Shown piece after piece: positions 1-35,921 of a stretch of 35,921 nt of DNA. Source of the stretch: Spirochaetaceae bacterium (GTDB lineage: Bacteria; Spirochaetota; Spirochaetia; DSM-27196; SKKC01); NCBI GenBank assembly GCA_007694005.1, contig RECN01000108.1:1-35921 (forward strand), written 5' to 3'. Under the pieces are notes generated by a model. That model made no database searches, was not told where the DNA came from, and worked only from the letters and a program-made list of their open reading frames with translations. Both the position numbers and the translations under genes were made by a program. Each line of letters starts with the position of its first letter. Position 1 is the stretch's first letter.

Positions 1-1
1 G

Positions 2-562
2 ATAAACAAGCTGTCTGACCGCTTGGCTCGATTTATCAACAACGAAGTTCTGCCGACCGTGCTCCGTCAAGCTGAGATCCGGGCTGCCTATCCCAACCTT
101 GTCTTCACTAAAAACCCCTGGGGCAAAGCTGCCATGGGATGTAGCTCCGGAGGCGCAGCGGCACTCACGATGGGTTGGTTCCGACCAGACCTGTTTCGGC
201 GCTTGATTACCTACTCCGGAACGTTCGTCGATCATCAGGACGACGACGCACCCGAGGAAGCAGATTACCCGCTGGGCGCCTGGGAGTATCACTCCGGCAT
301 GAAGTTGATCGAGAACAGCGAAAACAAGCCACTGCGGATCTTCACGCATGTTTCGGAAAACGACCTGCGAGCCAGCGATCCCGAAGAAACGTACCACAAC
401 TGGGTAATGGCCAACGAGCGAACCGCGGCGGCGCTTAAAGCCAAAGGCTACGAATATCGCTACGTCTTTAGTCTTGCGACCCGGCATTGTGATGACAAAG
501 TCTTCGAGCACACGTTGGCTGACACGTTGGTCTGGATGTGGCGCGGCTACGAGTCGCAGTGA
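2..562 (+). CDS. Esterase of the enterochelin-esterase-like alpha/beta-hydrolase family, 5' partial
   Basis: The reading frame is open to the left window edge, so only the C-terminal part of about 186 residues is visible. The segment reads like the second half of a Fes/esterase-D type alpha/beta hydrolase. It has a nucleophile elbow GCSSGG (GxSxG form), followed by a downstream 'FRPDLFRRLITYSGTF' stretch typical of these esterases. A later Asp-containing segment (ENDLRASD) and a His near the end (ATRHCDD) are candidates for the remaining triad members. Enzymes of this family hydrolyse carboxyl esters, including feruloyl or acetyl esters on plant polysaccharides and siderophore esters. Next to sugar-acid catabolism genes, a carbohydrate-ester role is plausible but inferred. 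Signal peptide and promoter lie outside the window. The gene converges on the oxidoreductase that follows. Confidence 0.8.
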   Translation: MNKLSDRLARFINNEVLPTVLRQAEIRAAYPNLVFTKNPWGKAAMGCSSGGAAALTMGWFRPDLFRRLITYSGTFVDHQDDDAPEEADYPLGAWEYHSGMKLIENSENKPLRIFTHVSENDLRASDPEETYHNWVMANERTAAALKAKGYEYRYVFSLATRHCDDKVFEHTLADTLVWMWRGYESQ

Positions 563-586
563 CGCCCAGGCGGTGCGCTCTCGTTC

Positions 587-1738
587 TCAGTTGAACGCGC
601 CCCAGTATCTGCCCATTCCGACCACCTGACCGGTGTCCGCGGCTTCGTCGATCGCGAGGCAGGTCGCGGTGGACTCCAGTCCCTCGAGCACTCCTGCTGA
701 GGGCTCGGTGCCATGGAGCGTGCTCGCCACCAGCTCGTCCGCGAGGATGTCGTCTCCGCCCCCGTGACCGTCGGTGCGGCCGAGCCCCTCGTCCAGTGTG
801 GGAGTATCCCATCCGATCTTCCGCAATTCGATAGTGCCGGTGCGAAGGTCGGCGCGGATTGCACCTTCCGAACCCTGGAGGTACATCCGCCGTTCGGGTA
901 TGGCGCTCATGGAGTTCGCATGAAACGCGGCGCGCACACCCGAGTCGTATTCGATGATCGCGACCTGATTGTCAAAGATGTCCTTGTCGGAGGTGAAAGG
1001 ATTCTTACCCACGAGCGAACGCCACGTCTGGAACGGCTCTTTACCGTCCGGACTCGGTCCGATCCGCTCGATGTGGGATTCCCCCTCGGGAACAAAGAAG
1101 TCGAGCCCTCCGAACGACGCGACGCGCTTCGCACGGGACGCGGTAATCCAGTTGATCAGATCGATGTCGTGGCAACACTTCTCCAGAAGGTGCGTTCCCG
1201 CGTTCTCCCGGAGGCGACGCCAGTCACCCATGATGTAGCCACCGTGATTAAAATCAATGGTTTCGTTGAACTCGAGACTGATAAGATCGCCAATCGCGCC
1301 GCTCGCGACGAGCTGTTGTATCTTCCGATAATGCGGAGCGTAACGAAGCGTAAATCCCAGCGTGAATTTTGCTCCGCTCTCCCGCCAGGCGCGCTGCATG
1401 CGGGCGCAGTCCTCGATCGTTGTGGCCATGGGCTTCTGGCAGAAGACGTGCTTTCCCGCGTGGAACGCGTCCACAGTCTGGTCCGCGTGGAATCGGTTCC
1501 ATGAGGCGATCATGACCAGGTTGACGTCCGGCCGGTCGACAACCGCTCGATGATCGGTGCATACGTCCGGGTGCGTGCTGATCTCCCCAAGCGCCCTGGC
1601 AACCGACCGCTCGTCGGGATCGTAGACCGCTGTGACCTCGAAACGCTTGTCCCTGGCAAGCACGCGCGAGACGATCGCCATGCCCATGCCGCCGCACCCG
1701 ATCACTCCGATTCCCACTCTGTCTGAATCTGCACTCAT
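587..1738 (-). CDS. Gfo/Idh/MocA family NAD(P)-dependent oxidoreductase
   Basis: This is a 383-residue sugar or cyclitol dehydrogenase. The N-terminal Rossmann fold shows VIGCGGMG, followed by the FCQKPMA segment in the position of the family's EKP motif, where the Lys is catalytic. The C-terminal domain contains the catalytic region HLLEKCCHDIDLINW with the His/Asp pair. Family members oxidise a ring hydroxyl of sugars, glycosides or inositols, usually with bound NAD(P). I chose the start MSADSDRVG at 1738 because it sits just before the Rossmann strand and 8 nt after an extended -10 (TGCTATACT); an ATG 39 nt further upstream has no Shine-Dalgarno either and would lie upstream of that promoter. 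It is divergent from the J-domain gene. The exact substrate cannot be read from sequence; it is clearly different from the IolG-type protein at 4133-5170. Confidence 0.9.
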   Translation of the reverse strand: MSADSDRVGIGVIGCGGMGMAIVSRVLARDKRFEVTAVYDPDERSVARALGEISTHPDVCTDHRAVVDRPDVNLVMIASWNRFHADQTVDAFHAGKHVFCQKPMATTIEDCARMQRAWRESGAKFTLGFTLRYAPHYRKIQQLVASGAIGDLISLEFNETIDFNHGGYIMGDWRRLRENAGTHLLEKCCHDIDLINWITASRAKRVASFGGLDFFVPEGESHIERIGPSPDGKEPFQTWRSLVGKNPFTSDKDIFDNQVAIIEYDSGVRAAFHANSMSAIPERRMYLQGSEGAIRADLRTGTIELRKIGWDTPTLDEGLGRTDGHGGGDDILADELVASTLHGTEPSAGVLEGLESTATCLAIDEAADTGQVVGMGRYWGAFN

Positions 1739-1806
1739 AGGAGCGCAGTATAGCAGAACAGCGCGTGCCCTGGTCATCGATTAAGGTAGAAACTATATCC
1801 ATCCGC
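1739..1806. promoter_or_regulatory. Divergent promoter region of 68 bp with two leaderless-type promoters
   Basis: On the plus strand, TGGTCA (1771-1776) and TATATC (1794-1799) are separated by 17 bp, and the ATG at 1807 follows 7 nt after the -10. On the minus strand, an extended -10 TGCTATACT (TATACT at 1752-1747) ends 8 nt before the ATG at 1738. The -35 element for that side is weak and would overlap the plus-strand -35. Neither start codon has a GGAG-like sequence in front of it, so both transcripts may start at or next to the A of the ATG. Promoter calls are by eye. Confidence 0.5.
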
Positions 1807-2739
1807 ATGTATCTTCAGGGCGTGCCGAGAGAAGCAAGTCCGTCACCCGAGCCCGTGCTGCAGGAAATACAGAGACAGCTGGAACGCGGAGGGAGCTGGC
1901 GATTGCCTGTCGACCGGATTCCGGATCTGCTCGACCTCGAGCACACCGAGTTCTACCGGCAGGTGTACACGGCGGTGAACCGTCCCGGGGGTACCGTTGA
2001 CTACTCCACCCTCACGCAGACCTTCGACCGGGAAAGCGTCGGCGAACTTCTTGGTGTGCTCGAGCTCATCTGTGGTCCCCAGGCAGAAGAGGCATTTACC
2101 GGGTTCGGCCTCTTCATACCGCACGTCCTGCGCGTCGAGCTCACCGCCATCCTTCTGGAAACCGCCCGCATCGAAGCTGCCGGGCACCACGTCGACAGGG
2201 ATGCTTTTGAAGCGATGCTTCGGACCTTCCGGTCCTACGAGTCCGCACGCGAAATCTACTTTGCAGAGTACTTCTCCGAGCAGCAGATTATTCGTTCGGC
2301 CTCTGAGCGCTTTGCGCAGGATCGCACCTTCAGGTTTCCGGACCTCGCGTTTCAGAATGCGGTCGATGTGCTCGAGCGCCTGTTCAGCAGGCGTATTCTC
2401 GAGCTTGAGACGGTGCTCTGGTCGATAGGGGCGGCACTGTTCGAGATTGCCGTAGCGGCCGGTTACGCACGGCGCTCCGGGGAAGACTACAACACCGGCG
2501 GGCGGGCAGATGACGGCGAGTCGACCGCGGGCAGGCTCGATCACGAGGCGGACCGGCTCGAATCGTGGGCGTACAGCGTCCTCGAGCTCGATCCGGAACG
2601 TTCAGATATGTCGATGATAAAGCGCGCGTACAAAGGCCTCATGCTGCGCTACCACCCGGACGTAAACCCGCGCGGGCTCGACAAAGCCAAGGAGATCAAC
2701 CGCGCGTACAGCGTGCTGCTCGAGGCTGTGTGGCCATAA
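1807..2739 (+). CDS. J-domain protein (DnaJ-like co-chaperone) with an uncharacterised N-terminal domain
   Basis: This is a 310-residue protein whose last 60 or so residues form a J domain. It reads YSVLELDPERSD, then the RAYKGLMLRYHPDVNP segment with the HPD tripeptide at His283-Asp285, and then KEINRAYSVLLEAV. J domains stimulate the ATPase of DnaK/Hsp70. The N-terminal 250 residues are rich in helices and acidic residues and match no domain I recognise. There is no Gly/Phe-rich linker and no zinc finger, so this is a class III (type C) J protein and not DnaJ itself. The J domain is at the C-terminus, which is the reverse of DnaJ. The start at 1807 was chosen because it lies 7 nt downstream of a promoter; an upstream in-frame start would precede the -10. 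A role in a specialised chaperone task is inferred. Confidence 0.85.
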   Translation: MYLQGVPREASPSPEPVLQEIQRQLERGGSWRLPVDRIPDLLDLEHTEFYRQVYTAVNRPGGTVDYSTLTQTFDRESVGELLGVLELICGPQAEEAFTGFGLFIPHVLRVELTAILLETARIEAAGHHVDRDAFEAMLRTFRSYESAREIYFAEYFSEQQIIRSASERFAQDRTFRFPDLAFQNAVDVLERLFSRRILELETVLWSIGAALFEIAVAAGYARRSGEDYNTGGRADDGESTAGRLDHEADRLESWAYSVLELDPERSDMSMIKRAYKGLMLRYHPDVNPRGLDKAKEINRAYSVLLEAVWP

Positions 2740-2783
2740 AGAAGCATCGTGACAGCAGGGTCGTACGGCGGTAACCTTTTTTT

Positions 2784-2817
2784 GGATGCGTAGGCGTTTT
2801 CGTGCGGGCACGCATCC
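2784..2817. repeat. Inverted repeat between the J-domain gene and the oligogalacturonate lyase gene
   Basis: GGATGCGT (2784-2791) and ACGCATCC (2810-2817) form a perfect 8-bp inverted repeat around an 18-nt spacer. The spacer and right arm also contain GTGC-GG-GCAC. A run of seven T precedes the left arm instead of following the right arm, so it does not look like a plus-strand intrinsic terminator. It ends about 30 bp upstream of the -10-like box of the next gene, where an operator would sit. Function is not known. Confidence 0.4.
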
Positions 2818-2847
2818 CATAAACTGGCGCACTCAAACGAGATATTG

Positions 2848-2861
2848 TATGCTGTCAGACT
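2848..2861 (+). promoter_or_regulatory. Leaderless-type -10 box of the oligogalacturonate lyase gene
   Basis: TATGCT at 2848-2853 ends 8 nt before the ATG at 2862. No Shine-Dalgarno sequence is present and no good -35 hexamer is visible, so transcription from here would need an activator or a relaxed promoter. Confidence 0.35.
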
Positions 2862-4100
2862 ATGGACAAACAGACGCAGGACAGCGGCAAAGGCTTCGTG
2901 TATCATGACCCGGCCTTTCAGTACACCGACGAGTACAGCGGCCGGACTATCGAGCGACTGACCGATTATCTCGGTCATACCAACCACCTGTATTTTACCG
3001 ATCCCTGCTGGATCGACGATAGCCGTTCCATGGTCGTAACATCAGATCGAAATAACCGAAGCAATCTCTTTCGCCTCGAGCTGGAAGACCGCTCGCTCAC
3101 CCAGCTTACAGACCTGCACGGCGGGGAGCGTCCACACAGTTCGTATTCGGCGGCGAATCGATGCCATTATTTTGTCAGCGACGGTGCGCTTATCGAACTC
3201 TCGATAGACACGCTCGAAGAGCGCGAACTGTGCCGGCCCGCATCACGCGTAAACGGCGTCCCTATGGAGCTCTCCGGACGCCCCTGCGCCAACGCCGACG
3301 GCTCTTCGGTGATCCTGAGCGCTTCCGAGCCTGACCCGACAGCCGGGGAACGCGTGTCCTTCGCGTACGCGGGGTTTCACAGCGACTTCCACCGAAAACC
3401 GCTGACCCGGATTCTTCGGGTCGATCGAGCAACAGGCTCGGCAGAGATTATCCACGAGGACCGATGTTTCATTACACACCTTAATCCCTCACCTGCCCTG
3501 CCCGATGTCATGACCTTCTGCCATGAAGGACCGTGGCACCTCGTCGATCAGCGGATCTGGGGCTTGAACATCAGGACAGGCGAAACCTGGAAGGTACGCG
3601 ACCAGAGCGGCGAGGACCTCGCGATCGGTCACGAGTACTGGTTTGCCGACGGCGAACGCATCGGTTATCACGGAAGATCGCGCAGCGACGCGACACACAG
3701 TCAGGGCAAGCATATCTACGGACACATACGCTGGGACGGAAGCGAATGCGTCGAGCAGTGGTTCCCCTTTCACTCGACGCATTTTCACAGCCTCGACGAA
3801 CAGCTTATCGTTGGGGACGGGAGCCCGGCGGCAGTCTTTACACACCAGGGCGTATCGCAGCCCTTTATACAGCTCTTCCGGTGGAACGGTAGCGAATACG
3901 AGGGGCCGCGCATTCTCGCGTATCACCGAAGCACCTTCAACGACCAGCACGCGCATCCGCATCCGCGCTTTACGCCGGATGGAAAGCACATAATCTACAC
4001 CTCCGATCTGACCGGTTACTCGAACATCTATCGTGTAGAAATCGGCGATTTTGATGAGCTTCCGCTACTGACCGATGATGTCAGACCGCAGCACACCTGA
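2862..4100 (+). CDS. ogl: Oligogalacturonate lyase family protein (beta-propeller)
   Basis: This 412-residue cytoplasmic protein (no signal peptide) has the repeated beta-propeller blade pattern seen in oligogalacturonate lyases: 'WIDDSRSMVVTSDRNNRSNLFRLEL' near the start and 'RFTPDGKHIIYTSDLTGYSNIYRVE' near the end. Known lyases hold a catalytic Mn2+ with one His plus a Gln-x-x-His-x-His cluster. Here the cluster is Gln362-His365-His367 in DQHAHPHPRF, and the separate His is in THFHSL (His307 or His309). The enzyme cleaves short (unsaturated) oligogalacturonides by beta-elimination, ending in 5-keto-4-deoxyuronate. The family also has members of untested substrate, so a related uronide is possible. 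The gene converges on iolG with 32 bp between them. The first ATG was taken as the start. Confidence 0.85.
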   Translation: MDKQTQDSGKGFVYHDPAFQYTDEYSGRTIERLTDYLGHTNHLYFTDPCWIDDSRSMVVTSDRNNRSNLFRLELEDRSLTQLTDLHGGERPHSSYSAANRCHYFVSDGALIELSIDTLEERELCRPASRVNGVPMELSGRPCANADGSSVILSASEPDPTAGERVSFAYAGFHSDFHRKPLTRILRVDRATGSAEIIHEDRCFITHLNPSPALPDVMTFCHEGPWHLVDQRIWGLNIRTGETWKVRDQSGEDLAIGHEYWFADGERIGYHGRSRSDATHSQGKHIYGHIRWDGSECVEQWFPFHSTHFHSLDEQLIVGDGSPAAVFTHQGVSQPFIQLFRWNGSEYEGPRILAYHRSTFNDQHAHPHPRFTPDGKHIIYTSDLTGYSNIYRVEIGDFDELPLLTDDVRPQHT

Positions 4101-4132
4101 GCAGCTGCAGGACACAGCCTACCCGACGAGGC

Positions 4133-5170
4133 CTATACCGACAGTCCGAACGCCGCTCTGAACTCGGGCAGCTTCACAGGCAGCCCCGTCTCGTGCGAGC
4201 GCTTCGCCGCGTGCGCAAGGACCACCGACTCGCGCCCGTCGATCAAGTCGACCGCCGGTGCTTCGCGGTTGCGGACCGCCGAAGCGAACGCGTTGAGCTC
4301 GATGACGTAGGAGTCGATGTAGCGGTCGAGAAAGAAGCGCAGGGGTACGTCGCGTCGTATGCCGGATTCGCTTGCGAGCACGGCTGTGTTCCCGTAAACG
4401 TTATCGGTGAGCGCGTTCCCTCCGCTTCCAAAAATCTCTGCGCGCTGATCGTAGCCGAAGGCGGCGCGACGGGAGTTCTCGATAGTGGCTATAGTCCGAT
4501 CCACGAAGCGAAGCGTGACCACCGCGGTATCGACGTCGCCGGCCTCGGCGATCGCGGGGTCTACCCGGCACTCCGCGACGGTATAGATTTCGCTTACCTC
4601 GGCTCCGACGAGAAAGCGAACCATGTCGAGGTCGTGAATCATCATATCAATAAAGAGTCCACCCGAACGCCTGACATACTCGATGGGCGGTGGCTCCGGG
4701 TCCCGGCTTGTGAGCCGCACGGTGTGCAGCTCACCGATCTCGCCACCCTCGATAGCAGTTCGCAGGCGCGCGTAGTTCGGATCGAATCGGCGGTTGAAAC
4801 CGACCTGCAGAATAGTGTCGCTTTGCTCGACGGCCGAGCGCATCCGTTCAATCGAGGCTATATCGACTGCGAGTGGTTTTTCGCAGAATACCGCAATGCC
4901 GCGTCGTGCGGCACTGCAGACCGCTTCCTCGTGGGTGTCGGTGCTCGAACACACGAGTATCGCGTCGAGGCCATCAACCGACAGGAGTTCATCGAGCGTG
5001 CTGCATACCCGCGGTATGCCGAACTTCGCCGCGAGCGCCTCAGCTGGTTCGGGGAATACGTCGGCAACCGCGGCGACGGTGCACCCGGGGACGCGGGTCA
5101 TGAGAAGCTCGGTGTGAAGCGAGCCGATGCGCCCGGCTCCAAGTACGCCTATCTGCAGTGAGTTCGCCAT
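4133..5170 (-). CDS. iolG: Inositol 2-dehydrogenase (IolG type, Gfo/Idh/MocA family)
   Basis: This 345-residue protein carries the Rossmann motif VLGAGRIG at its N-terminus, the FCEKPLA segment with the catalytic Lys, and IDMMIHDLDM with the His/Asp pair. The C-terminal half has the RRAAFGYDQRAEIFGSGG stretch characteristic of myo-inositol dehydrogenases. It oxidises myo-inositol (or scyllo-inositol) to scyllo-inosose with NAD(P). It is the last gene of a minus-strand run iolM-iolN-iolO-iolG whose four families together match the Thermotoga inositol route, which strengthens the assignment. An AGAGGTG sequence precedes the ATG. Another Gfo-family dehydrogenase specificity cannot be excluded by sequence alone. 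Confidence 0.85.
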   Translation of the reverse strand: MANSLQIGVLGAGRIGSLHTELLMTRVPGCTVAAVADVFPEPAEALAAKFGIPRVCSTLDELLSVDGLDAILVCSSTDTHEEAVCSAARRGIAVFCEKPLAVDIASIERMRSAVEQSDTILQVGFNRRFDPNYARLRTAIEGGEIGELHTVRLTSRDPEPPPIEYVRRSGGLFIDMMIHDLDMVRFLVGAEVSEIYTVAECRVDPAIAEAGDVDTAVVTLRFVDRTIATIENSRRAAFGYDQRAEIFGSGGNALTDNVYGNTAVLASESGIRRDVPLRFFLDRYIDSYVIELNAFASAVRNREAPAVDLIDGRESVVLAHAAKRSHETGLPVKLPEFRAAFGLSV

Positions 5171-5222
5171 AGCGGCACCTCTCTCTATTCAGTCTTCGCC
5201 AGCGTGTAGACGCGGCGATCGT

Positions 5223-6041
5223 TTATACCGCGCTCGTCCACGCGGCGCGCACCGCGTCGGCAGCCCGTGCGACATCATCGCCTTCACTGCCGACAATGTT
5301 CCCTTCCATCGCGAAGCGGCCGGTATAGCCGATCGTCTTCACGGTGCGAAAGAAGGCTGCAAAGTCGAATCCACCGCGCCCGGGAAGGGTGCGGTTGTTC
5401 TCCGACAGGTGTATGCTCATGATGCGTGGGAAGGCGTTCGTGAGCGCGGCGGCCTGATCGGCTTCTTCGATGTTCATGTGAAAGGTATCGGGTAGAATCC
5501 TGACCCACTCGGCAGGCGTACCATCGATAAGTTCAAGGGTATCCTCAAGCGAGTTCGCAACCGGTGTCTCGTAGCGATTCGTCGCCTCGATGATCAGTGG
5601 GGTTCGGGTATCGGAAGCGACCGGTGCAAGTTCGAGCACCGAACGCCGGAACGCGGTCCGGGCGGCGCCGGGGTCGCTTCGATCCATGCCCTTCATAAAC
5701 CCGATAATCGCGCCGACATCATCATCCTGTACCCATCTCAGATACTCCGAGCAGGTCTCGACAGCGCGCAGCCGTTCCGCTTCGTCGGCAGACGAAAGCG
5801 AAAGGCCGGCGGTCTTCGCGCTCAGCCCGGTCGCGAACATCGAGAGTCGCAGATCAAAACCACCGAGAAACTCGACGACGTCCTGATAGTCCATGGTCGC
5901 CGGGTCGGCCATGTTGAGTTCAAGGCCCCAGAGTCCCGCGTCCCGAAACTGCCGCAGCGTGTTCGCAAAGGCCTGATTGCTGCGATAGTCGTCCGGCAAA
6001 ACAGTCTGATACGACAGGGTATAGGGAAACGCGGAACTCAT
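5223..6041 (-). CDS. iolO: Sugar isomerase/epimerase, TIM barrel (IolO-like, 5-keto-L-gluconate epimerase)
   Basis: This 272-residue protein has the xylose-isomerase-like TIM-barrel fold. Metal-site candidates appear in the usual order: Glu in LIIEATNRYET, the Asp/His/Glu set in LPDTFHMNIEE, His in IHLSENNR, and Glu in FAMEGN. In the Thermotoga inositol pathway the corresponding enzyme epimerises 5-keto-L-gluconate to D-tagaturonate. The start MSSAFPYT at 6041 is supported by an AGAGAGGT site; a longer frame reaching upstream overlaps the previous gene and adds a non-family leader. It lies 26 bp after iolN and 52 bp before iolG. The name depends on the gene neighbourhood, because TIM-barrel epimerases vary widely in specificity. 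Confidence 0.75.
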   Translation of the reverse strand: MSSAFPYTLSYQTVLPDDYRSNQAFANTLRQFRDAGLWGLELNMADPATMDYQDVVEFLGGFDLRLSMFATGLSAKTAGLSLSSADEAERLRAVETCSEYLRWVQDDDVGAIIGFMKGMDRSDPGAARTAFRRSVLELAPVASDTRTPLIIEATNRYETPVANSLEDTLELIDGTPAEWVRILPDTFHMNIEEADQAAALTNAFPRIMSIHLSENNRTLPGRGGFDFAAFFRTVKTIGYTGRFAMEGNIVGSEGDDVARAADAVRAAWTSAV

Positions 6042-6067
6042 GCGGGGTACCTCTCTGGTGCTTCGTA

Positions 6068-7186
6068 TTAGTGCTTGGTAAAGGGCCCGATCGACGGCAG
6101 CTCGTAGACCGACTTCCACCCGGGGCTCTGCGGTTCCTTCAGGTATGGTTCGAGCTCTTTCGGATCGCGGAGCGTAATCTGATCGATGGGTGGAAGCTTA
6201 CCCGGCGGATACGCTTCGTGGATTTCTTCGATAACCAGAGTCAGGTAGCGAAGGATTGCCGCGATCGGCCGTTTTGCTTTCTCGGGGGTGGCTATCGACG
6301 GCTTGCCGACGACACCCTCGGGCGTGCCTTTCATCTCTATTGCAAAGTGACCTTCACCTTCAGACCATTTGTGCGGCCGGCGCCAGGGGTCGACTGACTT
6401 GTCGAAGTGTCCCTCCGGGAGAAACGACTGCCCCTCCGCGTCGACGACGTACTTCATGTCTATCATATCGTTGAACATGAGCTGAGCAACCGCCGTCTCG
6501 CTCTCATCGGCGTGGACAAAGGTAGTATCGAGCCCGTGCTCTCTGTCGGTCGGGATAAAGAACTCGCGAACCGCGCGGTGCCAGTCCATCATCCTGTAGA
6601 TACCGGGAAGCTGGAATCGCTTGCAAAACTCCTGCAACGCGGTTTCGAGCATCCACAGCTGTCCGTGGTTGTTGATCATGATGATCTTGCGGAATCCGTC
6701 GTTCCACAGCCCGAGCATGACGTGAATGAGGGTCTCCACGACGACTTCCTGGGGCAGCTGAATGGTCCCGGGCATGCCGATGTGGTGGTAGGGGTGGCCT
6801 CCGTAGGTCAGCGGGTTGTGCGCGAGTACGACCTCGTAACCTTTCTTTGCCGTATAGCGACGCACACCTTCGGCGATCTGCGTGACCATGAAGTTGTCGA
6901 GGCCGCTGTTGGAGTGATCCCCGTGGTTCTCGGTCGTGCCGAGCGGAACGAGGACAATGTCGTTCTTTCTGCGCTTTTCGATAAGATGCTTCCGCGGTGT
7001 CGTCTGTATGTACGACCCGGCTTTTCCGAGTTCCGAAGGAGACGGAATCTCGTACTCCGCGAGGATCTCGTCTATCTTTGACATGGGTGCGTCGAAGATT
7101 TCCTTCTTCATTCGTCCGACCGAGGTATCCTCAAACACGATCATGGGATGATCGGTCGGCATGTATTTCATATCACCTTTTACCAT
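6068..7186 (-). CDS. iolN: Creatininase-family amidohydrolase (IolN-like 3-dehydro-scyllo-inosose hydrolase)
   Basis: This 372-residue protein has creatininase-family metal-binding motifs: LVPLGTTENHGDHSNSG (Glu and His ligands, then Asp in GLDNF), a central MINNHGQ, and a later ADESETAVAQ with Glu. In the Thermotoga inositol pathway a creatininase-family enzyme hydrolytically opens the diketo-inositol ring (3-dehydro-scyllo-inosose) to give 5-keto-L-gluconate. This protein has a long N-terminal extension of about 75 residues before the first motif, as expected for that subgroup and unlike creatininase proper. The start at 7186 has an AAGGAG site 6 nt upstream. It lies 49 bp downstream of iolM. 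Confidence 0.82.
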   Translation of the reverse strand: MVKGDMKYMPTDHPMIVFEDTSVGRMKKEIFDAPMSKIDEILAEYEIPSPSELGKAGSYIQTTPRKHLIEKRRKNDIVLVPLGTTENHGDHSNSGLDNFMVTQIAEGVRRYTAKKGYEVVLAHNPLTYGGHPYHHIGMPGTIQLPQEVVVETLIHVMLGLWNDGFRKIIMINNHGQLWMLETALQEFCKRFQLPGIYRMMDWHRAVREFFIPTDREHGLDTTFVHADESETAVAQLMFNDMIDMKYVVDAEGQSFLPEGHFDKSVDPWRRPHKWSEGEGHFAIEMKGTPEGVVGKPSIATPEKAKRPIAAILRYLTLVIEEIHEAYPPGKLPPIDQITLRDPKELEPYLKEPQSPGWKSVYELPSIGPFTKH

Positions 7187-7235
7187 AGTGGCTCCTTTTC
7201 GCCTTGTATTCTTCGTGAGACCTGTGCGACCCGCG

Positions 7236-8444
7236 CTATGCCGTAGCCGACGGTCTGTGACAGCTGATCTTGCACTCTTTTCTGTCAGTGCGAAGCGCAA
7301 CAATGTTTTCCGGTACGTCGTCGAGCGCGATTTCCTTGGTCATCATGGGGAGCACATTCATGCCCGAGGCCATGCATTCGATGACCCGCGGGAAGGTGCC
7401 GTGCCCGGAGTGACCCTGCGCGCCAACGACGTGGGCCCGGCGAACCTGGAAGACCTCGCCGGTCAGCGGAATCTTCGCTTCCGCACGAGCTACGATAACG
7501 ACGGTGCTGTTAAGCCCCTTACCTTCCCAGATGGCCTTCTCGATGTCGGGGAACACAACTGTCGGAAGCCCGGTCGCCTCGAGGTAGATCTTGGCTCCGA
7601 GGCCTTTGGTAATCTCAAGAACGCGGTCTGCAAAGTCTTCGTTTATGGGATCGATTACCTCGTCGGCACCCATGCGTATTCCGAGGTCACGACGTCCCGC
7701 TTCGGGCTCGGAAAGAATGACCTTTGCCGCTCCCGCTTTCTTGAGGATGGCGATACCGGCCATACCGATTGGCCCGCCACCGAGGACGACCGCGTTGTCA
7801 CCCGGACGGATTCCGCCACCGCGCTCGATCAGGGCGTTGTACGCGACGCTCGTCGGCTCGACCATGCTGCCGAGACGGAAGACGTCTTCGTCGTTGTATT
7901 TCTCGCGAAGCGGATCGAGGCTCCAGAGAACCTTCGCCGGCAGTTTGATGTATTTTGTAAACCCACCGTCGACGTTGAATCCGATCTCGTCGAGGCGCTC
8001 GCAGTGGTTCGGAAATCCATCCGCGCAGGGTCGGCATTCGCCGCACCAGAGCATCTCTTCGGGGCAGACCCACTCACCGCCCTTGTACGGTTGACCGGTT
8101 GCCTTGTTAAAAGTGCCCGGACCGACGTCGACGACGACGCCCGAGATCTCGTGACCGAGCGTACACGGAAAACCGGTCAGACCCGGGTACCAGATATACC
8201 CCTGGTCATCCGGCTGGGCCATGTGCACGTCACTTCCGCAAATTCCGACCTGACGGGTTTCGATAACTACCTCACCCGGCCCAGCCTGCGGTACACCAAC
8301 CTTCTCGATCTCCAGGTGCGGATTTCGCCACACCAGGCTGCCGAGATAGGTCTGTACCTTGTCTATATCCTTGCTTCCGAGTTTAAACCCGCTTTTCGGG
8401 TCCCAATCGGCGTGCAGTCTGACTGCTCTCATTGTTTCTGCCAT
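7236..8444 (-). CDS. iolM: Zinc-dependent medium-chain dehydrogenase (scyllo-inosose 3-dehydrogenase, IolM-like)
   Basis: This 402-residue MDR protein is longer than ordinary zinc alcohol dehydrogenases because of an N-terminal extension and an insert around KVQTYLGSLVW. The catalytic-zinc region is GICGSDVHM with GHE further on. The structural zinc site is the four-Cys stretch CGECRPCADGFPNHC. The nucleotide site is VLGGGPIGMAG. The family in Thermotoga oxidises scyllo-inosose to 3-dehydro-scyllo-inosose with NAD. It is the first gene of the catabolic run and has a GGAGG site before the ATG. A LacI-type palindrome lies 50 bp upstream of the start, so this gene and iolNOG are the expected target of a LacI-family repressor. 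Confidence 0.87.
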   Translation of the reverse strand: MAETMRAVRLHADWDPKSGFKLGSKDIDKVQTYLGSLVWRNPHLEIEKVGVPQAGPGEVVIETRQVGICGSDVHMAQPDDQGYIWYPGLTGFPCTLGHEISGVVVDVGPGTFNKATGQPYKGGEWVCPEEMLWCGECRPCADGFPNHCERLDEIGFNVDGGFTKYIKLPAKVLWSLDPLREKYNDEDVFRLGSMVEPTSVAYNALIERGGGIRPGDNAVVLGGGPIGMAGIAILKKAGAAKVILSEPEAGRRDLGIRMGADEVIDPINEDFADRVLEITKGLGAKIYLEATGLPTVVFPDIEKAIWEGKGLNSTVVIVARAEAKIPLTGEVFQVRRAHVVGAQGHSGHGTFPRVIECMASGMNVLPMMTKEIALDDVPENIVALRTDRKECKISCHRPSATA

Positions 8445-8494
8445 AACACACCTCCGTGCACTATCTTTGCTTACGTTTCTGCCTGTACAACACC

Positions 8495-8514
8495 TTACGC
8501 AAACGTTTGCGTAA
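8495..8514. promoter_or_regulatory. LacI-family operator (perfect 20-bp palindrome) upstream of iolM
   Basis: TTACGCAAACGTTTGCGTAA is a perfect palindrome with the central CpG and AAACGTTT core typical of LacI/GalR-family sites. It lies in the 121-bp gap between oppF and iolM. On the minus strand a possible -35 (TTGATT) directly abuts it and a weak -10 (TAAGGT) would sit 17 bp on, so binding would block the promoter. The LacI regulator at 19477-20511 is the nearest candidate. Confidence 0.8.
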
Positions 8515-8565
8515 AATCAAGCTCTATCCCGCCGGTCCCCCGGCACGAAGCTGCATGCGGCAGCT

Positions 8566-9651
8566 TCACACCTTGTTTTCGCTGAACTCCTTTACCGCCG
8601 AGTCGCTCAACGGAACCCGATATGGTTCGGTACGAACCTCAGGCACTCCGACGAGATCGATCTCCTCGGCGAAGTGGCAGGCAACCTGGCGGCCGTTCTT
8701 GAGGCTTCGCAACTCGGGTATGGTCTGCCGGCATACATCCTTCGCGTACGGGCACCGCGGGTGGAAGCGGCAGCCGCTCGGCGGGTTTGACGGATTCGGC
8801 ACCTCTCCTGCGAGCCTCAGCTTTGACCGCTTCCTCGAAGGATCGGGTCGGGGAACCGATGACAAAAGGGCTTCAGAATAGGGATGCAGGGGCTTGCGAA
8901 AGAGCTCATCGGTCGGCGCTAACTCAACGATCTGACCGAGATACATGACGGCAACTCTATCGGCGATATACTCGACGACGCTGAGATCGTGTGCAACGAA
9001 GATGTAGGTCAGGTCAAAATCGGCCTGAAGCTGCTTGAGAAGATTCAGCACCTGAGCCTGAATCGATACGTCCAGGGCACTGACCGCCTCGTCGGCGATC
9101 ACCAGCTCAGGATTCGTCACGAGCGCCCGGGCTATGCCGATACGCTGTCGCTGCCCCCCGCTAAAGGCGTGAGGATACCGTTTCAAGTGCTCAAGCTTCA
9201 GACCGACCACCGACGCGATGTCCTTCACCTTCGTCTCGAGCTCTTTTTCCGTGCTGGCGATCCTGTGGATGCGAAGCGGCTCGGCAATAATGTCGAAGAC
9301 CGACATCCGCGGATCGAGCGAAGAATACGGATCCTGAAAGACCATCTGGAAAGCCCGACGTTGCGGGCGCAGATACCGCTCTTCCATACCCGCGATATCG
9401 ACCGTGGTCCCGTCCGGTTTGCGCAGGACTATGCTTCCCTCGGTCGGCTCGATGCCACGGACAATGCACCGCCCTAGGGTGGTCTTGCCACATCCCGACT
9501 CACCGACGAGGCCGAGCGTCTCACCCGGGTACACGTCAAACGATACACTGTCCACCGCGCGAACATTACCGACGACTCTGTTGAGAAAACCCTTGCGTAT
9601 AGGAAAATACTTTTTCAGGTTTCTGACTGTAAGCAGTGGTTCTGATCTCAT
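8566..9651 (-). CDS. oppF: Opp-type ABC transporter ATPase (OppF/DppF family)
   Basis: This 361-residue ATPase shows Walker A GESGCGKTTLGRC, signature FSGGQRQRIGIARAL and Walker B VIADEAVSALD. The C-terminal oligopeptide/dipeptide domain contains GCRFHPRCPYAKDVC, whose Cys residues may hold an iron-sulfur cluster or metal as in this family. It energises import of an oligopeptide or, as in many Thermotoga-like transporters, an oligosaccharide. A GGGGGTG site lies 9 nt before the ATG at 9651; an in-frame GTG at 9663 is an alternative start. It essentially abuts oppD and is the last gene of the importer operon, separated from iolM by an operator region. Confidence 0.9.
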   Translation of the reverse strand: MRSEPLLTVRNLKKYFPIRKGFLNRVVGNVRAVDSVSFDVYPGETLGLVGESGCGKTTLGRCIVRGIEPTEGSIVLRKPDGTTVDIAGMEERYLRPQRRAFQMVFQDPYSSLDPRMSVFDIIAEPLRIHRIASTEKELETKVKDIASVVGLKLEHLKRYPHAFSGGQRQRIGIARALVTNPELVIADEAVSALDVSIQAQVLNLLKQLQADFDLTYIFVAHDLSVVEYIADRVAVMYLGQIVELAPTDELFRKPLHPYSEALLSSVPRPDPSRKRSKLRLAGEVPNPSNPPSGCRFHPRCPYAKDVCRQTIPELRSLKNGRQVACHFAEEIDLVGVPEVRTEPYRVPLSDSAVKEFSENKV

Positions 9652-9652
9652 A

Positions 9653-10714
9653 CTATTTTTCACCCCCGGCCGTTACCGGCGCGCCCGCTTCGTGTGCCTG
9701 CACTTTTTCGTGTTCCGCGCGAACCTCTGGATACAGAAAACATGCAACCCGCTTCCTGTCCCCGACCTCAACGAGTGGGGGCTCATAGGTGTCACATAAT
9801 CCACGACGCGCGTACGGGCATCTTTCAGCAAAGTTACAGGCCTTCTTCAGCCCCATTGGTACCGGTACCGATCCTTCAATAGGAATGATCTTACCGGCGT
9901 TCGCCTCGCCCAGCTTTGGAATCGAGTTCAGCAGTGCAACCGTATACGGGTGCCGGGGGTTGCCAAACACTTCCTGGACCGACGCGTATTCCACGACCTT
10001 TCCGAGGTACATGATTGCCACGTCGTCGCACATTTCGGCAACGACACCGAGGTCGTGCGTAATGAACAGGATAGACATTCCGAACTCGCTCTGCAGATCC
10101 TTCATGAGGTCGAGGACCTGCGCCTGTATGGTAACATCGAGCGCTGTCGTGGGTTCATCTGCAATCAGAAGCGCCGGGTTAGCCGAAAGCGCCATGGCAA
10201 TCATCGCCCGCTGGCGCATGCCACCTGAGAGCTCAAAGGGATACGCGTCGACCCGCTTCTTCGCTTCCGGTATTCCGACGCGGTCGAGCATTTCGATCGC
10301 GCGCTCCCGGGCACGAGCCGGGTCGGGGGTATAGTGGAGCAGGATCTGTTCCACGATCTGGTTCCCAATGGTGTACAGAGGTGAGAACGATGTCAGCGGC
10401 TCCTGAAAGATCATGGTAATTTCGGCGCCCCGGATCCTTCTGATGTGGCTGCTGTTTAGCCCGAGCGTGTTCACGTCCACGACCGCTCCCGCGGCGGTTC
10501 GAAAGTTAATCTGTCCGTCTATGCGCGAGCTTTTTGGCAAGAGCCTGAGAAGCGCCTGAGCGGTTACGCTCTTGCCGCAGCCCGACTCGCCGACGAGCCC
10601 GAGGGTACGACCGGTCCCGATCTCAAAGGATACTCCCCGGACTGCTTCGAGTAGCCCTTCTTCGAGGGGGAAGCTTACGTGGAGGTCTGAAACCGCAAGA
10701 ATTGAATCACTCAT
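9653..10714 (-). CDS. oppD: Opp-type ABC transporter ATPase (OppD/DppD family)
   Basis: This 353-residue ATPase carries Walker A GESGCGKSVTAQAL, Q-loop MIFQEPLTSFSP, signature LSGGMRQRAMIAMAL, Walker B LLIADEPTTALD and the C-terminal CNFAERCPYARRGLC segment. It pairs with OppF as a heterodimer driving the permeases. The start MSDSILAV at 10714 lies 7 nt after the oppC stop, with GAGGGG overlapping the end of oppC as a ribosome site. A longer frame reaching into oppC has no better support. The substrate is set by the binding protein and not by this subunit. Confidence 0.9.
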   Translation of the reverse strand: MSDSILAVSDLHVSFPLEEGLLEAVRGVSFEIGTGRTLGLVGESGCGKSVTAQALLRLLPKSSRIDGQINFRTAAGAVVDVNTLGLNSSHIRRIRGAEITMIFQEPLTSFSPLYTIGNQIVEQILLHYTPDPARARERAIEMLDRVGIPEAKKRVDAYPFELSGGMRQRAMIAMALSANPALLIADEPTTALDVTIQAQVLDLMKDLQSEFGMSILFITHDLGVVAEMCDDVAIMYLGKVVEYASVQEVFGNPRHPYTVALLNSIPKLGEANAGKIIPIEGSVPVPMGLKKACNFAERCPYARRGLCDTYEPPLVEVGDRKRVACFLYPEVRAEHEKVQAHEAGAPVTAGGEK

Positions 10715-10721
10715 ACACGTA

Positions 10722-11927
10722 TTACCCCTCGTGGTACGGATCGGCGGCATCACGGAGTCCGTCGCCCGCGAAGTTGAATGCGAGAACTGTTACAATGACC
10801 GGTATTACCGGCACGAGCAGCCAGGGATACAGGGAGATAGCCTGTATCGACTGCGCCTCTTGCAGCAGGACTCCCCAGCTCGTCGCAGGCGACCGCAATC
10901 CAAGCCCGAGAAAGCTCAACGAGGTCTCGGCCAGAATCATTCTCGGTACGGCGAGTGTGACCTCGACAAGCAGATAACTCATGAACCCGGGGATCATGTG
11001 CTTACGGATCACACGGGCGTCGCTTGCGCCGCTTACCTTCGCAGCCATGATGTAGTCTTCCTCACGCATGGAGATGAACTTTCCCCGAACAACGCGCGCA
11101 AGCCCCGTCCAGCCGATGAACGAAAGAATTATGGTGATGAGGAAGTAGGTCTGCACAATGGGCATGTTTGGAGGCAGCGCGGCGCTGAGCCCCATCCAGA
11201 GCGGGATCTCGGGAAACGAACGCAAGACCTCGATAATTCGCTGAATTATGGTATCGACCGTGCCACCAAAGTATCCCGAAATGGCTCCCATAATCGTGCC
11301 GACTACCAGGCTGATAATGACTCCTACCATGCCAATGGAGAGTGAAATTCGGGCACCGTGCACCATGCGCGAGAACAGATCCCGCCCCATACTGTCAGTC
11401 CCAAGCAGGAATATCCTCCCCGGGTCATCCACGCCATAAAACCGGATATCGGTCTCAAAGAGACCCCAGAAGCGATACGGTTCGCCACGGGTAAACAGAC
11501 GCACGCGGTAGGCGACCGACTCGTCGGCCACGTATCTCCTCCGCATCGTTTCAGGATCCCGTTCGAAAGTAAGCCCGTACACGAAGGGCAGCCTCAGACC
11601 GTCTTCATGGTGGATGATGCGAATGCGGGTCGGAGGAGCGTTCGTGAAACGTGAATCGTAACTGCGCAGCCCCTGAACGGAGAAGAAGTTCGCGAATATC
11701 GCGATGAAGTAGAATGCACCGAGTACAAGTATCGACACGCGAGCGATGCGGTGTCGCTTGAACTTGCGCCACATGAGCGTCCATTGACCGGCCAGATAGT
11801 AGTCGTCACCCAGGGTTTTCATGAGCGGATCAACCGCGATACCTTCGTCGAGAACAGCCTGTTCGATTTCGTCATGAGCCTGACTGTCGTTACCCGGTTG
11901 GCGCGAGAAAAAACGTCGCAGCGACAT
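10722..11927 (-). CDS. oppC: Opp-type ABC transporter permease (OppC/DppC family)
   Basis: This 401-residue membrane protein has an N-terminal cytoplasmic segment of about 60 residues, a first membrane helix (RVSILVLGAFYFIAIFANFF), a long external loop, and then the five-helix permease core. It carries the ATPase-contact EAA loop around AAKVSGASDARVIRKHMIPG. The loop between helices 1 and 2 (about 100 residues) is longer than in typical DppC and resembles OppC-like subunits of oligosaccharide importers. The start overlaps the oppB stop (TGATG), indicating translational coupling. Confidence 0.88.
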   Translation of the reverse strand: MSLRRFFSRQPGNDSQAHDEIEQAVLDEGIAVDPLMKTLGDDYYLAGQWTLMWRKFKRHRIARVSILVLGAFYFIAIFANFFSVQGLRSYDSRFTNAPPTRIRIIHHEDGLRLPFVYGLTFERDPETMRRRYVADESVAYRVRLFTRGEPYRFWGLFETDIRFYGVDDPGRIFLLGTDSMGRDLFSRMVHGARISLSIGMVGVIISLVVGTIMGAISGYFGGTVDTIIQRIIEVLRSFPEIPLWMGLSAALPPNMPIVQTYFLITIILSFIGWTGLARVVRGKFISMREEDYIMAAKVSGASDARVIRKHMIPGFMSYLLVEVTLAVPRMILAETSLSFLGLGLRSPATSWGVLLQEAQSIQAISLYPWLLVPVIPVIVTVLAFNFAGDGLRDAADPYHEG

Positions 11928-12925
11928 CAGCTTCCCTTCCTTTCGTATCGGATTCGAGGATCAAGCCAGGCAAGAAGGATGTCAGAAACTAGCGTCCCGA
12001 TAACCGTAAGGACTGACAATATGAGAAGAAAGCCCCCTGCAAGGTACATGTCCTGGTTACGCAACGCGCGGTAGGTTACCGGCCCCTGCGTCTGGAGGTT
12101 GAGGACGATTGCCGTAATCGTCGAACCGGAGAAAATACCGGTCAGGGCCCAGCCTATGGTACTCACAATCGGGTTCAGCGCGGCGCGTACCGGGTACTTG
12201 AAGGTCAAGCGTCGCTCCTCGACGCCTTTCGAACGGGCGGTCACGACGTACTGTTTGCGAATCTCATCGAGCATCTGCGAGCGCATGACACGAATCATTC
12301 CTGCCGTGCCAGCGGTCCCGATGACAAAAATCGGTATTGGCAGGTGCTTCATCATGTCCCAGACACGGGCAAGGCTCCACGGTGCGTCAATAAATTCCCG
12401 CGAAAACAGCCCCGAAAGGTTCACGCCGAAGTAATTAAACGCGACATATAGAAGCACAAGCGCGAGCAGAAAGTTCGGCGTTGCGACGCCCATGAAGCCG
12501 AAGAAGGTAGCCACATAATCGCCCAAGGAGTACTGGTGGGTCGCGCTGTAAATACCGATCGGTATCGCGACCAGATAGGTGAACAATAATGTCGTAAAAG
12601 ACAGAGCCAGCGTCGCCGGCAGTCGCGACGCAATTACAACGGTGACGCGGCTGCCCCACTCAAAAGAGAAACCGAAATCGCCCCGCAACACGATAGCCGT
12701 AATCCAGTTCCAGTACTGTATGTGGAAGGGTTGGCTAAGCCCCATTGCTTCGCGCATTCGGGCCATTTCCGCGGCGTCGACATCCTCTCCCATAGCACGC
12801 AGTGAAGCTGCGTACGTCGTTACGTAGTCACCCGGTGGCAACTGTATGATCCAGAAAACGATTATCGAGATCAGCAGTACAATCGGGATCATCATCAGGA
12901 TGCGTTTGACCATGAACTGTAGCAT
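11927..12925 (-). CDS. oppB: Opp-type ABC transporter permease (OppB/DppB family)
   Basis: This 332-residue membrane protein begins with the family's typical first helix (KRILMMIPIVLLISIIVFWIIQ) and then 'LPPGDYV'. Five further helices follow, with the EAA loop around VTARSKGVEERRLTFKYPVRAALNP. It forms the translocation pore with OppC. A GCGGAGGCACA ribosome site precedes the ATG. It is separated from the binding-protein gene by an intrinsic-terminator-like hairpin that would lower its expression relative to the binding protein. Confidence 0.9.
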   Translation of the reverse strand: MLQFMVKRILMMIPIVLLISIIVFWIIQLPPGDYVTTYAASLRAMGEDVDAAEMARMREAMGLSQPFHIQYWNWITAIVLRGDFGFSFEWGSRVTVVIASRLPATLALSFTTLLFTYLVAIPIGIYSATHQYSLGDYVATFFGFMGVATPNFLLALVLLYVAFNYFGVNLSGLFSREFIDAPWSLARVWDMMKHLPIPIFVIGTAGTAGMIRVMRSQMLDEIRKQYVVTARSKGVEERRLTFKYPVRAALNPIVSTIGWALTGIFSGSTITAIVLNLQTQGPVTYRALRNQDMYLAGGFLLILSVLTVIGTLVSDILLAWLDPRIRYERKGS

Positions 12926-12936
12926 TGTGCCTCCGC

Positions 12937-12978
12937 AAAAAAATAGCGGGCTGGGACGTCGTTATGACGCCCCAACCC
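12937..12978 (-). terminator. Hairpin with T-run between oppA and oppB (attenuating terminator)
   Basis: Read on the minus strand, GGGTTGGGGCGTC (12978-12966) pairs over 13 positions, two of them G-U, with GACGTCCCAGCCC (12960-12948) around an ATAAC loop. Four nt later comes a run of seven T (12943-12937). The oppB ATG follows at 12925. Partial read-through would give more binding protein than permease, a common arrangement in ABC importers. Confidence 0.75.
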
Positions 12979-13001
12979 TGATCTTCTATCTGAGTGTAAC
13001 G

Positions 13002-14909
13002 CTACTGTCGGAAGAAGAACGCAATCATGTTGGCGTTCAGCGGCGACCGCAGCGGATCGGAATGAGTAAGCCCGTCGGGTGGGTGATTCCCGATTCGATT
13101 GCTTATAACCGACGGTACCGGCGTCTGGGTAAACACGCCGAGGTTCAGCAGATTCTCTTCCCAGAAGTCGACCATGCGTTCGGCGACCTGGTCGCGCTCG
13201 GGACCCGGAGGAAGGCTTCCGAAACGATTCCAGTTCTCAACAAGCTCGGCCACATCGGGTCCTGGCTCCACGCCCTGCGTACCACCGGAGGTCATGTAGT
13301 TGTAGTACTCACGACTCCACAAACGGTTCGGCTGTACAGGTACGTGTGAGGTCGGGCGAACCGGCCAGCTCCAGCCGTTCCAGGTCGAGTGACTCGCCTC
13401 GGTGATACCGTCGTCCCGCTCCTGTTCTCGCAGACCGCGATCAACAACGCGGGTAATCCAGCGCACGCCAATGTCGCGGACGTAGGCTTCGATGAGTTCG
13501 TACAGAGCGACATTCTGTGTGCTCTCCACCGTCATTATGACTTCAAGAACCTGGCCGTCCGGGCGCAGACGCCACTCTCGATTGGAGTCCCACTCGAGTC
13601 CCATGTCGTCGAGGTACGCGGCGGCTCGATCCGGGTCATACTCGGCGTAGGCCTGTGTCCAGCTCTCCCGGTAGTAGGCTCCGCCGGGGTTCGTCGAGGA
13701 TTGAGCGGGCGTTCCGAGGCCGTCGGTCACGATCTCGGTAATTTCCTCTCGATCGAGCGAAAGAGAGATAGCTCTGCGGAAGCGAACGTCCCGGAAAATC
13801 TCCCCGAGGACATCATCCTGCGGGTAGCGGTTGAACTCGATGTGTCCACCACCGGCCTCACCGATCCACTGGATGACTGCATAATCACCGCGCGTCCGGT
13901 TTTCCATAAGAGTAGCAAAGTCGTTCATGCCGACACGCCGATCCTGAAAGTCGATATCTCCAGCGATAATTGACAGGATAATGCTTTCCGAATCTTCAAC
14001 CAGCTGGTATTCAATTCCGTCAATGTACGGAAGCTGACGCCCGTCGGCGTCTACCTTGAAGTAGTAGGGATTGCGTTCGGTACGGAATATGCCGGACTCC
14101 GGATCGTTCACCGGAACCCATGGACGCATACTCGGGACCTCGGGACGTATCCAGAAGAACCGGCCAAAAGACACCAGAAACTGCTCGACGTTGGCGAAGC
14201 CGGCTTCCTGTGCAAGGGCGAGGGCAGCGCTTTCACCGATGAACTCCGGCAGTATCGTTCGTCCATAGTGCGCCGGGTAGAAAAACTCCCGCATCTGCAT
14301 CGTCATTTCGATCGGGAAGTTGTAGTACGACTCGGCAAAGACGATCTCGAAGGTATAGTCGTCGAGTATATTGACCTGAGCCAGCTCGCCCCCGCGAGTC
14401 CAGATCGGATTCAGAGGCACATAAATCTCTTCCAGGATCATGTGTTCCCAGTAGAAACGGACGTCTTCAGTCGTGAACGGCTCGCCGTCGCTCCAGCGCA
14501 AGCCTTCGCGCAGATGAAACACGAAGCGTGTCCCGTCGTCGAGTATTTCAAGTTCGTGCGCAATGTTGGGAACAACTGTTGTTCCGTCCTGGGAGATGTG
14601 AACAAGATACTCCGAAGAGTTTTTCTCCATGCCCCAGCGGTCTGCCGAGGGTCCCATCCACGCCTTGCGCAGCGGTCCTCCGCCGTAGTTGCCGACGCCT
14701 TCCCACATGTCGTCTACAACCATAGGATTGACCGGAAGCCGATCCTCGAGCGGATCGAGTTCCCCCGCTTCTACCATTGCTGCGAGCATCGGCGCCTCGC
14801 GTAAATCAGCATCTGTGGTGTCGACGGCAGCCTGTTCCGTGCGGCCACCGGCCCACAGAAGCGTTGCCGAAGCAAACAGCATCAGAATAAACATGCGTGT
14901 ATTTCGCAT
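13002..14909 (-). CDS. oppA: ABC transporter substrate-binding protein (family 5, OppA/DppA-like)
   Basis: This 635-residue secreted protein has an N-terminal signal peptide (MRNTRMFILMLFASATLLWAG) without a lipobox Cys. Family-5 solute-binding motifs follow: FVFHLREGLRWSDGEPFTTEDV, then 'DDYTFEIVFAES' and 'FRRAISLSLDREEI'. It is about 100 residues longer than E. coli OppA, as is common for oligosaccharide-binding members in Thermotoga and spirochetes. It delivers substrate to OppBCDF. A GGAGGAG site precedes the ATG. Co-location with inositol and uronide enzymes and absence of peptidases suggest that the ligand is a carbohydrate or cyclitol conjugate rather than a peptide; this is inferred. 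Confidence 0.9.
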   Translation of the reverse strand: MRNTRMFILMLFASATLLWAGGRTEQAAVDTTDADLREAPMLAAMVEAGELDPLEDRLPVNPMVVDDMWEGVGNYGGGPLRKAWMGPSADRWGMEKNSSEYLVHISQDGTTVVPNIAHELEILDDGTRFVFHLREGLRWSDGEPFTTEDVRFYWEHMILEEIYVPLNPIWTRGGELAQVNILDDYTFEIVFAESYYNFPIEMTMQMREFFYPAHYGRTILPEFIGESAALALAQEAGFANVEQFLVSFGRFFWIRPEVPSMRPWVPVNDPESGIFRTERNPYYFKVDADGRQLPYIDGIEYQLVEDSESIILSIIAGDIDFQDRRVGMNDFATLMENRTRGDYAVIQWIGEAGGGHIEFNRYPQDDVLGEIFRDVRFRRAISLSLDREEITEIVTDGLGTPAQSSTNPGGAYYRESWTQAYAEYDPDRAAAYLDDMGLEWDSNREWRLRPDGQVLEVIMTVESTQNVALYELIEAYVRDIGVRWITRVVDRGLREQERDDGITEASHSTWNGWSWPVRPTSHVPVQPNRLWSREYYNYMTSGGTQGVEPGPDVAELVENWNRFGSLPPGPERDQVAERMVDFWEENLLNLGVFTQTPVPSVISNRIGNHPPDGLTHSDPLRSPLNANMIAFFFRQ

Positions 14910-14970
14910 ACCTACTCCTCCTTTTCGAAGTATGATAGAGTCAGCGTAGCATCGAAGTAAAATCGGCTGT

Positions 14971-14983
14971 TTGCCGATATTGC
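14971..14983 (+). repeat. 13-bp regulatory repeat TTGCCGATATTGC, copy 1 (oppA side)
   Basis: Exact copy of the element at 15218-15230. It overlaps the right arm of the inverted repeat abutting the oppA -35 and lies 61-74 bp upstream of the oppA start codon. It is a candidate AraC-regulator site. Confidence 0.6.
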
Positions 14984-15061
14984 TTTGAACATCCCCTATC
15001 TTGCGTATTCTCGTTTATTTTTCGTGAGCATATGGTCTTTTTCTCCACGGACAGACGTTTT

Positions 15062-15081
15062 CCACTCACACGTTTGCGTAG
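15062..15081. promoter_or_regulatory. Degenerate LacI-type operator in the oppA/AraC intergenic region
   Basis: CCACTCACACGTTTGCGTAG matches the perfect palindrome at 8495-8514 at 15 of 20 positions: 9 of 10 in the right half and 6 of 10 in the left half. On the minus strand TTGACG lies just upstream of it, as TTGATT does at the iolM site. This suggests that one LacI-family regulator controls both the importer and the enzymes. Confidence 0.55.
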
Positions 15082-15217
15082 GCGTCAAAACAGACTTCGC
15101 CGGCGCACTTCCGTGCAATTCGCTCAGTATTCCGGCTCAAACAGGGACAAAGGTAACGATTACACCCCGGTCGGACCCGGACGAACGCAGGCGAAATGTC
15201 TATCGTTGGCACAAGCA

Positions 15218-15230
15218 TTGCCGATATTGC
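15218..15230 (+). repeat. 13-bp regulatory repeat TTGCCGATATTGC, copy 2 (AraC side)
   Basis: Identical to 14971-14983 and placed 57-70 bp upstream of the AraC GTG start, 15 bp before the TTGACT/TTGACA cluster. The symmetric distance to the two divergent start codons points to a shared regulator site. Confidence 0.6.
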
Positions 15231-15287
15231 ACATTTTCCGGGCACTTGACTTGACAGCAGCCCGACTATGCCCCCCTACTCTTTACG

Positions 15288-16175
15288 GTGAAGAATGCGG
15301 AAGAGCGAGAAATAATTGCCTCGTACGGCGGTGAGGATCAGGATTTTGGATTCTATCACAAGCGGTCCGATCCACCGCGCGAGATCCCGATGCATCTGCA
15401 CTCATGCTACGAGATGTACTATCTGGTCTCAGGCCACCTGCTCTATCTTGTCGAGGACAGGGCCTATCGCATCGAGCCTGGGGATATCGTGGTCATTAAC
15501 TGCAAGGAAAGCCACGCCCCCATGCTCGTATCCAAGCGTGACCCTATCGAGCGATACGTTGTTCACTTTCGCCCGCAGTTCATCGGCGCGTTCACGTCGG
15601 CCGAGTACAATCTCCTTGGCTTCCTCCGGAAGAAACGGGTCGGGCTGAACAGCATCTGCAGGGCGGCCGACCACGATACGAGCGAGTTGCACGACTACCT
15701 CAAACGAATCAAGGCGGCTGTGGTCCGCATGGGACCGGAAACGAAGGTAATGGTGCAGTCGCTGTTCGTGCAGTTTCTCGTGAGTCTCAACCGCCTCTTC
15801 GACCCCGTCGAAGTATCAAACGATCCGGTAATCCGCAACGGACGCTACGACGAAAAAATCGTCTCGATTCTGTCCTATATTCACGATCACTTCAGCGAAC
15901 ACATCACGCTCGACGTGCTTGCCGAGGAGTTTGCCGTCAGCAAGTATCACCTCTGCCGGCTCTTCAAGGCGAATACCGGGCTGACGGTGGGCGAGTACAT
16001 CGACCATCAGCGAATTGCCCGCGTCGTTGGACTTCTGCGCCAGGGTGTTCCGGCTCTTGACGCTTCGTACGCGGCAGGTTTTACCCAGTATTCCACGTGC
16101 TACAAGGTCTTTCGCAAGGTTACCGGCGTCTCCCCGAGCCGGATTCTCAGCCTCGACCACGTACAAACCCGGTAG
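15288..16175 (+). CDS. AraC-family transcriptional regulator with cupin sensor domain
   Basis: This 295-residue protein has an N-terminal cupin-like ligand domain (MHLHSCYEMYYLVSGHLLYLVEDRAYRIEPGD) and a C-terminal double helix-turn-helix. The latter includes HITLDVLAEEFAVSKYHLCRLFKANTG and the AraC signature region FTQYSTCYKVFRKVTGVSPSRI. Such proteins usually activate a sugar operon when the sugar binds. It is divergent from oppA and leads the GDPD operon, so it probably controls the importer and its own operon. The start is taken as GTG at 15288; no Shine-Dalgarno is visible, and the cupin would tolerate a slightly later start. The effector is unknown. Confidence 0.88.
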   Translation: MKNAEEREIIASYGGEDQDFGFYHKRSDPPREIPMHLHSCYEMYYLVSGHLLYLVEDRAYRIEPGDIVVINCKESHAPMLVSKRDPIERYVVHFRPQFIGAFTSAEYNLLGFLRKKRVGLNSICRAADHDTSELHDYLKRIKAAVVRMGPETKVMVQSLFVQFLVSLNRLFDPVEVSNDPVIRNGRYDEKIVSILSYIHDHFSEHITLDVLAEEFAVSKYHLCRLFKANTGLTVGEYIDHQRIARVVGLLRQGVPALDASYAAGFTQYSTCYKVFRKVTGVSPSRILSLDHVQTR

Positions 16176-16196
16176 TGCACACGCAAGGACTCACCC

Positions 16197-16928
16197 ATGT
16201 ATACGATCAACGGACATACAATAGAACTCGTCGCACACCGTGGAGCCAATGGTCTCGCGCCTGAGAACACACGGGCCGCCGTTGAGCAGTGCCTGAAGTT
16301 CGGTGTCGATGTCATCGAACTCGACGTACAGCGAAGCCTGGACGGCACGCTGTACAACTTTCACGACGGATCCCTGAATCGCACGACGAACGGGAGCGGC
16401 AGTCTGTTTCTCCGACACTCCAGATACATCGATGCACTCGATGCGGGGTCGTGGTTCTCCCACGATTTTACCGGCGAACGTGTCCCGAAAATCCAGGACC
16501 TCATTCATGAGTTTCGGGGAAGACTGCGCTTTTATCTCGACATCAAGTCCGGATCGCTGCGAAAAATCGCGTCAATGATCCGGGCATCCAGGATTGCAGA
16601 GGAGACATTCGTGTGGTTCGCAAGCCCGAAACGGGAGAAACGCTTCCGCAGGATTGCCCCGGACGTTGCACTGAAGGTCAACGTGCGGACACCGGAAGAC
16701 ATTACACGGACAGCACTTCCGCGTGGCGCTCGGATCGTTGAAATTTCCACCGACAATCTTTCCTCCGAGATTGTCGCCGAGGCGCACAGCAACAACCTGA
16801 AGGTCATGGTAAACGACCTGCACGGAGATCACGCCGACTACCGGAATATGGTCGACCTGAAGGTAGATATGATCAACCTGGACCGCCCGGAGCGTTTCGC
16901 CGATTTTGTAACAAAAGCAGACGGGTAG
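16197..16928 (+). CDS. Glycerophosphodiester phosphodiesterase (GDPD family), cytoplasmic
   Basis: This 243-residue protein has a TIM-barrel GDPD fold with the catalytic pattern AHRGANGLAPENT (His14, Arg15), VDVIELDVQ (Glu/Asp ligands) and FHDGSLNRTTNG (second catalytic His). It lacks a signal peptide. GDPDs hydrolyse glycerophosphodiesters to glycerol-3-phosphate plus the alcohol; glycerophosphoinositol is one known substrate class and would give inositol. An AAGGA sequence lies 7 nt before the ATG. It starts 21 bp after the AraC stop, so it is probably co-transcribed. A link to the inositol genes across the divergent promoter is inferred from position only. Confidence 0.88.
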   Translation: MYTINGHTIELVAHRGANGLAPENTRAAVEQCLKFGVDVIELDVQRSLDGTLYNFHDGSLNRTTNGSGSLFLRHSRYIDALDAGSWFSHDFTGERVPKIQDLIHEFRGRLRFYLDIKSGSLRKIASMIRASRIAEETFVWFASPKREKRFRRIAPDVALKVNVRTPEDITRTALPRGARIVEISTDNLSSEIVAEAHSNNLKVMVNDLHGDHADYRNMVDLKVDMINLDRPERFADFVTKADG

Positions 16929-16933
16929 AGACC

Positions 16934-17671
16934 ATGTCGTTTCCAGCCATGCTTGTCGGGTTCAGCCTGGTTTCCATCGGCTTTACCATCGGGTTTTTCG
17001 TGCTCAGTCGTCTGATCGGGCAGGCGGTCGGCGCCTCAACGCTTCGTACGCAGCGCACGATACAGCAGATCTACGAGTCAGGTCGTGCTCCGGAACGGTG
17101 GATCGCACGCGCCGATACCGATGAGGACCGCAGAAAGGCCTTACAGAAAGAACTTCGTCGCATTGAGTCGGAAGTCCGTGCATCCCCCGCATTCGCCGAA
17201 GAAGGGGTTCGAGAAGAGATACTCGAAGCGGTGTCTGCGTTCAAGCGGCGTATTTCCACTGATCCGGTTTCCGAACTCATAGGTCCGGATCCGGCGCTGC
17301 GATCGACTGTTCTTGTCGTATCGCCTGACGTCGAAGCATTCACCAGGCGAGACCACGGCGCCCGGAGCGCGATCAGAACCGTCGAGCGGGACGGATACCG
17401 GGTCTTCCGGCTCTCTGCGTACGAAAGGAATCCGTTTCAGTCACTCGTGAGCGACCTCAACGGCGAACACCACAGACCGGTAGACACGCTGCTCGTTGCG
17501 CGCGCAGGCGAATCGCTGATCCCGCAGGCAAATCAGGCAGGGTTTGCGACAGTCTGTTTTTCCAGTTCCGGCGACACCGCATCGTCGCTCGAGGACGCGG
17601 ACAGGATCGCAACGGATATGGCGCAGGTGGTCGCTTACGTCCGAGAAATGGAATCAATAGAACTCGATTAG
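16934..17671 (+). CDS. Membrane-anchored protein of unknown function
   Basis: This 245-residue protein is not recognised. One N-terminal membrane helix (about residues 5-27, MLVGFSLVSIGFTIGFFVLS) is followed by a charged helical stretch (about 45-105) that could form a coiled coil. A C-terminal half of about 130 residues with alternating strands and helices follows (STVLVVSPDVEAF, DTLLVARAGESLIPQANQAGFATVCF). The latter looks like a Rossmann-like or HAD-like alpha/beta fold, but the catalytic Asp motifs of HAD enzymes are absent. It starts 5 bp after the GDPD stop and ends 25 bp before the alpha/alpha-toroid enzyme, so it belongs to the same operon. No function is proposed. Confidence 0.7.
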   Translation: MSFPAMLVGFSLVSIGFTIGFFVLSRLIGQAVGASTLRTQRTIQQIYESGRAPERWIARADTDEDRRKALQKELRRIESEVRASPAFAEEGVREEILEAVSAFKRRISTDPVSELIGPDPALRSTVLVVSPDVEAFTRRDHGARSAIRTVERDGYRVFRLSAYERNPFQSLVSDLNGEHHRPVDTLLVARAGESLIPQANQAGFATVCFSSSGDTASSLEDADRIATDMAQVVAYVREMESIELD

Positions 17672-17696
17672 GTTCGCAGTGTTTTCCGGAGGCACC

Positions 17697-19523
17697 ATGC
17701 ACACACAAATCAGTAACCCTATACCTCAGATCGTACGAACGCATCTCCCGACCGTTTCGGACTTACGCACAGCACTTTCGAAGACGCCCCGGTATACCGG
17801 GGCGCGCCATGTCATGGATGTGTGCAACTCGCTGATCGTCGCTTTGTCGCAGACGGAGCAGAAGGAACAGCAGGAAGAAATAGCGGAACTCATTGCCGAA
17901 GCGAGCACCGTTCTGTTGCGGTTGCAGAATGCCGACGGGTCCATCTCGTCTGTCAACCTGCAGTCACCACCAGATACGGCGTTCGTCGTTCAAAGCGCTT
18001 CGTACGGTCTGCGCGCGATCGCGACCTATATCGAAACATCCGCCACGTTGAGTACCGCCCACAGGAATCTTCGCCACTTTCTTCATCGCACCCGGCATAT
18101 CATGCGCACCGGTGGCATCCACACCCCGAACCACAGGTGGGTCGTGTGCGCTGCCCTCGCTGCGCTATACCATGAGTTCCAGGATGCGACCCTGCTCGAC
18201 CGGATAGAGGAGTGGATCGGTGAAGGCATAGACATAGACGAAGACGGTCAGTTCTGCGAGCGGAGCTCCGCGATTTATTCGGCTGTCTCGAGTGAGTGCC
18301 TGCTGGAGACCGCGTTCCTCACCGGGAACGCGCACCTTCTGGACCCGGTACGGCGCAACCTCGAATCAACGCTCTACCTGGTCGACTCGAGCGGTCGCAT
18401 CGAAACCTCAGCGTCCCGGCGACAGGATCAGTTTCGCACAGACATGACGATCGCACCGTATTATTTCTCCTACACAGCCATGTCCCGTATAGAGTCCAAT
18501 CCGATGTGGCGTGAGGCAGCCGGCTTTATCGAGTCGACGTGTACCCGACTTCTTTCATACAGCGCAATCAGGTTCCTTTCGTTTCAGGACATTATAGAAA
18601 CGCTCAGAGACGGCGAGCTTGAGTCATCTCAGGATAACGAAGGCAGTACTCTCCCGTCTCGCTTCGACCGGCTTTTTTTGGCCTCCGGTCTGTTTCGCAG
18701 GCGAAGGGAAAACCGCGTGACAACGGTATTCTTTGGGGCCGACGATCAACCGGATACCGCGCTCGCTTCCACGGCATCGGGGCGATCATCAAGTCCCAAC
18801 ATTCTTTCATTCAGCAATGGGACCTCGGTCTGCGGCTGGGTCCGGGTTGCTCCGTATTTTTTCGGCGTCGGATACTTCAGACCACGCCTCGTATCGAGGA
18901 GCGCCAACCGCATCGAGCTTGTGGACGAACGCTCCGTGGGATACGTTCAACCCCTCCCTCGTGAACGTCGTCACGCCGACGGGATCTACCCGCTGACGAC
19001 TCTGGACTCACGATACTGGAGCGCCGCGTCCCTCGACGCTCGACGCGTGAGCGAGACCCAGTATGTTCGCTGTTCGATTACCGTCGAGTTGAACGAAAGT
19101 GGATGCACGATCAGCGTCGACACAGATTGCTCCGGAGAAACGCCCGTCTGGTTCGAGATAGCGGTTCCTCCTGGCACTGCGGCCGGGCGCTCACACGCCG
19201 ACTCTCAAGGCCTGGTTCTGAGTGGGGTAACCCACGATACCGAAGTAGACGACAACGTTTTTATCGAGTTCAGCCCCCAGAACGCTGCCGAGTGGACCCC
19301 TGAGCCGAGACACCTCGGGGACGTGGATTCCGCGCGCATCATTCGAGAAGTTCATGAACACGGGTCACGTTCGTTTCCGACCTACACGAGTTTTGACGGT
19401 ACGGACGCCACCGGCCAGAGCGGATTAAAGCTGATAGCTGCCCCATTCGCGGCTCCAGGGAATGCGATCCTGACCATCAGCGCCGCGGCTCCTGCGGGCG
19501 GGCGGCACCGCTTGTCCGTCTGA
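17697..19523 (+). CDS. Cytoplasmic alpha/alpha-toroid carbohydrate-active enzyme candidate, paralogue A
   Basis: This 608-residue protein has no signal peptide. The N-terminal 350 residues are helical with conserved blocks: SPPDTAF (90-96), HTPNHRW (142-148), DEDGQFCERS (181-190) and TSASRRQD (237-244). The C-terminal part is rich in beta strands. Helical toroid plus beta-sandwich is the layout of several polysaccharide-lyase and heparinase-like families, which act by beta-elimination on uronides or hydrolyse oligosaccharides. I cannot assign a numbered family. The gene at 24231-25973 shares all four blocks with near-identical spacing. A GGAGGC site supports the ATG at 17697 over an upstream GTG. 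Its 3' end overlaps the LacI gene on the other strand by 47 bp. Confidence 0.75.
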   Translation: MHTQISNPIPQIVRTHLPTVSDLRTALSKTPRYTGARHVMDVCNSLIVALSQTEQKEQQEEIAELIAEASTVLLRLQNADGSISSVNLQSPPDTAFVVQSASYGLRAIATYIETSATLSTAHRNLRHFLHRTRHIMRTGGIHTPNHRWVVCAALAALYHEFQDATLLDRIEEWIGEGIDIDEDGQFCERSSAIYSAVSSECLLETAFLTGNAHLLDPVRRNLESTLYLVDSSGRIETSASRRQDQFRTDMTIAPYYFSYTAMSRIESNPMWREAAGFIESTCTRLLSYSAIRFLSFQDIIETLRDGELESSQDNEGSTLPSRFDRLFLASGLFRRRRENRVTTVFFGADDQPDTALASTASGRSSSPNILSFSNGTSVCGWVRVAPYFFGVGYFRPRLVSRSANRIELVDERSVGYVQPLPRERRHADGIYPLTTLDSRYWSAASLDARRVSETQYVRCSITVELNESGCTISVDTDCSGETPVWFEIAVPPGTAAGRSHADSQGLVLSGVTHDTEVDDNVFIEFSPQNAAEWTPEPRHLGDVDSARIIREVHEHGSRSFPTYTSFDGTDATGQSGLKLIAAPFAAPGNAILTISAAAPAGGRHRLSV

Positions 19524-20511
19524 TAACGAGTTCCGGTTCGAGAAGAATCTGATTTGAATCTCCTTCTTCGGGAAGGCTGGACTCGATCTGACGCCTGAGC
19601 AACTCAACGCTCAACCGTCCGAGCTCTCGTTTGGGCTGACGGATCGTCGAAAGGCCAACCGCTTCAAAGCCAGCCGTCGGTATGTCATCGAAGCCGATGA
19701 CTGCAAGATCCTCGGGTACGCGTAAGCCGCAGGCCTGCGCTCCCTGCATGACGCTGAAGGCGGTCACGTCGTTCTGGGCGAAGAGCGCTCGCGGGCAGCA
19801 GCCTTCACTGATCATTCGCATGATGATATCCGAACCACTGCTCTCACCGGCACGCGGCAGACCGACGTATCTCTCGTCGTATTGAATGCCAGCGTCTTCG
19901 ATCGCACGCCGGTATCCGTGGAGTCGCGGTATAGAGGTGATCCCTCCCGCCTCCGCACCTATGAAGCCAACCGTGTCGTAGCCCTGATCGATCAGATGAC
20001 GAGTCGCCATGTACGAACCCCTATCCTCGTCTATCGCGACGAAGGGTCTCTCGGTCCTCAGCGGGGCGTGATTAACGTATACAACCGGTGTGTCACCGAC
20101 GGCATCCCGAACGAGTTCCTCGGGTTCGTCGGCAATAAGCGAAACGATAATGCCGTCGACGCGGCGCTGCGCGAGCAGACGCAGATAACGCTCTTCTTTT
20201 TCCTTGTCCCAGTTTGTGTTGCACAGAAAAACGCTCAGCCCGAGCTCATCGGCGGCGAGCTCGACGCCGGCAGCGACTTCGGGAAAAAAGGGGTTGGTAA
20301 CGTCGGGAAGTACCAGCCCGATCGTCTTTGTACGCTGAGTCACCAGCCCCTGCGCTATTGCGTTCGGTGTATAGCCGAACTCTTTTGCAATTACAAAAAT
20401 ACGCTCCCGCGTCGCTGCTCCGACACCTTCCTTGCGGTTGAGCGCTCGTGATACCGTTGAGTAGGAAACGTTTGCTGCCCGGGCTATGTCTTTAATCGTT
20501 TTACTCGCCAT
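19477..20511 (-). CDS. LacI/GalR-family transcriptional repressor
   Basis: This 344-residue protein has a complete N-terminal helix-turn-helix (TIKDIARAANVSYSTVSRAL) with hinge helix NAIAQGLVTQRT, and a periplasmic-binding-protein-like sensor domain (IGLVLPDVTNPFFPEVAAGVE, FAQNDVTAFSVMQ, VIGFDDIPTAG). It represses sugar genes until an inducer binds. The start MASKTIKD at 20511 is chosen because the HTH begins there; the upstream in-frame extension of 24 codons is not typical for the family. GGGGGAGG lies directly before this ATG, unusually close. The nearest LacI-type operators are at 8495 and 15062. The inducer is unknown; inositol or a pathway intermediate is plausible. Confidence 0.92.
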   Translation of the reverse strand: MASKTIKDIARAANVSYSTVSRALNRKEGVGAATRERIFVIAKEFGYTPNAIAQGLVTQRTKTIGLVLPDVTNPFFPEVAAGVELAADELGLSVFLCNTNWDKEKEERYLRLLAQRRVDGIIVSLIADEPEELVRDAVGDTPVVYVNHAPLRTERPFVAIDEDRGSYMATRHLIDQGYDTVGFIGAEAGGITSIPRLHGYRRAIEDAGIQYDERYVGLPRAGESSGSDIIMRMISEGCCPRALFAQNDVTAFSVMQGAQACGLRVPEDLAVIGFDDIPTAGFEAVGLSTIRQPKRELGRLSVELLRRQIESSLPEEGDSNQILLEPELVIRRTSGAARPQEPRR

Positions 20512-20604
20512 GCCTCCCCCGGGCGTATCCCGTCCAGACTTATCACAAATACGTGCACGCCACAAGGGAAACTGCCGATTCATCAGCAGACACTTCTATA
20601 GCTG

Positions 20605-21246
20605 TTACCGCATTCGGTGACCGGAACCTCGCATGTGCGGAGTCGACTCATCGCTGATTCGCGCATAAAGATCGTGCATCAGATGAATCTCGTCACGCTG
20701 GGAGGTGATGATGTTTGAGGCGAGCTCTCGCGTTTCGGCGGATACTCCATCAACACTCCGCAACAGTTCATGTGAACTCATTATTGCGTGCATGTGATGC
20801 GGGATCATGTCTTCGAGGAACACGCGTACTGATTCCTCCGCAGTAAGTCCGTCGTACGGACGCATCATTGGTTCGTACTCGTGGCCTGGTTCGAAATCCG
20901 GGTAGCGGTCGGCAAGCCAGCCTTCCATGAGCTCAATTTCGGCGGTCTGCTCGGCGATAATGCTTTCGAGCAGTTCGGCTATCGCCTCATCACCTGTGAT
21001 CTCGAGGAGCTCCCGTGATCGCTCAACCGCTTCAGCGTGGTGTGGAATCATCATTGCGAGGTAATCCGCTTCAGACTCAACCCGCATATCCCCGCCGTGC
21101 ATCGCGCCGCGGTGCATCCCACCGCCGTGCATCGCGCCACGATTCATCCCTCCGTGGTGCATCCCGCCTTGTCCAAAAACCAGGCCGGCTGCGAGAATCA
21201 GGACGAGAACCAACCCGCCGAATACCCATGTTTTTTTGTGTGCCAT
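20605..21246 (-). CDS. DUF305 family protein with Met/His-rich leader
   Basis: This 213-residue exported or membrane-anchored protein has a signal peptide or N-terminal anchor (residues 7-25) followed by a low-complexity GMHHGG/GAMHGG stretch (residues 28-54). Two DUF305 four-helix-type halves follow, each with the signature MIPHH (AMMIPHHAEAVE and EDMIPHHMHAIM). DUF305 proteins are common next to copper-resistance genes, and the Met and His residues suggest binding of Cu or Ag in the envelope. It lies 64 bp downstream of the sensor kinase on the same strand with an AAGGAG site, so it is probably the output gene of that two-component system. Metal specificity is inferred. Confidence 0.85.
   Translation of the reverse strand: MAHKKTWVFGGLVLVLILAAGLVFGQGGMHHGGMNRGAMHGGGMHRGAMHGGDMRVESEADYLAMMIPHHAEAVERSRELLEITGDEAIAELLESIIAEQTAEIELMEGWLADRYPDFEPGHEYEPMMRPYDGLTAEESVRVFLEDMIPHHMHAIMSSHELLRSVDGVSAETRELASNIITSQRDEIHLMHDLYARISDESTPHMRGSGHRMR
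21092..21166 (-). repeat. Five tandem 15-bp repeats coding for the Met/His-rich segment
   Basis: Five consecutive 15-bp units on the plus strand follow the pattern CCGCCGTGCATCGCG: 21092, 21107, 21122, 21137 and 21152. Units 1 and 3 are identical; unit 4 is the most divergent. Each encodes a five-residue G-x-M-H/N-x block of the DUF305 protein, so the number of metal-binding blocks could vary by repeat slippage without a frameshift. Confidence 0.8.
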
Positions 21247-21310
21247 ATTCGCACTCCTTCTACTGCATCGTTTCTATGCAACAAAGTAGCGCGTATTTGT
21301 AAAGCCAGTA

Positions 21311-22432
21311 TTAAACCGATGGAATTGAAAACTGCATGATCGTGCCTTCCCGCGAAGTGCTCTGCACCCAGATCTCCCCACCCTGAGCCTCGACATAGGC
21401 CTTTGAAACGGTGAGTCCTATCCCTGTACCGATATCATCCGCTCGGCGGGCTCGGGATGTGTCGGCTCGGTAGAAGCGCTCGAAGATATAGGGTACAGCG
21501 TCCTCCGGGATACCCGCTCCGTTGTCGGCGACCGAAACAACGGCCCGGTCAGAGCTATCCCTGTCAGCCGAAAGCGTTACCGTGCCACCTGCCGGCGTAT
21601 GACGAAGCGCGTTGGTAAGAAGGTTCTCGATTACCTGAAGGGTGCGGTCAGGGTCGGCGAGCACCTCGCCACCGTCTGCCGGCCGGCCACGAGAACGTAC
21701 AGGTTCGACCGTGAGCGAAATCTGATTTTCCTCGAAGCGGGCGATAAGATCTTTGTGGGCCTGCTCGAGAAGCGTAGCGAGACCTACGGCGCGTGGCTCC
21801 ACCGGCTCAACTCCGGCTTCAACACGCGATAGCAGGGACAGGTCGTCGACGAGCGAACGCAGGCGCGCAAGTTGTCGCGTGCAGGAGGCGATAACTTCCG
21901 AATCGGGCCTGAAATGTCCATCGGCTATCCCCTCGATATAGCCCTGCAAGCCTGTCAGAGGCGTTCGAAACTCGTGGGCCACATTGCCGATCAGACTGCT
22001 GCGCCGTGCTTCTGTAGCGTGAAGTTCTCCGGCCATACGGTTAAACGCTGCCGCCAGTTCGCCTACTTCCCCCGGTGCCGTGTCGTCGAGTCTTTCGGCA
22101 TAGTATCCCCCGGCGATCCGTTCGCTTACACGGTGCATGGCTCGAAGTGGCGCGGTTATGCGGCGTGAAAGCCATATGCTCAAAGCGGCCGCCACCAGAA
22201 GGCCAGCGACGAGTCCAAGAAGCATGGAGCGCTGCGTGACTGTCTCGTACTCGACCGCCATGTCCCACATCATTGGCCCTCGGTGGTGCTGCCTGTGGAG
22301 CCGCATCATTAAAGGGGTTACTGCTTCACTTGCAATGAATGCCACCACAACGGCAATGATGAGTACGGCAACAAAGGAGAGAAACAGGCGCGTAGAAATG
22401 CGCATCCCGAAGCGCGACGTCCGATCATTCAT
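21311..22432 (-). CDS. Two-component sensor histidine kinase with His/Met-rich external loop
   Basis: This 373-residue kinase has membrane helix 1 at about residues 14-36, a short external loop (37-69), helix 2 (70-90), a HAMP domain, an H-box NVAHEFRTPLTG with His153, and a HATPase domain (ENLLTNALRHTP, VADNGAGIPED, GTGIGLTVSK). The loop contains MMRLHRQHHRGPMMWDM, whose His and Met residues suggest direct sensing of a soft metal ion such as Cu(I) or Ag(I). The start at 22432 gives an ATGAATGA overlap with the response-regulator stop, indicating translational coupling. A much longer upstream frame overlaps the regulator gene and is rejected. The loop is much shorter than in CusS, so the metal-sensing idea is tentative. 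Confidence 0.88.
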   Translation of the reverse strand: MNDRTSRFGMRISTRLFLSFVAVLIIAVVVAFIASEAVTPLMMRLHRQHHRGPMMWDMAVEYETVTQRSMLLGLVAGLLVAAALSIWLSRRITAPLRAMHRVSERIAGGYYAERLDDTAPGEVGELAAAFNRMAGELHATEARRSSLIGNVAHEFRTPLTGLQGYIEGIADGHFRPDSEVIASCTRQLARLRSLVDDLSLLSRVEAGVEPVEPRAVGLATLLEQAHKDLIARFEENQISLTVEPVRSRGRPADGGEVLADPDRTLQVIENLLTNALRHTPAGGTVTLSADRDSSDRAVVSVADNGAGIPEDAVPYIFERFYRADTSRARRADDIGTGIGLTVSKAYVEAQGGEIWVQSTSREGTIMQFSIPSV

Positions 22433-23135
22433 CGGCCTCTCCCGTATCGATTTCATCTGCGGCGAAGCGGTACCCTGCACCGCGCACCGTCTGTATGAAT
22501 GCCTGCCCCCTTGTATGGGGTTCGATCTTGGCGCGAAGGTTCGAGACATGAACGTCCACCACCCGATCTGCCCCTCCGTAATCTCCACCCCATACCCTCT
22601 CGAGCAACTCGTCACGACTGAACACCCGATGGGGATGCCGCGCGAGAAGGAGAAGAAGATCAAACTCCCTGGTTGTCAGGTCGATGACCCGCTCTGCAGT
22701 CCGTGCATTTCGCGTTGCAGGGTCGATACGCAATCCGTCAAAACGCAGGACTCGCTCTCCTGGCGGTTCGTCGCTTGTGCGGGCGAGAACCGCTTTCGCT
22801 CGAGCGACGAGTTCCTTCGGACTGAACGGTTTAACCACATAGTCGTCAACCCCAACGGAAAAGCCCGTGAGTCGGTCCTGTTCTTCGGCTTTCGCGGTGA
22901 GCATAATGACCGGGGTCGCGCACCGTACGCGCAGTCGCTTCATGAATGCCGGCCCGTCGAGACCGGGAAGCATCCAGTCGAGGACAATGAGCGAGAACGA
23001 GGCGTTTAACGCTGTGGAGAGGCCGAACGAGCCGTCCTCAGCGGTCGCCACCGAAAAACCGGCAGCTTCGAAGTACGTGCGGACAACGGTAACAATGTCG
23101 GGGTCATCTTCGACGATAAGTACGGACTGTTTCAT
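22425..23135 (-). CDS. OmpR-family response regulator
   Basis: This 236-residue regulator has a receiver domain (acidic pocket IVEDDPD, phospho-acceptor Asp53 in VLDWMLPG, Thr80, Lys102 in VVKPFSP) and a C-terminal winged helix (LTTREFDLLLLLARHPHRVFSRDELLERVWG, DVHVSNLRAKIE). It pairs with the kinase downstream and probably activates the kinase-DUF305 operon. The start MKQSVLIVEDD at 23135 is preferred because a TATACT box at 23150-23145 ends 9 nt before it. The in-frame ATG at 23144 directly touches that box and would lie upstream of the transcript start. Confidence 0.9.
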   Translation of the reverse strand: MKQSVLIVEDDPDIVTVVRTYFEAAGFSVATAEDGSFGLSTALNASFSLIVLDWMLPGLDGPAFMKRLRVRCATPVIMLTAKAEEQDRLTGFSVGVDDYVVKPFSPKELVARAKAVLARTSDEPPGERVLRFDGLRIDPATRNARTAERVIDLTTREFDLLLLLARHPHRVFSRDELLERVWGGDYGGADRVVDVHVSNLRAKIEPHTRGQAFIQTVRGAGYRFAADEIDTGEADE

Positions 23136-23205
23136 TGACATCATAGTATAGACCGGAAATATTTATAGAATGTAAAGAACGGGAAACCAGTGCGGGCAGG
23201 GATGA

Positions 23206-24051
23206 ATGAACTCAAGTGATGTAATAATCGTAACCGGCGCGAGCTCGGGAATAGGCAAGGCGACCGCAGAGGCCCTTGCGAAAACCGGAGCCCGCATCGT
23301 GCTCGCCTGCCGCTCGCCGTCCCGCGGCGAGGCAGCGCTCGCAGAGATCACTCGATCAAGCCGCTGTGAGCGTGTCGAGCTCATGCAGCTCGACCTCGCC
23401 TCCTTCGCTTCGGTCCGGGCATTCGCTCGTTGCTTCGCCGAGCGCTACGACCGCTTGAGCTGCCTCATCAACAACGCCGGTGTGATCACGCGTGAGCGTC
23501 AGTTCAGCGAGGACGGGTACGAGTTGCAGTTTGCGGTGAACCATCTCGGCCATTTTCTGCTGACCACAGAACTGCTGCCGCTGCTCACCGAGAGCGCGCC
23601 GGCGAGAGTCGTTACCGTCTCGTCGGGCGCCCACAAAATCGGACGAATCGATTTTGATGACATCAATCTCGACCGGCGGTACACCGTCTTCGGAGCCTAC
23701 GCACGGTCCAAGCTTGCCAACGTGCTGTTTACCAGAGAACTCGCCCGTCGGATAAGGGGTAGCGGCGTGACAGCCAACAGCCTGCATCCAGGCGGTGTCG
23801 CCACGAACTTCAGCATCGACCGCGAAACCGGTGCAGGAAGTCGAATTATGCGCACCGTATCTCTGTTCATGTCCTCGCCCGAAAAGGGTGCCGAAACCCC
23901 CGTCTATCTCGCTACGTCACCCGATGTGGCCGGGATCAGCGGCGAGTACTTTGTCAAGAAACGCCGCCGCAAGCCCTCCCAGCGGGCGCTCGACGACACG
24001 CTTGCCCGGCGGCTCTGGGAGGAAAGCGAGCGGATCACCGGCGGCCGGTAG
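23206..24051 (+). CDS. Short-chain dehydrogenase/reductase (retinol-dehydrogenase-like)
   Basis: This 281-residue SDR protein has the NAD(P) motif TGASSGIG near the N-terminus and NNAG in the middle. The catalytic Ser is in VVTVSSGAHK and the catalytic Tyr/Lys pair is in AYARSK. The Arg-rich cofactor loop (LACRSPSRGEAA) favours NADPH. The overall pattern (GYELQFAVNHLGHFLLT, ANSLHPGGVATNF) resembles the retinol-dehydrogenase/WW-oxidoreductase type branch of classical SDRs. The substrate is unknown. It is divergent from the two-component operon by 70 bp and is followed by the second alpha/alpha-toroid gene after 179 bp. Confidence 0.9.
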   Translation: MNSSDVIIVTGASSGIGKATAEALAKTGARIVLACRSPSRGEAALAEITRSSRCERVELMQLDLASFASVRAFARCFAERYDRLSCLINNAGVITRERQFSEDGYELQFAVNHLGHFLLTTELLPLLTESAPARVVTVSSGAHKIGRIDFDDINLDRRYTVFGAYARSKLANVLFTRELARRIRGSGVTANSLHPGGVATNFSIDRETGAGSRIMRTVSLFMSSPEKGAETPVYLATSPDVAGISGEYFVKKRRRKPSQRALDDTLARRLWEESERITGGR

Positions 24052-24149
24052 ACCGAAGGGGCAGGCCGCGCGCTGATGAACGCGCGACACCGGTGCGTGC
24101 GCCGCACCCGCTGCACCTGTCCCCGCCCGCCCGGCCACGATACCGGCGC

Positions 24150-24181
24150 CACGATCGGCATACATGTCGTCACGATCGGCA
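24150..24181 (+). promoter_or_regulatory. Direct repeat CACGATCGGCA, two copies 21 bp apart, upstream of toroid paralogue B
   Basis: CACGATCGGCA occurs at 24150-24160 and again at 24171-24181, exactly 21 bp (two helical turns) apart. Such spacing is typical for half-sites of AraC-family activators. Its reverse complement shares TGCCGAT with the 13-bp motif near the AraC gene. Relative to the expected transcript start it covers about -80 to -48. Confidence 0.45.
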
Positions 24182-24185
24182 ATCT

Positions 24186-24230
24186 TTTCGCGTCGCGAAA
24201 CGTCTGCGCCTGGTGGTAGAATCATCAACC
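24186..24230 (+). promoter_or_regulatory. Palindrome and extended -10 promoter of toroid paralogue B
   Basis: TTTCGCG-T-CGCGAAA (24186-24200) is a perfect inverted repeat covering the -35 position. It is followed by an extended -10, TGGTAGAAT (TAGAAT at 24217-24222). The ATG at 24231 comes 8 nt later with no Shine-Dalgarno. This looks like a regulated leaderless promoter. Confidence 0.5.
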
Positions 24231-25973
24231 ATGAGTCTTCTCCCCTACACACTCGAACACGCGGCCCGTTACGTCCTCGAATCGTACCCGAGGCAGATCC
24301 TCGATACAGCGGATCGCGACTACGGTGGAATCGTCTCCCCCGACTACGGCTGTGCTGCTGCGGATTCCGGCCGGCACGGTACCTTTATCGCCTTCGCCTG
24401 CTACGCGTACATGCATACAGAGTCTCCGCTGCACGGTGATACGGAACTCCGGCGACGCATTGAGGCGGCCATCGGATTTCTCTCTGGCAGACAGCGGGAA
24501 AGCGGTCTCATCGATCTCATAAGCGTGAACATCGAGTCCCCACCGGATACTGCGTTCACCGTACAGCTGTTCGCTCCCCTTGTCGCCCGTGCGCGAACAG
24601 CCGGTGAGCCGGCCGCGTTCATAGCCGAAGAACTGGGAGCGTATATCCGTAGCGCCGCTGAGGGTATTGTCGGGCGCGGGTTTCACACGCCGAACCATCG
24701 ATGGGTTATCTGTTCGGCGCTCTCGCAGGCCATGTCGCTCTACCCGGACTTCGACGCGAGTGAATACATAGACGCGATTCTTGCGGAGACTATTGACGTC
24801 AACGAAGACGGGCAATACTCGGAGCGAAGCACCGGTGTCTACGACGGCGTGGTCAACCGGTCGCTGCGGTATATGGCCGACAAGCTCAACATGCCGGAAC
24901 TACTCGATATCGTTCGCCGGAATCTCGATCTGACGATGCACCTTCTGCATCCGGACGGATCGGTACTGACCTCCGTCTCTATACGCCAGGATCGCGGTGC
25001 GGCAGCCTATCCGGCGAGCGCCGACTCATTTCTCGATATGGCTCTCAGAGACTCGAACGATGACTGGCTGCAGTTCGCGGTCGATACCTTCAGAAAACCG
25101 GGGACAATCACTCCTGCGACCGTCGAAGCTGTCCTGAGCCATCCCGGGCAGATCAGCCGGATTCCGTCTCCCGACGCGCCGTCCTCCGCGTCGCCGATTC
25201 CCGATGGTTTCAGACGATTCTTCCCGGCGGCGGGAATCTGGCGCGTAAAAGACGGCGACCTTTCCGCGGCGGCGTTCGCAGGGACAACGTCGGTCTTTCT
25301 GCTGCGATACGGCAGTGTGGAGCTGCGCGCGTTGAAAGTGGCCCGGTGCCGCGCTCCCGGTGGCCGATTCGAAGCCGACACGACTGAAGAGATCGAACGT
25401 GGTGTTCGGCTGACACAAAAGGCCGACCGGAGAATCGCAAGCGGCTACGACCTGCCGCTCGGCCGCCCGGTCGGATTCGACGAGTTCGAAGAGCTGCGTT
25501 CGACCGACTACGACCACATTCGAACGAAGCAGGAACAGCGATCACTGAAGCAGCTTGAACTCCTGCACGCTTCCCGCGACCGCTGGACCCTACCCCCGAC
25601 GGACGTGCAAATCGATATCCGGGAAGCGGAAAGTGGTTTCGACATCGAAGTGCTCACTATAGGCGGGCACGACAGAAATCCGGCGCAGATCGAGCTGTGC
25701 TTTACAGGTCCAGGGATCTGGGAGGCGGGAGGCACCGCGTGCGAGGCGATTCCCGGGGCGAGCGCGTTCCTGCTGTCCGGGTTCGGAACGTTCCACAACC
25801 ACCGCCACGCAATCACGGTCGGCCCCGGAGCGAGTGCCCATCGGATGTGGCATATGCGGGGGACGGAGCCCGAGCCTGACGCATTTCGTGTACTCATAGC
25901 GCTTGAAACGCCGGTAGAGCACCCGCTGCAGATCCGCTACGGACCGTGGAGTCCGGTCAGCGACGCGTCATGA
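24231..25973 (+). CDS. Cytoplasmic alpha/alpha-toroid carbohydrate-active enzyme candidate, paralogue B
   Basis: This 580-residue protein without signal peptide is a paralogue of the protein at 17697-19523. The four conserved blocks are SPPDTAF (103-109), HTPNHRW (152-158), NEDGQYSERS (191-200) and TSVSIRQD (247-254). The helical N-terminal half is followed by a beta-rich C-terminal half. The invariant His, Asn, Arg, Glu and Asp residues in these blocks are the best catalytic candidates. The architecture recalls toroid/beta-sandwich lyases, but I do not recognise a defined family. The start at 24231 is 8 nt after an extended -10; longer upstream frames add a proline/arginine-rich leader absent from the paralogue. 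It overlaps the HAD gene by 6 bp tail to tail. Confidence 0.78.
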   Translation: MSLLPYTLEHAARYVLESYPRQILDTADRDYGGIVSPDYGCAAADSGRHGTFIAFACYAYMHTESPLHGDTELRRRIEAAIGFLSGRQRESGLIDLISVNIESPPDTAFTVQLFAPLVARARTAGEPAAFIAEELGAYIRSAAEGIVGRGFHTPNHRWVICSALSQAMSLYPDFDASEYIDAILAETIDVNEDGQYSERSTGVYDGVVNRSLRYMADKLNMPELLDIVRRNLDLTMHLLHPDGSVLTSVSIRQDRGAAAYPASADSFLDMALRDSNDDWLQFAVDTFRKPGTITPATVEAVLSHPGQISRIPSPDAPSSASPIPDGFRRFFPAAGIWRVKDGDLSAAAFAGTTSVFLLRYGSVELRALKVARCRAPGGRFEADTTEEIERGVRLTQKADRRIASGYDLPLGRPVGFDEFEELRSTDYDHIRTKQEQRSLKQLELLHASRDRWTLPPTDVQIDIREAESGFDIEVLTIGGHDRNPAQIELCFTGPGIWEAGGTACEAIPGASAFLLSGFGTFHNHRHAITVGPGASAHRMWHMRGTEPEPDAFRVLIALETPVEHPLQIRYGPWSPVSDAS

Positions 25974-26528
25974 GGTTTTCGAGTCGAGCGAATAGATGAG
26001 GTCTGAAAGTTTGGCTATCGTTTCCACGGTATGGTCCGGCGTGTCGTCCGGACCCGAAGGTTTGGCGGTACGGCGGTCGTTCGGATGTATGAGGATGGTC
26101 ATGAGGCCAAGCGCGTTCGCTCCGACTATGTCCCGCTCAAGATTATTGCCGACCATGACCACGCGCGCGTAGTCGGCCGGATCGACGTCGAGCGCCGTGA
26201 GCGCAGTCAGGAACATACGCCGATCGGGCTTCGAGACCCCGACGATCTCGGAAATCGAGGCGGTATCGAAGAGGTGCAGAAGCTCGTGCTGTTCAAGCAC
26301 GTTGATGGGGCTTTTCGGGCGGCTGTCGGCAACAAGACCAATGTAAAAGCCGTCCTCGCGCAAACGCCGAATGAGATCTGCAGCGCCAGGCAGTAGATCG
26401 GCCCGGAGAGTCACGTCCGTAGCATCCTTCTCTTCGGTCACTTCCCACATGAGTGTATCGCCAAGGTCGAAAAGAATCGCCCGAATATTATGTTCGGTGT
26501 GGTAGTTGTTTGCTTGTCTGATACTCAT
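25968..26528 (-). CDS. HAD-family hydrolase (phosphatase)
   Basis: This 186-residue HAD enzyme has motif I FDLGDTL (nucleophile Asp21), motif II VADS, the motif III Lys in SKPDRRMF (Lys100) and motif IV MVGNNLERDIVGA. It has a helical cap between motifs I and II. HAD proteins of this type dephosphorylate sugar phosphates or other small phosphate esters. The start MSIRQANN at 26528 is preferred: a GGTGAGAG site precedes it and a strong hairpin fills the space to the MATE stop. A GTG at 26624 overlapping the MATE stop is the alternative and would translate the hairpin. The substrate is unknown. Confidence 0.82.
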   Translation of the reverse strand: MSIRQANNYHTEHNIRAILFDLGDTLMWEVTEEKDATDVTLRADLLPGAADLIRRLREDGFYIGLVADSRPKSPINVLEQHELLHLFDTASISEIVGVSKPDRRMFLTALTALDVDPADYARVVMVGNNLERDIVGANALGLMTILIHPNDRRTAKPSGPDDTPDHTVETIAKLSDLIYSLDSKTS

Positions 26529-26541
26529 GACGACACTCTCA

Positions 26542-26572
26542 CCGGCGACGTTGAACGTGTCAACGTCGCCGG
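26542..26572 (-). repeat. Perfect 13-bp inverted repeat (hairpin) between MATE and HAD genes
   Basis: CCGGCGACGTTGA and TCAACGTCGCCGG form a perfect 13-bp stem with a 5-nt loop. The stem base touches the ribosome-site-like GGTGAGAG of the HAD gene, 13 nt before its ATG. No T-run follows, so it is more likely an RNA processing, stabilising or translation-tuning element than a terminator. Confidence 0.7.
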
Positions 26573-26616
26573 CAAGATCGGCCCGCAACCGGTCAAGATC
26601 GGCAAGGTCTGAGGGC

Positions 26617-28023
26617 TTATGCACCCTCAAGCCCCACACGCAGAGGTGATGACTCCGCGGACAATCGGGACGCGGTGTTCCATCGACCCAACAGCACCAT
26701 GGTAACCGCTGCACCTGCGAGTTCCGTTGTCACGGCAACAAGCCAGATCCCGTTTACTTCCCAGATGTTCGGAAATACAGCCAGAGCGATAAGGGGGAAG
26801 ACGAGTCCGCGCCCCGCGGCTATGACAAGAGACATGCCGGCTTTCTCTATCGACGTGAAAAAGACCGATCCGATCATACCAATCGCGGCCAGCGGCAGCG
26901 ACCAGGCGACGATGCGTATGGCGTTTGATGCAATCGCAATCGCCTCGGGATGGTCGGGAACAAACAGCACCGCCATCCGCGATGCACCCGCAAACACCGA
27001 AACACCGAGTACCACGCCGATCGCCGCCCCCACACCAATGACAATGTGCAGGGCCTGAGAAACTCGGTCCGTCTGACCGGCGCCGAAGTTCTGGCTGAGC
27101 ACCGGCTGTGATCCTGAACCGAGGGCGCTGAAGAATACCGCCCCGAGCATCATGACGTACTGAACGAGCGCAAACGCAGCGACTCCGAGCGATCCGATCT
27201 GGCTCATTAACGCGCGGTTGAATGCGAGCGTTACGACGCCGAGCGCGAGGGAGCCGAGCAGCTCCGAGGAGCCGTTGACAGCGATCGCCGAAACGACCTG
27301 CATGCCACCGGCGGGACGCGAAATCCGCAACCCGTCACTTCGCCTGATCGCTTTCGCGACGAAGTACACGAGGAACACCGTCGCGGAGAAGCTCTGACCG
27401 ATCGCCGATGCGAGTGCGGCCCCGGCAATCCCCATGTCGAGTACAAACAGAAATACGTAGTCGAGGCCTATGTTGATGAGTGCTCCTGAGACCATGACGA
27501 GGGTTGCAAACCCTGCCTTTCCGTCGTTTCGCACCGCCTGGTCGAGAATGAAACTGAGTATGTACGCGGAGAAGAACGGCGCAATCGTTACCAGGTAAAG
27601 CCGGGTCATGGCCTGTACGCCGTCGCTCGCTCCGAGCGCCGAGGTCAAAGGTCTTGAGAACGCAAGCGAACCCGCAGTCCCGAGCGCACCGAGGCCAACT
27701 CCGAGGAGTATTACCAGCGACAGCACACCGCGAGCCTCGCGCTTCTTTCCGGAACCGAGCAACACGGCGATCCGTGCGTTCCCCCCGACACCGAGCATAA
27801 CCGCCAGCCCGACGAGCAGCGCGATGACCGGATAGAGAATGTTGACTGCGGCCAGTGCATCGGGCCCGAGGCGGCGACCGACCATCATTCCATCGACCAT
27901 CTGATACAGGGCCATTACGAGCATCGAGACCATGGCAGGACCGCAGTTCTTTACGAGCAACCTGCCGACCGGTTCGTTCAGAAATCCAACGTTTCCACTC
28001 ATTTCTTCGTTTGTTCCTTTCAT
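26617..28023 (-). CDS. MATE-family multidrug/cation efflux transporter
   Basis: This 468-residue membrane protein has about twelve helices in two similar halves, as in DinF/MepA-like MATE proteins. Typical segments are MVDGMMVGRRLGPDALAAVNILYP in helices 1-2 and 'GSGSQPVLSQNFGAGQ' at the start of the second half. MATE pumps export cationic drugs with H+ or Na+ antiport. The start MKGTNEEM at 28023 has GGAGG 8 nt upstream. Divergent tetR and shared operators indicate drug-inducible expression. The HAD gene follows it on the same strand. Confidence 0.92.
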   Translation of the reverse strand: MKGTNEEMSGNVGFLNEPVGRLLVKNCGPAMVSMLVMALYQMVDGMMVGRRLGPDALAAVNILYPVIALLVGLAVMLGVGGNARIAVLLGSGKKREARGVLSLVILLGVGLGALGTAGSLAFSRPLTSALGASDGVQAMTRLYLVTIAPFFSAYILSFILDQAVRNDGKAGFATLVMVSGALINIGLDYVFLFVLDMGIAGAALASAIGQSFSATVFLVYFVAKAIRRSDGLRISRPAGGMQVVSAIAVNGSSELLGSLALGVVTLAFNRALMSQIGSLGVAAFALVQYVMMLGAVFFSALGSGSQPVLSQNFGAGQTDRVSQALHIVIGVGAAIGVVLGVSVFAGASRMAVLFVPDHPEAIAIASNAIRIVAWSLPLAAIGMIGSVFFTSIEKAGMSLVIAAGRGLVFPLIALAVFPNIWEVNGIWLVAVTTELAGAAVTMVLLGRWNTASRLSAESSPLRVGLEGA

Positions 28024-28053
28024 TTTCCGTTCCTCCGATCGCTTCCATCTGAT

Positions 28054-28120
28054 ATACTGCAAAGTATTCTAATACCTATTGGTATCGGATACTTAACAGT
28101 ATTCGCATACTATACGGTAT
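28054..28120. promoter_or_regulatory. Array of four TetR-type operators (ATACY-N4-RGTAT)
   Basis: Four 14-bp palindromes lie at 28054-28067 (ATACTGCAAAGTAT), 28072-28085 (ATACCTATTGGTAT), 28089-28102 (ATACTTAACAGTAT) and 28107-28120 (ATACTATACGGTAT). Start-to-start spacing is 18, 17 and 18 bp. They fill the space between the MATE and tetR genes and are the evident binding sites for the TetR protein encoded next door. Confidence 0.85.
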
Positions 28121-28125
28121 GTCAA
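28098..28125 (-). promoter_or_regulatory. MATE promoter covered by TetR operators
   Basis: On the minus strand a consensus -35 TTGACA (28125-28120) is followed after 16 bp by AATACT (28103-28098). Operator copy 4 lies between the two boxes and copy 3 covers the -10, so a bound repressor would block RNA polymerase directly. The plus-strand tetR promoter is not clear; TTAACA at 28093-28098 is a possible -35. Confidence 0.6.
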
Positions 28126-28152
28126 GTACGTTTTTTCGAGGAGCGTGAATAT

Positions 28153-28755
28153 ATGGCGCAAAAACGCAGATTGACCCGGGACGAGGCAAAGGCACAGACC
28201 CGGCGTGCGCTGCTTGAGGCGGCAGCTGAGCAGTTTGCCAGACACGGATTCAACGGCGTGTCGATAGACGCGGTAGCGGAGGCGGCCGGGTACACAAAAG
28301 GTGCGGTGTACGCTCATTTTTCCAACAAGGACGAGCTCTATCTGGCTCTGCTCGACGATCACCTGTCCGGTGAGGCGCCTGGGGCGACCGAGCAGCTCGA
28401 GTCGGGAGCGTCGATAGAGTCCTTCGCAGGCGACCTCGAAGAGGCCCTCCCCGGACAGATTGAGAGCACACGCGATTGGGGTAGCCTGACGTTTGAGTTT
28501 ATCCTTCATTCAATGCGCGACGACTCGGTGCGCGGACGCCTGGCGGAACGGTTTGTGCGTGCCCGTGACGATTATGCGGCAAGTCTCGAGAAACGGTACG
28601 CGGCAAACGGGGAAGACCCTCCGATAGAGATCGAAAAGCTCGCCACCGCGCTCATGGCGTTTGAGAACGGCTTGAGCATGATCGGTTTCGTGTGCCCCGA
28701 AATAGTCACCGACGGGGTATACTCGGCGACGCTCGCGCGGCTGCTCGATCCGTAG
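28153..28755 (+). CDS. TetR-family transcriptional repressor
   Basis: This 200-residue protein begins with a TetR helix-turn-helix: TRRALLEAAAEQFARHGFNGVSIDAVAEAAGYTKGAVYAHF, then SNKDELYLALLDDH. The C-terminal ligand domain is all-helical and acidic, consistent with cationic drug binding in AcrR/QacR-like proteins. A GAGGAG site precedes the ATG. It is divergent from the MATE pump and separated from it by the operator array, so it most likely represses both the pump and itself and is released by the pump's substrates. Confidence 0.92.
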   Translation: MAQKRRLTRDEAKAQTRRALLEAAAEQFARHGFNGVSIDAVAEAAGYTKGAVYAHFSNKDELYLALLDDHLSGEAPGATEQLESGASIESFAGDLEEALPGQIESTRDWGSLTFEFILHSMRDDSVRGRLAERFVRARDDYAASLEKRYAANGEDPPIEIEKLATALMAFENGLSMIGFVCPEIVTDGVYSATLARLLDP

Positions 28756-28768
28756 TAGATCATGTGTC

Positions 28769-28799
28769 CACCCCACCAGCATGAATCTTGCTGTGGGTG
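28769..28799 (+). terminator. Imperfect hairpin after tetR
   Basis: CACCCCACCAGCA and TGCTGTGGGTG pair with two bulged C residues around a 7-nt loop, followed only by TTT. It is a weak intrinsic terminator at best. It overlaps the -35 region of the next gene. Confidence 0.3.
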
Positions 28800-28816
28800 T
28801 TTGGCGCTGCTAATAT
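28788..28816 (+). promoter_or_regulatory. Promoter of the serine hydrolase gene (leaderless type)
   Basis: TTGCTG (28788-28793) and TAATAT (28811-28816) are spaced by 17 bp, and TGC before the -10 makes it an extended -10. The ATG at 28822 follows after 5 nt with no ribosome site, so the transcript should start almost at the start codon. Confidence 0.5.
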
Positions 28817-28821
28817 GAGCC

Positions 28822-30630
28822 ATGAAGCAGGCTATCACGGCGCTATCAGTTGCTATTCTGATGTTAGGCTGCGCAAGCGCACCGAAACAGGAGCCTACGG
28901 AGGCCGGTTCTACCGTTGATACGCGACCACCGCTTATCTCCGACGCGACGGTAGTGGAGTCACACCTGAACGATCTGATGAACTCGAATGCACACTACGG
29001 CCGGTTTTCCGGAACCGTGCTGGTGGCCCGAGGTGACACGGTTGTGTACCACGAGAGCTTCGGGTACCGCGACTATACAGGTACCGTTCCGAATACCAAC
29101 GACACGGTCTACGGTATTGGCAGTGTCATGAAACAGTTCACTGCCGCTGGCGTCCTGACCCTGGTGAACGATGGCTTGATAGAGCTGCATGATCCGGTAT
29201 CTGTGTTCTTCCCGGAGCTCGGAACCTTTGCAGAGCAGATCACGATTCATCACCTGCTCAGCATGAGCTCTGGAATTCTTGAAGATTTTGCACGCACGAG
29301 AACCTACGACCTGGAATCGGTTGTATTACCCCAGGCAACACCGATCTCTACAACGGACCTTGTTGGCTACTTCGGAGAGGTTAATGAGTATTTCCGACCG
29401 GGTCGGCGGTTCGACTACGCGAACATTAACTACGTGATCCTGGCAGCCCTGATCGAGCAGATCAGCGGTACGGATCTTCACAGCTTCCTCACCGAACGTC
29501 TTTGGCTACCGCGTGGTCTGGAAAGCGTCTCCTTCGGACTCGACAATGCCGACACTGCGCGGATCGCGCGACCGTTAACCGGACTGCCGATTGATCGCAT
29601 CGAACCGGAGTTCTGGCATGACTCCTGGGTGCTTGGAGCCGGCGGCGGTTACTCCAACGTGTATGATCTGTACCGATGGATGAAAGCACTAAACGACGGC
29701 GAGATCTTTGATCGGGAACTGTCTATGGCACTTGTTGCCCGCCACCAGCGTGCCGGTGCGGAGTGGTATGGCTACGGTTGGACCATCGGCTCGCGGTTTG
29801 GACGGCGGTATCACTATCACGAGGGGGGAACGGTCGGGTTCATCAGTGAAGCCGGCTACTATCCCGAGGAGGATATCTACGTAGTGATGCTGGCAAACCA
29901 CACACACGAGCTTGAGTCGCTCGGTTCGAGCGTGCGGCATATGCAGACCCTGTCTCGTCAGGTCCACGCGATTCTCGCCGGGGAACCGTTCGTCAGGCCA
30001 CCTGTTCCCGAGCCCGAGGCGAGCCCGGATCTTGCGGGCCGCTACGGAATCGCAGGATTCGACTACGAGCTCATTCCACGGGATGCGGAGGTGGCTATCC
30101 GGGCCGTCGACGGGAGCCCATCGATTGTTGATATCGTGTACGCACGTGATCTGCAGGAGAACTCGCGGCGGTTCCGACGTGTGAAACGCGTGGCTCGGGC
30201 TCTTGCTGAAGATGATTTCGGTGCCGTGTGGTGGCGCGCAGACACCGCTATACGCATTGCAATCCCGACCGGCCTCGTTGCTGATGCGTGGAAGGAGCTG
30301 ACCGGGGACAAAGGAGCCTTCGTGTCGGCCAATGTTTACCGACTTCCAACTGCGGAAAGGCCGAACACCTACTGGGTTCGATTAGTAAACGCCGAGGCAC
30401 AGCACGGAGTTTTTGTGACCCTGAACCGGTGGGGACGCGTCAGAGCGATGCAGTTAGACCCACTTTTCTCGTGGGACGGGCCACTTGAGGTCAACGCCCT
30501 TGCGATTTCCCCGGACCGGCTTTTCGTCGACGGGTTCCGTCACGGCTACGCCGACCTGCACCTGACCCGCACGGAAGGTGCGTGGACGATACGCCTGCCA
30601 GGTGCGGATTTCAGGCTCGAAGCCCGATAG
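28822..30630 (+). CDS. Lipoprotein serine hydrolase, beta-lactamase (class C/PBP4*) family
   Basis: This 602-residue protein has a lipoprotein signal peptide with lipobox LMLGC (Cys17). The class-C-type catalytic domain shows Ser101-x-x-Lys104 in GIGSVMKQF, Tyr199-Ala-Asn201 in FDYANINY, and His333-Glu-Gly in YHEGGTVG in place of KTG. The HxG form points to an esterase or D-aminopeptidase/peptidase-like enzyme rather than a drug-hydrolysing beta-lactamase. The last 200 residues form an extra beta-rich domain of unknown role. It would act at the outer face of the membrane or in the periplasm. It ends in a 20-bp tail-to-tail overlap with the ABC permease gene. Confidence 0.9.
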   Translation: MKQAITALSVAILMLGCASAPKQEPTEAGSTVDTRPPLISDATVVESHLNDLMNSNAHYGRFSGTVLVARGDTVVYHESFGYRDYTGTVPNTNDTVYGIGSVMKQFTAAGVLTLVNDGLIELHDPVSVFFPELGTFAEQITIHHLLSMSSGILEDFARTRTYDLESVVLPQATPISTTDLVGYFGEVNEYFRPGRRFDYANINYVILAALIEQISGTDLHSFLTERLWLPRGLESVSFGLDNADTARIARPLTGLPIDRIEPEFWHDSWVLGAGGGYSNVYDLYRWMKALNDGEIFDRELSMALVARHQRAGAEWYGYGWTIGSRFGRRYHYHEGGTVGFISEAGYYPEEDIYVVMLANHTHELESLGSSVRHMQTLSRQVHAILAGEPFVRPPVPEPEASPDLAGRYGIAGFDYELIPRDAEVAIRAVDGSPSIVDIVYARDLQENSRRFRRVKRVARALAEDDFGAVWWRADTAIRIAIPTGLVADAWKELTGDKGAFVSANVYRLPTAERPNTYWVRLVNAEAQHGVFVTLNRWGRVRAMQLDPLFSWDGPLEVNALAISPDRLFVDGFRHGYADLHLTRTEGAWTIRLPGADFRLEAR

Positions 30631-32188
30631 GCCGCCACGAGCTGCTTCGAAGCGCACGGGTCACGAGCGTCATGGCGAGAAGCGAAACAGCGATGGTCAC
30701 ATAAAGTACCGGCATCCCCATGGTGACCGCCTCGTCGGTTGCTCCGGAGTAGTCGATAGTGGCGACCCCGTTAACCGGGCCGAGATACCAGAGCACGATC
30801 ATCGTGATGTGGAAGGTGCGCTCGGTCCGTCCGAGGGCACCCAGAAAAAGCGCGAGCGACGGGATAAACAACGCTCCGGCGAGGAACCCTGCCAGGTACT
30901 CCGGGAACGCAACAAAACGCACGAAAGCCCCCGCACCGACTGCCAACGCGAACAGAACGGCCGCCAACCACGCCGCGGCCGTCTGCCGTACCACCGGCGA
31001 CGGGCAGCTCCCCAGAATCTTGTCGACACCAGACTGTGTCTCGCGAACCCCTAACTTCGACCAGACAAGTATCGGCCAGATCCAGGTGAGCGGAAGGATA
31101 ACCCGACGGGTCATCTCAATTGGCGCGAGCATGCACGCGACGACCAGGCCACCAGCGACCACGTACCAGACCGGCCGTTGTCCTTTCATCAGGAGACGGA
31201 ACTCCCCGGTGACGAGGGCCAGGAACGCGGACAGCCCGTTGCCGCTGCGAATCGCTGGTGCCTGCACGGATGGCGGCTCCTGAGTCCCTGAGGCTGTGTC
31301 CGGAAGGCGAAGGTCTGCGGTCTGTTGCACGTCTTGTCGCCGGCGATCGCGTCGCAGTGCGGCCCGTTCGGGATCGAGATGGTCACGCCCGTAAAAGAAA
31401 ACCGCGATCGCGAGCAACACCGGGAGAAGAACAGCAAGGACAAGAACGCGCTGTGGTGTTACCTGACTCCAGTCGAATCCTGACCACACGAAGGTCTGAA
31501 GCTCTGTGGTCACCGCCGTACCAAGAACGACTCCGCCCCGATATTCTCCTCCCTGCGCGACGATTTCCTGTCCCATTGAGCGTTCGATCTCGTCAAATCC
31601 AAGTAAAGCTCCTCCCGAGACCAGGAGCACCACGAACCAGACGAAGAAAAACACGACGTTCCCGGCGGGTAAACGCAAGATCGGGACGCACTCGAACAAC
31701 ACGGCCGCAGCCGCAACCCCAAGCGCAACCGGTACGGTGAACACAACGAAGGGAAGAAACAGTTCAATCAGATCGAAAGGCCCCTGCACGCCGTGAACGA
31801 GTTGCATGACCCCCGCGGCTGCGAATAGGACGGCGATGACGATCATCAGCACTACACTGTTGCCCAGAAATTTTCCGACCACGTAAGACGAATCAGGAAG
31901 CGGAGTCGCCGACAGTATGTCGGCGATGCCCGACTCGCGATCACCCGTCACATTGCCGCGCACCACGTAGAACCCGACCAGTGAGACAAAGAATCCACCT
32001 GCGGTCGCCATCATGATCCCTATCCACGCCGAGTTCATGACGCCGCGATAGTGGCCCAGGCGGATCATCAGCGCCCCGGCAATAACCTGGTAGCCCAGAA
32101 ACGCCGAAAGCGCCGAAACGGCGACGATACTGAATCGACGCAAGCGCTCGCGACAGTCCGCCAAAGCAACGTGAAGGACTGCAATCAC
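30611..32188 (-). CDS. ABC-2 type transporter permease
   Basis: This 525-residue membrane protein has about twelve predicted helices in two sets of six, separated by a cytoplasmic linker of about 60 residues (around RDHLDPERAALRRDRRRQDVQQ). Helix 1 (VSALSAFLGYQVIAGALMIRL) and the phrase 'NVTGDRESGIADILSATPLPDSSYVVGKFLG' are typical of ABC-2 exporters. Two fused six-helix halves could form a full pore alone. Its ATG overlaps the ATPase stop (ATGA), so the two are translationally coupled. The exported substrate is unknown; peptide, antibiotic or lipid export are possible. Confidence 0.88.
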   Translation of the reverse strand: MIAVLHVALADCRERLRRFSIVAVSALSAFLGYQVIAGALMIRLGHYRGVMNSAWIGIMMATAGGFFVSLVGFYVVRGNVTGDRESGIADILSATPLPDSSYVVGKFLGNSVVLMIVIAVLFAAAGVMQLVHGVQGPFDLIELFLPFVVFTVPVALGVAAAAVLFECVPILRLPAGNVVFFFVWFVVLLVSGGALLGFDEIERSMGQEIVAQGGEYRGGVVLGTAVTTELQTFVWSGFDWSQVTPQRVLVLAVLLPVLLAIAVFFYGRDHLDPERAALRRDRRRQDVQQTADLRLPDTASGTQEPPSVQAPAIRSGNGLSAFLALVTGEFRLLMKGQRPVWYVVAGGLVVACMLAPIEMTRRVILPLTWIWPILVWSKLGVRETQSGVDKILGSCPSPVVRQTAAAWLAAVLFALAVGAGAFVRFVAFPEYLAGFLAGALFIPSLALFLGALGRTERTFHITMIVLWYLGPVNGVATIDYSGATDEAVTMGMPVLYVTIAVSLLAMTLVTRALRSSSWRPIGLRA

Positions 32189-33066
32189 GGGGAACCTCCA
32201 TCGTACGACAAGACCCGGTTCATGTATGCATCTTCAAGTGTCGGTGCAAGCTGCTCGGCAGAGGGGTGCGGGGAGCCATCTGCGACCACGCGGGCAGTGA
32301 CTCCACCGTTCCTCCGCGTCGTACTCACGATTATGTAGTTCCGCCGGATGGCCGCAAGATCTTCGTCGGAGAGTACCACGCCCCATACCTTCCCAGCTAC
32401 TTCGGCAACCAGGGCCTTCGCCGGAGCGTACGCGAGCAAGCATCCCCGGGCTATCAGGGCTATTTCGTCGGCAGTCGTCTCAACGTCGGAGACTATGTGG
32501 GTCGACAGAATGACGACCCGCTCTCCGGAAAGCTCGGAGATCATGGACCGGAATCTGATGCGCTCCTCCGGGTCGAGCCCAACAGTCGGCTCATCGACAA
32601 TGAGCAGCTCAGGGTCGTTCAACAGGGCCTGCGCGATTCCGACCCTCTGTCGCATACCGCCAGAAAAACGACCGATCGGGCGGGTCGCGACGCCTCGCAG
32701 ATTAACCGCATCGATCAGTTCCTCGATTCTCCGGCGGGACTTCTTCGTGTCGAGTCCTTTCGCCGCCGCGAGGAAGGTGAGAAACTCGAACGGGTTCAGG
32801 TTCGGGTAGACGCCGAAATCCTGCGGCAGGTATCCAAGCACCCGGCGCAGCTTGTCCGGATTACGTTTCGTATCAACACCATTCCAATACACCGCACCGG
32901 CTGTTGGCTGTGCGATTGTCGCGATGATCCGCATGAGGGTTGACTTCCCTGCCCCGTTCGGTCCGAGCAAACCGATCACACCGGGATGGAGGGTCATGGA
33001 AACGCCGCGAAGCGCCGTAACCGGTCCGCGGTAAATCTTGTCTACCCCTGCAATCCTGAGCTCCAC
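32185..33066 (-). CDS. ABC transporter ATP-binding protein (exporter type)
   Basis: This 293-residue ATPase has Walker A GLLGPNGAGKSTLMR, Q-loop GYLPQDFGVYP, signature FSGGMRQRVGIAQALL, Walker B LLIVDEPTVGLD and the His-loop STHIVSD. The pattern is that of ABC-2 drug/peptide exporters. The start is a GTG at 33066 with GGGAGG 6 nt upstream, just before ELRIAGVDKIYRG; a further upstream ATG would add a basic leader unrelated to the fold. It drives the permease encoded downstream. Confidence 0.9.
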   Translation of the reverse strand: MELRIAGVDKIYRGPVTALRGVSMTLHPGVIGLLGPNGAGKSTLMRIIATIAQPTAGAVYWNGVDTKRNPDKLRRVLGYLPQDFGVYPNLNPFEFLTFLAAAKGLDTKKSRRRIEELIDAVNLRGVATRPIGRFSGGMRQRVGIAQALLNDPELLIVDEPTVGLDPEERIRFRSMISELSGERVVILSTHIVSDVETTADEIALIARGCLLAYAPAKALVAEVAGKVWGVVLSDEDLAAIRRNYIIVSTTRRNGGVTARVVADGSPHPSAEQLAPTLEDAYMNRVLSYDGGSP

Positions 33067-33208
33067 GTGAGACCTCCCGGGGCGTCGGAACACCGGACGA
33101 CCCTCTCGCATCGTTCTCGTTGCATCTTGCTTCTATGGCCGCGAATCGGTCAACGGAAACCTATCCCGCGTGACCGAAGAAACTGCCCGCCGACAGCAGA
33201 ATCACGCC

Positions 33209-33237
33209 TTGACGCGGGACTACCCGCGGTGTATCTG
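33209..33237 (+). promoter_or_regulatory. CPBP gene promoter with a palindrome between -35 and -10
   Basis: TTGACG (33209-33214) and TATCTG (33232-33237) are spaced by 17 bp. A perfect inverted repeat CGCGGG-ACTA-CCCGCG (33213-33228) fills the space, as expected for a repressor site. The -10 is weak. The CPBP start follows 30 nt downstream with a GGAGG site. Confidence 0.45.
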
Positions 33238-33267
33238 AACGTTTGAGGAACACGGAGGAACTCCAGC

Positions 33268-34161
33268 ATGCAGAACCAAGACACGGCGACGTTCTCCGGG
33301 AGCGCCGGTTCTCCGGGGAAGCGACAGGACACCGTCCTGATTGCCGTTTTTGTTGTCGTAGCGCTGGTCAGCGGATGGATCGGCGTACTCGTTGACCGGA
33401 TACTGCCGGAGCAGGTCGGGGAGGAATCCCTCGGGATGGGTCTCTGGCTTGTGCTGCCGTTTCTCTGCGGTGTGATCATACGCGCGTTACGCAGAGACTG
33501 GGCGGACTTCGGGCTTCGCCCGAGACTCCGCGGGAACATGCTCTGGTACGCTCTATCGATTCTTATCTTTCCGGCAGTGACTCTCGTGTTCGTAATCATC
33601 GGCCAGCTGTTCGGTGTGGTGAGCTTCTCCCCCGGTTCCATTTCGTCGATCGTTTCAGTCTTCGGAGCGCTGTTCATCGGGCTGATCATCAAAAACGTGT
33701 TCGAGGACTTTGCCTGGCAGGGTTTCCTTATGCCGAAACTCGTGTCAGTCAAGGCCGGTGACGTATGGATATACCTCATTGTCGGGCTCGTCTGGGCATT
33801 CTGGCACGCACCGTACTATCTGTACTTCCTGCCGGACACCTACTATAGCACGCCGTTCGGGAGGCTGTTAGACGTGTTTGTTCGCAGTCCCATCGTAATA
33901 ACGATCTGGGCGGTGGTATTTGTAGAAATGACACGTATTACCCGGTCCGTCTGGCCCGCCGTGCTGATGCACACGATCGAAGACGCCGTGCCCAACGTCC
34001 TCATTTTTGATGAAGGAATCATCACCTTTCACGGTGCAGGAGACATACTCCTGAATCCCCTGTCGGGGGTTCTGCCGCTCGCCGTCTTTCTCGCCTTCGG
34101 CTTGTGGCTTAGAACGAAGCGGATAGAACGGGATGCTCGTATTGGGCTGAATACCACTTGA
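33268..34161 (+). CDS. CPBP-family intramembrane protease-like protein (CAAX/bacteriocin-processing type)
   Basis: This 297-residue membrane protein has about eight helices. The family's three motifs are visible in altered form: Glu146-Asp-Phe-Ala-Trp-Gln151 in place of EExxxR, FWHAP with His180, and MHTIED with His235. The change of the Arg to Gln and of the second Glu to Asp makes proteolytic activity uncertain. CPBP proteins mature or degrade membrane peptides and often give self-immunity to bacteriocins. It is divergent from the ABC-2 exporter, which fits a peptide-export or immunity context, but no precursor peptide is seen. GGAGG precedes the ATG. Confidence 0.8.
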   Translation: MQNQDTATFSGSAGSPGKRQDTVLIAVFVVVALVSGWIGVLVDRILPEQVGEESLGMGLWLVLPFLCGVIIRALRRDWADFGLRPRLRGNMLWYALSILIFPAVTLVFVIIGQLFGVVSFSPGSISSIVSVFGALFIGLIIKNVFEDFAWQGFLMPKLVSVKAGDVWIYLIVGLVWAFWHAPYYLYFLPDTYYSTPFGRLLDVFVRSPIVITIWAVVFVEMTRITRSVWPAVLMHTIEDAVPNVLIFDEGIITFHGAGDILLNPLSGVLPLAVFLAFGLWLRTKRIERDARIGLNTT

Positions 34162-34178
34162 CCTGTTATCTAACGTGT

Positions 34179-34283
34179 ATGAGGAAGCGCTACATCCAGC
34201 TTGCCTCCTTTCTGACGTTTCAGTTCGAGATGCTCCTCTATCCCATACTGTTCGCCGCGGGGGTTACATTCTTACTGTTTTAG
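34179..34283 (+). CDS. Possible small hydrophobic protein, 34 residues
   Basis: An ATG at 34179 opens a 34-codon frame ending at TAG 34281-34283. It encodes a basic N-terminus (MRKRYIQ) and one long hydrophobic stretch (about residues 9-34). It starts 17 nt after the CPBP stop on the same strand. No Shine-Dalgarno site is visible, and a longer overlapping frame in another phase is polar and unconvincing. It could be a small membrane peptide or chance hydrophobic coding. Confidence 0.3.
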   Translation: MRKRYIQLASFLTFQFEMLLYPILFAAGVTFLLF

Positions 34284-34299
34284 GGATACGCCATCGGGA

Positions 34300-34527
34300 T
34301 CAACTCACAAGGTACGGGAACAACAGGACCGCGAGATTACTCAAACTGAAGGCCAGGATCGGAAACACCAGGCTGCCGGTAGTTTGCCTCAACCAGGCGT
34401 ATACAATCTGCCCAAGGAACGGAATCCAGAAGGATGCGATACTGAACAGCACTCCCGAATCGTATCGAAGGCCGAACGTGATGCCGTGGCTGAGCGCGGT
34501 AACGAACACGATGACATCCAGATCCAC
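34300..34527 (-). pseudogene. C-terminal remnant of a CPBP-like membrane protein
   Basis: A 75-codon frame with a GTG start and no ribosome site reads like the last third of a CPBP-family protein: VTALSHGITFGL, then WLRQTTGSLVFPILAFSLSN. In intact members the last phrase reads 'TGSL..PILAHALSN'; here the His is Phe. No EExxxR motif occurs upstream on this strand up to 34680. A decayed second CPBP gene next to the intact one is the simplest reading; a short intact membrane protein is the alternative. The surrounding 34162-34684 interval otherwise holds only the small frame on the plus strand and the promoter at its right end. Confidence 0.45.
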
Positions 34528-34649
34528 TATCCATCTGCAACGCCCTCTGGCTATGGGTTTTCGAGGTGAGACGCGAACCTTTCGCGAGCCGGCCGGAAGC
34601 TGGTGGTCACCGACGTCCAGTATTCAACGCTCCGGTAGCCCTTTTACAG

Positions 34650-34678
34650 TTGGCGGTCCGGCCATGTCGTTGTAGAGT
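34650..34678 (+). promoter_or_regulatory. Leaderless-type promoter of the gene at 34685
   Basis: TTGGCG (34650-34655) and TAGAGT (34673-34678) are spaced by 17 bp, and the ATG at 34685 follows 6 nt after the -10. No Shine-Dalgarno is present. Confidence 0.5.
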
Positions 34679-34684
34679 GGCCGA

Positions 34685-35005
34685 ATGAGCAGTGCAGCAG
34701 GTGCGGCGGGTGGCGCAGCGGGTGCTACCGCGGCTGTGGAAGCGTCACGGCAGGCAGGCGTACGTCGCAAGGCCGAAGGAGACAAGATGTCGATCTGGGT
34801 TGTAAACCAGGAGAAGGACAAACTGATACTCGCGATCGGTTTTCGCGCGAAACGATCACGACTCCAGGCTCAGTCACTCGGAACGGGAAGCTGGGAGACT
34901 ATCGGACGGTTCGCGGATGATACGGAATGTGAGCGCGTGCTGCGGGACATAACCATGCGAATCGCGGATAAGAGTGTCCGTAAGGTGGAAATACCGGCGC
35001 AGTAA
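34685..35005 (+). CDS. Hypothetical protein with Gly/Ala-rich N-terminus
   Basis: This 106-residue protein is not recognised. Residues 2-18 are almost only Ala, Gly and Ser (SSAAGAAGGAAGATAAV), a composition seen in glycine-zipper-like membrane or assembly segments. A basic linker follows, and then a compact alpha/beta domain (IWVVNQEKDKLILAIGF, SWETIGRFADDTECERVLRDI). A second in-frame ATG at residue 35 (MSIWVVNQ) could start the compact domain alone. The promoter immediately upstream supports the first ATG. No operon partner on this strand. Confidence 0.6.
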   Translation: MSSAAGAAGGAAGATAAVEASRQAGVRRKAEGDKMSIWVVNQEKDKLILAIGFRAKRSRLQAQSLGTGSWETIGRFADDTECERVLRDITMRIADKSVRKVEIPAQ

Positions 35006-35093
35006 GCGGCCGTGCGCCAACAACGGGAACCATGGGGTGCTGCGTGTGTCCATCGATGCGACGTCCAACACTTCGATACATTTATTGCCTTCG

Positions 35094-35114
35094 GGGGGCT
35101 TCAACGAAGCCCCC
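35094..35114. terminator. Hairpin between converging small genes (possible bidirectional terminator)
   Basis: GGGGGCTTC and GAAGCCCCC form a perfect 9-bp stem around AAC. It lies 8 nt downstream of the stop of the minus-strand 65-residue gene and 88 nt after the plus-strand gene. No clear T-run follows on either side, so termination is probable but not certain. Confidence 0.5.
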
Positions 35115-35122
35115 GTAATCTG

Positions 35123-35320
35123 CTATGCCCGTATCAGTTTGCTTCGGACCACCCAGGCTGCTCCGTAACACAACAGAAACAGAACCATCACAATTAGGCC
35201 AAGGAAGTACCATTCAAGACCGTAGATCCGGGCCAACAAAGTTCCTACGTTTGCGGCGATAGCGGCCGAAACAAGGGTCGCGAAAAACTCAAACCAACCT
35301 TTTCCTTTCTTCGTTTCCAT
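35123..35320 (-). CDS. Small two-helix membrane protein
   Basis: This 65-residue protein has a basic start (METKKGKG), two hydrophobic helices (about 9-29 and 37-57) and a basic end. It is preceded by an AAAGGAG site at a good distance. It follows the DUF-like membrane gene by 64 bp on the same strand and probably belongs to the XRE operon. Function unknown. Confidence 0.65.
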   Translation of the reverse strand: METKKGKGWFEFFATLVSAAIAANVGTLLARIYGLEWYFLGLIVMVLFLLCYGAAWVVRSKLIRA

Positions 35321-35384
35321 TCGTTACTCCTTTAACGTTCATCCTTAATCGGATTTCGTATAAACAGTTCTCTACCGGATACGA

Positions 35385-35816
35385 TCACTCAAGCGACCGC
35401 CGCTCCCATCGCGCGTTGATCGCGCGATATAGGGCGAACATAGCGAGCATGGCAATATAGGTTCTTCCGAAGATCCCGAATGCGTGGCCCCACCCGGTCA
35501 GCGCCTGACGTAAATGCAGGATCACCACCGGCACAAGCCCGGTAACGACGGGAACAGTTGCCAGAAAGACCAGCTGTTCGCGCCGGTTCAACGGTACCGG
35601 GTACGACATCGGCACGCCCCGCAGCGCGTACATGAAGTACTCGAACAGGGATGCCACCACCCAGACCGCAAAGAAGTCCCATGTCTCGGTCAGGGTCTGA
35701 CCGAGTACGAACCACCGTACAACCAGCACAGCGAAGACGCCCCACTTGAGCAGGACGAAGGCTCTCCCTTCAACCCGTCGTACATCCGAATCAATCCGTT
35801 CATCTCTCCGCGTCAT
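35385..35816 (-). CDS. Four-helix membrane protein downstream of an XRE regulator
   Basis: This 143-residue protein has a polar basic N-terminus and four hydrophobic helices (about 24-38, 46-63, 83-101, 110-130). Its layout resembles small membrane proteins often found beside YozG-like XRE regulators, but I cannot name the family with certainty. A GGAGGAG site lies inside the regulator's 3' end and the start codon overlaps that gene by 17 bp, so the two are co-translated. Confidence 0.75.
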   Translation of the reverse strand: MTRRDERIDSDVRRVEGRAFVLLKWGVFAVLVVRWFVLGQTLTETWDFFAVWVVASLFEYFMYALRGVPMSYPVPLNRREQLVFLATVPVVTGLVPVVILHLRQALTGWGHAFGIFGRTYIAMLAMFALYRAINARWERRSLE

Positions 35817-35921
35817 CGTTCTCCTCCATCCAGAATAACTCGTCCAGGCTCTTTCCCAGGCTTCGGCACAGTCCCAGACACAGAGTGATCGTGGGATTGT
35901 ATCGCTCTTTTTCGATTAATC
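35800..35921 (-). CDS. XRE-family helix-turn-helix regulator (YozG-like), 5' partial
   Basis: The frame is open to the right window edge and ends with TGA at 35802-35800, giving the last 39 residues. The sequence LIEKERYNPTITLCLGLCRSLGKSLDELFW matches the second half of a Cro/C1-type HTH: end of the recognition helix, NPS-like turn, and the family ending 'SLDELFW'. The length left suggests a total of about 65-75 residues, as in short YozG/XRE repressors. It heads the operon with the two membrane proteins and probably autoregulates. Confidence 0.75.
   Translation of the reverse strand, partial: LIEKERYNPTITLCLGLCRSLGKSLDELFWMEENDDAER

Follow-up and report, generated by a model that had tools for sequence, protein, structure and literature searches.

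Two paralogous proteins with a predicted lyase-type fold beside inositol-catabolism genes in a Spirochaetaceae bacterium

The window, by which we mean the whole 35,921-nt stretch of Spirochaetaceae DNA that was analysed (contig RECN01000108.1), carries two related genes, P0001 and P0002, together with the following neighbours and conserved sequence blocks.

2862..4100, plus strand: oligogalacturonate-lyase family protein, PL22 (Pfam PF14583, E 2.6e-33)
4133..5170, minus strand: IolG, inositol 2-dehydrogenase (NCBIfam TIGR04380, 418 bits, cut-off 355)
5223..6119, minus strand: IolO-like sugar-acid epimerase (NCBIfam NF041099, 135 bits, below the cut-off of 300; best PDB match TM_0416, E 6.7e-25)
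6068..7303, minus strand: IolN, 3-dehydro-scyllo-inosose hydrolase of creatininase fold (NCBIfam NF041098, 311 bits, cut-off 245)
7236..8444, minus strand: IolM, scyllo-inosose 3-dehydrogenase (NCBIfam NF041097, 490 bits, cut-off 450)
8566..12925, minus strand: OppB/C/D/F-type ABC importer genes (read as ORFs, assigned by motif only)
13002..14909, minus strand: solute-binding protein, family 5 (Pfam SBP_bac_5, E 2.9e-54)
15288..16175, plus strand: regulator of the AraC family, opening what appears to be the P0001 operon (Pfam HTH_18 and AraC_binding)
16197..16928, plus strand: glycerophosphodiester phosphodiesterase, GDPD (Pfam PF03009)
16934..17671, plus strand: protein whose N-terminus is hydrophobic, encoded between GDPD and P0001 (unmatched in Pfam at E 0.001)
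17697..19523, plus strand: P0001, predicted lyase-fold enzyme (ORF of 608 aa plus stop; predicted catalytic N145, H146, Y194)
18120..18140, plus strand: HTPNHRW block of P0001, residues 142-148, numbered from 17697 (heparinase Asn-His by family profile alignment; predicted neutralising Asn and catalytic His)
18240..18278, plus strand: residues 182-194 of P0001, block EDGQFCERSSAIY (Tyr194 predicted as catalytic)
24231..25973, plus strand: P0002, predicted lyase-fold enzyme (ORF of 580 aa plus stop; predicted catalytic N155, H156, Y204)
24684..24704, plus strand: HTPNHRW block of P0002, residues 152-158, numbered from 24231 (heparinase Asn-His by family profile alignment)
24804..24842, plus strand: residues 192-204 of P0002, block EDGQYSERSTGVY (Tyr204 predicted as catalytic)

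The initial annotation had spoken of a sugar-acid locus, but the genes in question form a block for inositol catabolism (IolG, IolM, IolN and IolO-like) plus a PL22 gene. Gaps of 21, 5 and 25 bp separate the AraC-family gene, the GDPD gene, the gene at 16934..17671 and P0001, and a GDPD copy of 60% identity adjoins the P0001 orthologue at locus L169. Relatives of the OppB/C/D/F genes, detected by BLAST, lie near family members at L024, L038, L047 and L056.

P0001 and P0002 are paralogues (BLASTP 32% identity across 266 aa, E 4e-30), and a third paralogue is found elsewhere in the source genome (G000:C64:566-2215). The blocks by which the pair had been recognised, and the spacings given for them, match exactly: SPPDTAF lies at residue 90 in P0001 and 103 in P0002, HTPNHRW at 142 and 152, EDGQxxERS at 182 and 192, and TSxSxRQD at 237 and 247, with spacings of 52/39/56 and 49/39/56, respectively, when [DN]EDGQ is counted from 181/191. 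In P0002, Y406, R449 and H537 are additional conserved residues, H537 being nearly invariant in the family. No signal-peptide-like N-terminus was seen on inspection of either sequence, in agreement with the cytoplasmic location proposed earlier. Because full-length identity is about 24%, the two proteins fall on separate branches of the family tree and their relatives have unlike neighbours, different substrates for P0001 and P0002 are plausible.

One genome scan returned about 455 matching stretches for this family, which was found in 40 of the 64 Latescibacterota genomes searched; two genomes within the order contain P0001 orthologues, 44% and 47% identical to it. An alignment of 69 relatives drawn from several phyla shows no variation at H152, T153, P154, N155, H156, R157, W158, E186, D189, E198, S200, Y204, T247, S250, R252, D254 and R449 (P0002 numbering), so the blocks are not due to chance. 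In a set of 84 sequences, the rechecked positions, including N155-H156 and Y204, remain invariant except for T247 (83/84). Scans of P0001 and P0002 against Pfam and NCBIfam gave nothing above noise, and the Pfam models Hepar_II_III_N and Hepar_II_III_C matched neither protein and 0/69 members at E 0.1. PDB sequence searches with the single proteins gave no match, and the A1 profile, run with hmmsearch over the whole set of PDB sequences, gave none at E 10, leaving the solved PL8, PL12, PL15, PL17, PL21, PL33 and PL35 members unmatched. At the level of sequence comparison, no known family claims P0001 or P0002, as the initial annotation had supposed; we found no named family of this description in the open-access literature, and CAZy may already include it. 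Since the family is large, lacks a Pfam or NCBIfam model and is so widespread in Latescibacterota, many genomes of uncultured organisms have a gap in their annotation here.

The AF2 model of P0002 has a mean pLDDT of 93 and a pTM of 0.91; that of P0001 has a mean pLDDT of 75, with about 90 in the toroid part. In the models, an (alpha/alpha) toroid and a C-terminal beta-sandwich span the full length of both proteins, which is the architecture of PL8, 12, 15, 17, 33, 35 and dermatan-sulfate epimerase. Full-length Foldseek matches of P0002 are PL33 (the best, E 5.5e-9), PL17, PL8, PL12 and DS-epimerase, whereas the top match of P0001 is the PL15 exo-lyase Atu3025 (E 1.9e-9). VIA aligned PL35 with P0002 at Z 18.1 across 444 residues and with P0001 at Z 17.7 across 453 residues. 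Structure prediction, a check proposed at the outset, thus retains the toroid of the earlier description and extends it: given the C-terminal beta-sandwich, these would be two-domain lyase-fold enzymes rather than toroid-only proteins.

Profile-profile comparison, the other proposed check, led to the same superfamily. HHalign matched the family to heparinase II/III proteins of Pfam PF07940/PF16889 with Prob 81-90 (P 1.2e-5 to 1.5e-6), compared with Prob 1.4 or less in 12 unrelated control alignments. TPNHRW is paired with the heparinase Asn-His and DGxxxERSxxxY with DGGHIERSPMYH of the heparinase-family proteins, the latter corresponding to EDGQYSERSTGVY in P0002, and N155-H156 and Y204 coincide with the Asn/His and Tyr that heparinase II/III uses for catalysis, consistent with the original suggestion that the blocks form an active site. 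The Asn-to-Tyr spacing is 49 in P0002 and 53-57 in PL12/15/17/21/33/35/39, as computed from published catalytic residue numbers (PMC12088678, PMC11848413). The beta-domain profile compared alone gave no alignment (Prob 1.6), no conserved counterpart to the beta-domain His of the PL12/17/33/35/39 Tyr-His dyad was found by sequence, and H537 sits much later in the chain than that His. Weak Lyase_8_N matches (3/69, best E 0.0055) had hinted at descent from PL8, which was rejected at an HHalign Prob of 0.2. Models and profiles together indicate that the toroid-lyase reading is right in predicted fold and probable chemistry, and the family looks like a distinct branch of toroid lyases in which the acid/base set has seemingly changed.

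We estimate at roughly two in three the probability that P0001 and P0002 represent a family, as yet without a name, whose members have heparinase/alginate-lyase architecture and carry out beta-elimination on imported uronic-acid glycosides in the cytoplasm. Beta-elimination on uronides as such, by cleavage or by dehydration, appears quite likely. As a plausible mechanism, N155 would neutralise the uronic acid carboxylate, while H156 and Y204 would serve as base and acid, taking the C5 proton and releasing the group on O4 of an imported oligosaccharide. The product would be a 4,5-unsaturated uronide, which a GH88/GH105 enzyme would then hydrolyse.

GH88/GH105 proteins are unsaturated-uronide hydrolases and partners of lyases, and their genes occur near family members in three lineages. 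At L054, the gene lies 29 bp upstream and its product has a YteR-like best PDB match; such a gene is also present at L191, in the same gene run, and in a Butyrivibrio cluster, although the protein there exceeds the cut-off of an NCBIfam model named beta-galactosidase BglB. Along with the ABC importers, these partners support the degradation of imported oligosaccharides, first raised only as a possibility, as a likely role. Inositol genes adjoin family members in an Anaerolineae and also in Lachnospirales, there in two distinct lineages: IolG/M/N and IolO-like at L070, IolC-D-B-E-G in the Butyrivibrio cluster, and Iol genes flanking the family member on one side in G934/G830/G1005, with SBP5-OppBCDF-type genes on the opposite side in L196 and L198, two loci read gene by gene. 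The inositol-linked members fall on separate branches of the family tree. Only the smaller share of loci shows this link; in Latescibacterota and Chloroflexota, most members have other neighbours. When neighbours were counted at loci across many phyla, Gfo/Idh accounted for 7 and sulfatase for 5 of 113 next-door genes, and sulfatases were not among the 25 families listed for 78 distant genes; as these signals are mild, we do not argue for a general sulfated-glycan role.

At the source locus, the most likely aglycone would be inositol, consumed via the adjacent IolG-M-N-O genes. In plant sphingolipid head groups, glucuronic acid is joined to inositol (Man-GlcA-Ins, GlcN-GlcA-Ins), and GIPCs are the characteristic sphingolipids of plants. 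The inositol link yields the specific prediction that the substrates are uronyl-inositol glycans, and some substrates probably are, e.g., plant GIPC head groups; that at least one window paralogue acts on an inositol-linked substrate is a tentative proposal. It is somewhat doubtful that part of the family, including P0001, functions as an inositol-glycan lyase or dehydratase, whereby beta-elimination at inositol-linked GlcA would be followed by release of inositol by GH88/105 and its consumption by the Iol proteins. If true, this would constitute a bacterial route recycling GIPC head groups; we found no earlier description of bacterial GIPC degradation, of bacterial catabolism of uronyl-inositol glycans, or of inositol with GH105 and iolG, in the open-access literature. 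Uronyl-inositol glycans build up in plants under fungal infection (PMC11496612).

Pectin could also supply the uronides, as oligogalacturonide or rhamnogalacturonan fragments, the inositol genes being adjacent by coincidence or through shared plant-matter regulation. The PL22 gene in the window and its relatives near family members at L054 and L056, the P0001 orthologue at L168 that adjoins a GH28 gene near a PL22 fragment, and the YteR-like GH88/105 protein of L054 all fit such a lyase. However, few loci carry PL22, GH28 or YteR-type genes, and inositol genes, belonging to two distinct pathways, are found repeatedly on different branches of the family, which makes the pectin-type substrate rather doubtful. 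A second alternative retains fold and residues but would eliminate water at O4 of a uronic acid that is terminal and unsubstituted (e.g., GlcA-inositol) with no glycosidic cut, again feeding GH88/GH105. A uronide dehydratase that feeds GH105 is known in ulvan degradation, terminal uronyl-inositol would require just one step ahead of GH88/105, and the failure to find the canonical beta-domain His by sequence fits an altered acid/base arrangement; yet mutated Tyr306 is dispensable in the ulvan enzyme P29_PDnc (PMC8511951), whereas Tyr204 is invariant in the family, and we regard a dehydratase as unlikely. A uronosyl C5-epimerase, removing and re-adding the C5 proton in the same pocket like human DS-epi1, would explain the full-length match of P0002 to that enzyme (6hzn; Foldseek E 8.5e-7, VIA Z 16.9 across 467 residues). 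It is very unlikely, as GH88/GH105 genes, which need unsaturated products, adjoin family members, and DS-epi1 works on polymers, whereas the family proteins lack signal peptides and lie in bacterial catabolic loci. Membership of another toroid family, as a glycoside hydrolase or as a sugar epimerase (GH88, GH127, AGE), is hardly credible, since matches of the toroid alone to cellobiose 2-epimerases and unsaturated glucuronyl hydrolases (Z 18-21) span only about residues 1-310, the two-domain full-length matches are lyases and DS-epi1, and the profile alignment sets the invariant blocks onto lyase catalytic residues.

Read as beta-eliminating enzymes, the proteins resemble the heparinase II/III superfamily (PF16889, PF07940; PL12, PL15, PL17, PL21) in the two-domain fold, the aligned Asn-His and DGxxxERSxxxY blocks, a similar Asn-Tyr spacing and a recognisable FPxxG-R start of the beta domain. 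Unlike that superfamily, they score below its Pfam models, show no beta-domain catalytic His that could be found, and have their own invariant GxHTPNHRW and TSxSxRQD, no signal peptide and, in some lineages, an inositol context. The PL33 hyaluronan/gellan lyase BT4410 (PDB 8r71) is the best full-length Foldseek match and shares the catalytic Asn and Tyr pair, and Y406 of P0002 is a plausible counterpart of its second active-site Tyr (Y470); however, identity is 9%, there is no sequence-level match, and a counterpart of H444 was not found. The PL35 GAG lyases (PDB 8khv, 8khw) give the highest VIA Z among full-length matches, but they are secreted, have a Mn-containing beta domain and share 10% identity. 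The Thermotoga inositol pathway IolG-IolM-IolN-IolO shares genes with the window as neighbours, not the family itself, and to our knowledge includes no lyase-fold gene. By role, the family may be likened to the ulvan dehydratase P29_PDnc, which makes unsaturated uronides for GH105 in a catabolic route, although different essential residues are reported for it (PMC8511951). Although PL15 Atu3025 (PDB 3a0o, 3afl) acts on alginate and has about 12% identity, this top structural match of P0001, an exo-acting oligouronide lyase according to its entry title, may offer the closest functional analogy.

The initial annotation described two paralogous toroid enzymes sharing the blocks SPPDTAF, G-x-HTPNHRW, [DN]EDGQ-x2-ERS and TS-x-S-x-RQD. 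Reading of the ORFs placed both proteins, P0001 and P0002, exactly where it had put them, and every block is present in each at the spacings it gave.

16934-17671: protein of 245 aa, no Pfam match, hydrophobic N-terminus; flanked in the apparent operon by GDPD and P0001
17697-19523: P0001, 608 aa
24231-25973: P0002, 580 aa

The two are indeed paralogous (32% identity across 266 residues, E 4e-30), and neither has a match in Pfam or NCBIfam. A third paralogue, on a separate contig of the same genome (L171 = G000:C64, region 521-5648), adjoins GH92 and phosphotriesterase-family genes. This genome also encodes an ordinary heparinase II/III-type gene (L089, G000:C104:405-1238; PF16889, E 2.9e-49).

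The AlphaFold2 model of P0002, run on the family alignment, is confident (pLDDT 93, pTM 0.91), with residues 1-310 helical and the remainder mostly a beta domain. Foldseek against the PDB matched most of the chain to polysaccharide lyases (PL) of families PL33 (E 5.5e-9), PL17, PL8 and PL12 and to human dermatan-sulfate epimerase. Using VIA-align, the single-domain toroids cellobiose 2-epimerase (Z 20.8) and unsaturated glucuronyl hydrolase (Z 18.7) align with approximately residues 1-310 only; the top two-domain matches are PL35 (Z 18.1, 444 residues), PL17 and DS-epi1. The P0001 model (24-sequence alignment, pLDDT 75) gives the same picture, PL15 Atu3025 ranking first (E 1.9e-9). The toroid proposed initially is borne out in both models, with the beta domain in addition. 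A sequence search for solved structures found no relative of the family in the PDB.

Profile-profile alignment with heparinase II/III proteins, drawn from genomes via PF07940 and PF16889, yielded a match for the whole family profile (Prob 81, P 1.2e-5) and for its toroid part (Prob 90, P 1.5e-6), whereas 12 unrelated alignments under the same procedure gave Prob <=1.4. A relationship to PL8 was rejected (Prob 0.2 with PL8 proteins). In the alignment, TPNHRW falls on the heparinase Asn-His, and DGQYSERSTGVY of the family falls on DGGHIERSPMYH of the heparinase proteins. The invariance claimed for the blocks holds: 21 positions, most inside them, are invariant among 69 members. When 21 positions were examined in a set of 84 sequences, 14 proved strictly invariant, including N155, H156, Y204 and R449 (P0002 numbering), and Y406 is kept in 83. 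In PL15 and PL21, the His of the Asn-His site acts as base on L-uronates (PMC11848413), and H156 could, by analogy, do the same. Because the beta-domain His of the Tyr-His dyad found no counterpart in the family by sequence, the acid/base set may differ.

In the window, AraC, GDPD, the 245-aa protein and P0001 form an apparent operon (gaps of 21, 5 and 25 bp). Divergent from it, a run on the minus strand carries the gene of a family 5 solute-binding protein (SBP5) and importer genes of Opp type, then IolM, IolN, an IolO-like epimerase and IolG. Scores for IolG, IolM and IolN lie above the NCBIfam cut-offs; that of the IolO-like protein is below, with TM_0416 as top PDB match. These genes match the inositol route of Thermotoga maritima (Rodionova 2013, cited in PMC3750489), and the supposed sugar-acid locus is therefore chiefly an inositol locus instead. 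A PL22-family gene lies beyond the Iol run.

Similar neighbourhoods recur in other genomes. In an Anaerolineae locus (L070), a family member is followed by IolO-like, IolN (61% to the window's), IolM (41%) and IolG. Butyrivibrio and related genomes (L073, L187, L188, L189) have the order GH88/105 (unsaturated-uronide hydrolase), ROK, family member, IolC, IolD, IolB, IolE, IolG; in L073 all these Iol proteins exceed cut-offs except IolB. In three further Lachnospirales genomes (L196-L198) the order is Iol genes, ROK, family member; in L196 and L198, both read gene by gene, SBP5 and OppBCDF-type genes come next, the window's importer type. Across Lachnospirales, 7 of the 13 family copies found lie within ~9 kb of Iol genes (~0.1 expected under random placement in a ~4 Mb genome), these seven representing two lineages and not seven independent events; in the tree, inositol-linked members fall on separate branches. 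GH88/GH105 genes adjoin family members in Butyrivibrio, L191 and L054. One P0001 orthologue adjoins GDPD (L169), and another GH28, with a PI-PLC gene nearby (L168); beside this second orthologue, PL22 similarity in several pieces (L168:2884-3404, 67% to the window's copy) is perhaps a decayed gene. A conserved ~550-aa protein near the family in Clostridia (L073:5168-6853, L190:869-2509, L192:10784-12430, L076:10729-12447; the L190 copy without Pfam match) may be a further enzyme in the same route. In two genomes from the order to which the window belongs, a ~650-700-aa protein directly adjoins a family member (L172:8-2098, L170:6734-8680; the L172 copy without Pfam match).

The predicted lyase fold, the lyase Asn/His/Tyr and the adjoining hydrolase that takes lyase products together argue for uronide beta-elimination as the putative reaction. 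The recurring Iol genes, with GDPD and PI-PLC, argue that the uronide bears inositol or inositol phosphate in several lineages. In plant GIPC head groups the core is Hex- or HexNAc-GlcA-inositol (PMC9113257), and under fungal attack free inositol (phosphate) glycans, Man-GlcA-Ins among them, build up (PMC11496612); GH92 beside the third paralogue is compatible, as a faint hint, with mannose on a GlcA-inositol core. Pectic substrates are a serious rival, given the PL22, GH28 and YteR-like GH88/105 genes. Dehydration instead of cleavage is possible (PMC8511951).

P0002, as query in a single scan of public genomes, retrieved 455 stretches encoding relatives; these come from Latescibacterota, Gemmatimonadota, Chloroflexota, Armatimonadota, Clostridia and other groups. 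In Latescibacterota the family occurs in 40 of 64 genomes, usually as a single copy, and may there serve a core role beyond one polysaccharide. It is rare in the window's own phylum: with P0001 as query, the window's genome is the sole carrier among 296 sampled, and with the family profile 7 of 41 near relatives carry it. P0001 and its two orthologues (44% and 47% identity, other genomes of the same order) form their own branch, and P0002 clusters with Thermomicrobiales and Latescibacterota proteins.

Calculation from the residue numbers given in PMC12088678 and PMC11848413 puts the catalytic Tyr 53-57 residues away from the neutralising Asn (or Asn/His) in PL12, 15, 17, 21, 33, 35 and 39, whereas the distance in the family is 49; Y406 plausibly corresponds to the second Tyr of PL33/PL17. 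The family is nameless in the curated models searched (Pfam, NCBIfam), and a CAZy number may already exist. We rate it as a variant of the heparinase-type toroid lyases.
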